A stretch of 54,377 nucleotides of DNA from an uncultured Hyphomicrobiales bacterium (GTDB lineage: Bacteria; Pseudomonadota; Alphaproteobacteria; Rhizobiales; Xanthobacteraceae): positions 1-54,377 of the forward strand of contig CAIMEA010000080.1 of NCBI GenBank assembly GCA_903839845.1, given 5' to 3'. The translations under genes were made by a program, and so were the position numbers. Each line of letters starts with the position of its first letter. Position 1 is the first letter of the stretch. This document shows, piece after piece, positions 1-54,377 of the stretch. Below the pieces are notes generated by a model. It was not told the DNA's origin. It saw nothing but the letters and a program-made list of their open reading frames with translations, and did not search any database.

Positions 1-708
1 CGCGACGCCGTGGTCAAGACCACCATTGAAGCCGCGCACAAGCGCGTGCCGGTGATCGCCGGCGTCGCCTCGACATCGACCGCCGACGCGGTCGAACAGG
101 CGAAGCGCTATCAAGGATTCGGCGCCGACGGCATCCTCGCCATTCTCGAAGCCTATTTCCCGCTTAAGGACGGACAGATCGAGGCCTACTTCCGCGCCAT
201 CGCCGACGCCGTCGATATCCCGGTGGTGCTCTATACCAATCCGAATTTCCAGCGCAGCGATCTGACGCTTGACGTTATCGCGCGGCTCGCCACGCATCCG
301 CGTATCCAGGCGATCAAGGATGCCTCGACCAATACCGGCCGGCTGCTGTCGATCATGAACCGCGCGCCGCAGATCAATGTGTTCTCAGCGTCGGCGCATA
401 TTCCCGCCGCGGTGATGATGATCGGCGGCGTCGGCTGGATGGCCGGACCGGCCTGCATCGTGCCGCGCCAGAGCGTGAAGCTTTACGACCTGTGCCGGGC
501 GGAAAAATGGCCGGAGGCGATGAAGCTGCAGCGCGAGATGTGGCGCATCAACGAGGCTTTCGCCAAATTTAATCTGGCCGCCTGCATCAAGGCTGGATTG
601 CAGATCCAGGGCTACGACGTCGGCGACCCGGTGCCGCCGCAGCAGCCCTTGAGTGCCGAGGATCGCAAGGTGGTTGAAGGCCTGTTGGCGTCGCTGCCGC
701 AGGCGTAA
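1..708 (+). CDS. Dihydrodipicolinate synthase family protein (5' end missing)
   Basis: This is the C-terminal 235 residues of a DapA/N-acetylneuraminate-lyase type (beta/alpha)8 aldolase; the reading frame is open to the left edge. The Schiff-base lysine lies in IQAIKDAS and the conserved tyrosine in VVLYTNP, both normal for the family, so the enzyme should be catalytically competent. Family members condense or cleave pyruvate with an aldehyde. Outside lysine synthesis they often act in sugar-acid or aromatic catabolism. Without the N-terminal third the substrate cannot be named; true DapA is possible, but the divergent C-terminus (ending SLPQA) suggests a catabolic paralogue. The next gene begins 16 bases after its stop. 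Confidence 0.85.
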
Positions 709-724
709 GCCGCGCGGCCACCGA

Positions 725-2191
725 ATGTTAACGATTCCTTGCTACCCGGTGGCAATGGCGTCGCCATCGATCGCATCGCGGCCGCCGGAGACGGGCCCCG
801 TGTCGTCGGGCTCAGATCCCGCCGCATTGTCACCGCCGCCGCGTTCGCTCGCCGGCGCGATTGCGCGCGTCAAAACCATATTGGCGGAACGCAGCGATAG
901 CCGGCTGGCCCAGCTCGTCGCCGGCAAGATGTTTATGGTGCGCGTCGCCAATGCGATGCTGGCTCTGGTCAGCCAGGTGTTGCTGGCGCGCTGGATGGGC
1001 TCGTTCGAGTTCGGCATCTTTATCTATGCCTGGACCTGGGTGCTGATGATCGGCGCCTTGTCCGACATGGGCCTGTCCTCGGCGGCGCGGCGCTTCATCC
1101 CCGAATACACGGAGCATAAATCGCTCGACAAATTGCGCGGCTTTCTCAGCGGCAGCCGCTGGCTGGCCTTTGCCATCGCCACCGCGATCGGCGGCGCCGG
1201 CGCGCTCGGCGTGACCTTGATCCAGCCGTGGCTCGATCCTTTCCTGGTCGTGCCGCTCTATCTCGCTTGCGTCATGATCCCGATCTACGGCCTGGTGCAG
1301 GTCCAGGCCGGCATCGCGCAATCCTATGACTGGCCGAACCTGGCGCTGATGCCGTTCTACATCATCCGCACTTTGGCCATGCTGGCCTTGATGGGCGGCG
1401 CCTTTATGATCGGTGCGCCGACCGACGCGACGACGGCCCTGTATATTTCCATCATCACGATTTACGCCGTGACTATCGGGCAGCTTGTCGTGCTCGACCG
1501 CAGGCTCGCCAAGAAAGTGCCGCCCGGGCTCAAGACCTACGAGCCGAAAGTGTGGCTCGCCACCTCGTTGCCGATCTTCGTCGTCGAAGGCTTCTATCTG
1601 CTGCTGACTTATGTCGATATTCTCGCGCTCGAACATTTCCGCTCGCCGGACGAAGTCGCGGTCTATTACGCCGGCGCGCGGCTGCTCGCCGTCGTCGCCT
1701 TCGTCTATTTCGCCATCGCCGGCGCGACCACGCACAAGTTCACGCAGTACCATGTCGCCGGCGACAAGGAACGGCTGGCATCGTTCTTTCGCGAGACGAT
1801 CAAATGGACGTTTTGGCCGTCGCTCGCGGTCTGCGCCGGCATTCTCATTTTCGGCAAGCCGCTGCTCGGGCTTTTCGGAACAGGATTCGAAAGCGGCTAC
1901 GACGTGATGTTCATTCTCTCGATCGGCATGCTGGCGCGCGCCGCCGTAGGCCCGGCCGAACGGCTGCTCAATATGCTCGGCGAGCGCAAGCAGTGCGCGG
2001 CGATTTATGCCGCGGCATTTGCGATTAACCTGGGGCTCTGCTTCGTCCTGATCCCGCACATCGGCATCGAGGGCGCGGCGGCGGCGACCTCGACGGCGCT
2101 GATCGTCGAATCGCTCTGCCTCTATTACGTCGCCAAAAGGAAGCTCGGCTTCCACGTGTTTTTGCTCGGCAACAAAAAAGACGCGATCTAG
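725..2191 (+). CDS. Polysaccharide flippase / MATE-like membrane protein
   Basis: A 488-residue polytopic membrane protein of the Wzx/MurJ-like oligosaccharide flippase superfamily. After a Pro/Ser-rich cytoplasmic N-terminus of about 50 residues there are 12 or more hydrophobic segments, including an early FEFGIFIYAWTW segment typical of these proteins. It would move lipid-linked sugars across the inner membrane for capsule or exopolysaccharide. I chose the ATG just after the upstream gene; an open frame extends back to 653 inside that gene, and 755 is also possible. No glycosyltransferase lies nearby, so the cargo is unknown. Its stop codon shares a CTAG with that of the convergent acyl-CoA synthetase gene. 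Confidence 0.8.
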   Translation: MLTIPCYPVAMASPSIASRPPETGPVSSGSDPAALSPPPRSLAGAIARVKTILAERSDSRLAQLVAGKMFMVRVANAMLALVSQVLLARWMGSFEFGIFIYAWTWVLMIGALSDMGLSSAARRFIPEYTEHKSLDKLRGFLSGSRWLAFAIATAIGGAGALGVTLIQPWLDPFLVVPLYLACVMIPIYGLVQVQAGIAQSYDWPNLALMPFYIIRTLAMLALMGGAFMIGAPTDATTALYISIITIYAVTIGQLVVLDRRLAKKVPPGLKTYEPKVWLATSLPIFVVEGFYLLLTYVDILALEHFRSPDEVAVYYAGARLLAVVAFVYFAIAGATTHKFTQYHVAGDKERLASFFRETIKWTFWPSLAVCAGILIFGKPLLGLFGTGFESGYDVMFILSIGMLARAAVGPAERLLNMLGERKQCAAIYAAAFAINLGLCFVLIPHIGIEGAAAATSTALIVESLCLYYVAKRKLGFHVFLLGNKKDAI

Positions 2192-3804
2192 TCGCGCTCG
2201 CGCAGCAATCTTCGGATCACCTTGCCCGTCGTCGTCATCGGCATCGTGTCGATGAAGGCGACCTCGCGTGGATATTCGTGGCCGGACAGCCGCGTCTTGA
2301 CGAATGTTTGAATCTCGGTGGCCAGCTCGGGCGTGGGGGCATGGCCGGCTTTCAGCACGATGAATGCCTTGACGATCTCGGTGCGCAGCGGATCAGGCTT
2401 GCCGATAGCGGCGGCCAGCGCCACCGCGGGGTGACCGATCAGGCAATCCTCGATCTCGCCGGGGCCGATGCGGAAACCGGATGAGGTAATCACGTCGTCG
2501 TCGCGGCCGACGAAAGTGAAATAGCCTTCCTCATCCATCGTACCCTGGTCGCCGGTGGTCATCCAGTCGCCGATGAACTTGTCGCGCGTCGCGCCCTCGC
2601 GCTTCCAGTATTCCAGAAACATCACCGGGTCGGGACGCTTCACCGCGATTTGGCCGATCTCGCCGGGTTTCAACACCGTGCCGTCGGGCCCGATCACCGC
2701 CACGGTGTGGCCGGGCACCGCCTTGCCCATCGATCCGATGCGCATCTGACCAAGTTGCGCGCAGGCGCCGATCACCAGATTGCATTCGGTCTGGCCGTAG
2801 AATTCGTTGATGGTGAGACCAAAGGCGGAGCGGCCCCACTCCAGCGCTTCGACACCGAGCGACTCGCCGCCCGAGCCCATGGCGCGCAATTTGAAATCGT
2901 AGCGGCCAGCCGGGTTGGGCGCGGCGCGCATCATGCGCAAAGCGGTCGGCGGGATGAAGGCATTGCGCACCTGCGTCTTCTGCATCAGCGCGAAGGCTTC
3001 TTCCGGATCGAACTTGTCGAACTTGCGCGCGACCACGGCGACGCCGTGATGCAAGGACGGCAGCAACACGTCGAGCAGGCCGCCGGCCCAGGCCCAGTCG
3101 GCCGGCGTCCAGAAGCGGTCGCCCGGTTGCGGAAACGGATAGTAAGGCAGTTCGGCGCCAGGCAGATGACCGAGCAGCACGCGATGGCCATGCAGCGCGC
3201 CTTTCGGCTGACCGGTGGTGCCCGAGGTGTAGATCATCATCGCCGGATCGTCCGGCGTGGTGATTTCCGGCGTGAAATTCGACGACGCGCGCGCTGCGAG
3301 ATCGGGCCAGCTCTCGGCGTTATCGCCTGCGCCGTCGATCGACAGCACGCAAGTAAGATCGGGCACTTCGGCGCGAATGTCGCTAAGCCTGGAAAGGCCG
3401 GCCGCATTGGTCAGCAGCGCGCGGGCGCCGGAATTCTGCAAGCGGTAGGACAGCGCGTCGGGGCCGAACAAGACCGCGATCGGCAGCGCCACCGCGCCAA
3501 GTTTGTAGGTGGCGATGTGGGCGATAGCGACGTCCGGCGACTGCGGCAGGAAGATCGCGACCCGGTCGCCGCGTTTGACGCCTTGCGCGCGCAATACATT
3601 GGCGAGCCGATTCGAGGCGTCGCGCAGCGCGCCGTAAGTGACGCTTTCCTCGCGGCCATCCCTGTGCACATGCAGGATGGCAAGGCGCCGCGGCTCGGCG
3701 TCGGCCCAGCGGTCGCAAATATCGACGCCAATGTTGTAACGCGCCGGAATAGTCCAGCGGAATTGGCGGGTGAGCGTCTCGAAGTCCCTGGCGTCCGGCA
3801 GCAT
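2188..3804 (-). CDS. AMP-dependent acyl-CoA synthetase
   Basis: A 538-residue ANL-superfamily adenylate-forming enzyme that would activate a carboxylic acid to its acyl-AMP and then acyl-CoA. Motifs seen: P-loop-like YTSGTTGQPKG (residues 192-202), FYGQTE (A5), TTGDQG (A7), GFRIGPGEIED (A8) and the C-terminal TTTGKVIRRLL with the catalytic lysine. The sequence resembles the acetyl-CoA-synthetase-like/medium-chain branch (benzoate or short branched acids are possible). An upstream in-frame extension to 3939 runs through a palindromic repeat, so the ATG at 3804 is preferred. It is a single gene, tail to tail with the flippase. Confidence 0.9.
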   Translation of the reverse strand: MLPDARDFETLTRQFRWTIPARYNIGVDICDRWADAEPRRLAILHVHRDGREESVTYGALRDASNRLANVLRAQGVKRGDRVAIFLPQSPDVAIAHIATYKLGAVALPIAVLFGPDALSYRLQNSGARALLTNAAGLSRLSDIRAEVPDLTCVLSIDGAGDNAESWPDLAARASSNFTPEITTPDDPAMMIYTSGTTGQPKGALHGHRVLLGHLPGAELPYYPFPQPGDRFWTPADWAWAGGLLDVLLPSLHHGVAVVARKFDKFDPEEAFALMQKTQVRNAFIPPTALRMMRAAPNPAGRYDFKLRAMGSGGESLGVEALEWGRSAFGLTINEFYGQTECNLVIGACAQLGQMRIGSMGKAVPGHTVAVIGPDGTVLKPGEIGQIAVKRPDPVMFLEYWKREGATRDKFIGDWMTTGDQGTMDEEGYFTFVGRDDDVITSSGFRIGPGEIEDCLIGHPAVALAAAIGKPDPLRTEIVKAFIVLKAGHAPTPELATEIQTFVKTRLSGHEYPREVAFIDTMPMTTTGKVIRRLLRERD

Positions 3805-3865
3805 GCGGGGGAAACTAGTCGGGCAAGAGGGTGAGGTAAAGGAAGACGGCTGTGTCTCTTCTTTC

Positions 3866-3888
3866 ACCCTCCCCCTCCAGGGGAGGGT
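3866..3888. repeat. Palindromic repeat hairpin
   Basis: A 9-bp perfect stem (ACCCTCCCC / GGGGAGGGT) with a 5-base loop lies upstream of the acyl-CoA synthetase gene. It resembles half of the composite repeat at 50979-51087 (CCCTCTCCCC / GGGGAGAGGG). It is probably a copy of a dispersed REP-like family and not a gene-specific regulator. Confidence 0.6.
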
Positions 3889-3954
3889 AAAGTGAAGCAG
3901 ACATGCCTCATCGCCCGTGTTGTTTGCGGCCCCGGGCAAGCCGACTCCTGATTT

Positions 3955-4280
3955 CCTTACCCTCGCAAGTACCGAGGGTGTGGCGCGCCAAAGGGCGCTC
4001 CAGTATTTCCGTGTGTGAGCATCTCCTTACTGAGATGCCCGCGCCTCTCGGCGCGCCACGGCGGCGTCTTACGGCAGCCGGGCCGCGCTTCTGGCGGCTG
4101 TTGGCTTTCCCGAAGGACCCTCAAGCCTCGCCCCCTTTTCGGAGCAGCGGGGCCTTTGAGCATCGGGCAAAGCCAAGGGCTTCGCACCATCAGCGAGCTC
4201 CTCGCAGGAGGTCCTAGTGCCTCCGGGCGGGGCCCCGGCACCGCCCGAGCGCGTGAGGTGCGTACATCCTCACGCCCGCG
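3955..4280. other. Hairpin-rich non-coding block, possible structured RNA or non-autonomous element
   Basis: No convincing gene lies between 3805 and 4442. The middle part holds at least five inverted repeats in a row: 3959-3979 (7 bp, ACCCTCG/CGAGGGT), 4019-4038 (7 bp, GCATCTC/GAGATGC, 6-base loop) flanked by two GGCGCGCC palindromes (3982-3989, 4050-4057), 4198-4210 (5 bp), 4224-4247 (7 bp, CGGGCGG/CCGCCCG) and 4251-4275 (8 bp, GCGTGAGG/CCTCACGC). Frames are open on both strands, but their products are low-complexity Arg/Pro/Gly/Ala sequence without a domain. From memory, similar short ORFs recur in Bradyrhizobium-type genomes; this could not be checked. The strand is unknown. Confidence 0.5.
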
Positions 4281-4334
4281 GGCGCCGCGCCCTGCTCCAC
4301 CATCCTGACGCCTCATGACAGCGCCCTCGATAAG

Positions 4335-4375
4335 CAGGACGATTTGGGTATATATTCAGTAGGAATTAATGTCAA
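4335..4375 (+). promoter_or_regulatory. AT-rich stretch upstream of DUF3551 gene, candidate promoter
   Basis: After about 370 bases of very GC-rich sequence there is an abrupt AT-rich stretch with TATATATTC and AATTAATG about 70-100 bases before the DUF3551 start. It may hold the promoter of that gene, but no consensus -35 box is visible, so this rests on composition and position only. Confidence 0.3.
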
Positions 4376-4442
4376 GAGGCTTAAGCCGGCGGCGGAACCA
4401 ATCGGCCAAAAACCGGTTACATTTCCAGCCGGAGGAAACGCG

Positions 4443-4682
4443 ATGACAAAAAATTCCTTGATGATTTTCGCCGCCGGCGCCGCACTGTTGGCGCTTGCGG
4501 CGCCGTCGGCCAAAGCCGAAGTGGAATATCCGTGGTGCGCGAAGTATGGGCGGTTCGGGACCCAGGCCGAGAACTGCGGTTTCTCGACCTACCGGCAATG
4601 CCTGGCGACGATCAGCGGAATTGGCGGCTATTGCGCGCGCAACCCGCGCTATCAGGCACGGGCCAAAAGACCGCGCGGTTAG
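4443..4682 (+). CDS. Small secreted DUF3551-family protein
   Basis: A 79-residue protein with a signal peptide (hydrophobic core at residues 7-20, cleavage near AKA at 22-25). The mature part carries the pattern YPWCAKY, ENCGF, QC and GGYCARNPRY. Four cysteines and this spacing match DUF3551, a small exported family common in Bradyrhizobium relatives; its function is unknown. The start follows a good ribosome-binding site (GGAGGAAA, spacing about 5). An upstream extension to 4344 lacks a signal peptide and is rejected. It is convergent with the CAP-domain gene, with 14 bases between stops. Confidence 0.8.
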   Translation: MTKNSLMIFAAGAALLALAAPSAKAEVEYPWCAKYGRFGTQAENCGFSTYRQCLATISGIGGYCARNPRYQARAKRPRG

Positions 4683-4696
4683 CGGCGAGCGTAGAT

Positions 4697-5236
4697 CTAC
4701 CTTTTGCCATCTTCCGGCTCGGCCAGGATCAGCGCCCAGAACACCTTGTATTTCGACTTCGGCGAATAGGCCGCCGCCATGCCCATGCGCGTCGCACCCT
4801 TCAACAGCATGTTGGCCTTGTGCGGCGGACTATCGCGCCAACCGGAGAAGGCTTCCGCCAAGGTATGATAGCCGGCGCCGATATTCTCGGCCGCGGTTTT
4901 GGCGTCGTAGCCGGAGGCCTTCAACCGTCCGAGGAACGGCTTGCCGGCGGCGTGATCGAGCTTGTCGCGCTGCGCCATGATCGTCGCCTGCGCCTGCGCC
5001 AGACGCGTGAGTTCCGGATCGAGCGTCACCGCCGGCAGGCCGTTATTGGCGCGGTAGCCGGAAATCATCGACGCCGCCGCCGCGTCGTCGAGCTTCGCAT
5101 CGGCCTGCGCCATGCTGCGATACATGCTCGGCTCTTCCTTCACCACATAGGTTTCGGTGGCGGCGCAATTGGCGAGCGCGAGAACGGCGAACGCAAGGAC
5201 GGCCGGCGTCCAGGCGCCTGATCGGGACAATTTCAT
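4697..5236 (-). CDS. CAP-domain (SCP/PR1-like) lipoprotein
   Basis: A 179-residue exported protein. The N-terminus has a lipoprotein signal with lipobox LANC (Cys at about residue 24), so it is probably membrane-anchored in the periplasm. The rest is a CAP domain: an early helix with SGYRANNGLP, LDHAAGKPF, AAENIGAGYHT, and WRDSPPHKANML. The two histidines of the CAP tetrad are in LDHA and PPHKANM, and the acidic partner in AENI. Bacterial CAP proteins are found in the envelope; no precise role can be assigned. A longer frame reaches 5311, but only the ATG at 5236 gives a lipoprotein signal. Confidence 0.85.
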   Translation of the reverse strand: MKLSRSGAWTPAVLAFAVLALANCAATETYVVKEEPSMYRSMAQADAKLDDAAAASMISGYRANNGLPAVTLDPELTRLAQAQATIMAQRDKLDHAAGKPFLGRLKASGYDAKTAAENIGAGYHTLAEAFSGWRDSPPHKANMLLKGATRMGMAAAYSPKSKYKVFWALILAEPEDGKR

Positions 5237-5437
5237 GCTGTGACAATCGTTGATTCGGAACCGGAGGCAAAATGCCCGCCGAGAGTGGCCGAACGGTGGT
5301 GGCCGATGCAATCGGTCGCCCGGCCTCTACTGGCGCGCCGGTAAAGCGTCAATTAGCATAGGCGGCAGTTGACCGGAGATTGGCGGCACGGGCGCGAAGA
5401 CGCCTGGCCTCGAAACAACCGAAGCTGGGGGGAACCG

Positions 5438-6457
5438 ATGCAACGCCGACGCTTAGTCCTTTTGTCCGCCGCCTGTCTTACCGCGACTTTTGCCGTGACT
5501 TTTGCCGCCGGCCTTTCCAGTGCAACCGCGCAAGGCAAATATCCCGACCGTCCGATCAAAGTGCTGATCCCTTACGGGCCGGGCGGCGCGACCGACATCG
5601 TCGCCCGCATGGTCGGCGACGAATTTCAGAAAATCACCGGCCAGCCTTTCGTGGTCATCAACAAGCCCGGCGCCTTCGGCCTGCTGGCGATCGACGAAAT
5701 GGTGAAGTCGGAGCCCGACGGCTACACGCTGATGGTCGGCAATGTATCGACCAACGCCATCACGCCGATCCTCTACGCCAAGAAGATGAGCGCGGATTAC
5801 AGGACGACGGTGAAGGCGGTGACCAATCTGATCGACGTGCCGGCGTTTCTGCTGGTGACGACGGCGAACGATTTCCCGGCCAAGACGGTGCCTGAGTTGA
5901 TCGCTTACGCGAAAGCCAACCCGGGCAAGTTCCGGTACGGCACGGTCGGCATCGGCTCGTATCCGCATTACGACATGGCCTATTTCGCCAAGCGCGCCGG
6001 CGACCTCGACATGGTCGGGCTGCCGAACAAGAACGGCGCGCCCGGCGTCGTGCAGGACATGCTGCGCGGCGACGCGCAGGGCGCCTTTCTCAATGTCGCC
6101 TCGACCGCCGGCATGGTGCAGGCCGGCAAGCTGCGCGCGCTGGCGATCGCCAACCGCACCCGGCTGCCCGAGTATCCCGACGTGCCGACGATGACGGAAA
6201 TCGGCCTGCCCGACGTCGGCACGGTGGCGTGGAACGCCTTGTTCGCACCGGCGGCGACGCCGCAGCCGGTTCTGCAGGCGCTGTTCTCGGCGGTGCAAAA
6301 GACGCTGCAATCGCCCGACCTGATCGCCAAGCTGCACAAGCAGAACTTCAATATCGTGCCGAGCGGTTCTCTGGCCGACGCCGATGCCTGGCTCGCTTCG
6401 GAAATCAAGCATTGGCAGACCATCACCAGCTCGGTGACCATCGAGGTGCCGCAATAA
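5438..6457 (+). CDS. Tripartite tricarboxylate transporter substrate-binding protein (TctC/Bug family)
   Basis: A 339-residue periplasmic binding protein. It has a Tat/Sec-like signal (MQRRRLVLLSAACL, cleavage near ATAQG), then the family hallmarks YPDRPIKVLIPYGPGGATD and KPGAFGLLA, and late LPDVGTVAWNALFAPA. Bug proteins bind carboxylates and related small acids. No TctA/TctB membrane genes are adjacent, which is the usual orphan situation for this family, so it may partner with a distant transporter or act as a sensor component. The ATG at 5438 follows GGGGGGAA; the upstream frame from 5369 is not needed. Confidence 0.9.
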   Translation: MQRRRLVLLSAACLTATFAVTFAAGLSSATAQGKYPDRPIKVLIPYGPGGATDIVARMVGDEFQKITGQPFVVINKPGAFGLLAIDEMVKSEPDGYTLMVGNVSTNAITPILYAKKMSADYRTTVKAVTNLIDVPAFLLVTTANDFPAKTVPELIAYAKANPGKFRYGTVGIGSYPHYDMAYFAKRAGDLDMVGLPNKNGAPGVVQDMLRGDAQGAFLNVASTAGMVQAGKLRALAIANRTRLPEYPDVPTMTEIGLPDVGTVAWNALFAPAATPQPVLQALFSAVQKTLQSPDLIAKLHKQNFNIVPSGSLADADAWLASEIKHWQTITSSVTIEVPQ

Positions 6458-6557
6458 GCGGTAGGGCCGTTAACTTCTAGTTTACCATTTAAGTACGGGA
6501 AATTAACTGCAAAAAAACCAGGCAGTCTTAGCTTACCGCTCGACCGGGTGGGAAATC

Positions 6558-8006
6558 ATGGCTGATACAACCGCGACACTGGCGACCGCGCGCGTCTGGC
6601 GTCCGGTTGTGCTGATTGGCGCGCTTGGCTTTTCGGCAAGCTATGCCGCCTTGCTCGCCATCGGCCCGGACAGCGCGCCCACCGCTATGGCGGGGGCCGC
6701 CGGCGTGATCGCAACTGCCGCCATGGTGCTGTCGGCCGGCTTCGTCATCTTCCGCACCGGCCAGCTCAACCGCCGCATGCATGTCGCGCTCAACAATATA
6801 TCGCAGGGCCTGTGCATGTTCGGCCGCGACGAAAAACTGGTCTTCTGCAACAAGCGCTACATCGAAATCTATCAACTGTCGGCCGCGATCGCGACGCCCG
6901 GCGTCTCCATCACCGAGATGCTGGAATACCGCGCCGCCAACGGCACGTTCATGAGCGACCCGAAAACCTATCGGCAGAAACTGGTCGACGACATGGCGCA
7001 GGGCAAAGTCACCAGCGCGGAAGTCAAGACGCCGGGCGGGCGGCTCATCCTGGTGCATAACCGCGCCATGGCCGGCGGCGGCTGGGTCGGCAGCCACGAC
7101 GACATCACCGATCGGCGCAATGCCGAACTGGAGCGTGCCTCGATCCAGAAGCAGCACGAACGGCGCGCCATGATCGAACAGGCGATCGCCGCCTTCCGCC
7201 AGCGCGTCGAGGAGTATCTGCGCACCGCGAGCGCCGGCGCCAAGGCGATGCGCGCGACGGCGACCACCTTGCGCGGCAATTCCAACCGCAGCTCGGCGAG
7301 CGCCGAGGGCGCCGTTTCGGCTTCGAACGAAGCCTGCGCCAATGTCGAAACCGCCGCGGTCTCCGCCGACGAACTCGCGACGTCGATCGGCGAAATCGGC
7401 CGGCAGCTGTCCTCGACCACCGACATCGTCCGCGTCGCGGTCAGTGAAGCCAGTGACACCAGCCGGCAGATCGACGCGCTGGCGCAGGCCGCGCGCAAGA
7501 TCGGCGACGTCATCAAACTCATTCGCGATATCGCCGGGCAGACCAATCTGCTGGCGCTCAACGCCACCATCGAAGCGGCGCGCGCCGGCGACACCGGCAA
7601 GGGCTTCGCCGTGGTCGCCTCCGAGGTCAAATCGCTCGCCGTGCAGACCGCCAAGGCGACCGAGGATATTTCTGCCTTGATCACCGCGGTGCAGACCGCG
7701 ACCACCGGCGCAGTGGCGGCGATCGGCCGCATTTCGAACCGCATGCGGGAAATCGACGACTGCGCCACCGCGGTGTCGGCGGCGGTCGAGCAGCAAAGCG
7801 CGGCGACCACCGAAATATCACAGAATGTCGCCGGCGCCGCCGACGGCACCCGCCAGGTGGTGTTCTCGCTCGGCGAGGTCGCCGGCGCCGCGGATGAGAC
7901 CGCGCGCACGGCGGAAAGCGTGCTGACCGCGGCGCAAGCCGTGGAAGCCGCGGCGACCGAACTGCGCGCCGAGGTCGAGGGCTTCCTCGCCCGCGTCGCC
8001 GCGTAG
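6558..8006 (+). CDS. PAS-containing methyl-accepting chemotaxis protein
   Basis: A 482-residue signalling protein. Two hydrophobic segments near residues 15-36 and 43-66 anchor it in the membrane with almost no periplasmic loop. A PAS_7-type domain follows (NISQGLCMF, residues about 76-180, ending [10 protein letters not shown]). Then comes a long helical coiled-coil signalling domain whose tip contains [20 protein letters not shown] (around 322-342). The absence of a periplasmic sensing domain suggests it senses a cytoplasmic cue such as redox state or a small ligand. No che genes are adjacent. Confidence 0.9.
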
Positions 8007-8020
8007 ACCCATCCTCCAGT

Positions 8021-8099
8021 CGTTCCCGCGCAAGCGGGAACCCAGCACTGCAACAAGCTCCGCAATCTATCGCTTCTGGGTCCCGCTTGCGCGGGGACG
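8021..8099. repeat. Bipartite hairpin repeat, copy 1
   Basis: Two hairpins (TTCCCGC gcaa GCGGGAA at 8023-8040; TCCCGC ttgc GCGGGGA near 8081-8097) whose outer arms are also complementary to each other, forming an inverted repeat of about 24 bp arms around a 30-base centre. Related copies are at 15751-15825 and 44611-44680. This is a typical dispersed intergenic repeat of rhizobial-type genomes. Here it could also end transcription of the chemotaxis gene. Confidence 0.8.
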
Positions 8100-8208
8100 C
8101 ACGGATAAAGCAACTTTCGTCCCGTCAAATTTGCACTTTGCGCTTGGAGGCATACCTTCAATCCGCGATAACATTGCACGCGGGATGCGCGACGATATGG
8201 AGACGACG

Positions 8209-9321
8209 ATGCGGTTGGGTTACTTCACGATGCCGGTACATCCGCTGGGACGCGACTGGTCGCAGACTTTGCGCGAGGATAGCGAGGCGATCATTCTGGC
8301 CGACCGGCTCGGCTTCCATGACGCCTTTGTCGGCGAGCATCTGACCGATGCCTGCGAGAACGTCACCAACAGCATGCTGTTTCTGGCGACATTGATCGGC
8401 GACACCAAGACCATCAAGCTCGCCACCGGCACCACCAATCTGTCGCAGATCCACCCGGTGGTGATCGCGCAGAACGCGGCGATGTTCGACCACCTGGCGC
8501 AAGGCCGCTTCATCTTCGGCATCAGCCCGGGCGCGCTCGCCTCCGACGCCGAGGTTCTCGGCCTTCTGGATGAGGACCGCAACAAGATATTCGCCGAGGC
8601 CATCGACGTCATCCTCGCGATCTGGGAGCGCGAGCCGCCCTACGACATCGACCTGCCGAACAACCGCTTCAAGGTCGCTATCAACAAGCATGCTTCGTAT
8701 GCGCTCGGCACCGGCATCATGGGCAAGCCGTTCCAGAAGCCGCGGCCGGAAATCGTCGGCACCGTGGTGGCGCCGTTCTCGCCGGGCTGCGTGCTGATGG
8801 GCAAGCGCGACTTTCACCCGTTGTCGGCCAATTTCCTTTTGGCCAAGCATCTCAAATCGCATTGGCAGAATTTCGCCAAGGGCAAGGCCGAGGTCGGGCA
8901 GAAGGCCGACATCAACGACTGGCGCGTCGCTCGCACCATCTTTGTCGCCGACGACGAGGCGACGGCGCGGACTTACGGACGCGACAACGCCAACAGCCCG
9001 TACCGGTTCTATTTCGAGCAGATGCTGGCCAAGATGAAGCGCAGCAACCGGCTTTATGTGTTCAAGAGTCACAAGGAACAGCCGGACGAGGAGATCACGC
9101 TCGACTTCGTCATGGACCACTGCGTCATCAGCGGCACGGTCAACAAAGTGGTCGATTCGATCCTGGCGTTGCGCGAGGAAACCGGCGATTTCGGCGAACT
9201 GGTCTATGCCGGCATGGACTTTGTCGACGCGGCGCTGGCCAAGCGCTCGATGACCTTGCTCGCCGAACAGGTGATGCCGCGCGTCAACGAGGCGATCGGC
9301 AAGCAGGCGGCGGCGGAGTAA
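8209..9321 (+). CDS. LLM-class flavin-dependent oxidoreductase
   Basis: A 370-residue luciferase-like monooxygenase with an F420- or FMNH2-dependent TIM-barrel fold. The N-terminus MRLGYFTMPVHP and the FVGEHLTD and TGTTNLSQIHPVVIAQ segments are characteristic. Such enzymes oxidise small organics with reduced flavin and O2; a separate flavin reductase is needed but none is seen here. The ATG at 8209 has a GGAG site 6 bases upstream; METT at 8197 is an alternative, and the frame to 8131 is unsupported. Its stop abuts that of the MhpA-like gene, which faces it, so the two may belong to one catabolic locus. Confidence 0.88.
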   Translation: MRLGYFTMPVHPLGRDWSQTLREDSEAIILADRLGFHDAFVGEHLTDACENVTNSMLFLATLIGDTKTIKLATGTTNLSQIHPVVIAQNAAMFDHLAQGRFIFGISPGALASDAEVLGLLDEDRNKIFAEAIDVILAIWEREPPYDIDLPNNRFKVAINKHASYALGTGIMGKPFQKPRPEIVGTVVAPFSPGCVLMGKRDFHPLSANFLLAKHLKSHWQNFAKGKAEVGQKADINDWRVARTIFVADDEATARTYGRDNANSPYRFYFEQMLAKMKRSNRLYVFKSHKEQPDEEITLDFVMDHCVISGTVNKVVDSILALREETGDFGELVYAGMDFVDAALAKRSMTLLAEQVMPRVNEAIGKQAAAE

Positions 9322-10881
9322 CTAGAAAGTACCCGCGATCAACGCCGCGACCTTCTCCCCGCCCCGCGCCACGTCGTCCACCGGAATACACGCCGCGACA
9401 TAACGGTCCGGGCGCAGCAGGATGACGTGATCGGTGATGTGCGCCAGGCGCGGATTTGCCGGGCCAAGCTCGGTGGCGTCGCGGCCGAGCACGACAATGC
9501 GCGCGCCGAGTTGCGACCACGGTGCGGCGCGCAACAGCGGCAGCACGTCGTCGGCGCGCTTTGAGTGCACCAATATCGCGAAGCCGTCGCCCAGCGCCTC
9601 ATCGAGCAGTACTTCCTGGCCGTCGGCCAGCACGCGCGGCTGCGGATAAAGCCGGCCGACCAGAGTGTGCTTCGCGCCGGCGCCGTCCGGCACGATGAAG
9701 CCATCGGCAAATCGCGGCGGCGGCTTGAACTTCATCTGTGCGATGTAGTCGCGCGCATCGGGGAAATAGGCGAGCAGGCGAAACAGCCATTCGATCGATT
9801 TGGCCATCAACACGCTCTTCGGCCCAATGACCTTGCCCATATTGAGCGCGAACTTGATCATCGTCCAGGCGTGATCGCGACGCTCGTCTTCGTAGGTGTC
9901 GAGCAGGCGGGGGCCTAGGCGACCTTTGGTGACGGCGGCGAGCTTCCAGGCCAGATTGGTGGCGTCGCGCAGGCCGGCATTCATGCCCTGCCCGGCGAAA
10001 GGCGGCGTCAGATGCGCGGCATCGCCGGCGAGCATGACGCGGCCATCCTTCCAGCGATCGGCAATGCGGGCGTGGAAGGTGTAGACGACCTTGCGCACCA
10101 GTTTGCTTTGCGGCGCCGCTTCGTGCGTTTCCATCAGATGCCGCACCGTCTCCGGCGCCAGAATATCCTCGTCACGCTCGTGGCTGTGCAGCATGAATTC
10201 GTAACGGCGCGTGCCGTTCGGGCCCGGCAGCGCGATGCAGGGCCGCGCCGGATTGGAAAACACCTTGGTGTGCGGCGAGGCGCTCGGCGAATTCTCGAGG
10301 TCCAGGATCAGCCAGCGTTCGCTGAAGGTCGAGCCGGCCATCGCGATGCCGAGTTGGCGCCGCACGCCGCTCGACGCGCCGTCGCAGGCGATCAGATAAT
10401 CGCAGGTGAAGATCTGCGCGTTGCCGCTGGCGTCGGCGACATGCGCGGTAACTCGCGCATCGTTCTGCTCGAACGAGGCCAGCGCGCATGAAAATTTCGC
10501 CGTGACATGCGGAAAGCGCGCCAGCGCCTCGCGCAATTGCCGCTCCAGGATCGGCTGGCGAAAGGCATTGCGGCGCGGAAAGCCGAACGGCTGCTCGGTC
10601 GGCTGCACTTTGGCGAAGCAGCGGCCGGCGGCGGAGAAATAATGCGAGCCGTAGCCGGTGACGGTCTGCGCCATCACCTCATCGACCAGACCGGCGGCCT
10701 GCATGGTGCGCAGGCTCTCGTCGTCGATGGAGACGGCGCGCGGCTCGTGCACGGTCGCGGCGTTGCGTTCCAGCACGAGCGTCTCGACGCCGTAAACGCC
10801 GAGCAGGTTGGCGAGCGTCAGTCCGGTCGGCCCGGCGCCGACGACGATGACGGGGAGATGTGTCGGCGGCTTTCCGGTCAC
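9322..10881 (-). CDS. FAD-dependent aromatic hydroxylase (MhpA/PheA-like)
   Basis: A 519-residue group-A flavoprotein monooxygenase. Motifs: FAD-binding VVGAGPTG (residues about 13-20), DG motif CDGASSGVRR (about 166-175) and GD motif LAGDAAHLTPPFAGQGMNAG (about 284-303). The C-terminal thioredoxin-like domain is also present, as in 3-(3-hydroxyphenyl)propionate hydroxylases. It would add a hydroxyl to a phenolic ring using NAD(P)H and O2. I chose a GTG start that overlaps the iclR-like stop as GTGA and has AGGA 8 bases upstream; a longer ATG start at 10905 is possible but has no clear ribosome-binding site. It is the last gene of a three-gene operon with IclR and VOC genes. Confidence 0.88.
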   Translation of the reverse strand: MTGKPPTHLPVIVVGAGPTGLTLANLLGVYGVETLVLERNAATVHEPRAVSIDDESLRTMQAAGLVDEVMAQTVTGYGSHYFSAAGRCFAKVQPTEQPFGFPRRNAFRQPILERQLREALARFPHVTAKFSCALASFEQNDARVTAHVADASGNAQIFTCDYLIACDGASSGVRRQLGIAMAGSTFSERWLILDLENSPSASPHTKVFSNPARPCIALPGPNGTRRYEFMLHSHERDEDILAPETVRHLMETHEAAPQSKLVRKVVYTFHARIADRWKDGRVMLAGDAAHLTPPFAGQGMNAGLRDATNLAWKLAAVTKGRLGPRLLDTYEDERRDHAWTMIKFALNMGKVIGPKSVLMAKSIEWLFRLLAYFPDARDYIAQMKFKPPPRFADGFIVPDGAGAKHTLVGRLYPQPRVLADGQEVLLDEALGDGFAILVHSKRADDVLPLLRAAPWSQLGARIVVLGRDATELGPANPRLAHITDHVILLRPDRYVAACIPVDDVARGGEKVAALIAGTF

Positions 10882-11741
10882 GTCTTCGATCCTGTCTTGG
10901 CCCATGTTGTCTTGGACGATGTCGTCTTGGGCGATTTTGTTTTGCGAGTTTCCGCCTTGCCCGCACCGGCAACGCGGCCGTGTTCGATTTCGCGCGCCGC
11001 CGCCTGCACGGCGATGCTGAGCCGCGACACCGCCCGGCTGTTGGCCGGGGGTGACAGCAACACGATGCTGAGGCTGCCATTGACCCTGCCGGCGGCGTCA
11101 AAAATCGGCGCGGCGATGCCGGTGCGGCCTTCGTCGACTTCGTTGGAACTGACATTGACCGGCAAGTGCCGCAACGTCCGCAGTGCCGCCTTGAAATCCT
11201 CAAAGCCGGGCCCCATGCCGGTTGCGACAATCTCTTGGCGATGATCGCGCCACAAGTTGACGATGGTACGCGGCGGCAGATGCGCCAGGATCACCTTCGA
11301 CGTCGCGCCGCGAAACATCGGGTGCAATGTGCCACGCTCATAGGAACTGACAGGCTCGCCGCCGCGGTTGGTTTCCTGATGAATGCACATCACCTTTTGC
11401 CGATAATAGCGGCACAACAAGATCGCCGCCGGTTCGCGCAGGCGGCGCAGCAGACGTTCCATCACCGGCTGCGCCAGCTTCAGCACGGGATCGGCGGCGC
11501 GCACCTGACGGTCGAGCTCGACGATGGCCGGGCCGAGCACATACTGATTCCGGTGCAACTTCTCAAGCATACCGCAGGCGACGAGGGTGTTGAAGTAACG
11601 GTAGCCGGTGGCGAGCGAAACACGCATGCGGCGCGCGGCGCTCTCCGGCGACCAGACCGACCGCTCGGCGGTGAACAACGACAGCACGCCGAGCACCTTG
11701 TCGGCGCTGGTGGGACCGCGCTTGTCGGCGCCGTCTTGCAT
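10878..11741 (-). CDS. IclR-family transcriptional regulator
   Basis: A 287-residue regulator with an N-terminal winged helix (residues about 12-72; ATGYRYFNTL is the recognition-helix region) and a GAF-like IclR effector domain. It likely controls the flanking ring-hydroxylation and ring-cleavage genes, as IclR proteins often do for aromatic catabolism. It lies 5 bases after the VOC gene stop and overlaps the hydroxylase start by 4 bases. The C-terminus ends in a low-complexity Lys/Thr tail (KTKSPKTTSSKTTWAKTGSKT region) made from an imperfect DNA repeat, which is not part of the usual fold. The frame extends to 11804 inside the VOC gene, but the ATG at 11741 is preferred. Confidence 0.88.
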   Translation of the reverse strand: MQDGADKRGPTSADKVLGVLSLFTAERSVWSPESAARRMRVSLATGYRYFNTLVACGMLEKLHRNQYVLGPAIVELDRQVRAADPVLKLAQPVMERLLRRLREPAAILLCRYYRQKVMCIHQETNRGGEPVSSYERGTLHPMFRGATSKVILAHLPPRTIVNLWRDHRQEIVATGMGPGFEDFKAALRTLRHLPVNVSSNEVDEGRTGIAAPIFDAAGRVNGSLSIVLLSPPANSRAVSRLSIAVQAAAREIEHGRVAGAGKAETRKTKSPKTTSSKTTWAKTGSKT

Positions 11742-11746
11742 CGCCC

Positions 11747-12613
11747 TTAGATACGCATGATCGCCGGACCCCACGAATTCAGCGTGTACGGTTCGTGCTT
11801 CCATTCCTGCACCGGCCGATCGCGGACATATTCAATTTCGGCCGAGATCTCGATCATGTTGCCGTCGGGGTCCTTGATGAAGATAAAGAGGTTGTTGCCG
11901 GGGCCGTGCCGCCCCGGGCCCCAGACGATCGGTTCATGCAAGGCGCCGAGGTGATCGCCCCAGTCACGGATCGCGGTCCACTCGCCGGCTTCATAACTGT
12001 GATGGTCGAGCCCGGCCTCCGGCTTCAGAAACATACCGACGGTGTGATGCTCATGCGTGGAGCGCACGAAGCAGGTCGTCATCCGGCCTGTGCCGTCGTT
12101 GACGCGGTCGGTCAGCGCCATGCCGAGCGTGTCGGCATAGAATTTCTCCATCGGCACAAGATCGGTGCTGCCGAAGGTGATGTGCTGCAGCGGCCCGCGA
12201 ATATCGCGCGACGGCGCGCCGGCCGGCGTTTTCGCCAGGCCGAAGACGATTGGATTGCCTTCGGGATCGCGCACGGCAAACGCGCGGTCGTCGAACAAAG
12301 GCGACGGCGACTTTTCAATGACTCCGTTGCGGGCTTCGATATAGAGCCGCAGGCCGGCGAGCGCCTCGGCGTCGCGGCAGGCGAAAGCGGCAAAGCCCAG
12401 TTTCTTGTCGCTGCCATTTGAGATCAGCATCGTGCGGTCGGCGCCGCGGCAAATCCAGCGGTCGCCGTCCAGCTTCTCGGCGCGCATCTGCATGACGCGG
12501 TCATAAAACGCGGCAAGCCGCGCCGGATCGGCGCTGGTCAGTTCCATGTGGTGAAGGTAGGCGGCAGCGGCGACGGCAGACATTGGACTTGCAGGCTTGG
12601 GGTTTGCGGGCAT
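11747..12613 (-). CDS. VOC-family extradiol dioxygenase-like protein
   Basis: A 288-residue two-module vicinal-oxygen-chelate protein of the size and layout of type I extradiol ring-cleavage dioxygenases. Likely metal ligands in the C-terminal module are His144 (LQHITF), His204 or 205 (DHHSYE) and Glu255 (MIEISAE). It would open a catecholic ring produced by the co-transcribed flavin hydroxylase; that is inference. The sequence WGPGRHGPG (231-239) is shared exactly with a second VOC protein at 39092-40018. First gene of the leftward operon VOC-IclR-hydroxylase. ATG at 12613 used; 12583 is an alternative. Confidence 0.85.
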   Translation of the reverse strand: MPANPKPASPMSAVAAAAYLHHMELTSADPARLAAFYDRVMQMRAEKLDGDRWICRGADRTMLISNGSDKKLGFAAFACRDAEALAGLRLYIEARNGVIEKSPSPLFDDRAFAVRDPEGNPIVFGLAKTPAGAPSRDIRGPLQHITFGSTDLVPMEKFYADTLGMALTDRVNDGTGRMTTCFVRSTHEHHTVGMFLKPEAGLDHHSYEAGEWTAIRDWGDHLGALHEPIVWGPGRHGPGNNLFIFIKDPDGNMIEISAEIEYVRDRPVQEWKHEPYTLNSWGPAIMRI

Positions 12614-12694
12614 GGCGATCTCGCAGGGGGGCGGTTAATTTGCTCCGTCCTGAAAACCACGTCCGGAGAGGCCGGTCAAAAGCTGCACACCAGA

Positions 12695-12711
12695 TTCTCA
12701 CAATGTGAGAA
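12695..12711. promoter_or_regulatory. Palindromic operator candidate upstream of VOC-IclR-hydroxylase operon
   Basis: TTCTCACAATGTGAGAA is a perfect 7-bp inverted repeat with a 3-base centre, in an AT-rich island 82 bases before the VOC start. Its size and symmetry fit a dimeric winged-helix regulator. The IclR protein of the same operon is the obvious candidate to bind it, by position only. Confidence 0.45.
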
Positions 12712-12824
12712 ATTTGTTTTGATACGGGAATCGGTCCGCCAGCCTGGGCCAGCTGCTTTCCAGCGCGACGGCCATCGCCGGCCGACGCCGGCTATGGCCG
12801 GAGCCCACGTCGCTCGAAAACGCT

Positions 12825-13868
12825 CTAACGCCCCGGCGGCGGCAGCGGCACGCCCGAGACGGCGGGCGGATTGATGGCGGCGGGAACGATGTTGGCCGGG
12901 GCGTTGCCGACCGAGGCCGACGGCGGCGCCATCGGATTGGCCGGCGGCGGCGGACCGGCATTGGCGACGGTGTCCGGGGCGCGGCCTGGCAACACGACGA
13001 CGCGGGTGCCGACCTGGACGCGGCTGAACAGATCCTCGACGTCCTCGTTGAGCATGCCGACGCAGCCCGACGACACATAAGAGCCGATGGTCGAAGGCTG
13101 GTTGGTGCCGTGAATGCGGTACAGGGTCTTGCCGAGATACATGGCGCGGGCGCCGAGCGGGTTGCCGTTGCCGCCGGCCATGAAGCGCGGCAGGTAAGGC
13201 TGGCGCTCGATCATCTCGGCCGGCGGAAACCAATCCGGCCATTCCTTCATGCGCGAGATGCGCTCGGTGCCGGTCCAGGTGAAGCCGTCGCGGCCGACGC
13301 GCACGCCATAGCGCAGCGCCTTGCCGCCGCCGAGCACCAGATAAAGATAGGTGTTCGCGGTATCGACGATGATGGTGCCGGCCGGCTCCTTGGTCGAATA
13401 ATCGACCAGTTGCTTTTTCAGGTTCGGCGGCAATTCCTTGGGCTGACCCTGCTCCGGCTGTTCGTCGGCGGGCAGCGCCATGACGCTGGTCGCCGGCACC
13501 TGCGGCGGCGCGGCCGACGGGCCGCCACCGATCGCGGCCGGCGGCCGGATCGCTTCGGCTTGCGGCAGTTGGGCCGTCGCGGCTTGCGGCGGCCGCTGGT
13601 CGCCGAACTGATGGCCGACCGGTGGCGGGGCGCCATTGCGGGTGCCAAAGCCGGGCGGCGGCAAGCCTTCCGACTCGATGTCGGAGCCATTGTCCTGCTG
13701 GACATTGTTCGGTTGGTTTTGGGCTTCCTGCCGGAACAGGCCCATCAGCCCGTCCATCGGATTGGACCGCGACTGGGCCTGGCCTTGCGTTTGCGCCATT
13801 GCCGGGGCGGCGATCAGGGCCGCGAGGACAGGCAACACCAGCAGCGAATGGCCGAGGGGTCGGTTCAT
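12825..13868 (-). CDS. L,D-transpeptidase (YkuD domain), exported
   Basis: A 347-residue exported protein. It has a signal peptide (cleavage near AMAQT, about residue 26), then a long Pro/Gln/Ala-rich low-complexity linker to about residue 150, then a YkuD catalytic domain. His253 and Cys269 of the active site lie in HGTNQP and SSGCVGM. The usual SxGCxRM motif has Arg after Val; here it is Gly, a minor variant. It would crosslink peptidoglycan through 3-3 bonds or attach outer-membrane proteins to it. A Pro-rich C-terminus (GVPLPPPGR) follows. A longer open frame overlaps it in another phase but lacks motifs. Confidence 0.88.
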   Translation of the reverse strand: MNRPLGHSLLVLPVLAALIAAPAMAQTQGQAQSRSNPMDGLMGLFRQEAQNQPNNVQQDNGSDIESEGLPPPGFGTRNGAPPPVGHQFGDQRPPQAATAQLPQAEAIRPPAAIGGGPSAAPPQVPATSVMALPADEQPEQGQPKELPPNLKKQLVDYSTKEPAGTIIVDTANTYLYLVLGGGKALRYGVRVGRDGFTWTGTERISRMKEWPDWFPPAEMIERQPYLPRFMAGGNGNPLGARAMYLGKTLYRIHGTNQPSTIGSYVSSGCVGMLNEDVEDLFSRVQVGTRVVVLPGRAPDTVANAGPPPPANPMAPPSASVGNAPANIVPAAINPPAVSGVPLPPPGR

Positions 13869-13887
13869 TACTCACCCTTTGAAATCA

Positions 13888-13939
13888 GGCGGCCAGAAGC
13901 CGCCAAATGCAGCCTTTCAGTGCCTTGGGATGAAGGCAC
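13888..13939. other. Two small hairpins in the leader of the L,D-transpeptidase gene
   Basis: The 140-base gap 13869-14008 holds GGCGGC/GCCGCC (13888-13904, 5-base loop) and GTGCCTT/AAGGCAC (13920-13939, 6-base loop). Both are 20-75 bases upstream of the transpeptidase start and downstream of the CMD-family gene stop. They could end the CMD transcript or fold in the leader. Neither has a T-run. Confidence 0.35.
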
Positions 13940-14008
13940 ATTCAAGACAATAATAGGGCTATCTCGGTATCGTGATTCCTTAAACAAGGCCTGAACCGGC
14001 CGCCAAAT

Positions 14009-14401
14009 TCAGGGACCGGCCGGCTTTGCCGCCCGCTCCGCCAGCACCTTTTTGGCGACGCGGTGCGCGTCGACCGCGGCCGGGTAGCCGCAATAAATCG
14101 CCACCTGGCGCAGAATGGCGGCCAGCTCTTTTTCGGTGACGCCGTTGGTCAGGGCGCCGCGGAAATGCGCCTCGAATTCGTGCATGCGGCCGAGGCAGGC
14201 GATCATGCCCATGTTGAGGATGCTGCGGTCACGCGGCGCCAGCGCGTCGTCGCCCCATACCGCGCCCCAGGCGTGCTCGGTCAGCTGGGCCTGAAACTGG
14301 CGGTCGAAATCGGTGGTGTTGGCGATTGCGCCATCGACGTAAGCATCGCCCAGCACCCGGCGCCGCATGGCCATGCCGCGGTCGTAGATGGCTTTGTCCA
14401 T
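14009..14401 (-). CDS. Carboxymuconolactone decarboxylase family protein
   Basis: A 130-residue helical protein of the CMD/AhpD family, the length of PcaC (4-carboxymuconolactone decarboxylase of the protocatechuate branch). Conserved segments: LAPRDRSILNMGMIACLGRMHEFEAHF and the C-terminal AIYCGYPAAVDAHRVAKKV. The CxxC of AhpD-type peroxidase relatives is missing, so a decarboxylase or isomerase-like role is more likely than a peroxidase. The start has GGGAG about 8 bases upstream. It is divergent from a flavin monooxygenase (96-base gap), and the two probably serve one aromatic pathway. The open frame to 14812 is antisense to that gene and is rejected. Confidence 0.85.
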   Translation of the reverse strand: MDKAIYDRGMAMRRRVLGDAYVDGAIANTTDFDRQFQAQLTEHAWGAVWGDDALAPRDRSILNMGMIACLGRMHEFEAHFRGALTNGVTEKELAAILRQVAIYCGYPAAVDAHRVAKKVLAERAAKPAGP

Positions 14402-14435
14402 TTTGTTTCGCTCCCGGTTTGGTTGGTGCCGCATG

Positions 14436-14464
14436 TTGACAGGATCAGGCTGATTTCGTCCATT
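14436..14464 (+). promoter_or_regulatory. Candidate promoter of the second flavin monooxygenase
   Basis: TTGACA (14436-14441), a 17-base spacer and TCCATT (14459-14464) lie 34 bases before the monooxygenase ATG in the divergent gap. The -35 is perfect and the -10 weak, as is common in alphaproteobacteria. Confidence 0.35.
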
Positions 14465-14497
14465 CGCCCGCACAAGAAGCGGCAAAGGATCAAGAAA

Positions 14498-15733
14498 ATG
14501 AAAGTGGCCATTATCGGCGGCGGGATTTGCGGCCTGTCGCTGGCGCTCAACCTGCACAAGCGCGGCATCGACGCCCGCGTCTATGAGCGCGCCCCCGAAA
14601 TCAAGCCGCTCGGCGTCGGCATCACGCTGCTGCCGCACGCGATGCGCGAATTTTCCGCCCTCGGCCTCGGCGAGGCGTTGCTCGCCGCCGGCATCGAAAA
14701 CCGCGACAGCTGCTTCTACAACCGCTTCGGCCAGCTCATTTACCGGGAGGACCGCGGCAAGTTCGCCGGCTACCAGTATCCGGAAGTCGGCATTCATCGC
14801 GGCAAACTGCATGTCATTTTATACGAGGCGGTTAAAACGACGCTGGGCGACGGCGCCGTCGTCACCGATTGCGAGGCGGTCCGCGTCGAGCAGGACGATG
14901 CCGGCGCCACCGTGCATTTCAAAAGCGGCGGCGGCGCGGCGCGCGACGCCGTGCGCGCCGATGTCGTCATCGATTGCGAGGGCGTCAATTCGGCGATCCG
15001 GCGGCAATTCTATCCGGACGACAAGATCGTCTTCTCCGGCATCAATACCTGGCGCGGCGTGACGCGGCGCAAGCCGATCAATGGCGGCCGCACTTACATG
15101 CGCGTCGGCTCGATCAATACCGGCAAGATGGTGATCTATCCGATCGTCGATAATATCGACGGCGACGGCAACCAGTTGATCAACTGGATGGCCGAGATCA
15201 AGCGCGATACCGACGTGCAGAACGACTGGAACAAGCCGGGCGATCTCGCCGACTTCTTCCCGATCTACGAGGACTGGCGCTTCGACTGGCTCGACGTGGC
15301 GCAGATGATCCGCGACGCCGACCAGATCCTCGAATATCCGATGGTCGACAAGGACCCGATCGCCAAGTGGACGTTCGGCCGCGTCACGCTCGCCGGAGAC
15401 GCCGCGCATCCGATGTATCCGCGCGGCTCGAACGGCGCGGCGCAGGCGGCGATCGACGCACGCACATTGGCGGATTGCCTGCAAAAGAACGCCGATCCGC
15501 GCGACGCACTTCAGGCTTACGAGGACGCCCGCGCCTCCGTCGCCGCCAAGGTGGTCGAGACCAACCGCTCGACCCCGCCCGACTTCATCAACATCAAGGT
15601 CGAGGAACTGGTCGGCGACAGGCCGTTCGACAATCTCGACACTTATATCAGCCAGGACGAATTGCGGGCGCTGTCGGAGAACTACAAGCGCATCGCCGGG
15701 TTTGCGCTGAGCGACGTCAGCGCGGCGCGATGA
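14498..15733 (+). CDS. FAD-dependent monooxygenase (hydroxybenzoate/PhzS-like)
   Basis: A 411-residue flavoprotein hydroxylase. FAD-binding IIGGGICGLS is at residues 5-14 and the GD motif LAGDAAHPMYP at 298-308. The DG motif reads IDCEGVNSAIR (158-168), with Glu where Asp is usual; this Asp normally contacts FAD and NAD(P)H, so coenzyme binding may differ. Family members hydroxylate hydroxybenzoates, hydroxynicotinate or phenazines. A divergent CMD-family gene supports aromatic catabolism. ATG at 14498 follows AAGGA; the open frame to 14063 is antisense to the CMD gene and is rejected. Confidence 0.88.
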   Translation: MKVAIIGGGICGLSLALNLHKRGIDARVYERAPEIKPLGVGITLLPHAMREFSALGLGEALLAAGIENRDSCFYNRFGQLIYREDRGKFAGYQYPEVGIHRGKLHVILYEAVKTTLGDGAVVTDCEAVRVEQDDAGATVHFKSGGGAARDAVRADVVIDCEGVNSAIRRQFYPDDKIVFSGINTWRGVTRRKPINGGRTYMRVGSINTGKMVIYPIVDNIDGDGNQLINWMAEIKRDTDVQNDWNKPGDLADFFPIYEDWRFDWLDVAQMIRDADQILEYPMVDKDPIAKWTFGRVTLAGDAAHPMYPRGSNGAAQAAIDARTLADCLQKNADPRDALQAYEDARASVAAKVVETNRSTPPDFINIKVEELVGDRPFDNLDTYISQDELRALSENYKRIAGFALSDVSAAR

Positions 15734-15750
15734 GGGCTCACCCTTTATGC

Positions 15751-15825
15751 CGTTCGTTCCCGCGCAAGCGGGAACCTAGTTCTTTAGCTAAAGTACTGGG
15801 TCCCCGCCTTCGCGGGGACGAACGG
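15751..15825. repeat. Bipartite hairpin repeat, copy 2
   Basis: Same structure as the repeat at 8021-8099: TTCCCGC gcaa GCGGGAA, a short centre, then TCCCCGC cttc GCGGGGA, with outer arms CGTTCG and CGAACG pairing. It fills most of the gap between the flavin monooxygenase and the ketopantoate-reductase-like gene and ends 7 bases before that start. Confidence 0.8.
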
Positions 15826-15832
15826 AGATAGG

Positions 15833-16777
15833 ATGACCGCGAAAATCCTCATCGTCGGCTGCGGCGCCATTGGCGGTCTGTTCGCCACCGCCTTGAGCAA
15901 GGCCGCCGACGTCACCGGCTTCGACGCCAATGCCGAGCATGTCGCGGCGATCAAGCGCGACGGCCTGCGCGTCACCGGCAAAAGCCCGCGCGTCGCGCAC
16001 TTTGCCATCACGGGGAACGCCGAAGACCTGCGCGGCAAAACCTTCGACGCCATTTACTTTCTCATCAAATCGAAAGCCACCGCCGCCGTGCTGGCGCAGT
16101 TGCGCCCGGTTCTTTCCGGCAATCCCGTTCTGGTCACGGTGCAGAACGGCATGGGCAATGCCGAAGTTCTGCTCGATGTGCCGAACGCCGTCGTCGCGCG
16201 CGGCGCCACCATGAATGCCGGCCGCTATGTCGAGCCCGGCGTGGTCGAGAACCTGATCGAGGGCAAGACCTGGCTGGGTCCGCAGCGCGGCAACGTCACG
16301 GACATGGCCGCGCTCGGCGCGACGATGAACGCAGCCGGCATGGTGACCGAAATCGTCGCCGACCCGATGGGCGCGGTGTGGTCGAAATTCGTTTTCAACT
16401 GCGTCATGAACCCGCTCGGCGCGCTGATGATGGGCGACAACGCGGCGCGCCATAATGTGGCGGAGATGCGCGCGCTGACCGACGACATGGCAGCCGAATG
16501 CATGGCGGTGATCGAAGGCCTCGGCGGGAGCTTCGCCTTCCCGCCGATGGAATTCGTCGCCAAAATACGGTCCGGCGAGGTGCCGCTGTCCAAACATGCC
16601 GGCTCGATGGCGCTGGATATCGCCCGCGGCGCGCCGACCGAAATCGACGAGTTGACCGGCTTTATCGTCCGCGAGGGCGACCGGCTCGGGATTCCGGTGC
16701 CGAATTGCCGCACCGTCACGCGTTTGGTTAAGGGATTGGAGCTGGCCAGTCAGGCCCGGGTTGCAAACCCGAGATAG
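15833..16777 (+). CDS. Ketopantoate reductase family protein (PanE/ApbA)
   Basis: A 314-residue NAD(P)-dependent reductase. The N-terminal Rossmann motif VGCGAIGG (residues 8-15) and the C-terminal helical-domain motif SKFVFNCVMNPLGAL, with the catalytic Lys and Asn, match 2-dehydropantoate 2-reductase. It may make pantoate for CoA, or reduce another 2-keto acid, since several paralogues are typical of such genomes. The position next to aromatic genes hints at the second option, but this is inference. Ribosome-binding site GGAGATAGG immediately upstream; repeat copy 2 lies in front. Confidence 0.85.
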   Translation: MTAKILIVGCGAIGGLFATALSKAADVTGFDANAEHVAAIKRDGLRVTGKSPRVAHFAITGNAEDLRGKTFDAIYFLIKSKATAAVLAQLRPVLSGNPVLVTVQNGMGNAEVLLDVPNAVVARGATMNAGRYVEPGVVENLIEGKTWLGPQRGNVTDMAALGATMNAAGMVTEIVADPMGAVWSKFVFNCVMNPLGALMMGDNAARHNVAEMRALTDDMAAECMAVIEGLGGSFAFPPMEFVAKIRSGEVPLSKHAGSMALDIARGAPTEIDELTGFIVREGDRLGIPVPNCRTVTRLVKGLELASQARVANPR

Positions 16778-16843
16778 AACAATAGGTTAACGGAATGGGC
16801 CAAAGTTATCCCCGTTCTCCCCAGTGTCCCGCCGGCACAGGTT

Positions 16844-16877
16844 TTTGGCCATCCACTCGTTCATTGGATAGGCCAAA
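16844..16877. promoter_or_regulatory. Long imperfect hairpin upstream of ECF sigma gene
   Basis: TTTGGCCATCCA and TGGATAGGCCAAA form a 12-bp stem with one bulged A and a 9-base loop, centred 60 bases before the sigma-factor start. It may be an operator for the system or a leader hairpin; no -35/-10 pair is clear. Confidence 0.35.
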
Positions 16878-16921
16878 CACTAGAATGAGCCGGTTTCCCC
16901 GATGGCGGTTGCCAACACGAC

Positions 16922-17473
16922 ATGGATGATAGCGACGAAGCGCTTATGGCCCGCGTCGCCCGCGGCGATGAAGTGGCCTATCGGCTGCTGTCGCGCCGCC
17001 ACGTCCCGGCCATGCTGGGTCTGGCCCGCCGCATTCTCGGCAACGCCGCCGACGCCGAGGACGTGGCGCAGGAAGCCATGCTGCGGGTCTGGACTCATGC
17101 GCCGCGCTGGCAGCCTTTGGCGGCGTTCCGCACCTGGCTTACCCGCATCGTGGTCAATCTCTGTCTCGACCGCAAAAGGCGGGCGCCCTGGGTCGACCTG
17201 GACGCCGCCGGCGACATCGTCGACCCGACGCCGGACGCCGGCGAACAGGCCGAACAGAGCGAACGCGTCCGTCTGGTCGCCCAAGCGACCGCGGAACTTC
17301 CGGCCCGGCAGCGCACGGCCATTGTCCTCACCTATGGTGACGGCATGAGCAATGCGCAGGTCGCGGAAATTCTCGACACCACGGTGTCGGCGGTGGAGAC
17401 TTTACTGGTACGCGCCAAGCAGAATTTGCGCCGCGCGCTCGAGAGCGTGATCGACAAGGATAAAGCCGGATGA
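16922..17473 (+). CDS. ECF-type RNA polymerase sigma factor
   Basis: A 183-residue sigma-70 family member with only regions 2 and 4. Region 2 (about residues 10-85) includes ADAEDVAQEAMLRVW and AFRTWLTRIVVNLCLD; region 4 (about 125-178) includes LPARQRTAIVLTYGDGMSNAQVAEIL with the helix-turn-helix. It would direct transcription to a small stress regulon. It is followed without a gap by a one-TM protein and a periplasmic sensor-like protein, then an RND pump. The layout suggests an ECF/anti-sigma/sensor module controlling efflux, although 87 bases separate the module from the pump. Confidence 0.9.
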   Translation: MDDSDEALMARVARGDEVAYRLLSRRHVPAMLGLARRILGNAADAEDVAQEAMLRVWTHAPRWQPLAAFRTWLTRIVVNLCLDRKRRAPWVDLDAAGDIVDPTPDAGEQAEQSERVRLVAQATAELPARQRTAIVLTYGDGMSNAQVAEILDTTVSAVETLLVRAKQNLRRALESVIDKDKAG

Positions 17474-17823
17474 CAAACGAACCATTGCCGCACTTTCTCG
17501 ACGGCGCGCTCAGGCGCATCACGCAGGAAAAGCCGGTCGAACAGGCTGCGATCAACCGCGTGCTGGCGCGGCTTAGCCCGCCGCTACCGCGCCAGAAGAC
17601 GCCGTTGTGGCAGATGCCGTCGGTGCTGCTCAATTGGGAATTCGCGCCGGCCTGGCCGCGCATGGTCGCGCTCGCCGCCTGCGCAGTGCTCGGCTTTTAT
17701 GTCGGCATCGCCGGGCTCGACCGCCGCTTCGATCAGATCGACGCCCGCTTCGCCAGCGCCAGCCGCGCCGATCTCGGCTCCATCGTGTTCGAACCTGAAT
17801 CGCTGACCGGGGCGCGGCCATGA
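17470..17823 (+). CDS. One-TM membrane protein, possible anti-sigma factor
   Basis: A 117-residue protein with a cytoplasmic N-terminus (about 60 residues), one membrane segment (about 63-82, MVALAACAVLGFYVGIAGL) and a short periplasmic tail. Its start overlaps the sigma gene stop (ATGA) and its stop overlaps the next start (ATGA). No zinc-finger HxxxCxxC of the classic ZAS anti-sigma domain is visible, so the assignment as anti-sigma rests on topology and position only. I do not recognise a named family. Confidence 0.7.
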   Translation: MTNEPLPHFLDGALRRITQEKPVEQAAINRVLARLSPPLPRQKTPLWQMPSVLLNWEFAPAWPRMVALAACAVLGFYVGIAGLDRRFDQIDARFASASRADLGSIVFEPESLTGARP

Positions 17824-18305
17824 GCATCGCCCAACTTGCCCCTGCCACGATGACCCGACCGTCGGCGCGCTGGCTGCTGCTCGGTTCGCTGGCGCTCAAT
17901 CTGTTTTTTATTGCTTTTGCCATCGCGCTGGCGATCCGCCCGCCGGCACCGGCGCCAGCCTGGGACCGCGACGTGTTCGTGCGCGCCGAGCGCATCGCCG
18001 CCTCGCTGCCGGCGAACGACGCCACCATTTTACGCGCGCAGATCGGCGCCAATCGCGCCAACATCGAAAGCGCGCAAGCGAAATTCCGTGCGGGTCAGGA
18101 CGTTATCCGCGACTCGCTGCGCGCCGAGCCGTTCGACGCCGAGGCGCTCCGCGCATCGATGGCCAATGCGCGCGGGGCGCGTCAGGCCTTCGACCAGACC
18201 ATTCAAGGCGTGTTCGCCGGCGCCGCTGCGCAAATGTCACAGCCGGGCCGCCAAGCACTCGCCGACTGGCCGCCGGGCCGCAAAAGCGCGGGCACCAAGC
18301 CTTGA
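17820..18305 (+). CDS. Periplasmic heavy-metal-sensor-like protein (CpxP/Spy-like)
   Basis: A 161-residue protein with one N-terminal membrane anchor (about residues 18-42, LLLGSLALNLFFIAFAIALAI) and a helical periplasmic part. The charged helices (ANRANIESAQAKFRAG, LRASMANARGARQAFDQTI) fit the Metal_resist/Spy-type fold used as periplasmic chaperones or metal sensors. With the ECF sigma and the one-TM protein it would form the periplasmic input of an envelope-stress circuit. The closing residues are Gly/Lys-rich. Family assignment is moderate because the fold is weakly conserved. Confidence 0.7.
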   Translation: MSIAQLAPATMTRPSARWLLLGSLALNLFFIAFAIALAIRPPAPAPAWDRDVFVRAERIAASLPANDATILRAQIGANRANIESAQAKFRAGQDVIRDSLRAEPFDAEALRASMANARGARQAFDQTIQGVFAGAAAQMSQPGRQALADWPPGRKSAGTKP

Positions 18306-18392
18306 ATTAGGCTAGCCTGCGCCAGCCTTGTCAGTCGAGCCGGTCGTCGCCGGATCGTCCCCGTCATCTTTGTGTTTGTAAGAGTACTAATT

Positions 18393-19883
18393 ATGCGTCG
18401 CGGTGGTAATTGCGTGCGGTCGGGAACCAAAGCAGCGTTGCGTCCGTTGTGGACCATGCTGCAGGGAACTTGCCTGATGTTGACACTCGGCGGTTGCCTG
18501 CTGTCCGACAAGCCCGAGCCCGCGCTCGACATTCCGCAATCCTATGACGCCAGTTCGCCGAAGCCGGAGGTCGCCGAGGCGGCGCTGCCGCCGCTCGACT
18601 GGTGGCGCGGCTTCCGCTCGCGCGAGCTGACCGAAATCATCGAGCAGGCGCGCGCGGCCAATCTCGATATCGCCGCGGCGATTGCCCGCATCGTGCAGGC
18701 CGACGCGCAGGCGCGCATCGCCGGTGCGCCGCTACTGCCCGGCGTCACGCTCGACGCCTCGGCGACGCGCTCGCGCGCCTCGCAAAGCACTGGCACCGGC
18801 ACCGGCGGCGGCCCGTCCGAGCGCAACAATGTGCAGGCGACCTTGAGCGCCAGTTATGAAATCGACTTCTGGGGCAAGAACCGTTCGGCGCTGCGCGTGG
18901 CGGAAGAAACCGCCGTCGCCAGCCGCTACGACCGCGAAGTCGTCGGCTTGACCACTGTGGTCAGCGCGGCCAATGCCTATTTCCAGGTGCTGGCGGCGCA
19001 GGACCGGCTGCAAGCGGCGCGCGAGAACCAGGCCAGCGCCACGCGCGTGCTCGACCTCATCAAGCAGCGCGTCAATGCCGGCACCGCCTCGGCGCTCGAC
19101 ACCGCGCAGCAGGAAAGCATCGTCAACACCCAGCGCGCCGCCATTCCGCCGCTCGAACAGACGCTCAAGCAAAATCGCAACGCGCTCGCCGTGCTGATGG
19201 CGCGTTCGCCGGAGAGCGTGCGCGTGCGCGGCGGCACCCTGCGCGCCATCGCCTATCCGCGCATCACGCCGGGGCTGCCTTCCGAACTGCTGACGCAGCG
19301 CCCCGATATTCGCGAGGCCGAGGCGCAGCTTGCCGCCGCCAATGCCAATGTCGAGAATGCGCGCGCGCAGATGCTGCCGTCGGTCACGCTGACCGGCGAA
19401 GGCGGCTATCAGAGCGCGATCCTGCGCACCTTGCTGCGGCCGGAGTCGGCACTGTTCTCGTTCGGCGCCGGACTGACGCAGCCGATCTTCGACGGCCTGC
19501 GCCTGCAGGGCAATCTCGATCTGACCAAAGGGCGGCAGGACGAACTTTTGCAGAATTACCGCAAGGCGGTGATCTCCGGTTTCGCCGATGTCGAGAATGC
19601 ACTCGACGGCATCCGCCAGACCGCGCTGCGCGAAAGGCTGCAAGGCGACGTCGTCAACAGTTCGCGGCGCGCATTCGACATCGCCGAGCAGCGCCTGCGC
19701 GAGGGCACGGTCGATCTCGTCACCGTGCTGCAGACGCAGCAGACCTTGTATCAGGCGCAGGACACGCTGGCGCAGGCGCGGCTGGCGCATGTGCAGGCGA
19801 TCGTCAGTCTTTATCAGGCACTGGGTGGCGGCTGGCTGCCGAAGCCGGAAGTGGCAACGATCTCAGGTACCGATGCACGGTAA
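18393..19883 (+). CDS. RND efflux outer-membrane lipoprotein (NodT/OprM-like)
   Basis: A TolC-superfamily channel of 496 residues. It carries a lipoprotein signal with lipobox LGGC (Cys near residue 35) and two repeats of the OEP domain. The hallmark segments are DWWRGFRSRELTEII, YEIDFWGKNRSALR, QRPDIREAEAQLAAANANVENARAQMLPSV and LTQPIFDGLR. It forms the outer-membrane exit duct for the pump encoded next. ATG at 18393 used; a GTG lies at 18372. The fusion-protein gene starts 11 bases before its end. Confidence 0.92.
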   Translation: MRRGGNCVRSGTKAALRPLWTMLQGTCLMLTLGGCLLSDKPEPALDIPQSYDASSPKPEVAEAALPPLDWWRGFRSRELTEIIEQARAANLDIAAAIARIVQADAQARIAGAPLLPGVTLDASATRSRASQSTGTGTGGGPSERNNVQATLSASYEIDFWGKNRSALRVAEETAVASRYDREVVGLTTVVSAANAYFQVLAAQDRLQAARENQASATRVLDLIKQRVNAGTASALDTAQQESIVNTQRAAIPPLEQTLKQNRNALAVLMARSPESVRVRGGTLRAIAYPRITPGLPSELLTQRPDIREAEAQLAAANANVENARAQMLPSVTLTGEGGYQSAILRTLLRPESALFSFGAGLTQPIFDGLRLQGNLDLTKGRQDELLQNYRKAVISGFADVENALDGIRQTALRERLQGDVVNSSRRAFDIAEQRLREGTVDLVTVLQTQQTLYQAQDTLAQARLAHVQAIVSLYQALGGGWLPKPEVATISGTDAR

Positions 19884-21195
19884 ATTGCCGACACTGGGCG
19901 ATATCGGCACGCTGGTCACGTCGGGCAGCCGGCGTCGCCGCTACATCATCTATGCGGTGGTGCTGCTCGCCATCGCCGGCGCACTCTATTATGTGTTCGC
20001 GCCCTCGGCGACGCAGCAACGCCGCGCCGGCCGCTTCGGCGCCGATACCGGCCCGGTGCCGGTGCTGGCCGCCGCCGCGACGCTCGCCGATGTGCCGGTC
20101 TATCTCGACGCCGTCGGCACCACCAAAGCGCTCAATACTGTCACCGTCCGCGCGCAGGTCGATGGCAAATTGCTCAGCGTCGGTTTCAAGGAAGGCCAGG
20201 ACGTCAAGAAGGGTGACGTTCTGGCGCAGATCGACCCGACCACGTTCAAGGCGGCGCTGGATCAGGCGGTCGCCAAGAAGGCGCAGGACCAGGCGTTGCT
20301 GAACAACGCGCAGAACGACATGGCGCGCTACGATCAGCTCGCCGCCACCAATGCCATCAACCGGCAGCAATCCGACACGCAGAAGTCGCTGGTCGCGCAA
20401 TACACCGCGCAGGTGCAGTCCGATCAGGCGGCGGTCGAAAGCGCGCAGGCGACATTGGCCTACGCCACGATCAAGGCGCCGATCGACGGCCGCACCGGCA
20501 TCCGCGCCGTCGACGAAGGCAATATCGTGCATGCCTCCGACTCGACCGGCATCGTCACCATCACCCAGCTCAAGCCGATTTCGGTTTTGTTCAACCTGCC
20601 GCAGCAATATCTGTCGCAGGTCAACGACGCCTTCGCCAAGGGCCCGCTCAAGGTCGACGCCCAGCGTTCCGACACCGATGCGGTCATCGACAGCGGCACG
20701 CTGACCGTCGTCGACAACCAGGTCGATGCCTCGACCGGCACGGTCAAGCTGAAAGCCGATTTTCCCAACGCCAATCTGCAACTCTGGCCGGGCCAGTTCG
20801 CCAATGTGCGGCTGCTGATCGACACGCTCAAACAGGTGGTGACGATCCCGACCGGCGCGGTGCAGCGCGGCCCGACCGGTACGTTTGTCTATATCATCAA
20901 GGACGACAATAGCGCCACCATTCGGCCGATCGTGGTGCAGAAGCAGGACGAGACGCAGACCGTGGTCAAGAGCGGCGTCGCCGCGCAGGAGCGCGTCGTC
21001 ACCACCGGCTTCGCGCGACTGACCGACGGCAGCAAGGTGACCATCGGTTCGGCCGACGATACGCCGGCGCCGGCCGCGCCCGCCGGACAACGTCAACGCG
21101 GACAACGCCCCGCCGGCGCCACCGGCGAGCGCCCGCCGCGCGCCGACGGCAGCGCACGTCCATCGGCGACGACTCCCCCCGCCGCGCCGCAATGA
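19873..21195 (+). CDS. RND efflux periplasmic adaptor (MdtA-like)
   Basis: A 440-residue membrane fusion protein. One N-terminal membrane segment (about 24-44) is followed by lipoyl-like and helical hairpin regions (VRAQVDGKLLSVGFKEGQDVKKGDVLAQID, NAQNDMARYDQL, ATLAYATIKAPIDGRTGIRAVDEGNIV) and beta-barrel regions. The order and the following tandem permeases match MdtA of the MdtABC pump. The C-terminus is an unusual Pro/Ala/Arg/Gly-rich tail of about 45 residues. It overlaps the outer-membrane gene by 11 bases and the first permease by 4 (ATGA), so translation is coupled. Confidence 0.92.
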   Translation: MHGKLPTLGDIGTLVTSGSRRRRYIIYAVVLLAIAGALYYVFAPSATQQRRAGRFGADTGPVPVLAAAATLADVPVYLDAVGTTKALNTVTVRAQVDGKLLSVGFKEGQDVKKGDVLAQIDPTTFKAALDQAVAKKAQDQALLNNAQNDMARYDQLAATNAINRQQSDTQKSLVAQYTAQVQSDQAAVESAQATLAYATIKAPIDGRTGIRAVDEGNIVHASDSTGIVTITQLKPISVLFNLPQQYLSQVNDAFAKGPLKVDAQRSDTDAVIDSGTLTVVDNQVDASTGTVKLKADFPNANLQLWPGQFANVRLLIDTLKQVVTIPTGAVQRGPTGTFVYIIKDDNSATIRPIVVQKQDETQTVVKSGVAAQERVVTTGFARLTDGSKVTIGSADDTPAPAAPAGQRQRGQRPAGATGERPPRADGSARPSATTPPAAPQ

Positions 21196-24100
21196 GCGTC
21201 TCGTCACCCTTCATCCACCGGCCGATCGCCACATCTCTTCTTGGCGTCGCGGTGATGCTGGGCGGCGCGCTCGGCTACTGGTGGCTGCCGATCTCGGCAT
21301 TGCCGCAGGTCGATTTCCCGACCGTGCAGGTGACCACGCAACTGCCCGGCGCCAATCCCGACACCATCGCCGCTTTGGTGACGGCGCCGCTGGAACGCCA
21401 GTTCGGCCAGATCCCGGCCTTGCAGGTGATGACGTCGTCGAGCTCGTTCGGCATCAGCCAGGTGACGCTGCAATTCGACTTGAACCGCGACATCGACGCC
21501 GCGTCGCAGGATGTCCAGTCGGCGATCAACGCCGCCGGTTCGACGCTGCCGCGCAACCTGCCCTACCCGCCGCTTTATTCCAAAGTGAACCCGGCCGACG
21601 CGCCGATCATCACGCTGGCGATCACCTCGACCAATATCGCGCAACGCGCGCTCAGCGATCTGGCCGACACCTTGATGGCGCCGCGCCTGTCGGAATTGTC
21701 GGGCGTCGGCCGCGTCTCGGTGCAGGGCGGCATCAAGCCGGCGATTCGCATCCAGGCCGATTTGTCGCGGCTGGCCGCTTACGGCATCGCGCTCGAGGAT
21801 CTGCGCACCGCCATCGTCGGCGCCAATGTCGCCGGCGCCAAGGGCGCGCTCGACGGCGCGCATCAGTCCTACACCATCGCCGCCAACGACCAGATTTCCT
21901 CGGCCGACGCCTACAAGGCGATCACCGTCGCATTCCGCAACGGCGCGCCGGTACTGTTGTCCGACGTCGCCGACGTCGTCGACGGGCTGGAGAACAGCAA
22001 GGTCGGCGCCTGGTTCAAGGGCCAGCCGGCGATCGTCATCGACGTGCAGCGCCAGCCCGGCGCCAATGTCATCGACACCGTGACGCGCGTGCGCGCCGAA
22101 CTGCCGCGGCTGCGGCGCTCGCTGCCGGCCGGCGCACAGCTCACCATCGTCACCGACCGCACCACGACGATCCGCGCCTCGATCCATGACGTGCAGTTCA
22201 CGCTGGTGCTGTCGATCGCGCTGGTCGTGCTGGTGGTGCTGATTTTCCTGCGCACCATCCGCGCCACCATCATCGCCGGCGTGGCGCTGCCTTTGTCGCT
22301 GATCGCAACCTTCGGCGTGATGTGGTTTTGCGGATTCTCTCTGGATAATCTCTCATTGATGGCGCTGACCATCGGCACCGGCTTTGTCGTCGACGACGCG
22401 ATCGTCATGATCGAAAACATCGTGCGCCATATCGAGGATGGCGAAAGCCCGCTCGAGGCGGCGCTGAAAGGCGCGCGCGAGATCGGCTTCACCGTGATCT
22501 CGCTGACGCTGTCGCTGATCGCCGTGTTCATCCCGCTGCTGTTCATGACGGGCCTCGTCGGCCGCATGTTCCGCGAATTCGCATTGACCCTGACCATCGC
22601 CGTGGTCGCCTCGGCTGTCGTGTCGTTGACGCTGACGCCGATGATGTGCGGCCGGCTGCTGCGCAAGCACAAAGGCGGAGATGGCAATGCGCTGACGCGC
22701 GCTTTCGAGGATTACACCGACCGAACCGTCGAGATGTATCGCCGCAGTCTGGTCTGGGTGCTGGAGCGCCAGCGCCCGACCCTGATCGTCACATTGATCA
22801 CCCTGGCGATGACCATCGGCCTTTACATCGTCATCCCCAAGGGCTTCCTGCCGTTGCAGGACACCGGCCAGATCACCGCGGTGACCGAGGCCAGCGTCGA
22901 TGTCTCCTTCGCCGAAATGCAGCGCCGGCAGACGCAGATCGAGGCGATCGTGCGCGCCGACCCCGACGTCGCCGGCGTGGTGTCGCTGGTCGGCGTCTCG
23001 CCGCTCAACGCCACGCCGAATGCCGGCCGGCTGGCCATCAGCCTGAAGCCGCGCGAGGAGCGCGTTGCCCGCGTCGGCATGATCGTTGAGCGCATGAAGG
23101 AAGCCGTTGGCGGCATTCCGGGCATGACGGTGTATTTCCAGGCAACGCAGGACATCCAGATTTCAACCCGCGCCAGCCGCGCGCAGTATCAATATACGTT
23201 GGTCGGCAGCGACGCGGCCGACGTGGTCGATTGGGCCGGGAAGCTCACCAATACTTTGCGCACCAGCGTGGCGTTACGCGAAGTCGCCTCCGAAGCGCAG
23301 GAAGGCGGGCCGCGCGTTCTGGTCAATGTCGACCGCGAACAGGCCGGCCGCCTCGGCGTGTCGATGCAGAGCGTCACCGACACGCTCAACGACGCTTTCG
23401 GCCAGCGGCAGATCTCGACGATCTATGGCCAGTCGAACCAGTACCGCGTCATTCTCGAAGCGCAGCCGCGCTACCAGCAGGACCCGACGTCCCTGTCGAA
23501 GCTCTATGTCACCGGCGCCTCGACCGCCAACGGCACGGCGGCAACCGTCGCCAACACGGCCTCCGGCACCACCAATACCAACACCAGCGCGACGCCGAAT
23601 GCCGTCACCGGTTCAACCCAGGTACCGCTCGCCGCCTTCGCGCGATTCGAGAATATCTCGGCGCCGCTGGCGATCGCGCATCAGGAGCAGTTCCCTTCGA
23701 TCACGATCAGCTTCGATCTGGCGCCCGGCTACGCCCTGAGCGACGCGGTCGACGTCATCACCGCCGCGCAGCAGCGCATCGGCATGCCGTCCTCGGTGAC
23801 CGGCAGCTATTCCGGCGACGCCGCCGAATTCGCCAAGTCGCTGGCCGGCGAGCCGTGGCTCATTCTCGCCGCCGTCATCGCGATCTACATCGTGCTCGGC
23901 GTTTTGTACGAGAGCTTCATCCACCCACTGACGATTCTCTCGACGCTGCCGTCGGCCGGCGTCGGCGCGCTGCTGGCGCTGATGCTTTTTGGCTATGATT
24001 TGTCGGTGATCGCGCTGATCGGCATCGTGCTGCTGATGGGTATCGTCAAGAAGAACGCGATTCTGATGATCGACTTCGCCATCGCCGCCGAACGCGAGCA

Positions 24101-24392
24101 GAGAATGTCGCCCGAAGATTCGATCATGCAGGCGGCGCTGTTGCGCTTCCGGCCGATCATGATGACGACTTTGGCCGCCTTGTTCGGCGCGCTGCCTTTG
24201 GCGCTTGAGTCCGGCACCGGCTCGGAACTGCGCAATCCGCTCGGCATCACCATCGTCGGCGGCTTGCTGCTGTCGCAACTGCTGACGCTCTACACCACGC
24301 CGGTGATCTATCTCTATATGGAGCGGCTGCGCGCGCGATTGTCGGCCGAGCCGCCTGCCGCGCCGCGGCTGGCGCCAGGACCGGCGGAGTAA
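21192..24392 (+). CDS. RND multidrug efflux permease, first of two (MdtB-like)
   Basis: A 1066-residue inner-membrane proton antiporter with 12 TM segments and two large periplasmic loops. The proton-relay aspartates in TM4 are D401 and D402 (GFVVDDAIVMIEN), and the TM10 Lys is in GIVKKNAILMIDF. It starts MSVSSPFIHRPIATSLLGVAVMLGG. It carries an unusual Thr/Asn/Ala/Gly-rich insert at about residues 773-810 in the second periplasmic region (GASTANGTAATVANTASG and beyond), absent from the second permease. It likely pairs with the second permease as an MdtBC-type heterotrimer. Confidence 0.95.
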   Translation: MSVSSPFIHRPIATSLLGVAVMLGGALGYWWLPISALPQVDFPTVQVTTQLPGANPDTIAALVTAPLERQFGQIPALQVMTSSSSFGISQVTLQFDLNRDIDAASQDVQSAINAAGSTLPRNLPYPPLYSKVNPADAPIITLAITSTNIAQRALSDLADTLMAPRLSELSGVGRVSVQGGIKPAIRIQADLSRLAAYGIALEDLRTAIVGANVAGAKGALDGAHQSYTIAANDQISSADAYKAITVAFRNGAPVLLSDVADVVDGLENSKVGAWFKGQPAIVIDVQRQPGANVIDTVTRVRAELPRLRRSLPAGAQLTIVTDRTTTIRASIHDVQFTLVLSIALVVLVVLIFLRTIRATIIAGVALPLSLIATFGVMWFCGFSLDNLSLMALTIGTGFVVDDAIVMIENIVRHIEDGESPLEAALKGAREIGFTVISLTLSLIAVFIPLLFMTGLVGRMFREFALTLTIAVVASAVVSLTLTPMMCGRLLRKHKGGDGNALTRAFEDYTDRTVEMYRRSLVWVLERQRPTLIVTLITLAMTIGLYIVIPKGFLPLQDTGQITAVTEASVDVSFAEMQRRQTQIEAIVRADPDVAGVVSLVGVSPLNATPNAGRLAISLKPREERVARVGMIVERMKEAVGGIPGMTVYFQATQDIQISTRASRAQYQYTLVGSDAADVVDWAGKLTNTLRTSVALREVASEAQEGGPRVLVNVDREQAGRLGVSMQSVTDTLNDAFGQRQISTIYGQSNQYRVILEAQPRYQQDPTSLSKLYVTGASTANGTAATVANTASGTTNTNTSATPNAVTGSTQVPLAAFARFENISAPLAIAHQEQFPSITISFDLAPGYALSDAVDVITAAQQRIGMPSSVTGSYSGDAAEFAKSLAGEPWLILAAVIAIYIVLGVLYESFIHPLTILSTLPSAGVGALLALMLFGYDLSVIALIGIVLLMGIVKKNAILMIDFAIAAEREQRMSPEDSIMQAALLRFRPIMMTTLAALFGALPLALESGTGSELRNPLGITIVGGLLLSQLLTLYTTPVIYLYMERLRARLSAEPPAAPRLAPGPAE

Positions 24393-24398
24393 TCCGCC

Positions 24399-27300
24399 AT
24401 GAATTTTTCGTATCCATTCATCCGCCGGCCGATCGGCACCACGCTAATGGCGATCGGCCTGTTTCTCACCGGCGCGGTGGCTTACGACTTCCTGCCGGTC
24501 GCCAGCCTGCCGAGCGTCGAATTCCCGACCATCAGCATCACCGCGTCGCGGCCCGGCGCCGACCCGAATATCATGGCGGCGACGGTGGCCGCACCGCTTG
24601 AGCGCCAGCTCGGCACCATCGCCGGCGTCACCGAAATGACCTCGACCAGCTCGACCGGCTCGTCGCGCATCTCGGTGCAGTTCGATCTGTCGCGCAACAT
24701 AGAGGGCGCAGCGCGCGACGTGCAGGCGGCGCTCAACGCGGCGCTGACCGATTTGCCCGGCGACTTGCCGACGCTGCCGACCTTCCGCAAGGCCAATCCG
24801 GCGGCGGCGCCGATCCTGATTCTGGCGCTGACCTCGAAGACCATGCCGGCCAGCGCGATCTATGACGCCGCCGACAGCATCATCGTGCAGCGCCTGTCGC
24901 AGGTCGACGGCGTCGCCGATGTCACCGTCGCCGGTTCCGAACAGCCGGCGATCCGCGTGCGCGTCGATCCGGCGCGGCTGGCGTCGATGGGTCTCGCCAT
25001 GGAAGACGTGCGCACGGCGGTCGCCAATTCCAACGCGCAAGGTCCGATCGGCACCTTCGACGGCGCCAAGCGCGCGGTGACGATCGGCATTAACGATCAA
25101 CTGCGCGAACCGGCCGACTACGACCCGGTCGTGGTCAAGACCGTCAACGGCAATGTCATCCGCCTGTCAACGGTCGCGACCATAACCCCGAGCGTGCGCA
25201 ACAGCCGCTCCGCCGGCTGGTTCAACCGCGATCCGTCGGTCTTGCTGATCATCACCAAGCAGGGCGACGCCAATGTCATCGACACCGTCGACCGCATCTA
25301 CGATTTGCTGCCGGAGTTGCGGCAATGGATTCCGGCGGGCCTCGACATCTCGGTGCTGACCGACCGCACTGAGACCATCCGCGCCAGCGTGCACGACATG
25401 CAGATCACGCTCGCTGCCACCGCGATACTGGTGATGCTGGTGGTGTTCCTGTTCCTGCGCCGCACCGCGGCGACTTTGGCCGCCGGCATCACCGTGCCGC
25501 TGTCGCTGGCCGGCACCTGCGCGGCGATGTGGGCGGCCGGCTTTTCCATCGACAATCTGTCGCTGATGGCGCTCGCCGTCTGCATCGGCTTCGTCGTTGA
25601 CGACGCCATCGTCATGATCGAGAACATGTTCCGCTTCATGGAGAAGGGCTATTCGCCGATGGCCGCGAGCTTGCGCGGCGCCAAGCAGATCGGCTTCACC
25701 GTGGTGTCGATCTCGGTGTCGCTGGTCGCCGCGTTCACGCCGCTCCTGTTCATGGGCGGCATTGTCGGCCGGCTGTTCCGCGAATTTTCGGTGACCTTGT
25801 GCTTCGCCATCGCCGTCTCGACGGTGATGTCGCTGTCGGTGACGCCGATGATCTGCGCCTATTTCGTCAAGGAGCCGCCGCACAAGAACGCTACCTGGCT
25901 CGATCGCCGCGTCGAAGGCGTGCTGTCGCGCATGGTCGGGTTCTACGACCGCACGCTGGCTTATGTCATCGCCCACCGCGCGCTTGCGCTCATGGTGTTC
26001 GTCGCCACCATTGCGCTGACCGTCGGCCTCTACATCAAGGTGCCGAAAGGCTATTTCCCGCAGGACGATACCGGCCTCATTTTTGGCGGCACGCAGGCCT
26101 CGACCGACATTTCCTACGAGGCGATGCTGCAATTACAATTGCAGGCGATGGACATCGTGCTGGCCGATCCGGCGGTGGCGGGGCTGGGCTCCTCGGTCGG
26201 CGCCGGCGGCGGGCCCGGCGGCGGTTCGGTCAATCGCGGCCGGCTGTTCATCAGCCTGAAGCCTCTGGCCGAGCGCAACAACCTGCCGACGCAAGTCGTG
26301 ATCGGCCGGCTGCGCAATAACCTCAGCCGCATCGCCGGCATCCGCGTCTTCATGTTCCCGGCGCAGGACCTGCGCGTCGGCGCGCGCCAGAGCGATTCGT
26401 CCTATCAGTTCACGCTGTGGAGCCAGGACATCGACGTGTTGCAGACCTGGGTGCCGAAGGTCGTCGACAAGGTGAAAACCTTGAGCGATCTCACCGACGT
26501 CAACACCGACCGCGAGCAAGGCGGGCTGCAAGCGAATGTCTCGATCGACCGCCCGGCGGCGGCGCGGCTCGGCGTGCGCATCCAGGATATCGACAACGCG
26601 CTCAACGACGCCTTCTCGCAGCGGCAGATTTCGACCATTTACACGCAGCGCAACCAGTACCGCGTCATTCTCGAAGTCGACAAGAAATACCAGCGCGACC
26701 CGACCGACCTCTCGCAGGTCTATGTGCCCGGCAATGGCAACAATCAGGTGGCGCTGTCGTCGGTGGCCAAGATCGAGCGTGGCATCGCGCCGCTCGTTGT
26801 CAACCATCAGGGCCAGTTTCCGTCGGTGACGATCACCTACAACATCAAGCCGGGCGTGGCGATCGAGGACGCCACCACGGTGCTGTCGCAGGCGGTCGCC
26901 GAATTGCATATGCCGGACACGATCCATGCGGACTTTGCCGGCGACGTGAAGGCATTCCAGCAATCGTCAAGCGCGCAACCGCTGCTGCTGGGGGCGGCGC
27001 TGATCGCGGTCTATATCGTGCTCGGCATTCTCTACGAAAGCCTGGTGCATCCGCTGACCATCATCTCGACGTTGCCGTCGGCGGGTCTCGGCGCGCTGCT
27101 GGCGTTGCAGGTGTCCGGCACCGAACTCACCGTCATCGCCTTCATTGGCATTATTCTGTTGATCGGCATCGTCAAGAAGAACGGCATCATGATGGTCGAC
27201 TTCGCGCTCGAGGGCGAGCGGCAGCGCGGCCTCTCGCCGGCGGAGGCCATTCATGAGGCGTGCCTGGCGCGCTTCCGGCCGATCCTGATGACGACGCTCG

Positions 27301-27539
27301 CCGCATTGCTCGGCGCGATCCCGCTGATCGTCGCCTCCGGCCCCGGCTCCGAACTGCGCCGCCCGCTCGGCATCACCATCATCGGCGGACTGCTGGTGTC
27401 GCAGATATTGACCTTGTACACGACGCCGGTGATCTATCTGTGGCTCGACAAATTGCACCACCGCCTTGGCGGCGGCCTGCCGAGCTTCATCCGGCGGCGG
27501 CGACCACCGCCGGCGCCGAGCATTCAGCCGGCGGAGTAA
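24399..27539 (+). CDS. RND multidrug efflux permease, second of two (MdtC-like)
   Basis: A 1046-residue paralogue of the preceding permease, 6 bases after it. TM4 has D401 and D402 (CIGFVVDDAIVMIEN) and TM10 has GIVKKNGIMMVDF. Both permeases keep the proton-relay residues, so neither is an obvious dead partner. Two adjacent, different permeases behind one adaptor is the MdtABC arrangement, known in other bacteria to form a mixed trimer that exports bile salts and other amphipathic compounds. The C-terminus is Arg/Pro-rich. Its stop is 3 bases from that of the convergent lipase gene. Confidence 0.95.
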   Translation: MNFSYPFIRRPIGTTLMAIGLFLTGAVAYDFLPVASLPSVEFPTISITASRPGADPNIMAATVAAPLERQLGTIAGVTEMTSTSSTGSSRISVQFDLSRNIEGAARDVQAALNAALTDLPGDLPTLPTFRKANPAAAPILILALTSKTMPASAIYDAADSIIVQRLSQVDGVADVTVAGSEQPAIRVRVDPARLASMGLAMEDVRTAVANSNAQGPIGTFDGAKRAVTIGINDQLREPADYDPVVVKTVNGNVIRLSTVATITPSVRNSRSAGWFNRDPSVLLIITKQGDANVIDTVDRIYDLLPELRQWIPAGLDISVLTDRTETIRASVHDMQITLAATAILVMLVVFLFLRRTAATLAAGITVPLSLAGTCAAMWAAGFSIDNLSLMALAVCIGFVVDDAIVMIENMFRFMEKGYSPMAASLRGAKQIGFTVVSISVSLVAAFTPLLFMGGIVGRLFREFSVTLCFAIAVSTVMSLSVTPMICAYFVKEPPHKNATWLDRRVEGVLSRMVGFYDRTLAYVIAHRALALMVFVATIALTVGLYIKVPKGYFPQDDTGLIFGGTQASTDISYEAMLQLQLQAMDIVLADPAVAGLGSSVGAGGGPGGGSVNRGRLFISLKPLAERNNLPTQVVIGRLRNNLSRIAGIRVFMFPAQDLRVGARQSDSSYQFTLWSQDIDVLQTWVPKVVDKVKTLSDLTDVNTDREQGGLQANVSIDRPAAARLGVRIQDIDNALNDAFSQRQISTIYTQRNQYRVILEVDKKYQRDPTDLSQVYVPGNGNNQVALSSVAKIERGIAPLVVNHQGQFPSVTITYNIKPGVAIEDATTVLSQAVAELHMPDTIHADFAGDVKAFQQSSSAQPLLLGAALIAVYIVLGILYESLVHPLTIISTLPSAGLGALLALQVSGTELTVIAFIGIILLIGIVKKNGIMMVDFALEGERQRGLSPAEAIHEACLARFRPILMTTLAALLGAIPLIVASGPGSELRRPLGITIIGGLLVSQILTLYTTPVIYLWLDKLHHRLGGGLPSFIRRRRPPPAPSIQPAE

Positions 27540-27542
27540 GCG

Positions 27543-28748
27543 TCAGGGCTTTATCAGCGGCACAGGGTGACCGCCATACGGCACCGTGCAGCTCGGCTTC
27601 GGGTCCGGCAATGGCGGCGGCGGAAACGGCGGAATATTTCTCTGTTCGTCAATCAGGAACGAATACATCGGCGGGAAGTGCTGCAAGGTCAGCTGGCCGA
27701 GCCATGTGTCGGGGCATGTCTGGGTCGGGTCGGTCGACACCGGCGGCAGGTAATCGCCGTTCAAGGTCTGCACGGAGCCGGCGCCGGCATCGTTGATGAG
27801 ATTGACGTAAGCGCCGTTGGCAAGGTTCTCGAAATGCGTCACCGCTTGATTGAGATCGCCGATCGGAAGATTTCCGCCATAGTCCGGCCCCCACATATTG
27901 GAGAGATTGCTGAGCGACGCAGTTGTCGGCGACGTGTTGCCCGGCACGACCTGAAAGACATTCGGCACAATATCGGCCGTATTCCACCAGATCTGGCCGG
28001 TGCCTTGGGGAAACGCGGCGGTGTAAAGATCGCACCAGGCCTGATTGCCCGGCGAGGGCGGCGCAAACGGATGCGGGATGATGGAATAGCCCGGCAGCGC
28101 ATGGGCGAGATAAAGCGCCATCACCAAAGCCTGACAGCCGCCAAGGCTGTGGCCGGTGATAATGATCGGCACCGACGCCGACACGTTGGCTTGCAGATAA
28201 TCGACGACGCCAACGCCGCCCGCCAGCGGCCATTGGAACGACAACAGATCGCCGAGCCCGTCGGCGCTGCCGTGCGCGATGGCCGCCGGCAGACCGGGAG
28301 CCGCCGTCAGCAACGCCGGATTCCAGTTATTAGCAAGCACGTCGGACCAGCTGACCATGTGGCCGATATCGAGGTCTTCGGCGAGCTGGGTGCAAAGGCC
28401 GCCGGGCGTATAGGCCTCCGACGTGTCGGTGCCGCGGATGCAGACCGCCGTGAACAGCGGCCCGCTCGCCGTCGTATAGGACGCGACATACATCAGGTTG
28501 GCGTTAATCGATCCCGGAGTCGTGGTGTAGACCGGCCCCCAGACGGTGTTCCACTGGCCCGCCGGCGGCACGGTGCCATCCGGCAGCGCCGGCATGACGG
28601 GAAGGCTTTGCACGCGCGCCGGAAGATCGGTGACGACGTTGAGAATCTCGGCGTTGGCGTCATCGGTGTAGGCGATCGTCGCCAAAGTCAGCCAGACATT
28701 GCCGTACCATTCCGCCCCGAGCGCTTGCATGAAAGTACTTGCGGCCAT
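27543..28748 (-). CDS. Class 3 (fungal-type) lipase-like hydrolase
   Basis: A 401-residue alpha/beta hydrolase with nucleophile motif GHSLGG (199-204, Ser201) and an oxyanion segment with RGTDTS, both typical of class-3 lipases. Asp and His partners are likely in the C-terminal half but were not fixed. No signal peptide is seen (MAASTFMQAL is not hydrophobic), so it may be cytosolic or exported by another route. A Pro-rich C-terminus (PPFPPPPLPDPKPSC) follows. It would hydrolyse esters, perhaps triglycerides or polyester. The ATG at 28748 follows GGGGGAAGG. It is a single gene. Confidence 0.8.
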   Translation of the reverse strand: MAASTFMQALGAEWYGNVWLTLATIAYTDDANAEILNVVTDLPARVQSLPVMPALPDGTVPPAGQWNTVWGPVYTTTPGSINANLMYVASYTTASGPLFTAVCIRGTDTSEAYTPGGLCTQLAEDLDIGHMVSWSDVLANNWNPALLTAAPGLPAAIAHGSADGLGDLLSFQWPLAGGVGVVDYLQANVSASVPIIITGHSLGGCQALVMALYLAHALPGYSIIPHPFAPPSPGNQAWCDLYTAAFPQGTGQIWWNTADIVPNVFQVVPGNTSPTTASLSNLSNMWGPDYGGNLPIGDLNQAVTHFENLANGAYVNLINDAGAGSVQTLNGDYLPPVSTDPTQTCPDTWLGQLTLQHFPPMYSFLIDEQRNIPPFPPPPLPDPKPSCTVPYGGHPVPLIKP

Positions 28749-28861
28749 CGCCTTCCCCCTGATTGTCAAACTGGACACGGCGGGAGAATGGACCGGGCGC
28801 GCCGGTCGCCGCAACTAAAACATAGTAATTATTCAAATTACAACTTTTCCGGGCATTCCGG

Positions 28862-29569
28862 CTAAACGCCGAGGTAGCGGTGTTGCACGTCCGGGTTGGC
28901 GGCGAGTTGCACTGAGCCGCCGGACCACACCACGCGGCCGCGCTCGATCAAAAAATGCCGGTCGGCGACCTTCATCAACGCGCCGACATTCTTGTCGATC
29001 ACCAGGATGGCCAGGCCAGAGTCTTTCAGCCGCGCCAGGCAGCGCCAGATTTCCTGGCGGATCAGCGGCGCAAGGCCCTCGGTCGCTTCGTCGAGAATGA
29101 GCAGGCGCGGATTGGTCATCAGCGCGCGGCCGACCGCCAGCATCTGCTGCTCGCCGCCGGACAATTGATTGCCCATGCTGGTTTCGCGCTCGGCAAGGCG
29201 CGGGAACAGCTCATAGACTTTCGCAAGAGTCCACGCGCCGCCATCGCGGGCGGCCGCGGTGGCGACGAGATTTTCGCGCACGTTGAGGTTTGGAAATATC
29301 TGGCGGCCTTCCGGCACCAGGCCGATACCGAGCTGGGCGATTTTATAGGACGGCAGGCCGCGAATGTCGTGGCCGAGAAAGCGGATGCTGCCGGCGCGCG
29401 CCGGCGTCAGCCCCATGATCGAGCGCACGGTGGTCGTCTTGCCCATGCCGTTGCGGCCCATCAGCGTCACCATCTCGCCAGGCGCGATGGAGAGCGAGAT
29501 ACCGAACAGCACCTGGCTCTGGCCATAGCAGGTCTCGACGCCGTCGAGGGCGAGGATCGCATCAGACAT
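28862..29569 (-). CDS. livF: Branched-chain amino acid-type ABC transporter ATPase LivF
   Basis: A 235-residue ATPase. Walker A GRNGMGKTT, signature LSGGEQQML, Walker B LLILDEATEGL. The region after Walker B reads VIDKNVGAL, where many LivF proteins have VEQN, a known variant. It is the last gene of a leftward livKHMGF operon; the start overlaps the livG end by 8 bases. The system imports branched-chain amino acids or, in many alphaproteobacteria, aromatic or other small carboxylates. Confidence 0.93.
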   Translation of the reverse strand: MSDAILALDGVETCYGQSQVLFGISLSIAPGEMVTLMGRNGMGKTTTVRSIMGLTPARAGSIRFLGHDIRGLPSYKIAQLGIGLVPEGRQIFPNLNVRENLVATAAARDGGAWTLAKVYELFPRLAERETSMGNQLSGGEQQMLAVGRALMTNPRLLILDEATEGLAPLIRQEIWRCLARLKDSGLAILVIDKNVGALMKVADRHFLIERGRVVWSGGSVQLAANPDVQHRYLGV

Positions 29570-30329
29570 GCGCGCCCTCCTTGTCGCTCTCGCCGAGATA
29601 GGCTTCGCGGACTTTGGCATCGGCGCGAATGTCGTCCGGCGTGCCGGAAGCGATGACGCGACCATAGACCAGCACCGTGATGCGGTCGGCCAGCGCGAAC
29701 ACCGCTTCCATGTCATGCTCGACCAGAAGAATGGTGAGTTCGCCCTTCAGCGCCCGCAGCATCGAGACCATCCGCGCCGATTCTTCCGGGCCCAAGCCCG
29801 CCATCGGCTCGTCGAGCAGCAGCATGCGCGGCTCACCGGCAAGCGCCATGGCCAGTTCGAGCTGCCGGTGTTCGCCATGGCTGAGCGAAGCCGCCGGCCC
29901 ATCGGCGCGGCCGGCAAGACCGGCGCGTTCGAGCGCGGCGCGGGCGGGCGCACGCAACGCCTCGTCCTTGCGGGCATTGCGCCAGAAGCGAAACGAGTGC
30001 CCGGCATGCGCCTGCACGGCGAGCGCGACATTGTCGAGGACGCTGAGATCGAGAAACAGCGACGTGATCTGGAACGAGCGCGCCAGGCCGAGCAGGCTGC
30101 GCTTGTGCGGCGGCAGCGCCGTGATGTCGTCGCCGGCGAAACGGATGCGGCCGAAATCGGCGCGCAACTGGCCGCTGAGCTGCGCGATCAACGTCGTTTT
30201 GCCGGCGCCGTTCGGACCGATGATGGCGTGCAGTTCGCCCGGCGCGACGTCGAGCGAGAGATTGTCGGTGGCGACGATGCCGCCGAAGCGCTTGGCGAGA
30301 CCTTCGACCTTGAGCATGGGTTCGCTCAT
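29562..30329 (-). CDS. livG: Branched-chain amino acid-type ABC transporter ATPase LivG
   Basis: A 255-residue ATPase with Walker A GPNGAGKTT, the LivG-specific insert LARSFQITSLFLDLSVLDNV, a signature that reads LSHGEHRQLELA and Walker B LLLDEPMAGLGPEE with the switch His in LLVEHDMEAVF. It pairs with LivF to drive the LivHM permease. It overlaps livM by 4 bases (ATGA). Confidence 0.93.
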   Translation of the reverse strand: MSEPMLKVEGLAKRFGGIVATDNLSLDVAPGELHAIIGPNGAGKTTLIAQLSGQLRADFGRIRFAGDDITALPPHKRSLLGLARSFQITSLFLDLSVLDNVALAVQAHAGHSFRFWRNARKDEALRAPARAALERAGLAGRADGPAASLSHGEHRQLELAMALAGEPRMLLLDEPMAGLGPEESARMVSMLRALKGELTILLVEHDMEAVFALADRITVLVYGRVIASGTPDDIRADAKVREAYLGESDKEGAHV

Positions 30330-31342
30330 GGCCGCACCTTGCGGCCGAGCTTGTCGCTGAGCATCGCCAGCAGTCCGTCAATCCCGCCGCGCGCGAACAG
30401 CACGATCACCAGAAGGAGCGGTCCCAAGACGAGCTGCCAGTACTCGCCCGCTTTGGCCGCGCCGGCCGGATTGATCGGTCGCACGACGAAGCTGATAAAG
30501 TGCGGCAGAAACTGCTCGAGAAAAAGCAGCGCCAAAGCGCCGAACACCGGGCCGAACAATGTACCCATGCCGCCAAGCACGACCATGACGATGAGGTCGC
30601 CGGACCGGGTCCAGAACATCATCGACGGGCTGACGAAATCGGTGTGGTTGGCGATCAGCGCCCCGGCGAGCCCGCAGAGAGTGCCGGCGATCACGAAGCC
30701 GGTCAGTCTGTAGCGAAAGGCCGGATAGCCGATCGCGCTCATGCGGGTCTCGTTCGATCGCACGCCTTGCAGCACCATGCCAAAGCGCGAATTGGTCAGA
30801 CGCCAGACCAGCAGAATGCTGGCGAACAGCAGGACCAGGCAGACGTAATAGAACGTTGTCTTGTTCGACAGGTCCATGAGGTCGCCGAATGTGCTGCGCG
30901 TCTCCAGCGAGAGTCCGTCGTCGCCGCCGTAGCGCGCCATGCCGGAGGCGAGATAATAGGCCATCTGCGCGAAGGCCAGCGTGATCATGATGAAATAGAC
31001 GCCGCGTGTGCGCAGCGACAAAGCGCCGACCACGAGCGCAAACAGCGCCGAAACGGCGAGCGCCGCCGGCCATTGCACGAAGCCGCCGTGCACGCCCTCG
31101 AAGCTGAGGATGGCGGTGGTGTAGCCGCCGAGCCCGAGATAGGCGGCATGGCCGAAGCTCATCATGCCGCCATAGCCGAGGATGAGATTGAGGCTGACCG
31201 CCGCCATCGCCAGAATGACGATGCGCGTGAACAAGGTCAGCATGAAGCGGTCGCCGGTCAACGCGACGTAAAGCGGCAACAGCGTCAGGCCGACGAGAAG
31301 CGCGGCGATGACCAGATGACGGAACGTGAGCGCGGGCTTCAT
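30326..31342 (-). CDS. livM: Branched-chain amino acid-type ABC transporter permease LivM
   Basis: A 338-residue inner-membrane permease with about 9-10 TM segments. The family signature LILGYGGMMSFGHAAYLGLGGYT is near the N-terminus, and the cytoplasmic EAA-like region includes RSNETRMSAIGYPAF. It forms the channel with LivH. It overlaps livH by 4 bases, so translation is likely coupled. Confidence 0.93.
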   Translation of the reverse strand: MKPALTFRHLVIAALLVGLTLLPLYVALTGDRFMLTLFTRIVILAMAAVSLNLILGYGGMMSFGHAAYLGLGGYTTAILSFEGVHGGFVQWPAALAVSALFALVVGALSLRTRGVYFIMITLAFAQMAYYLASGMARYGGDDGLSLETRSTFGDLMDLSNKTTFYYVCLVLLFASILLVWRLTNSRFGMVLQGVRSNETRMSAIGYPAFRYRLTGFVIAGTLCGLAGALIANHTDFVSPSMMFWTRSGDLIVMVVLGGMGTLFGPVFGALALLFLEQFLPHFISFVVRPINPAGAAKAGEYWQLVLGPLLLVIVLFARGGIDGLLAMLSDKLGRKVRP

Positions 31343-32256
31343 CGGGAGTTCGCCGCGAACAGACCTTGCGGCTTCACCACGAGAATGACCGCCATCAGGA
31401 TATAGATCATCATCGACGACAAGGCCGGCGCGGCGGTCGAGCCGGCCTGCCGGCCGAGCAGTTCAACGAGGATTTGCGGGAAAAACGCGCGTCCGAGCGT
31501 GTCGATGAAGCCGACCAGTAGCGCCGCGACAAAGGCGCCGCGGATCGAGCCGATGCCGCCGATGACGGTGATGACAAAGGCGAGGATCAGGATGTTCTCG
31601 CCCATGCCGATCTGCACCGTCAGGATCGGCGCCTGAATCATGCCGGCAAGGCCTGCCAGCGCGGCACCGAGACCGAAGACCAGAGTGTAGAGCAGCTTGA
31701 TATTGACGCCGAGCGCGCCGACCATCTCACGGTTGGACGCGCCGGCGCGGATCAGCATGCCGACGCGGGTGCGCATGACCAGCACGTATAGAAACGCCGC
31801 GACCGCGAGCGTCACGACAATGATGGCGAAGCGGTAAGCGGAATACTGGATGCCCGGCAGAATCTCGATCGAGCGATCAAGCCAGGGCGGCACCGGCAGG
31901 CTCAGGCCGCCGGGGCCCCAGATCAGGCGTACGAGTTCGTCGAAAAACAGGATCAGGCCGAAGGTGCCGAGGACGTGATCGAGATGGTCGCGGCCATACA
32001 GCCGCCGCATCGCGATCACCTCCAGCGCCATGCCGACCAGAAGCGTGGCGAGGATCGCCAGCACAGCGCCGAGTACGAAGCTGCCGGTCCAGGCAGCGAA
32101 GGTCGCCGCGAAATAAGCGCCCAGCATGTAGAGCGAGCCGTGCGCCAGATTGACGAGGTCCATGATGCCGAAAACGAGCGTCAGGCCGGCCGCCAGCAGA
32201 AACAGCAGGAGACCGAACTGCAGGCCGTTCAGGCATTGCTCGATAAAAAGCGTCAT
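31339..32256 (-). CDS. livH: Branched-chain amino acid-type ABC transporter permease LivH
   Basis: A 305-residue permease with the LivH signature GLTLVFGIMDLVNLAHGSLYMLGAY and the conserved late IGGIGSIRGAF. Two adjacent ATG codons exist (32259 and 32256) after a GGGGGG ribosome-binding site; I chose the second. A frame reaching 32298 would run into the stem-loop after livK and is rejected. It starts 85 bases after the livK stop. Confidence 0.93.
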   Translation of the reverse strand: MTLFIEQCLNGLQFGLLLFLLAAGLTLVFGIMDLVNLAHGSLYMLGAYFAATFAAWTGSFVLGAVLAILATLLVGMALEVIAMRRLYGRDHLDHVLGTFGLILFFDELVRLIWGPGGLSLPVPPWLDRSIEILPGIQYSAYRFAIIVVTLAVAAFLYVLVMRTRVGMLIRAGASNREMVGALGVNIKLLYTLVFGLGAALAGLAGMIQAPILTVQIGMGENILILAFVITVIGGIGSIRGAFVAALLVGFIDTLGRAFFPQILVELLGRQAGSTAAPALSSMMIYILMAVILVVKPQGLFAANSR

Positions 32257-32297
32257 CATCCCCCCGAATGCGTCACCGCTCCGGCAGTGCGCAAACA

Positions 32298-32325
32298 AAT
32301 GGCGGCAGCCGAAGCTGCCGCCATT
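32298..32325 (-). terminator. Stem-loop between livK and livH (attenuator)
   Basis: A perfect 12-bp stem (AATGGCGGCAGC / GCTGCCGCCATT) closed on the transcribed strand by the extra-stable C(UUCG)G tetraloop, followed by TTTGTTT. It is placed just after the binding-protein gene in the transcript. Such hairpins protect or terminate upstream mRNA so that the binding protein is made in excess over the membrane parts. Confidence 0.75.
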
Positions 32326-32341
32326 CGCATTCTGGCAGAAT

Positions 32342-33520
32342 TTACTTCATCGAACACTGCTTGGCGTGCGGATTCGGCACGTTCTTTTCGGCGGTGGCGA
32401 TGGTCTTCTGCGTGTAGCTTTCGCCGCTCTTGACCACTTCCTGCATGTAGAAGCTCTGCGTCGGATAGTGGTTGGAACCGAACTTGAAGTCGCCGCGGAC
32501 CGACTTGAAATCCGCCTTTTCGAGCGCCTTCTGCACCGCAGCCTTGTCAGCGAGGTTACCCTTCACGCCGGCGACGGCCGAGCCGATCAGCATGGCCGCG
32601 TCGTAGCTCTGCGCGGCGTAGAACGACGGTTCGGTGCCGAACTTCTTTTTGAAGTCGCCAACGAACTTCTTGTTGGCGTCGTTCGGCAGATCCGCGCCCC
32701 ACTGCAGGGCGCTGATGACGCCGAGCGCGGCATCCTTCTGGCGCGGCAGACTGAGCGAGTCGATCGAGAACGTGGTGTAGAGCGGGATCGAACCCTTGAG
32801 GCCGGCCTGCGCATACTGGTTGAGGAACTGCACGCCAGCCGCGCCCGGATAGAACATGTAAACCGCGTCCGCCTTGGACGCCTTCGCTTTCGCCAGCTCC
32901 GCCGAGAAATCAAGCTGCGACGGCCAGGTCGTGTAATCTTCGCCCAGCACCTTGCCCTTGAAGGCGGTCTTGAAGCCGCCGAGGTTTTCCTTGCCGGCCG
33001 CGTAGTTCGGTCCGATCAAATAGACCGACTTGACGCCCTTCTGGTTCATGTAGTCGGCGACGGCGATCGGGTTCTGGTCGTTGGTCCACGCGGTCGAGAA
33101 AATGAACGGCGAGCAGTTCTCGCCGGCCAGCCGGGTTTCGCCGGCGTTGGCAATCACGAGGAAGGTCTTGGCGTCGACGACCGGCTTGTACGAAGCGTAC
33201 ACGACGTTCGACCAGATGAAGCCGGAGACGAAATCGACCTTGTCGCTTTCGACCAGCTTTTCGGTCTTCTGCTTGCCGACTTCCGGCTTGAGCGTGTCGT
33301 CTTCATAGACGACCTCGACCGGCAGGCCGCCCATCTTGCGGCCCAGATGGTCGAGCGCGAGTTCGAAGGCGTTGCGCATGTCATCGCCGATCGACGCGAC
33401 CGGTCCACTGAAGGTCGAAACGAAACCGATCTTGACGGACTTTTGCTGCGCCATGGCCGGGTTATTGGCCGCGACTGCGGCGAGCAGCGCGGTGCTCGCG
33501 ACGAGTAAAGCTTTTCGCAT
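32342..33520 (-). CDS. livK: Branched-chain amino acid-type ABC transporter substrate-binding protein LivK-like
   Basis: A 392-residue periplasmic protein with a signal peptide (cleavage near PAMAQ, about residue 24) and type I periplasmic-binding fold: VKIGFVSTFSGPVASIGDDMRNAFELALD and GPNYAAGKENLGGFKTAFKGKVLGE. LivK paralogues of this size in rhizobial relatives often bind aromatic acids or other carboxylates, so the ligand is not certain to be an amino acid. Two starts exist; the second ATG has GGGAGG at proper spacing (6), and the first (33526) is too close to it. Confidence 0.92.
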   Translation of the reverse strand: MRKALLVASTALLAAVAANNPAMAQQKSVKIGFVSTFSGPVASIGDDMRNAFELALDHLGRKMGGLPVEVVYEDDTLKPEVGKQKTEKLVESDKVDFVSGFIWSNVVYASYKPVVDAKTFLVIANAGETRLAGENCSPFIFSTAWTNDQNPIAVADYMNQKGVKSVYLIGPNYAAGKENLGGFKTAFKGKVLGEDYTTWPSQLDFSAELAKAKASKADAVYMFYPGAAGVQFLNQYAQAGLKGSIPLYTTFSIDSLSLPRQKDAALGVISALQWGADLPNDANKKFVGDFKKKFGTEPSFYAAQSYDAAMLIGSAVAGVKGNLADKAAVQKALEKADFKSVRGDFKFGSNHYPTQSFYMQEVVKSGESYTQKTIATAEKNVPNPHAKQCSMK

Positions 33521-33595
33521 GGTCATCCTCCCGAGGGGCCGCTTCGGGCCCTATTGCTTTGAACCCTCAATGTACCGGGTTTGCCGGCCGGAGGT

Positions 33596-33628
33596 CCACC
33601 GGCGCGTGCGACCTCTTTGGTCCGGTGG
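33596..33628. other. Hairpin in the 259-base livK/flavoprotein gap
   Basis: CCACCGG (33596-33602) and CCGGTGG (33622-33628) form a 7-bp stem with a 19-base loop, in the leader of livK on the minus strand. The rest of 33521-33779 holds no gene. Function unknown; it is not a recognised riboswitch. Confidence 0.35.
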
Positions 33629-33750
33629 GGCGCGACCGAAGGACGCCAGACCGGATCGGGGAAAGGGAGATAAGGGCCATGCGGCAACGGCCATTGACCG
33701 CCCGCCGGCTCACCCGGCACTGTCGCCGAGCCGCCTGAGAGCGGCCAAAC

Positions 33751-33762
33751 GAATTATAATTC
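33751..33762. promoter_or_regulatory. Perfect palindrome containing TATAAT upstream of CrtI-like gene
   Basis: GAATTATAATTC is a 12-bp perfect palindrome and contains a consensus -10 (TATAAT, 33755-33760) 20 bases before the GTG start. It can be read on both strands, so it could be a -10 for the rightward operon, an operator, or both. No clear -35 lies upstream on the plus strand. Confidence 0.4.
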
Positions 33763-33779
33763 TTTGAGGAAACGCCATC

Positions 33780-35426
33780 GTGGCCAAAACGCCGACCAAG
33801 ACGCTCGACAAAACCTATGACGGCATCATTATCGGCGCCGGCCATCACGGCCTGATCCTCGGCAGCTATCTGGCCAAGGCCGGCCTCGACATTCTTTTGG
33901 TGGAGCGGCGGCTGACCTATGGCGGCGGCCTGTGCACACGCGAAATGACCCTGCCGGGCTTTTACCACAACCTGCACTCGATCAACCATTTCCACATCAG
34001 CGAGGCGCCCTGGTTCAAGGACCTGGAGCTTGGCGCGACGGTCAACTACATCACGCCGCGCTACGAATTCGGCCAGGCGCACAATGACGGCACGGCCCTC
34101 GTGCTCGGCCGCGATCTGGAAGAAACGCTGGCCAATATCGCGCGCTTCTCCAAGAAGGATGCGCAGACCTTCCGCGAATGGAACCTGAAGGCGGAAAAGA
34201 TCACGCGCGAGATTTTCCTGCCGGAGCGCTTTGCCGAGCCGTTGCCGCAGGCGGAGCGCGAAGCGCTGCTGCGGCAAACCGAACTCGGCCGCGAATTCCT
34301 CGCCGTCGCCAACCGCCAGCCGCTCGATATGGTCGGCGAACTGTTCGAGAATGAGCATGTGCGCCTGCTGTTCCTGTTCAAGGTGTCGCTGTTCGGCACA
34401 TGGCTGACCGATACGTTGTCGAAGACTTCGCCGATGGGCTCGCTGATCCGCGCCTTCGATCTGGAAAGCGGCTATCAGCTGTGCGAAGGCGGCTCGTTCA
34501 ATCTGGCGCGCGGCCTGATGGAAAGCTTCATCGCCAATGGCGGCCACTTCCAGCCGCAGGTGAATATCGAGAAAATCGTCATCGAGAACGGCAAGGCGAC
34601 CGGCATCGAACTGGTCGGCGGCCGCACCGTGCGGGCGCGCCAGTTCGTCGCCTCGACGATCGATGTGCACCAGACGTTCGAGAAACTGGTCGGCCGCGCG
34701 CAATTGCCGGCGCCGTTTCTTAAAAAGCTCGACGGATTCCAGTACACCGCCTGGAGCCTGTTCGGCCTGCATCACGCGCTCAATGAAAGCCCGCAATTCG
34801 CCGCGGCGAAATTCGATCCGAACATCAACCGCGCCATGAAATGGTCGCTCGGCGCCGAGTCGATGGAGGACCTGTTCGCCGCGCATCAGGACGTGCAGGC
34901 CGGCCGCGTGCCGAAAATCGTCCAGTTCGGCTCCGGGCCGCTCAGCCTGCTCGATCCATCGCAGGCTCCTCCCGGCAAGCACACGACGTATTCCTGGCAC
35001 GTCATGCCGCTCAATCCGGATATCGGCAGCCAGAGCTATGACAGCTGGAAAGAGGATTTCGCCGACCGGATCGAGGACGTGTGGCAGCGCTACTGCCCGA
35101 ACATGTCGAAAGACAACATCCTCGGCCGCTACATCTATACCGGTCGCGAATACACCGAAGAACTCGTCAACATGCGCGGCGGCGACATCTTCATGGGCGC
35201 GTTCAACGCCGAGCAAGTGATGTACAATCACTTCGGCTATCGCTCGCCGATCCCGAACCTGTATAACGCCGGCTCGGCCGGTCATCCCGGCGGCGCGATT
35301 TCCGGCGGCTCGGGCTACATCACCGCCGGCATCATCGCGGAAGAGCTCGGCATCAAGCCGTGGTGGAAGCCGGAGAATGCGCGCGAAGCGCTCGAACAAC
35401 ACGTCAAGAAAGCGAATGCCGCATGA
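33780..35426 (+). CDS. FAD-dependent oxidoreductase (CrtI/phytoene-desaturase-like)
   Basis: A 548-residue flavoprotein. A dinucleotide-binding motif IIGAGHHGLI (17-26) and the CrtI-type LVERRLTYGGGLCTRE follow, and the C-terminus has LYNAGSAGHPGGAISGGSGYITAG, which closes the FAD site. Relatives are desaturases or amine/carotenoid oxidoreductases, most of unknown substrate; no other carotenoid genes are here. The GTG start has GAGGAAA about 8 bases upstream. It overlaps the SDR gene by 4 bases (ATGA), so the two form an operon and probably serve one pathway. Confidence 0.85.
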   Translation: MAKTPTKTLDKTYDGIIIGAGHHGLILGSYLAKAGLDILLVERRLTYGGGLCTREMTLPGFYHNLHSINHFHISEAPWFKDLELGATVNYITPRYEFGQAHNDGTALVLGRDLEETLANIARFSKKDAQTFREWNLKAEKITREIFLPERFAEPLPQAEREALLRQTELGREFLAVANRQPLDMVGELFENEHVRLLFLFKVSLFGTWLTDTLSKTSPMGSLIRAFDLESGYQLCEGGSFNLARGLMESFIANGGHFQPQVNIEKIVIENGKATGIELVGGRTVRARQFVASTIDVHQTFEKLVGRAQLPAPFLKKLDGFQYTAWSLFGLHHALNESPQFAAAKFDPNINRAMKWSLGAESMEDLFAAHQDVQAGRVPKIVQFGSGPLSLLDPSQAPPGKHTTYSWHVMPLNPDIGSQSYDSWKEDFADRIEDVWQRYCPNMSKDNILGRYIYTGREYTEELVNMRGGDIFMGAFNAEQVMYNHFGYRSPIPNLYNAGSAGHPGGAISGGSGYITAGIIAEELGIKPWWKPENAREALEQHVKKANAA

Positions 35427-36211
35427 CCGATACCGATCTCAACAACATCGTCTTCCCGTCGCTGAAGGACCGCGTCGTCATCATTACCGGCGCCGGTCAG
35501 GGCATCGGCCGCGTTTTCGCCAAGGCATTCGGTCTTGCCGGCGCGCGCGTCGTCATTGCCGAGCGCAATGAGGAAAAGGCCGCCGCGGTGTCGCAGGAAG
35601 TCATGCAGGCCGGCGGCCAGGCATTGGCGATCACCACCGACGTCGCCGACGAGGCCTCGATCAAGGAAATGGTCGAACTGGCCACCGACGAATTTGGCGG
35701 CGTCGACGTTTTGATCAACAATGCCGGGATATTCTCGACGCTGGAAATGCGGCCGTTCGACCAGATTCCGCTGGCCGAATGGGAACAGGTGCTGACGGTC
35801 AATCTGACCGGGCCCTTTTTGTGCGCGCGCGCCGTGCTGCCGGCGATGCGCAAGGCCAAATGGGGCCGCATCATCAACATCGCCTCCGGCGCGGTGCGGC
35901 TCGGCCGGCCGAACTATCTGCACTACATCGCCACCAAATCGGCGCTGATCGGCATGAGTCTGTCGATGGCGCGCGAACTCGGCCCCGACAACATCACCGT
36001 CAACGCCATCCTGCCGGGCGCGACCTTCACCGAGATCGAACGCAAGACGGTGACGCCCGAGCAGAAGGTGAAGATTGTCGCGTCGCAGTGCATCCCGCGC
36101 CCGTCGGTGCCGCAGGACCTTGTCGGCGCCGCGTTGTTCCTGGCTTCCGACGCGTCCGGCTTCTTCACCGGACAGAGCCTCAATCTCGACGGCGGCGTGA
36201 CCGGGTCTTAA
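35423..36211 (+). CDS. Short-chain dehydrogenase/reductase (SDR)
   Basis: A 262-residue classical SDR. Cofactor motif TGAGQGIG (22-29), NNAG (99-102), catalytic Ser155, Tyr168 and Lys172 (YIATK). An acidic residue after the second strand (ERNE) suggests NAD preference. It ends in the usual GQSLNLDGGVTGS. It is translationally coupled to the CrtI-like oxidoreductase and could oxidise an alcohol formed by it. The frame from 35360 is inside the upstream gene and is rejected. It is tail to tail with the desaturase gene, 4 bases apart. Confidence 0.92.
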   Translation: MTDTDLNNIVFPSLKDRVVIITGAGQGIGRVFAKAFGLAGARVVIAERNEEKAAAVSQEVMQAGGQALAITTDVADEASIKEMVELATDEFGGVDVLINNAGIFSTLEMRPFDQIPLAEWEQVLTVNLTGPFLCARAVLPAMRKAKWGRIINIASGAVRLGRPNYLHYIATKSALIGMSLSMARELGPDNITVNAILPGATFTEIERKTVTPEQKVKIVASQCIPRPSVPQDLVGAALFLASDASGFFTGQSLNLDGGVTGS

Positions 36212-36215
36212 GTAA

Positions 36216-37265
36216 TCAGACGGTCACGGCGTTCTGCATGCGGCGCATCTCGCGAAACGAGATCAGCTTCCTGTTGCTTTCGTCCCACAGCACCAGACGC
36301 ACGGCCTTGACGCTCTCCCACAACGTGACACGGCCGATTTCGCCGAGTTCGGGATTGTCCTTCAGCACGCGGCCCAGCCGGTAATAGGGAATCCGGCTGC
36401 ACAGATGGTGCACATGGTGAATGCCGATATTGGCGGTGAACCAGCGCAGCACGCTGGGCAAGACGTAATACGAGCTGCCGTGCAGCGCAACCTCGTGCAA
36501 ATTCCAGGTGCGGTTGTCTTCCCACAATGTGTGCTCGAACTGATGCTGCACGTAGAACAGCCAGACGCCGAAGGTCGCGGCCAGAATCGTGACCGGCAGA
36601 TGCACCAGCAGGAAGGCACCGAGGCCGATCTGCCAGATCAAGAGGCCGGCGATCACAGCCGCCGCCGCGTTGGTCGCCTGCGTGCTCAGCCACGGCCGCC
36701 AGCCGGCGCGCATGAAGCCGATCGGCAGGCGGTGCTGGATGATAAACATATAGGCCGGGCCGACGCCGAACATGATCGCCGGATGGCGGTACAGCCGGTA
36801 TTTGAAGCGGCCGAAGCGCGACAGCGCCAGATATTCCTTCACCGTCAGCGTATCGATGTCGCCGATGCCGCGGCGTTCGAGATTGCCGGCGGTGGCGTGA
36901 TGGATGGCATGGCTGCGCCGCCAGAAGTCGTACGGAGTGCAGGTCAAAACGCCGAGGGCGCGGCCGATCCAGTCATTGGCGATTTTCTGGCGAAAGAACG
37001 AGCCATGGCCGCAATCGTGCTGGATCATGAACAGGCGCACCAGGAATCCGGCGGCCGGCACCGACAGGATCAGCGTCAGCCACCAGAAGCCATAGCGATA
37101 GGACAGCCACATCGTCACCCAGAGCGCGACCAAGGGGCCGGCGCTGACGGCGATTTCGGTAATGCTGCGCCAGGTGCTCGGTTCGCGATAGCGCAGCAGT
37201 CTCTGGGTCCAGACGCGCGCATCAATCGGACTGGCGGCAACCGCCGGCGCTTTATCTTGCTGCAA
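36216..37265 (-). CDS. Membrane fatty acid desaturase
   Basis: A 349-residue integral membrane di-iron desaturase with histidine boxes HDCGH (83-87), HAIHH (119-123) and HHVHH (283-287), plus the accessory HQFEH (241-245). It would introduce a double bond into an acyl chain, probably at the Delta-12/omega-6 position by family likeness. A TTG start with AAAGGA 7 bases upstream is preferred; the open frame also reaches a GTG at 37334, which has no ribosome-binding site. It is divergent from the oxidoreductase operon at 37450. Confidence 0.88.
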   Translation of the reverse strand: MQQDKAPAVAASPIDARVWTQRLLRYREPSTWRSITEIAVSAGPLVALWVTMWLSYRYGFWWLTLILSVPAAGFLVRLFMIQHDCGHGSFFRQKIANDWIGRALGVLTCTPYDFWRRSHAIHHATAGNLERRGIGDIDTLTVKEYLALSRFGRFKYRLYRHPAIMFGVGPAYMFIIQHRLPIGFMRAGWRPWLSTQATNAAAAVIAGLLIWQIGLGAFLLVHLPVTILAATFGVWLFYVQHQFEHTLWEDNRTWNLHEVALHGSSYYVLPSVLRWFTANIGIHHVHHLCSRIPYYRLGRVLKDNPELGEIGRVTLWESVKAVRLVLWDESNRKLISFREMRRMQNAVTV

Positions 37266-37383
37266 GCTGATGTCCTTTGCGGCTAAATGTGCGGTACAAG
37301 CCGGCTGGCCCGGAGCGGGCCGCCGCTTACGCACGTTCGCAAGTTGAGGGAAGCTGTAGCTTGATCGTTTACGAGGGCTTTTT

Positions 37384-37403
37384 TATGTCGGTGCATCGAC
37401 ATA
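37384..37403. promoter_or_regulatory. Palindrome in the desaturase/oxidoreductase divergent gap
   Basis: TATGTCG (37384-37390) and CGACATA (37397-37403) form a 7-bp inverted repeat with a 6-base centre, 47 bases before the rightward catabolic unit and 119 bases before the desaturase. It is a candidate operator for one or both directions. Confidence 0.4.
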
Positions 37404-37449
37404 GCAGTATCCGTGAGAAGGTTCCAGCGCGCGCGCCAGGAGTTTCAAC

Positions 37450-38295
37450 ATGATACCGACGGTCGCCATTATTGCACCGGGCAGCATGGGCGCCGGCATC
37501 GCCCGGCGCCTCGCCGATCAAAATGTGAAAGTTCTGACGTCGCTTACCGGGCGCAGCGCAGCAAGCGCAAAACGCGCCAGCGACGCCGGCATGCAGGCTG
37601 TCGCTGACCGCCAGCTCGCGGAGGCCGATTTTCTGTTGTCGATCGTGCCGCCGGGCGAAGCTTTGGCGCTGGCGCAGCGGCTGGCGCCGATCCTGGCAGA
37701 CGCCAATCACAAACCAGTTTATGTAGAATGCAACGCCATCAGTCCGCCGACCATGCTCAAGGTCGCCGACGCCATCAAGCCGACCGGCTGCGGCTTTATC
37801 GGCGCCGCTATCATCGGCCCGCCGCCGAAGCCCGGCTCGAGCAACACAAAAATCTATGCCGCGGGTCCCTTTGCCAAAGACCTCGCCGCGCTGAACGATT
37901 ACGGGCTGATCGTGCGCGTGCTGGACGGACCGCTGACTGCCGCCTCGGCGCTGAAGATGTCCTACGCCGGTATCACCAAGGGTTTCACCGCGCTCGGCGC
38001 GGCGATGATGCTGGCAGCGACGCGCGGCGGTTCGGCCGAGGCGCTGAAGGCGGAGCTGGCCGAGAGCCAAAGTGAACTGCTGGGCTTTCTCGGCAAGTCC
38101 GTGCCGGGCATGTATGCCAAGGCCTATCGCTGGGTGGCGGAGATGGACGAGATCGCCGACTTCATCGGCGAGGAATTCGCCGAGCACGCCATGCAGTCGG
38201 CGGCGGCGCGTTTCTACGAACGCATCGCCGACGATCAGGACGGCCGCAAGGAGGAAATCGCGGTCATGAATAAATTTCTCGGCCGGGCGCCATGA
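37450..38295 (+). CDS. 6-phosphogluconate-dehydrogenase-like NAD(P) oxidoreductase (DUF1932)
   Basis: A 281-residue protein with a Rossmann start that reads IIAPGSMGAGIARRL (the usual GLGxMG is here APGSMG) and a C-terminal helical domain of the DUF1932 type, with the conserved Lys in ASALKMSYAGITKGF. Relatives reduce or oxidise beta-hydroxy acids. First gene of a long rightward catabolic unit; its stop overlaps the next start by 4 bases (ATGA). The precise reaction cannot be told from sequence. Confidence 0.82.
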   Translation: MIPTVAIIAPGSMGAGIARRLADQNVKVLTSLTGRSAASAKRASDAGMQAVADRQLAEADFLLSIVPPGEALALAQRLAPILADANHKPVYVECNAISPPTMLKVADAIKPTGCGFIGAAIIGPPPKPGSSNTKIYAAGPFAKDLAALNDYGLIVRVLDGPLTAASALKMSYAGITKGFTALGAAMMLAATRGGSAEALKAELAESQSELLGFLGKSVPGMYAKAYRWVAEMDEIADFIGEEFAEHAMQSAAARFYERIADDQDGRKEEIAVMNKFLGRAP

Positions 38296-39095
38296 GCGAA
38301 CAAGTCGTCATTACTCGGATCGAGGCCGGTTACCGCATTCTGACGCTGAACCGGCCGGACAGGCTCAATGCCTTTAACGAGGCGATGCACGAAGCGTTGC
38401 GCGTGGCGATCGACGACGCCGAGGCGGATGTGGACTGCCGCGCGTTGATGATCACCGGCGCGGGCCGCGCCTTCTGCTCGGGACAGGATCTCAACGACCG
38501 TCTGCTCAAGCCCGGCGACAAGTCGAAGACGCGCGACTCGCTCGAGCGCAATTACAATCCACTGGTGCGGCGGCTGCGCGCGCTGCCGTTCCCCACCATC
38601 GCCGCCGTCAATGGCGTCGCCGCCGGCGCCGGCTGCAACATCGCGCTGGCCTGCGACATCGTGGTCGCTGCGAAGTCGGCGACCTTCACGCAATCCTTCG
38701 CCCGCGTCGGTCTCATTCCGGATTCGGGCGGCACCTTCTTTCTGCCGCGGCTGGTCGGCGACGCGCGGGCGCGCGGCCTGGCGCTGATCGCGCAGGAACT
38801 GAAAGCCGAGAAGGCCGCGGAATGGGGCATGATCTGGCGTTGCGTCGACGACAACGCGCTGCTCTACGAGGCGCAGCGCATCTGTCAGCATTTCAGTATC
38901 GCGCCGACGCAGGGGCTGTCGCTGATCAAGCAGGCGCTCAATGCATCGGCGGCCAATACGCTCGACGAGCAGCTCGATCTCGAGCGCGACCTGCAACATG
39001 CGGCGAGCGAACTGCCGGATTATGCCGAGGGCGTGCGCGCCTTCATCGAAAAGCGGAAACCGACATTCAACGGACGTAAAGGCAAAGCGGAATGA
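38292..39095 (+). CDS. Enoyl-CoA hydratase/isomerase (PaaG-like)
   Basis: A 267-residue crotonase-fold protein. The segments GAGRAFCSGQDLNDR, AVNGVAAGAGCNIALACD and FTQSFARVGLIPDSGG make the CoA pocket and oxyanion hole; it most resembles PaaG-type isomerases of phenylacetate degradation. The Asp in IPDSGG is the usual catalytic acid position. Its role here would be hydration or isomerisation of a CoA-bound ring-derived intermediate. Coupled by ATGA overlaps to both neighbours. Confidence 0.88.
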   Translation: MSEQVVITRIEAGYRILTLNRPDRLNAFNEAMHEALRVAIDDAEADVDCRALMITGAGRAFCSGQDLNDRLLKPGDKSKTRDSLERNYNPLVRRLRALPFPTIAAVNGVAAGAGCNIALACDIVVAAKSATFTQSFARVGLIPDSGGTFFLPRLVGDARARGLALIAQELKAEKAAEWGMIWRCVDDNALLYEAQRICQHFSIAPTQGLSLIKQALNASAANTLDEQLDLERDLQHAASELPDYAEGVRAFIEKRKPTFNGRKGKAE

Positions 39096-40018
39096 CGACC
39101 AACACGGCAAGAGTGCGCGCGCTGCGCAGCATCGATATCACCATGACCGACACGGCCAAGGCTCTGTCGTTTTTTACCGACGCCTGGCTCCTGACGCCGG
39201 TCACTGAGGCCAAGGGCGTGCATTATCTGCGCGGCACCGGCGCCTTTCATCACATCCTCAGCCTGCGTCAGGCGCCGCAAACCGCGCTGATCCGCATGGT
39301 GTTCGACGCCGCCGACCGGGCGTCGGTCGATGCCATTCACGCGCAGGCGGTGGCGCATGGGCTGAAGACCATCGACGCGCCGCGCGCGCTCAAAAGCCCG
39401 CATGGCGATTACGGCTTCGGCTACAAGGACCCGGAAGGCCGCAACGTCGCCGTGGTCTGCGGCGCGGCCGATCATGCCGACACCGCCGACAGCGCGGACC
39501 GGCCGCGCAAGATTTCGCACATCAACCTGAACAATTCCGATCCCGACGCCACCTTCGCCTGCTTCCGCGATGTGCTCGGCTTCAGGCTCACCGACACGAC
39601 CAAGAAAATGCGCTTCATCTCCTGCGGCAGCGATCATCACAGCGTGGTGCTCGGCTTCGGCGGCGGCACGACACTCAATCATATTGCCTTCGAGATGCCC
39701 GATCTCGATTCGGTGATGCGCGGCGCCGGCCGCATGCGCGACAATGGCCGCGGCATCGAATGGGGCCCCGGCCGCCATGGCCCCGGGCAAAATGTGTTCT
39801 GCTATTTCCTCGGGCCGGAAAACATGCCGATCGAATATACCGGCGAGATGCAGCAGATCGACGACAGCTACCGCGTCGGCCAACCGGATGACTGGAAATG
39901 GCCGCCGGGTCGGCTCGATCACTGGGGCATCACCGCCAAACCGAGCGAGCGCATGGAAGTGGCCGGGCAGAATTATCTCTTCACCGCCGACGGCTGGCGC
40001 CTCGATGAGTGGCGATAG
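39092..40018 (+). CDS. VOC-family extradiol dioxygenase-like protein, second copy
   Basis: A 308-residue two-module VOC protein. Likely metal ligands are His143 (ISHINL), His197 (LNHIAF) and Glu248 (MPIEYTGE). It shares WGPGRHGPG (224-232) with the protein at 11747-12613 and is its paralogue, though overall identity is modest by eye. It would cleave a dihydroxylated ring in the pathway of this operon. It is coupled to the upstream gene by a 4-base overlap, and the next gene starts 9 bases after it. Confidence 0.85.
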   Translation: MTTNTARVRALRSIDITMTDTAKALSFFTDAWLLTPVTEAKGVHYLRGTGAFHHILSLRQAPQTALIRMVFDAADRASVDAIHAQAVAHGLKTIDAPRALKSPHGDYGFGYKDPEGRNVAVVCGAADHADTADSADRPRKISHINLNNSDPDATFACFRDVLGFRLTDTTKKMRFISCGSDHHSVVLGFGGGTTLNHIAFEMPDLDSVMRGAGRMRDNGRGIEWGPGRHGPGQNVFCYFLGPENMPIEYTGEMQQIDDSYRVGQPDDWKWPPGRLDHWGITAKPSERMEVAGQNYLFTADGWRLDEWR

Positions 40019-40027
40019 GAGCTATCC

Positions 40028-40843
40028 ATGAACAAGCCATCTCTCCGCATCGGCATTGCTGGCCTTGGCGCCGTCGGACTCGACGTCGCGCGCCGGCTAA
40101 TCGATGGCGCCATCCCGGGCATGACGCTGACCGCGGTCGCGGTGCGCGATGCCGACAAGGCGCGCCGCGCGCTGCCGCAGATCGGCGACCTGGTCGCGCT
40201 GCGCACGCTCGAAACGCTTGCTGACGAATGCGATGTGGTTGTGGAGTGCCTGCCGCCGGCCTTGTTCCGCGGCATCGCGATTCCGGTCATCGACAAGGGC
40301 CGCATCTTCATGCCGCTGTCGGCCGGACAGCTTCTGCACCATGGCGACCTGATCGAGCGCGCCAAGGCGAGCGGCGCGCGCATCATCGTGCCGACCGGCG
40401 CGCTGATCGGCTTCGACGCCGTGCGCGGCGCCGCTGAGGGCACCATTCATTCGGTCGAGATGGTAACCCGCAAGCCGCCGGCCGGGCTTGAAGGCGCGCC
40501 CTATCTCGTCGAGCGCGGTCTTTCCGTGCTCGGCGTCACCGAGCCGACGAAGGTGTTCGACGGATCGGCGCGCGACGGCGCGGCGGGCTTTCCCGCCAAC
40601 GTCAATGTGGCGGCGGCGCTAAGCCTGGCCGGCATCGGGCCGGATCGTACACGGTTGCAGATCTGGGCCGACCCGACCGTGACCCGCAACACCCACACCA
40701 TCAAAGTCGACGCCGATACCGTGCGCTTCACCATGACGATCGAGAACGTGCCCTCGGACAACCCGCGCACGGGAAAAAGCGTGGCGCCCTCGACCATCGC
40801 CGCCTTGCGCGGGCTGGTGTCGGAATTGAAGGTCGGCAGCTAG
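40028..40843 (+). CDS. L-aspartate dehydrogenase-like protein
   Basis: A 271-residue protein that matches aspartate dehydrogenase over its length: cofactor motif GLGAVG (12-17), PTGALIG (122-128), TRKP (147-150), FPANVNVAAALSLAG (188-202), catalytic-type His223 in RNTHTI and PSDNPRTG (242-249). The family converts aspartate to iminoaspartate/oxaloacetate with NAD(P). It has no NAD-synthesis partners (nadA, nadC) here but sits in a catabolic operon, so it may release or fix ammonia from an amino or imino intermediate; that is inference. Confidence 0.88.
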   Translation: MNKPSLRIGIAGLGAVGLDVARRLIDGAIPGMTLTAVAVRDADKARRALPQIGDLVALRTLETLADECDVVVECLPPALFRGIAIPVIDKGRIFMPLSAGQLLHHGDLIERAKASGARIIVPTGALIGFDAVRGAAEGTIHSVEMVTRKPPAGLEGAPYLVERGLSVLGVTEPTKVFDGSARDGAAGFPANVNVAAALSLAGIGPDRTRLQIWADPTVTRNTHTIKVDADTVRFTMTIENVPSDNPRTGKSVAPSTIAALRGLVSELKVGS

Positions 40844-40923
40844 GCTCCGCCCCTGACGCGGAGTGCGTTGACTCGCCCGATCCGAGATCGTTAGCATACA
40901 AGCGATTTTGGAGAGCGACCGTC

Positions 40924-41781
40924 ATGAAGCCAGCGCCCTTCGTCCGCCATGTGCCGCGCACACTTGATCAGGCGCTGGCGATCCTGTCGCAGGTGGCGGG
41001 CCAGGACGGCCGCATTCTGGCCGGCGGCCAGAGCCTGGTGCCGATCATGGCCTTCCGGCTGGCGAAGCCGGCGCACCTCATCGATATCAATGAAGTTGCC
41101 GGTCTCGACCAGCTGGCAAGCGACGGCAAAATGCTGAGCATCGGCGCGCGGGTGCGGCACGCGGCCTTTCATGCGCCCGTGGCCGATAACCGGCTCGCCG
41201 CCCTGCTCACTTATGTGGCGCACCACATCGCGCATTATCCGATCCGCATGCGCGGCACTTTCTGCGGCAGTCTGGCGCACGCCGACCCGGCTTCCGAATG
41301 GTGCCTGACCGCGGCGACGCTCGGCGCCACGATGATTGCCATGAGCCAGCGCGGCACGCGCGAGATCGCGGCGAAGGATTTCTTTGAAGGCATCATGGCG
41401 ACGGCTTTGGCCGAGGACGAATTGCTGGCCGAAGTACGCCTGCCTTTGCTGGCGAGCGACGCGAAATTCGGCTTCTACGAATTCAACCGTCGCGCCGGCG
41501 ACTTTGCGATGGCGTCGTCGCTGGTCACCTATCGTATCGTTGACGGCAAGATCGCCGAAGCGCGCGTCGGCGTCGGCGGCGCCGAAAGCGCGCCGCGCAG
41601 AATCACGGAAGCCGAAACGGCGCTAAATGGCGCGACGCCGGACGACGATGCCTTCCGCGCGGCGGCGGAAGCCGCGCGCGACGCCATCGATCCGCTCGAA
41701 GATCACCAGACCGATGCCGCCTATCGCCGCGATCTGGTGCGCGCAGTGGTGCGCCGCGCGCTGGAGCATTCGCTCACATGA
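40924..41781 (+). CDS. Xanthine-dehydrogenase-family FAD-binding subunit (CoxM-like)
   Basis: A 285-residue medium subunit. FAD-binding segments AGGQSLVP (33-40) and GTFCGSLAHADPASEW (111-126) are the two usual contacts. It passes electrons from the iron-sulfur subunit to FAD and on to an acceptor. First of three genes for a molybdenum hydroxylase (order FAD, Mo, Fe-S), overlapping the next gene by 4 bases. An 80-base gap separates it from the aspartate-dehydrogenase-like gene. Confidence 0.9.
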   Translation: MKPAPFVRHVPRTLDQALAILSQVAGQDGRILAGGQSLVPIMAFRLAKPAHLIDINEVAGLDQLASDGKMLSIGARVRHAAFHAPVADNRLAALLTYVAHHIAHYPIRMRGTFCGSLAHADPASEWCLTAATLGATMIAMSQRGTREIAAKDFFEGIMATALAEDELLAEVRLPLLASDAKFGFYEFNRRAGDFAMASSLVTYRIVDGKIAEARVGVGGAESAPRRITEAETALNGATPDDDAFRAAAEAARDAIDPLEDHQTDAAYRRDLVRAVVRRALEHSLT

Positions 41782-44129
41782 ACGCTCCGACCAAGGGCTC
41801 ACACGGCGAAGCACTGAAATGGGTCGGCCGCGCCATCAGGCGGCTGGAAGACCCGGCATTGGTGACGGGCCAGGGCCACTTCACCGCCGATCTCTCGGCC
41901 GCGCATTGGGTGCGCTTCGTGCGCAGCCCGAACGCGGCCGGAAAAATCGACAGCATCAAGGCGCCGGACGGCGCGATGGTTATCACCGCCGCCGATTTGA
42001 AGGCCGTGAAGAAGATCACGCCGATGCTGCACAAGTTCAATTACAAGGCGGTCGGCCAATCCATTCTGGCCGACGGTGTCGTGCGCTTTGTCGGCGAAGC
42101 CGTCGCCGCAGTCGTCGCAGCGAGCGAAGAGGAAGCCGAGGACATCGCCGATCTGGTCGAACTCAACATCAGCGCGAGCGCGCCCGTGGTCGACGCCCGC
42201 GATGCGCTCGCTGACGGCGCGCCCCAGATTCACGCCGAGGCGCCCGGCAATGTCATTCTCAAGGGCGAGGTCAAGACCGCCGGCTTCGACGAGGTTTGGG
42301 CGAGCGCGGCGAAGATCGTCAGGATCGACGCGCGCTCGCACCGGCAGAATGCGACGCCGATGGAAGCGCGCGCCGCGCATGCGGCCTATGACAGAGCGAG
42401 CGGCCGCGTCACGCTGACCTGCACCACGCAGATGCCGCATTTGATGCGCACCGCCATCGCCGATCTCCTCGGCATCGCTGAATCCGATTTGCGCGTGATC
42501 GCACCCGATGTCGGTGGCGGCTTCGGCCAGAAGATGTCGTTGTGCGCCGAATATGTGCTGCTGGTCTGGCTGGCGCGCAAACTGAAAAGTTCGGTGGCCT
42601 GGACCGAGGACCGCCGCGAAAACCTGATCGCCTCGTTTCATGCGCGCGATCAATATGTCACGCTGGAAGGCGCGTTCGACAAGGACGCCAAATTGCTCGC
42701 GCTGCGCGCCGATGTCGTGTCCAATGTCGGCGCCTATTCCTGCTTCCCGACCACCAGCGGCGTCGAGCCGCTGATGGCGATGGCGGAAATGCCGGGGCCC
42801 TACGACGTGCAGCAGTACCAATGCCTGGCGCGCGGCGTGCTGACCAATACCTGCACCATGGCCGCCTATCGCGGCGTGTCGCGGCCGATCATCACCTTCA
42901 CGCTGGAACGGTTGATGGACAAGGCGGCGAAAGCGTTCAAGATCGACCCGGTCGATATTCGCCGCCGCAACCTGATCGACAAGTTTCCTTATACATCGGC
43001 GACCGGGCTGATCTATGACGAGGCGACTTATAAAGCGACGCTGGAAATGGCGGCACATGCGATCGATCTGGCGGCGTTCCGCGCGCGGCAGAAAGAAGCG
43101 TGCGCCAAGGGCCGCTATCTTGGCATCGGCTTGGCGACGTTTTCCGAGCGCACCGGCTATGGCAGCCCCGCCTTTGCCGCGCGCGGCATGGCGATTACAC
43201 CGGGCTGGGAGACGGTACATGTCAGCGTCGATCCGTCCGGCTACGTCGAAGCGCGCATCGGCTCCTCGCCGCATGGCCAAGGCCTGCGCACGACTTTGGC
43301 GCAAATCATCGCCGACGAACTCGGCATTCCGCCCGACCTCATCAAGATCGTGCATGGCGACACCGACACCGCGCCTTACGGCTGGGGCACTTTCGCCAGC
43401 CGCTCGCTGGTGATCTCCGGCGGCGCCACCTTGATCGCGGCGCGCAAGGTGCGCGCCAAGCTGATCAAGATCGCCGGGCATATGCTGGAAGCGGCGGAAA
43501 GCGACATCGTGCTCGAAGACGGCGCCGCCAAGGTCGCCGGCACCGACCGCTCCGTGACCGTCGCCGCGATGGCGCGCGAAATCTACACGCAGACGCACCG
43601 CTTCAAGGGCGAGCTGGAGCCCGGCCTGTCCGAGAGCGGTACTTACGATCCGCCCGGCACTTTTTCCAATGCCTGCCATATCGCGATCGTTCAACTCGAT
43701 CCCGAGACCGGCTTCGTCAAGGTCGAGCGCTATCTGGTGGCGGAAGACGCCGGCCGCATCATCAATCCGATGATCGCCGACGGCCAGGTGCATGGCGGCA
43801 TCGCCCAGGGCATCGGCAATGCGTTGCTGGAAGAGATCGTCTACGACGACGCGGGCGGCATTCTCACCGCCAATCTTGCCGACTACATGCCGCCGACCGC
43901 GCATGAAATGCCGCCTATCGAGCTGCATCACATGGAAACGCCGTCAACGCAGTCGATCACCAAGGCCAAGGGACTAGGCGAAGGCGGCACCATCGGCGCA
44001 CCGGCCGCCGTGCTCAACGCCATCAACGACGCGCTGACGCCGTTTAACGTCGAGATCGACACCATCCCGGCAACGCCGCAGCGGATACGCGCGGCGATAC
44101 GCGAGGCCACTGCAAAGCAATCAGCATGA
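41778..44129 (+). CDS. Xanthine-dehydrogenase-family molybdopterin-binding subunit 1
   Basis: A 783-residue large subunit of a molybdenum hydroxylase. Molybdopterin contacts are visible in DVGGGFGQKM, CTMAAYRGVSRP and the catalytic Glu735 in KGLGEGGTIG. The CO-dehydrogenase motif AYxCSFR is replaced by AYRGVSR, so this is a hydroxylase and not form I CODH. Substrates of this class include N-heterocycles, aldehydes and aromatic CoA thioesters; the operon suggests a cyclic acid. Overlaps both neighbours by 4 bases. Confidence 0.92.
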   Translation: MNAPTKGSHGEALKWVGRAIRRLEDPALVTGQGHFTADLSAAHWVRFVRSPNAAGKIDSIKAPDGAMVITAADLKAVKKITPMLHKFNYKAVGQSILADGVVRFVGEAVAAVVAASEEEAEDIADLVELNISASAPVVDARDALADGAPQIHAEAPGNVILKGEVKTAGFDEVWASAAKIVRIDARSHRQNATPMEARAAHAAYDRASGRVTLTCTTQMPHLMRTAIADLLGIAESDLRVIAPDVGGGFGQKMSLCAEYVLLVWLARKLKSSVAWTEDRRENLIASFHARDQYVTLEGAFDKDAKLLALRADVVSNVGAYSCFPTTSGVEPLMAMAEMPGPYDVQQYQCLARGVLTNTCTMAAYRGVSRPIITFTLERLMDKAAKAFKIDPVDIRRRNLIDKFPYTSATGLIYDEATYKATLEMAAHAIDLAAFRARQKEACAKGRYLGIGLATFSERTGYGSPAFAARGMAITPGWETVHVSVDPSGYVEARIGSSPHGQGLRTTLAQIIADELGIPPDLIKIVHGDTDTAPYGWGTFASRSLVISGGATLIAARKVRAKLIKIAGHMLEAAESDIVLEDGAAKVAGTDRSVTVAAMAREIYTQTHRFKGELEPGLSESGTYDPPGTFSNACHIAIVQLDPETGFVKVERYLVAEDAGRIINPMIADGQVHGGIAQGIGNALLEEIVYDDAGGILTANLADYMPPTAHEMPPIELHHMETPSTQSITKAKGLGEGGTIGAPAAVLNAINDALTPFNVEIDTIPATPQRIRAAIREATAKQSA

Positions 44130-44602
44130 CCGACAAATCCCCCCTCACCCTCACCATCAACGGCCGCGACCATGCCATCGCCGTCGAAGCGCGGCGCACT
44201 TTGGCCGATGCGATCCGCGAGGATTGCGGCCAGACCGGCACGCATATCGGTTGCGAGCACGGCATTTGCGGCGCCTGCACCGTGATCGTCGATGGCGAGC
44301 CGGTGCGGTCCTGCCTGATGTTCGCCGTACAGGCCGAAGGCAGACAAATCCGCACCGTCGAAGGGCTCGCCGATGGCGAGACGCTGCACGTCATGCAGCA
44401 GGCCTTCATGGATCATCACGGCCTGCAATGCGGCTTTTGCACGCCGGGCTTTCTGATGCTGGCGGTCGGCGTGCTCGAGCGCGAGCCCGACATCAGCGAC
44501 GACGATCTGCTCGACGTGCTGTCGTCGAACCTGTGCCGTTGCACCGGTTATCAGAACATCATCAAGGCCGTGCGCGCGGCGGCGGACGAGATGAGGAAGT
44601 AG
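44126..44602 (+). CDS. Xanthine-dehydrogenase-family 2Fe-2S subunit
   Basis: A 158-residue small subunit with both iron-sulfur clusters: plant-type CEHGICGAC with Cys43, 48, 51 and 63, and the C-terminal cluster with Cys102, 105, 137 and 139 (CGFC, CRC). It shuttles electrons from molybdenum to FAD. It is coupled to the large-subunit gene. Repeat copy 3 follows the stop. Confidence 0.93.
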   Translation: MTDKSPLTLTINGRDHAIAVEARRTLADAIREDCGQTGTHIGCEHGICGACTVIVDGEPVRSCLMFAVQAEGRQIRTVEGLADGETLHVMQQAFMDHHGLQCGFCTPGFLMLAVGVLEREPDISDDDLLDVLSSNLCRCTGYQNIIKAVRAAADEMRK

Positions 44603-44610
44603 CTTTTCCC

Positions 44611-44680
44611 GCTCGTCCCCGCGAAGGCGGGGACTCAGGAGAAACAAGTGCTGGATTCCCGCCTACGCGGGAATGAGCGG
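44611..44680. repeat. Bipartite hairpin repeat, copy 3
   Basis: GTCCCCGC gaag GCGGGGAC, short centre, then TTCCCGC ctac GCGGGAA, with outer arms GCTCGT and ATGAGC pairing in part. It has the same architecture as copies 1 and 2 but a different loop. It lies inside the operon between the Fe-S gene and the second molybdopterin gene, where it could partly stop or process transcripts. Confidence 0.8.
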
Positions 44681-44700
44681 AGATGGGATCCACGCCCGGA

Positions 44701-46986
44701 ATGTCTGAGGCAAAGCAAAAAATCGTCGGCCGTTCTGTCGCCCGTCTCGAAGACCGGCCGCTATTGCTGGGCCAGGGTCGTTTTGCCGCCGATGTATCGT
44801 TTGCCGGCCAATGGTCCATGCGCGTGGTGCGCTCAGCCGTGGCGCACGGAAAACTTCGCGGCATCGACGCCAGCGCCGCGCTGGCATGGCCCGGCGTGCA
44901 TGCGGTGTGGACCCATAAAGATGTCGCCCACATCCCGCCGATCCCGTTTCGCCTCACCGGGCTGAAGGAGCTTGAACCCTATCGCCAGACCGTGCTGGCA
45001 AAGGATTATGTGCGCTATGTCGGCGAGCCAGTCGTCGTGGTGTTCGCGGCCGATCAATATGTCGCCGAGGACGCCGCAGACCTGGTCGAACTGGATATCG
45101 AGCCTCTCACGCCGGTGCTCGATGCCTCCGGCGCAACCGGCCCATTCGACGGCACGCACGCCACAGAGCCGAGCGTGATCCGCAAAGGTTATGGCGACGT
45201 CGAGGCGGCGTTCAAGGCGGCGCACGCGGTCGTTTCGCTCGCGCTGTCGACCGGCCGCCATTCCGGCGTGCCGATGGAAACGCGTGGCGCCATCGCCCGT
45301 TACGACGAAGGCCGCGATATTCTGGAAATGCACGGCGCCGCCAAGGTGCCGTGGTGGAACCGCGACCACATCGCGCAAATGATCGGCCGCACGCGCGACA
45401 ATATGCATCTCTATGAAGGCCATGTTGGAGGCGGCTTCGGCATCCGCGGCGAAATCTATCCTGAAGACGTGCTGGTCTGCGCCGCCGCTCTCGCCTTCAA
45501 GAAGCCCATCAAATGGATCGAGGACCGCCGCGAGCACCTGATCGCCGCCAACCATTCGCGCCAGCAGCAACATAACGTCCGCGCCGCCATCGATACCAAC
45601 GGCCGCATCCTCGCGATCGACAACGAATTCTTTCACGATAACGGCGCCTATATGCGCACGCACGCGGCGACCGTGCCCGATCTGGCCGCAGCCATGCTGC
45701 CGGGGCCCTATCGCGTGCCGGCCTATCGCGCCATCGGCCATATCCGCCTGACCAACAAGACGCCGAGCGGCACCTATCGCGCGCCGGGGCGCTATGAGTC
45801 CACCTTCGTGCGCGAGCGGTTGATGGATGCGATCGCCGCGCATGTCGGCATCGACGGCGTCGAGATCCGCCGCCGCAACCTGATCGGCAAAAGCGCGATG
45901 CCTTATGATTTGCATCTCGACACGCTCGGCACGCATATTGTCTACGATTCCGGCGACTACGCGCTGCTGCTCGACAAGACGCTTGCAGCGGCCGGCTGGC
46001 CGGAATTGAAGGCGAGTCTGACGAAGCGCCGCGCGGCCGGCGAAAAGGTCGGCGCCGGCGTTGCCATGTTCGTCGAAAAAAGCGGGCTTGGTCCGTCCGA
46101 TACGGTGCGCGTCGATGTAAAGAGCAACGGCAAGATCGAAGTCGTCACCGGCGTCGCCTCAGTCGGTCAGGGCGTCGAGACGGCGATGGCGCAGATCGCC
46201 GCCGATGCGCTCGGGGTCGACTATACCGATATCAACGTTATACACGGCCAGACCGACCGCATCGACACTGGCTCCGGCGCCTTTGCCTCGCGCGTCACCG
46301 TGATGTGCGGCGAAGCCACCCGCCTGGCGTCGGTGAAATTGCGCGACAGGGCGCTCAAGCTGGCCGCCGAACTGATGCAGACCGAGCCCGGGGCGCTCGA
46401 CATTATCAACAGCGAGATCGTCCGGCGTAGCGGCTCGGGCGCCTCGATGACGCTCGCCGAACTGGCACAGGCACGGCCCGGCGAACTTTCCGCTGAGGAC
46501 ACTTTTCTGTCCTCGCATATGGTTTACCCTTACGGCGTCCACATCGCGGCGGTGAAGGTCGATGGCGAGACCGGCGCGGTCGCGATCGAGCGCTATGTCA
46601 TAGGCTACGATGTCGGCAAAGCCGTCAATCCGCGGCTGGTGGAAAGCCAGATCGCCGGCGGGCTGGCGCAGGGGCTGGGCGGCGCGCTGCTCGAGGAGTT
46701 CGTCTATGACGACCATGGCGAGCCGCTCTCGGTCACCTTCGCCGATTATCTGATGCCGACCGCGCGTGAGGTGCCGGCGATGTCCATCCTCATCACCGAG
46801 GATGCGCCGAGCCCGCTTAATCCGATGGGCCTGAAAGGCGCCGGCGAAGGCGGCGCCAACCCGGTGGGCGCAGCGATCGCGTCGGCTATAGACGATGCCC
46901 TGCAACGGCCCGGCGCCGTCGCCGACCTGCCGGTGACGCCGCAACGGCTCGCACGGCTGCTGAAAGAGCGGCCCGGCCCCCTCTGA
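44701..46986 (+). CDS. Xanthine-dehydrogenase-family molybdopterin-binding subunit 2
   Basis: A 761-residue large subunit, clearly paralogous to the first but diverged. Signatures: VGGGFGIRGEIYPEDV, GTYRAPGRYESTF, the active-site Glu716 in LKGAGEGG and a start VGRSVARLEDRPLLLGQGRF. It has no own Fe-S or FAD subunit genes here, so it may share those of the first enzyme. The ATG at 44701 is preferred; another ATG at 44683 is inside repeat-derived sequence. It oxidises an unknown substrate, possibly a second step of the same pathway. Confidence 0.9.
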   Translation: MSEAKQKIVGRSVARLEDRPLLLGQGRFAADVSFAGQWSMRVVRSAVAHGKLRGIDASAALAWPGVHAVWTHKDVAHIPPIPFRLTGLKELEPYRQTVLAKDYVRYVGEPVVVVFAADQYVAEDAADLVELDIEPLTPVLDASGATGPFDGTHATEPSVIRKGYGDVEAAFKAAHAVVSLALSTGRHSGVPMETRGAIARYDEGRDILEMHGAAKVPWWNRDHIAQMIGRTRDNMHLYEGHVGGGFGIRGEIYPEDVLVCAAALAFKKPIKWIEDRREHLIAANHSRQQQHNVRAAIDTNGRILAIDNEFFHDNGAYMRTHAATVPDLAAAMLPGPYRVPAYRAIGHIRLTNKTPSGTYRAPGRYESTFVRERLMDAIAAHVGIDGVEIRRRNLIGKSAMPYDLHLDTLGTHIVYDSGDYALLLDKTLAAAGWPELKASLTKRRAAGEKVGAGVAMFVEKSGLGPSDTVRVDVKSNGKIEVVTGVASVGQGVETAMAQIAADALGVDYTDINVIHGQTDRIDTGSGAFASRVTVMCGEATRLASVKLRDRALKLAAELMQTEPGALDIINSEIVRRSGSGASMTLAELAQARPGELSAEDTFLSSHMVYPYGVHIAAVKVDGETGAVAIERYVIGYDVGKAVNPRLVESQIAGGLAQGLGGALLEEFVYDDHGEPLSVTFADYLMPTAREVPAMSILITEDAPSPLNPMGLKGAGEGGANPVGAAIASAIDDALQRPGAVADLPVTPQRLARLLKERPGPL

Positions 46987-47099
46987 GATAGCCACCTTGT
47001 GGACAGCCTCCGGCGCGTCGATAATGACGCCCACGGGGCCCTTGAATGGCCTGCGAAAAATCAGCCGATAACAACGGCGATTACAATGGGAGGAATTCA

Positions 47100-48107
47100 A
47101 TGTCCGTTTCACGGTATCTGCCGCTTACGCGCGGCATTCTGCTCGGCGTCGCGCTGGCGATGTCATCGACAGCTGCGTTCGCGCAAAGCCGCGCATTCTC
47201 CTTCGCCTACGACCAGCCGAAGAACAGCGGCTATGGCGTCGGCGCCGAGATGTTCAACAAGAAGCTGATGGAACTGAGCAAGGGCACTCTCTCGATCAAT
47301 CAGTATCCCGGCGCCCAGCTTGGCACCGAAGCGCAGACTCTGCAAAAGGTACAGACCGGCGACATCGACTTCGTCATGCTGTCGACCGCGAACGCTTCGA
47401 CCGCGCAGCCGGAATCTGGCGTGTTCTCGATCCACTTCATCTTCCGCGACGAAGCGCACGCCATCAAGGTGCTCGGCGACCCGGCCGTGATCGCGGCGAT
47501 GAAGGAACTGTACGCCGCCAAGATGAAGGGCGCGCATATGCTGGGCTTAGGCTCGCAGGGCCTCCGCCACATGTACGGCAAGAAGCCGGTGGAGAAGGTC
47601 GCCGACCTGAAGGGCATCAAGATGCGCGTGCAGGCGACCGTCACCGAGGATACCACCTTCCCGGCCTATGGCGCCCAGGTCGTTCACATGCCATTCGGCG
47701 AAGTCTATACCTCGCTGCAGACCGGCGTCGTCGACATGGCCGAGAACGGCATCAACAACTACCTCGTCAACAAGCACTACGAGCCCGCGCCAGTCCTGTC
47801 GCTCACCGAACACGAAGCGAATAACGCTGCGCTGTTCGTCAGCGATAAGGTCTGGTCGAGCCTGTCCGACGAGCAGAAGAAATGGGTGCAGGCGGCCGCC
47901 GACGAGGTCAGCAAGAACGAGCCGACCGCGGCCTTCAAGCTCGAACACGAGGCGCTGGCGAAACTGGAAAAGATCGGCGTCAAGGTCGTCAAGACCGTCG
48001 ACAAGAGCGGCTTTGCCTCGATCAGCAAGCCGATCCAGGACAAGCTGGCCTCGGACCTCGGCCCGAACGCGGTGAAGGTTCTCGCGCTGGTCCGTAACGT
48101 GAAATAG
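47100..48107 (+). CDS. dctP: TRAP transporter solute-binding protein (DctP-like)
   Basis: A 335-residue periplasmic protein with a signal peptide (cleavage near AAFAQ, about residue 27) and DctP-type features, including the substrate-carboxylate Arg in KMRVQATVTED and the long helix near the C-terminus. TRAP systems import carboxylates with a sodium gradient. An excellent ribosome-binding site (GGGAGGA, spacing 7) fixes the start. It heads the TRAP genes within the catabolic unit and is followed by a stem-loop. Confidence 0.92.
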   Translation: MSVSRYLPLTRGILLGVALAMSSTAAFAQSRAFSFAYDQPKNSGYGVGAEMFNKKLMELSKGTLSINQYPGAQLGTEAQTLQKVQTGDIDFVMLSTANASTAQPESGVFSIHFIFRDEAHAIKVLGDPAVIAAMKELYAAKMKGAHMLGLGSQGLRHMYGKKPVEKVADLKGIKMRVQATVTEDTTFPAYGAQVVHMPFGEVYTSLQTGVVDMAENGINNYLVNKHYEPAPVLSLTEHEANNAALFVSDKVWSSLSDEQKKWVQAAADEVSKNEPTAAFKLEHEALAKLEKIGVKVVKTVDKSGFASISKPIQDKLASDLGPNAVKVLALVRNVK

Positions 48108-48119
48108 GCGGCGCTAAGG

Positions 48120-48150
48120 CAAGGCGGGGAGCCCGGCGTTCCCCGCCTTG
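48120..48150 (+). terminator. Stem-loop between dctP and dctQ (attenuator)
   Basis: A perfect 11-bp stem (CAAGGCGGGGA / TCCCCGCCTTG) with a 9-base loop, followed by TTTCATCTC. The T-run is short, so it is probably a partial terminator or a 3' mRNA stabiliser that keeps the binding protein in excess over the membrane subunits, as at 32298-32325. Confidence 0.7.
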
Positions 48151-48192
48151 TTTCATCTCAGTCTCTGTCGGCTACCCGGAACAGAAGACGCC

Positions 48193-48753
48193 ATGAAAGC
48201 CTCCTACAGCCTCGTCCTTCAGGAACAGCGCCATCTGAAATGGCGGGCGCTCGATTTTCTTGAGCATATTTTGATGGTCCTGTGCGGCGTCGCCATCACC
48301 GGATTTTGCGTGCTGGTCATGTGCGACATCATCACCCGCACGATCGGACATCCCTGGCTGTGGCTCCAGGAAGCCACGATGACCTTCTTTATCTACGGCA
48401 TCTTCATCGGTGTCGGCGCCGCTACCCGCCGCAACGATCATCTTTATCTTGCCGTGCTCGCGGAATCGCTGACCGGCAATCGCCGCCTGTTCTTCGAGAT
48501 TTCCAACAGGCTGGTCGTGCTCGCTGTCGCCATTTGCATGATCTATTTCGGCTACCTCAACTTCCTCGACGGCTTCAAGAGTCTGCGGATGCCGTCGATG
48601 ACGCCGATGTCGAGCTTCTACGCCGCCATCCCGCTGTGTGGAATTCTGGTTTCGCTGTTCACGATCGAACAGATGGTCAATGGCTGGAAGAACGGCTTTG
48701 CCGAGCCGACAAGCGAACCGCATCATGAAAGCCTCGGGAGGGAAGTGCTGTGA
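48193..48753 (+). CDS. dctQ: TRAP transporter small permease (DctQ-like)
   Basis: A 186-residue membrane protein with four TM segments. The family motif is present in WLWLQEATMTFFIYGIFIG (around residues 56-74), then RRNDHLYLAVLAESL. It partners with the large permease. The start follows the hairpin by 43 bases; the stop overlaps the DctM start as GTGA. The frame back to 48148 reads through the hairpin end and is rejected. Confidence 0.9.
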   Translation: MKASYSLVLQEQRHLKWRALDFLEHILMVLCGVAITGFCVLVMCDIITRTIGHPWLWLQEATMTFFIYGIFIGVGAATRRNDHLYLAVLAESLTGNRRLFFEISNRLVVLAVAICMIYFGYLNFLDGFKSLRMPSMTPMSSFYAAIPLCGILVSLFTIEQMVNGWKNGFAEPTSEPHHESLGREVL

Positions 48754-50090
48754 CCTCCAATGGAGCGCTAATCTTCCTGATGGGCTTTCTGTTCCTGTTC
48801 CTCGGCTATATGGGCGTGCCGGTCGCCTTCGCGCTGATCGGCTCGGTGCTGGTGGTCGCCGCTTTCACGTCCGTCAGCCTGGCCTCGATGATGGGCCAAT
48901 TGTTCAACGGCATGGATACCGAGGCCCTGCTCGCGGTGCCGTTCTTCCTGCTGGTCGGCGACCTTATGACGTCGGCGAATGTCACCGTGCGCATGATCCG
49001 GCTGTCGCAGACCATGGTCGGCCATTTCCGCGGCGGCCTCGCCCAGGTGGTGACATTGTTCAGCATGTTCTTCGCCGGCATTTCCGGCTCATCGGCCGCC
49101 GACGTCGCGGTGCTGTCGCGCACGGTCGGCCCGGAGATGGATCGCGAGGGCTATGATCGGGCCTTCACCGCCGCTTTGATCGCGTCGGCCGCGACCATGG
49201 CCAATCTCATTCCGCCGAGCATCATGGCGGTGGTTTACGGCGCGACCGGCAATGTCTCGATCGGCGGGTTGTTCCTCGGCGGCGTCGTGCCGGGCCTGCT
49301 CGTCGGCATCGGCCTGATGATCTACAGCTACTTTTTCGGGCCGGCCGGCCTCAAGCACAAGCGCGCAACCTTCCGCCAATTCACGACCGCCGGCCGCGAG
49401 GCCGCGATTCCGCTGGTCATTCCCATCATCATCATGGGCGGCATTCTCACCGGGCAATTCACGCCGACCGAGGCCGGCGTCATCGCGGTCGCCTACATCG
49501 TCTTTGTCGCCATCCCGTTTCTCAATATCCGGCACATCGCCCATCTGCCGCGCGACATGGCAATGACCGGCTTGCTCTACTCAATCCCGCTGATCACCAT
49601 CGGCGCTGCGTCGATGTTCGGCTGGATGCTGGCCTATCTGCGCGGTCCTGCGGTTGTGTCGGCATGGATCGCCCAGACGGCCGGCAACGATCCCTTCATG
49701 ATCATGCTGTTGCTGGTGGTGCTGTTCGTCATCGTCGGCGATTTCATCGACGCTATTCCGGCGATCATCATTTTCATGCCGATCATTACCGACCTGACCG
49801 TGAATGCCGATATCAATCCGGTTCACATGGGCGTCGTCATTATAGTCACATTGGCCTTCGGCCTGATTACTCCGCCCTATGGTCTTTGCCTATTGATGGC
49901 GTCGAAATTCATCGACGTGCGCTTCGGCAAGGCCATGGTCGCGTCGCTGCCCATCTATATCGTCTTCTTCGCGACCATCGCTTTTGCCATTTTCTTTCCG
50001 GAGGTCGTGCTGTGGCTGCCCAAGCACCTGTTGCCCGAATCGGTCGGCTGCTTCAAGAACCCGAGCGGCGCAGGTTATCTCTGCCCCTGA
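48750..50090 (+). CDS. dctM: TRAP transporter large permease (DctM-like)
   Basis: A 446-residue sodium-coupled permease with 12 or so TM segments. Signature segments: MFFAGISGSSAADVAVLSR, ANLIPPSIMAVVYGATG and ILTGQFTPTEAGVIAVAYI. The GTG start has GGGAGGGAA upstream. With DctP and DctQ it is a complete uptake system, likely for the carboxylate degraded by the surrounding enzymes. Confidence 0.93.
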   Translation: MTSNGALIFLMGFLFLFLGYMGVPVAFALIGSVLVVAAFTSVSLASMMGQLFNGMDTEALLAVPFFLLVGDLMTSANVTVRMIRLSQTMVGHFRGGLAQVVTLFSMFFAGISGSSAADVAVLSRTVGPEMDREGYDRAFTAALIASAATMANLIPPSIMAVVYGATGNVSIGGLFLGGVVPGLLVGIGLMIYSYFFGPAGLKHKRATFRQFTTAGREAAIPLVIPIIIMGGILTGQFTPTEAGVIAVAYIVFVAIPFLNIRHIAHLPRDMAMTGLLYSIPLITIGAASMFGWMLAYLRGPAVVSAWIAQTAGNDPFMIMLLLVVLFVIVGDFIDAIPAIIIFMPIITDLTVNADINPVHMGVVIIVTLAFGLITPPYGLCLLMASKFIDVRFGKAMVASLPIYIVFFATIAFAIFFPEVVLWLPKHLLPESVGCFKNPSGAGYLCP

Positions 50091-50135
50091 TCCGGCCGGC
50101 CGCGGCTCTCGTTATGATGCATAATGGAACCGACC

Positions 50136-50969
50136 ATGATCGAGCAAAGCGCGCCGAAGCTGAAGGCGCCGCGCAATTCCTGCGACTGTCATATGCACGT
50201 CTACGACGCCAGCTACCCGACGGCGAAGACCGCCCGGGTGCTGCCGCCGCCGGCGTCAGTCGAACAATATCTCGCCGCGCGCAAGAACCTCGGCATCGAG
50301 CGCACCATCGTGGTGCAGGCTTCCGCCTATGGCACGGATAATTCGCTGCTGCTCAAGAGCATGAGCCAGATCGGGCCGGGCGCGCGCGGCATTGTCGTCC
50401 TCGACGACACCGTCAGCGATGAAGAACTGGAGCGGATGCACAAGCTCGGCGTGCGCGGCATCCGTTTTTTCATGCTGGGCGGCGCGCCGTTGCCGATCGA
50501 ATTGATGGAGCCGATGGCGGCGCGCGTCGCACCGTTCGGCTGGACGGTGAATTTCCAGACCGACGGCCGCCAACTCGCCGACTTCGAAGCGCTGCTGAAG
50601 CGGCTGCCGACCACCGTCACCATCGATCACGTCGGCAAATTTCTCGAACCGGTCGAGCCGGACCACGCCGGCTTTACCGCGCTGCTGCGCCTGATCGACA
50701 CCGGCAAGGTCTGGTACAAACTGGCGGCGCCGTACGAGACGTCGAAGATCGGCCCGCCGTTCTATGACGACGTCGGCAAGCTGGCCAAAATTCTGGCCAA
50801 GCATGCGCCCGAGCGCGGCCTGTGGGCGAGCAACTGGCCGCATCCGAACGCGGCGGAACGCACGCCGCAGGACGCCTGGATGCTCGACATGCTGCTCGAC
50901 TGGGTGCCGGATGAGACAACGCGCACCAGGATATTGGCCGACAATCCGGCGCAGCTTTACGGGTACTAG
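50136..50969 (+). CDS. Amidohydrolase family protein (LigI/PDC-hydrolase-like)
   Basis: A 277-residue TIM-barrel hydrolase of the amidohydrolase_2 family. The metal-binding HxH is His19 and His21 (CHMHV), a further His is in TIDHVGK (165) and the late motif is WASNWPHP (230-237). In LigI (2-pyrone-4,6-dicarboxylate lactonase) this motif is WGTDWPHP and the Asp is the catalytic base; here it is Asn233. The enzyme may use another base or act differently. ATG at 50136 follows GGAA; 50124 is possible. Last gene of the unit. Confidence 0.85.
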   Translation: MIEQSAPKLKAPRNSCDCHMHVYDASYPTAKTARVLPPPASVEQYLAARKNLGIERTIVVQASAYGTDNSLLLKSMSQIGPGARGIVVLDDTVSDEELERMHKLGVRGIRFFMLGGAPLPIELMEPMAARVAPFGWTVNFQTDGRQLADFEALLKRLPTTVTIDHVGKFLEPVEPDHAGFTALLRLIDTGKVWYKLAAPYETSKIGPPFYDDVGKLAKILAKHAPERGLWASNWPHPNAAERTPQDAWMLDMLLDWVPDETTRTRILADNPAQLYGY

Positions 50970-50978
50970 TTCTTCTTC

Positions 50979-51087
50979 ACCTCTCCCTATGGGAGAGGTC
51001 GGCGCATGAAGTGCGCCGGGTGATGGGTTAGGGTCCAACGAGGGAGCTAGCCCCCTCACCCCAGCCCTCTCCCCACCGGGGAGAGGG
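50979..51087. repeat. Composite triple-hairpin repeat
   Basis: Three perfect hairpins in a row: ACCTCTCCC/GGGAGAGGT (50979-50999), CGGCGCA/TGCGCCG (51000-51018) and CCCTCTCCCC/GGGGAGAGGG (51065-51087), with the first and last arms also related. It fills most of the gap between the convergent amidohydrolase and MarR genes, and so may act as a bidirectional terminator. It has the look of a dispersed genomic repeat; a half copy is at 3866-3888. Confidence 0.75.
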
Positions 51088-51114
51088 AGCGCACCGAGTG
51101 TTCCGCCCGACCTC

Positions 51115-51573
51115 TTAACTCAGCTTCTTCATCAACTCGCACACCACGAGCCGTTCCTGCTCGCTGAGCGGGGCAAGCGTCGCCGCGGTGATCTCGGCGG
51201 CCACCACCATCGCCGCCTTGGTCACCTCGCGGCCACGCTCGGTCAGCGCCACCGCGCGGCGGCGGCGGTCGGTCGGGTCGGCGAGCGCGGTAACAAAGCC
51301 GCGTATGCTGAGGCGATCGACCACGCCCTTGATGGTGGCGGCGTCGAGATAGATCAGCCGGCCGAGATGGTTCTGCGAACAGGGCCCGACTTCATACAAT
51401 TTTGCGAGCGCGGCGAATTGCGTCTGCGTCAGGCCCTCGATCATGCGCGACATGAAAATCGAGGTGTGCCGCTGCATGGCGACCCGCATCAGGAAACCGG
51501 CCTGCGCGTCGAGCACGTAACCGGTCGCCGGCTCGGCTGGCGGCGTAATGACCTTCAATTTATCGCGCGGCAT
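51115..51573 (-). CDS. MarR-family transcriptional regulator
   Basis: A 152-residue winged-helix repressor. The wing is in ADPTDRRRRAVALTERGREV, and the recognition-helix region is IYLDAATIKGVVDRL. MarR proteins in such settings answer to phenolic acids or CoA thioesters and repress catabolic genes. It is read leftwards after the second Liv operon, with 72 bases between, and could regulate that transporter or the rightward unit that ends next to it. Confidence 0.88.
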   Translation of the reverse strand: MPRDKLKVITPPAEPATGYVLDAQAGFLMRVAMQRHTSIFMSRMIEGLTQTQFAALAKLYEVGPCSQNHLGRLIYLDAATIKGVVDRLSIRGFVTALADPTDRRRRAVALTERGREVTKAAMVVAAEITAATLAPLSEQERLVVCELMKKLS

Positions 51574-51645
51574 TCCTGACCTCTTCCAGTTGCCAAATCA
51601 TGACCGGGAATGCGAATGGGCGAAAGCCCCCACCCGCCCAAATCC

Positions 51646-52374
51646 TCAGACCGTCAAATAAGTCCGCTGAATGTCGGGACTGCCCGACAATTGCGCCATC
51701 GTGCCCTGCCACTGGATCTGGCCCTTTTCCAGCACATAGACCCGGTCCGACACCAGTTGCGCGAAATGGATGTTCTGTTCGGACAGCAGGATCGACAGGC
51801 CTTCCTTTTTCAGTTCGATAATGGTGTTGGCCATTTGCTCGACGATCAAAGGCGCCACGCCTTCCGAGGGCTCGTCGAGCAGCACCAGCAGCGGATTTCC
51901 CATCAGTGTGCGGGCGACGGTGAGCATCTGCTGTTCGCCGCCGCTCATGCGGCCGCCGGGGCGATCCTGCATTTCGGCGAGGTTGGGAAACAGCGCGAAC
52001 AGCCGCTCCGGCGTCCACAACGGCGCAGCCGCGCCGTCGGGAAAGGCGCGCGGCGGCTGGCGGCCGATATCGAGATTTTCCATCACCGTCAGATCGGAGA
52101 AAATGCGGCGGTCTTCCGGCGTGAAGCCGAGGCCGCGCCGCGCAATCTGATAAGGCTCAAGGCGCGAAATATCCTCGCCGTTAAATGTGACCGTGCCCTG
52201 GCGCTGCGCGATCAGACCCATGATCGCCTTCATCGTCGTCGATTTGCCGGCGCCGTTGCGGCCCATCAGCGCCACCACCTCGCCACGCCCGACATCGAAC
52301 GAGAGATCGTAGAGAATACGGGCGGCGCCGTACCAGGCGCTTAAAGCGTCGACCTTGAGCATGATATCGTTCAC
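51646..52374 (-). CDS. livF: Branched-chain amino acid-type ABC transporter ATPase LivF, second system
   Basis: A 242-residue ATPase: Walker A GRNGAGKST, signature MSGGEQQML, Walker B LLVLLDEPSEGVAP and the LivF-type SEQN after the last strand. It is the last gene of a second Liv system and overlaps livG by 4 bases. Confidence 0.93.
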   Translation of the reverse strand: MNDIMLKVDALSAWYGAARILYDLSFDVGRGEVVALMGRNGAGKSTTMKAIMGLIAQRQGTVTFNGEDISRLEPYQIARRGLGFTPEDRRIFSDLTVMENLDIGRQPPRAFPDGAAAPLWTPERLFALFPNLAEMQDRPGGRMSGGEQQMLTVARTLMGNPLLVLLDEPSEGVAPLIVEQMANTIIELKKEGLSILLSEQNIHFAQLVSDRVYVLEKGQIQWQGTMAQLSGSPDIQRTYLTV

Positions 52375-53150
52375 GCGGGCGCCCCCGCGAAGGTCTTGCC
52401 GGTGCCGAAGTAGACATCGCGCACCTGTTCATTGTCGCGGATCGATGCCGCGTCGCCATCGGCGATCAGCCGACCGCGTGCGAGGACGACAATGCGGTCG
52501 GCGAAGGCAAAGACGACATCCATCGAGTGCTCGGTGAACAAAACCGAAATGCCGCGCTCGACCACAAGGCGTTTGACCAAGTCGATCAGGCCGTGCCGTT
52601 CGCCGGCGCCCATGCCGGCGGTCGGCTCGTCCATCAGCAGCAATTTCGGGTCGTTGGCCAGCGCGATGGCCAGTTCGACGCGCTTGACGTCGCCATAGGC
52701 AAGCTCGCGGCTCGGCCGGTCGGCGGCATCCTGCATGTTGACCTGGGCCAGCAGGTTAAGCGCGCGGGCGCGATGGCGCGACGCCGCCGGACGCCAGAGT
52801 CGATAGCTTTCGCGCGCATGCGAGATCAAAGCCGTCTGCACATTCTCGATCACCGTCATCGAGCAGAAGGTGGCGGCGACCTGGAAGGTGCGGCCGACGC
52901 CGAGGCGCCAGATATCGCGCGGCGCGAAGCCAGCGATATTCTTGCCTTCGCAGAGAATTTCGCCGCTGTCGGGCTCAAGCTGGCCGTTGATCATGTTGAA
53001 GCAGGTCGACTTGCCGGCGCCGTTCGGCCCTATCATGGCGAGGAATTCGCCCTTGCCGATTTTGAGGCTGACATCGCGCACGGCATGCACGCCGCCGAAG
53101 GACTTCGTGAGACCGCGCAGCTCCAGAATACTTGGCTCAGAGACGCTCAT
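52371..53150 (-). CDS. livG: Branched-chain amino acid-type ABC transporter ATPase LivG, second system
   Basis: A 259-residue ATPase with Walker A GPNGAGKST, LivG-type VGRTFQVAATFCSMTVIENV, a divergent signature that reads LAYGDVKRVELA instead of LSxGxxR, and Walker B LLLMDEPTAGMG with switch EHSMDVVF. Start at 53150 overlaps the permease gene by 4 bases; the long upstream frame to 53627 is in another phase of the permease gene and is rejected. Confidence 0.93.
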   Translation of the reverse strand: MSVSEPSILELRGLTKSFGGVHAVRDVSLKIGKGEFLAMIGPNGAGKSTCFNMINGQLEPDSGEILCEGKNIAGFAPRDIWRLGVGRTFQVAATFCSMTVIENVQTALISHARESYRLWRPAASRHRARALNLLAQVNMQDAADRPSRELAYGDVKRVELAIALANDPKLLLMDEPTAGMGAGERHGLIDLVKRLVVERGISVLFTEHSMDVVFAFADRIVVLARGRLIADGDAASIRDNEQVRDVYFGTGKTFAGAPA

Positions 53151-54377
53151 GCGCGGCCTCCGAGCTTGCGCCACAACGCGGCGATGGCGCCGACGATGCC
53201 TTGCGGGAAGGCCAATACCAGCACGAGAATGATCGCGCCCATCAGTGCGCGCCAGTATTCGGTCTGCCGCATCACCGTGTCCTGCAAAATGGCGAACACC
53301 GACGCGCCGACGATCGGTCCGGTCAAGGTCTGCACGCCGCCGAGCAGCACCATCACCAGCCCGTCGATCGAGCGGTTGATGTGGATGGTCTCCGGCGAGA
53401 TCGAGCCCTTGGCGAAAGCAAACAGCCCGCCGGCGACGCCGCAGACAAGACCGGCGATGGCGAAGCCGAGCCAGTGGATGCGCTTGACGTCGATGCCGAT
53501 GGCCTCGGCACGCAGCGGCGAGTCGCGGCCGGCGCGCATGGCGTAGCCGAACGGCGCGAACAGGAAACGGCGCAGCACCAGCACGGCGGCGGCCGCGAGG
53601 ACCAGCGTGAGCAGGAAATAAACCCACGATCTGTCGAAAGGCGGCGGCGGCCAGACGCCGATGACGCCGTTACTCCCGCCGGTAAACCCCTCCCATTGAA
53701 ATACAGCAGCCCATACGATCTGCGCGAAAGCCAATGTCAGCATGGCGAGATAGACGCCGGACAGCCGTACGGCGAACCAGCCGAACAGTAGCGCACCGGC
53801 CAGCGCCAGCAAGGGTGCGGCAACAAGCGCTGCGCCGAACGGCAGGCCGAGCCATTTCACCAGGAGCGCAGCGCCGTAAGCACCCAAGCCGAAATAAGCC
53901 GCGTGGCCGAACGAATGCATGCCGCCCGGCCCCATGATGAAATGCAGCGAGGCGGCGAAGATGATTGCAATCAACACGTCGATGCCGAGCACCAGCAGAT
54001 AAGGCGAACCTTGCGCTAGAAGCGGCAAGCAGAGCAGCAGCGCGAGCACGGCGACGCCGAAGCCTTTCAGCAACGGCGTCGCCGGGCGGATCGGTTCTTC
54101 CGGCTCGGCGATCGAACGCACCGAGCCCTGCGCCTTGCCGAGCAGGCCGTAGGGGCGCGCGATCAGCACCACCGCCATCACCAGGAATTCGGCGACCAGT
54201 GTGAATTTTGAAAAGTTGATGGTGACGAAGCCGAATTCGACCACGCCGATGCCGACGCACAAAGCTTTCACTTCGGCGATGATGACCGCGGCGAGATAAG
54301 CGCCCGGGATCGAGCCCATGCCGCCGACCACGACGACGACGAAGGCATCGCCGAGTGCGATCAGGTCGGTGGCGAGA
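53147..54377 (-). CDS. Fused LivH-LivM permease (N-terminus missing)
   Basis: The frame is open to the right edge, so only the C-terminal 410 or so residues are seen. The first part (FVVVVVGGMGSIPGAYLAAVI through VLIARPYGLLGK) is the end of a LivH-type permease. After a short linker with charged SIAEPEEPIRP, a complete LivM-type permease follows (IMGPGGMHSFGHAAYFGLGAYG). One polypeptide thus carries both halves of the channel, a known but less common design. The binding protein of this system was not seen and may lie beyond the edge. Confidence 0.9.
   Translation of the reverse strand, partial: LATDLIALGDAFVVVVVGGMGSIPGAYLAAVIIAEVKALCVGIGVVEFGFVTINFSKFTLVAEFLVMAVVLIARPYGLLGKAQGSVRSIAEPEEPIRPATPLLKGFGVAVLALLLCLPLLAQGSPYLLVLGIDVLIAIIFAASLHFIMGPGGMHSFGHAAYFGLGAYGAALLVKWLGLPFGAALVAAPLLALAGALLFGWFAVRLSGVYLAMLTLAFAQIVWAAVFQWEGFTGGSNGVIGVWPPPPFDRSWVYFLLTLVLAAAAVLVLRRFLFAPFGYAMRAGRDSPLRAEAIGIDVKRIHWLGFAIAGLVCGVAGGLFAFAKGSISPETIHINRSIDGLVMVLLGGVQTLTGPIVGASVFAILQDTVMRQTEYWRALMGAIILVLVLAFPQGIVGAIAALWRKLGGRA

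Follow-up and report, generated by a model that had tools for sequence, protein, structure and literature searches.

Two adjacent gene modules and a putative MarR-type operator at a molybdenum hydroxylase locus of Pseudolabrys

Gene content of the locus

The window, by which we mean the whole 54,377-nucleotide stretch of DNA that was analyzed, comes from a Pseudolabrys genome and contains twelve genes (g1 to g12) on the plus strand between positions 37450 and 50969. A sequence-only reading of this DNA had the strand and positions right but counted eleven genes, although its own list sums to twelve. The 4-base overlaps it described are present at five of the 11 junctions (g1/g2, g2/g3, g5/g6, g6/g7 and g10/g11), and the Pfam matches of all twelve genes exceed curated cut-offs. 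Gaps of 80 bases each separate g4 from g5 and g7 from g8.

The first gene, g1 (37450–38295), encodes a DUF1932/6PGDH-like dehydrogenase by its Pfam match, with 1i36 as nearest solved structure, and g2 (38292–39095) encodes a PaaG-like crotonase that passes the PaaG equivalog model TIGR02280 (367 bits, cut-off 345). Assignment of g2 to the phenylacetate pathway was rejected on co-occurrence with paaA, as g2 is present in 36 of the 39 genus genomes examined and paaA in 7 of 43. The window genome is one of these seven, and g2 may have a double role there. Two further plus-strand genes lie upstream, encoding a CrtO/CrtI-like FAD oxidoreductase (F11, 33780–35426; profile match and relatives) and, following it in the upstream module, a short-chain dehydrogenase (F6, 35360–36211). 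A palindrome before g1 (37385–37402) aligns in relatives that have a desaturase and not in those that lack one, and is therefore assigned to the desaturase; F6 directly precedes g1 or g2 in several desaturase-less relatives.

The product of g3 (39092–40018) is a two-domain VOC protein, by Pfam and conserved residues an extradiol-type ring-cleavage dioxygenase. Type I extradiol dioxygenases hold their iron with His-His-Glu ligands, supported by second-sphere His and Tyr residues. Aligned with homoprotocatechuate dioxygenase, g3 has this set, and H143, H197, E248, H182, H229 and Y238 are invariant in all 16 aligned proteins. H182 is a near match only, the neighboring His183 being the residue that aligns with the catalytic His of homoprotocatechuate dioxygenase. 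Identity with HpaD (homoprotocatechuate 2,3-dioxygenase) was rejected, as g3 scores 88.6 bits where the cut-off is 321 and has Trp224 at the place of the HpaD substrate residue Arg243. In the five plasmid records considered of the 37 with g3 relatives, MhpA-like and FAH-family genes are always neighbors and an amidohydrolase gene is next door in three.

The last of the upstream genes, g4 (40028–40843), belongs to the aspartate-dehydrogenase family (NF009825; 353 bits, cut-off 253), whose other relatives in the order sit elsewhere, with molybdenum hydroxylase genes nearby at one of 20 loci. A role as NadX of de novo NAD synthesis was rejected: nadA is found in one of 43 genus genomes and not in the other 42, and the window genome has no match to either nadA or nadC. 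Because of this near absence of nadA, g4 is considered not to serve ordinary NAD synthesis.

Genes g5 to g8 encode what we conclude to be a xanthine-oxidase-family molybdenum hydroxylase comprising one FAD subunit (g5, 40924–41781), one [2Fe-2S] subunit (g7, 44126–44602) and two large molybdenum-binding subunits (g6, 41778–44129; g8, 44683–46986), with all of the expected domains (FAD_binding_5 and CO_deh_flav_C, Fer2 and Fer2_2, MoCoBD_1 and MoCoBD_2) above curated cut-offs. In this family the large subunit carries an active-site glutamate close to its C-terminal end; g6 has it as E735, invariant in 13 of 13 aligned proteins, and g8, as read in the window, likewise contains the motif KGAGEGG. 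The nearest solved relative of g6 is quinoline 2-oxidoreductase (1t3q, 500 bits) and that of g8 is 6-hydroxypseudooxynicotine dehydrogenase (7dqx, 587 bits); carbon-monoxide dehydrogenase (8uem) is also near, with 471 bits to g6 and 352 bits to g8. Aerobic CO dehydrogenase (form I CoxL) is recognized by a loop cysteine in the motif AYxCSFR. This assignment was rejected, as the cysteine is missing from both large subunits (AYRGVSR in g6, TYRAPGR in g8) and both fall below the NCBIfam CO dehydrogenase cut-offs. None of the 193 plasmid records with a g6 relative reaches 60% identity, the best being at 44%.

Profile matches identify the next three genes as a TRAP importer composed of a DctP solute-binding protein (g9, 47046–48107), a DctQ small permease (g10, 48148–48753) and a DctM large permease (g11, 48750–50090). 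The last gene, g12 (50124–50969), encodes an Amidohydro_2 protein that aligns with LigI, a 2-pyrone-4,6-dicarboxylate hydrolase, and with 4mup, which we take to be a galactaro-lactone isomerase, over residues 8–279 of 281. All 12 aligned orthologues share the HxH motif of LigI (H23 and H25 in g12), but in every one of them Asn237 replaces the catalytic Asp248 of LigI, as in 4mup. The earlier label of LigI-like hydrolase is thus apt for sequence likeness and not for the catalytic residue.

Convergent to this set, on the minus strand, lie a MarR-family regulator gene (51115–51573; profile match and co-occurrence) and genes of a branched-chain-type ABC importer. These are a LivF-like ATPase (51646–52374), the same neighbor in Pseudolabrys and Tardiphaga; an open reading frame (52371–53627) whose residues 184–337 match a second, LivG-like ATPase and whose true start is probably near 53138; and a frame truncated by the contig end (53147–54331) that clustering with L124:17092-18990 identifies as a permease of this importer.

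Modularity across genomes

In 25 Pseudolabrys genomes the whole segment between g2 and the MarR gene could be followed. All 25 have g2 and all four of g5–g8, and the remaining genes are patchy: g1 is present in 21, g4 in 18 (absent from 7), g12 in 15 (absent from 10), g3 in 9 (absent from 16) and the TRAP genes in 5 (absent from 20). F11 and F6 lie upstream of g2 in 19 of the 36 genus genomes having g2. Pseudolabrys, Tardiphaga and Bradyrhizobium NFR13 all keep g5–g8 in this order, in most cases alongside the convergent MarR/ABC cassette, and in Tardiphaga these four genes occur without g1–g4. Cultured carriers of the operon are Pseudolabrys sp. Root1462 (L178, genome G466), which also has nadC, and Tardiphaga robiniae (L199, L220). 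In relatives the gap between g4 and g5 holds foreign inserts (MBOAT/DUF459, amine oxidase, or nadC with an importer), and in one genome (G540) g4 and the MarR gene are 1.2 Mb away from g5–g8. Use of g3 as a marker of the unit was also rejected, because its relatives outside the genus (L139–L150, L152) lack the rest of the set.

These observations bear on the earlier proposal of a single unit, in which one operon would encode one pathway for a single TRAP-imported N-heteroaromatic acid, beginning with molybdenum hydroxylation and including extradiol-type cleavage and an aspartate-dehydrogenase-like step that might release nitrogen late. In its favor are the common strand of the twelve genes, their five 4-base overlaps and the proximity of g4 to g6, at most 12 kb apart in 18 of the 22 genus genomes with both (of 30 drawn). 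The separate operator before g5 (described below), the inserts between g4 and g5, the absence of g3, g4, g12 or the TRAP genes from part of the genomes, and the g3 relatives that lack the rest of the set all speak against it, and we regard it as very improbable. The proposal had been staked on whether the parts separate freely in other genomes; they do separate, but not freely given the proximity of g4 to g6. The single-pathway claim itself is not supported, as g5–g8 have their own conserved operator, stand without g1–g4 in Tardiphaga, and are accompanied by a patchy set of accessory genes. As a caution to that claim, a shared strand and short gaps were no guarantee of a single pathway here.

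As part of an explanation that we hold as a whole with about even confidence, the 13.5 kb instead comprise two neighboring modules, each under its own control. Module A, which runs F11-F6-g1-g2-[g3]-g4, would supply a species-variable mix of redox and CoA-type enzymes for catabolism, and module B consists of the core genes g5–g8, extended in this genome by the TRAP importer and g12.

A candidate operator and its association with nadC

A putative palindromic operator, ATCGTTAGCATACAAGCGAT (40887–40906), was recognized before g5 by motif scoring and in relatives, where it precedes g5 irrespective of the upstream genes. It overlaps a promoter-like TTGACT-18-TAGCAT sequence (40868–40897, plus strand), and a pattern of this type is found at the operator site in 10 of the 21 upstream stretches listed. 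Forty-three of 54 loci were scorable, taking the site before g5, or before nadC where nadC precedes g5. The operator reaches at least 20 bits in 38 of the 43, including all 30 with a convergent MarR gene, and in none of five loci (L212, L218, L221, L222, L223) that have no MarR gene in the stretch; L213 has the site and no MarR gene within its 22 kb. No site of at least 20 bits occurs in a background of 358,218 bases of other Pseudolabrys DNA, and an order-level control locus (L045) scored 24.9 bits. Sites outside the matrix set were recovered at seven of eight nadC loci away from g5 and at eight of eight Tardiphaga-type loci.

In relatives the palindrome also marks the neighboring ABC importer, as well as nadC with its importers. 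The promoter region of the HAAT binding-protein gene of the ABC importer lies beyond the contig end in the window and was read in relatives, where 19 of 24 have a site of at least 14 bits (six of at least 20 bits) and five have none of at least 14 bits; two of 2000 random stretches reach 14 bits. Based on this co-occurrence of candidate operator and conserved MarR gene across loci, the convergent MarR protein (51115–51573) probably reads the operator over the g5 promoter. Palindromes of the form TTGT-N4-ACAA are also typical of GntR/FCD regulators. FCD-GntR genes are found near some loci.

The nadC model matches in 15 of 43 genus genomes and was not found in the other 28; the window genome is among the latter, so that the link to nadC is carried by relatives. 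The nadA and nadC models match in 12 of 14 control genomes. No genus genome passes the nadB cut-off, which is passed in only five of the 14 controls. Weaker nadB matches in 41 of 43 genus genomes are long frames taken for SdhA-type flavoproteins, and one of them, right beside nadA in genome G717, may be a true NadB. The combination expected for quinolinate salvage, nadC present and nadA absent, is found in 15 relatives and not in the window genome. nadC adjoins an importer in all 15 cases and lies between g4 and the molybdenum operon in seven genomes; it ends 1–12 bases before g5 in six of the seven genus loci where it precedes g5. At L240 nadC is present and no operator site was found; at L237 the genes after it belong to guanylate-kinase-like (PhnN-type?) and nucleoside-phosphorylase families. 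To judge from the sequences, the common operator appears to connect the molybdenum enzyme, in relatives, with genes that salvage NAD precursors. The earlier guess of an N-heteroaromatic substrate gains support from this sharing with nadC and from the N-heterocycle enzymes that are the nearest solved relatives of g6 and g8.

The other part of our evenly weighted explanation is that a pyridine carboxylate would be taken up and hydroxylated under MarR control. We predict that the MarR protein at the g5 operator represses module B together with the ABC importer next to it, and that in relatives it also represses nadC and its TAXI-TRAP or NMT1-type importers. Entry of the ligand, most likely a pyridine carboxylate with quinolinate as the best single candidate, would lift repression and allow the importers to take up more of it. 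The molybdenum enzyme would add a water-derived hydroxyl next to the ring nitrogen, with electrons passing through the [2Fe-2S] cluster to FAD. Counting against this explanation are the nearness of carbon-monoxide dehydrogenases to g6 and g8, the lack of a nadC match in the window genome, the five relatives without a HAAT site, the resemblance of the palindrome to GntR/FCD sites with FCD-GntR genes near some loci, the score at L045, the placement of g4 and the MarR gene far from g5–g8 in G540, nadC without a site at L240, and the site without a MarR gene at L213.

In a somewhat unlikely alternative, the molybdenum enzyme would be an aldehyde or aromatic hydroxylase with no relation to pyridines, and nadC and its importers would share a common palindrome type or have arrived by chance. 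This alternative draws on the closeness of g6 and g8 to CO dehydrogenase and aldehyde enzymes, on the likeness of GntR and MarR palindromes, and on the many genus genomes in which nadC was not found; it sits poorly with site scores that greatly exceed the background at g5 and at remote nadC loci alike, as well as with nadC inserted between the operator and g5. We consider it quite improbable that the operator senses NAD-precursor status in a vitamin-scavenging regulon whose molybdenum enzyme acts on a pyridine in order to salvage or detoxify it. The scarcity of nadA, the constant pairing of nadC with an importer and the genes following nadC at L237 fit such a role. Against it, most genomes with the molybdenum operon have no nadC match, and the pairing of a MarR gene with a branched-chain-type ABC importer is typical of the catabolism of aromatic acids.

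A broader form of the pyridine carboxylate explanation, which we find rather unlikely, unites in one MarR-type regulon the import of quinolinate by TAXI-TRAP or NMT1-ABC systems, its salvage into NAD by NadC in bacteria without NadA, and a molybdenum hydroxylase with two interchangeable large subunits that oxidizes quinolinate or a closely related pyridine carboxylate. If true, Pseudolabrys and its kin would use quinolinate as both vitamin and food. The gene list becomes a testable regulon, the operator offers a route to its further members and inducer, and the TAXI-TRAP and NMT1-ABC importers gain a candidate ligand.

Comparison with known systems

Among the matches listed from the openly licensed PMC literature, we recognized no description of this gene combination or of a link between nadC and a molybdenum hydroxylase. 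The available portions of three papers name no pyridine ligand of a TAXI-TRAP or NMT1-type ABC importer (PMC11452294, PMC5812351, PMC6837509), and in one of them the section on TAXI-TRAP systems is titled “the neglected group” (PMC5812351).

In the parts of the source available, Bordetella is described as salvaging quinolinate by NadC without NadA or NadB, with an adjoining binding protein, Bug69, the loss of which did not abolish growth on quinolinate, leaving the importer unsettled there (PMC11452294). The loci studied here resemble that system in having nadC beside an importer in genus genomes without a nadA match. They differ in that the importers are TAXI-TRAP or NMT1-ABC rather than TctC systems and that nadC lies between g4 and the molybdenum operon in the seven genus genomes noted above, the window genome having no nadC match.

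The nic system of nicotinate catabolism includes a molybdenum hydroxylase. As in that system, under NicR/BpsR, a MarR regulator is found here together with a molybdenum hydroxylase; the residues of BpsR named as contacting 6-hydroxynicotinate are Tyr15, His23, Arg26 and His32 (PMC6837509). Y19, R30 and H36 of the window MarR protein match Tyr15, Arg26 and His32 by spacing, not by alignment, and are conserved in at least 97% of 55 rows, some of which represent the same contig twice; Phe27 stands in place of His23. In contrast to the nic system, profile scans of the twelve genes revealed no member of a nic ring-opening family.

The enzymes 1t3q and 7dqx share with module B the large, FAD and [2Fe-2S] subunits, and both large subunits have the KG.GEGG glutamate, the likeness of g6 and g8 to them being at the family level. 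The module described here differs from both in that two large subunits share one FAD gene and one Fe-S gene.

The gene set and its core

The one-strand gene set that the sequence-only reading had placed at 37450-50969 is present, although the count of eleven genes has to be raised to twelve: g1 (DUF1932/6PGDH-like), g2 (PaaG-like), g3 (extradiol VOC), g4 (aspartate dehydrogenase family), g5-g8 (FAD, first Mo, 2Fe-2S and second Mo subunits), g9-g11 (TRAP) and g12 (LigI-like amidohydrolase) fill the plus strand. We compared neighbourhoods in 39 of the 43 Pseudolabrys genomes, including that of the window (4.04 Mb); G726, G730 and G738 had no fetched locus and in G540 the parts lie apart. Many of the relatives compared here are metagenome bins by record title, and their genes were called with a simple codon-score script. 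Over all stretches of the 39 genomes, at ≥45% identity and with counts affected by the many contigs that stop within the region, g1 occurs in 32, g2 in 36, g3 in 14, g4 in 31, g5 in 36, g6 in 32, g7 in 30, g8 in 28, the TRAP genes in 6-7 and g12 in 15. In the 25 genomes whose sequence is continuous between g2 and the MarR gene (51115-51573, minus strand), g2 and g5-g8 are always present, g1 in 21, g4 in 18, g12 in 15, g3 in nine and TRAP in five. The suggestion of one conserved unit therefore holds for g5-g8 but not for g4, g12, g3 or TRAP.

Distances were taken in 30 drawn genus genomes. Both g1 (≥63% form) and g6 are found in 22, less than 12 kb apart in 16, at 12-13 kb in two because of inserts, and on separate contigs in four; g4 and g6 are also both found in 22, less than 12 kb apart in 18 and on separate contigs in three, with G540 carrying them 1.2 Mb apart on one contig. 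Outside the genus, g1-like (E ≤ 1e-55) and g6-like (E ≤ 1e-270) genes occur together in 15 sampled family genomes and are linked in none (11 on separate contigs, four on the same contig at least 0.6 Mb apart). Tardiphaga and Bradyrhizobium NFR13 have g5-g8 without g1, g3 or g4 within the fetched stretch. From this and the neighbourhood counts, g5-g8 is the fixed core of the gene set. Convergent MarR and branched-chain-type ABC genes mostly follow g5-g8 in these two lineages, as in the window.

The module upstream of this core reads F11-F6-g1-g2-g4, where F11 (CrtO/CrtI-like FAD oxidoreductase) and F6 (short-chain dehydrogenase) are both found in 19 of the 36 genomes with g2, and its accessories are a PaaI-like thioesterase, a protein nearest human ACMSD, and g3. 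The ACMSD-like protein (L138:11112-12128 and seven other genus loci; nearest solved protein human ACMSD, 210 bits) is missing from the window. Seven of the eight genus loci with this protein also have g3, and in the eighth the contig breaks off there; L182 has the protein without g3. Foreign inserts occupy the g4-g5 gap in relatives. A second palindrome, ATGTCGGTGCATCGACAT (37385-37402), lies between a minus-strand desaturase gene and g1, differs from the g5 operator and recurs in relatives with the desaturase. Downstream, TRAP and g12 closely follow g8 in the window (g8-g9 gap 59 bases). In two close relatives (L103 and L107) a minus-strand gene, which Pfam assigns to the FCD-GntR regulators in L107, lies between g8 and g9, and in L104 g8 and TRAP are 113 bases apart; TRAP may therefore be a later addition to the Mo operon.

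Elsewhere in the window, a second catabolic stretch (8131-15733) encodes a luciferase-like monooxygenase, two FAD_binding_3 proteins, an IclR regulator, another VOC dioxygenase and a CMD-family ORF. The stretch at 16922-27539, by layout an RND-type efflux set, encodes an ECF sigma factor, a heavy-metal-resistance-like protein, an outer-membrane efflux protein, a HlyD-like subunit and two ORFs of more than 1000 aa.

A predicted operator in front of g5

The 80-base g4-g5 gap of the window contains TTGACT-18-TAGCAT, whose second hexamer is overlapped by the palindrome ATCGTTAGCATACAAGCGAT (predicted operator, 40887-40906). Promoter-like sites are not above chance by number alone (2 observed, 3.4 expected); a pattern search found the same arrangement at g5 in 10 of 21 upstream stretches, including the window, whether g2, g4 or an insert came before it. 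A symmetric matrix was built from ten distinct sites before g5 in genus loci without nadC; Tardiphaga-type and nadC loci supplied no training sites. In other Pseudolabrys DNA (358,218 bases) no site reached 20 bits, one scoring 19.8; in the remaining fetched loci (599,523 bases) a single site, in L045, reached that threshold (24.9).

Of 54 loci, 43 were scorable, about eight of them from genomes supplying training sites, and 38 of the 43 have an operator of ≥20 bits before g5 or nadC. Operator and MarR gene co-occur: the operator is there in all 30 loci whose stretch includes the MarR gene and in eight of the 13 whose stretch does not; in seven of these eight the contig stops short of the MarR position, L213 being the exception. 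The operator is absent at this threshold from the other five, L212, with a different subunit order, and L218, L221, L222 and L223, with g6 56-60% identical. At the HAAT binding-protein gene, 19 of the 24 loci that could be scored show a site of ≥14 bits and six show one of ≥20 bits, against 2 of 2000 random 340-base background stretches reaching 14 bits; the HAAT promoter of the window lies beyond the contig end, and sites occur in two close relatives covering that stretch (L254, L255). An alternative matrix including one nadC-side and one Tardiphaga site gave the same picture.

Three of the operator-less loci, L218, L222 and L223 (Methylobacterium, Acetobacteraceae and Bradyrhizobium dw_78), all have a Cyclase-family gene near the g6 relative; L218 and L223 add a PnrA-like binding protein, and L218 a carbon-nitrogen hydrolase as well.

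nadC and its importers

nadC scores above its curated cut-off in 15 of the 43 genus genomes and adjoins an importer in all 15 (L236-L243, L120, L121, L138, L151 and L244-L246), TAXI-TRAP in nine and NMT1-type ABC in six, making these candidate quinolinate importers. nadA was matched in none of the 15 and in one of the 43; the genome of the window matched neither gene. The NadC motifs are kept in all 20 loci checked (15 distinct contigs).

In seven of the 15 genomes nadC separates g4 from g5, ending 1-12 bases before the g5 start in six loci and 205 bases before it in one. The operator, whose matrix includes no nadC-locus site, precedes nadC in six of these seven and in L120 stands at the importer gene only. 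Seven of the eight genomes with nadC elsewhere have one or two sites (21.9-32.1 bits) in the nadC-importer gap or before nadC; the nadC locus of L240 has none.

In L237 (10510-12629) and L238, nadC is followed by guanylate-kinase-family (PhnN-like?) and pyrimidine-nucleoside-phosphorylase-family genes, of which only the latter was called in L236 and L239; the two possibly make PRPP for NadC.

Comparison with known enzymes and regulators

g2 scores above the PaaG cut-off, with paaA in only seven of the 43 genus genomes, and g4 above an aspartate dehydrogenase cut-off. The nearest solved proteins to g6 are quinoline 2-oxidoreductase (500 bits) and CO dehydrogenase (471 bits), and to g8 6-hydroxypseudooxynicotine dehydrogenase (587 bits) and quinoline 2-oxidoreductase (396 bits). 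Both keep the GEGG Glu, and the presence of a pair of large subunits points to two substrates, or to two positions. Judged from sequence, g5-g12 would form a regulated system that takes up and hydroxylates a ligand, probably a pyridine carboxylate.

The iron ligands and second-sphere residues are retained in g3 and invariant in 16 of 16 sequences; Trp224 stands where homoprotocatechuate dioxygenase has its substrate Arg. g12 shares HxH with LigI but has Asn237 at the LigI catalytic Asp position (12 of 12), as does its nearest solved relative, 4mup. In the MarR protein, Y19, R30 and H36 are conserved in ≥97% of 55 rows, some contigs being counted twice. By spacing match only, these correspond to three of the four 6-hydroxynicotinate contacts reported for Bordetella BpsR (PMC6837509).
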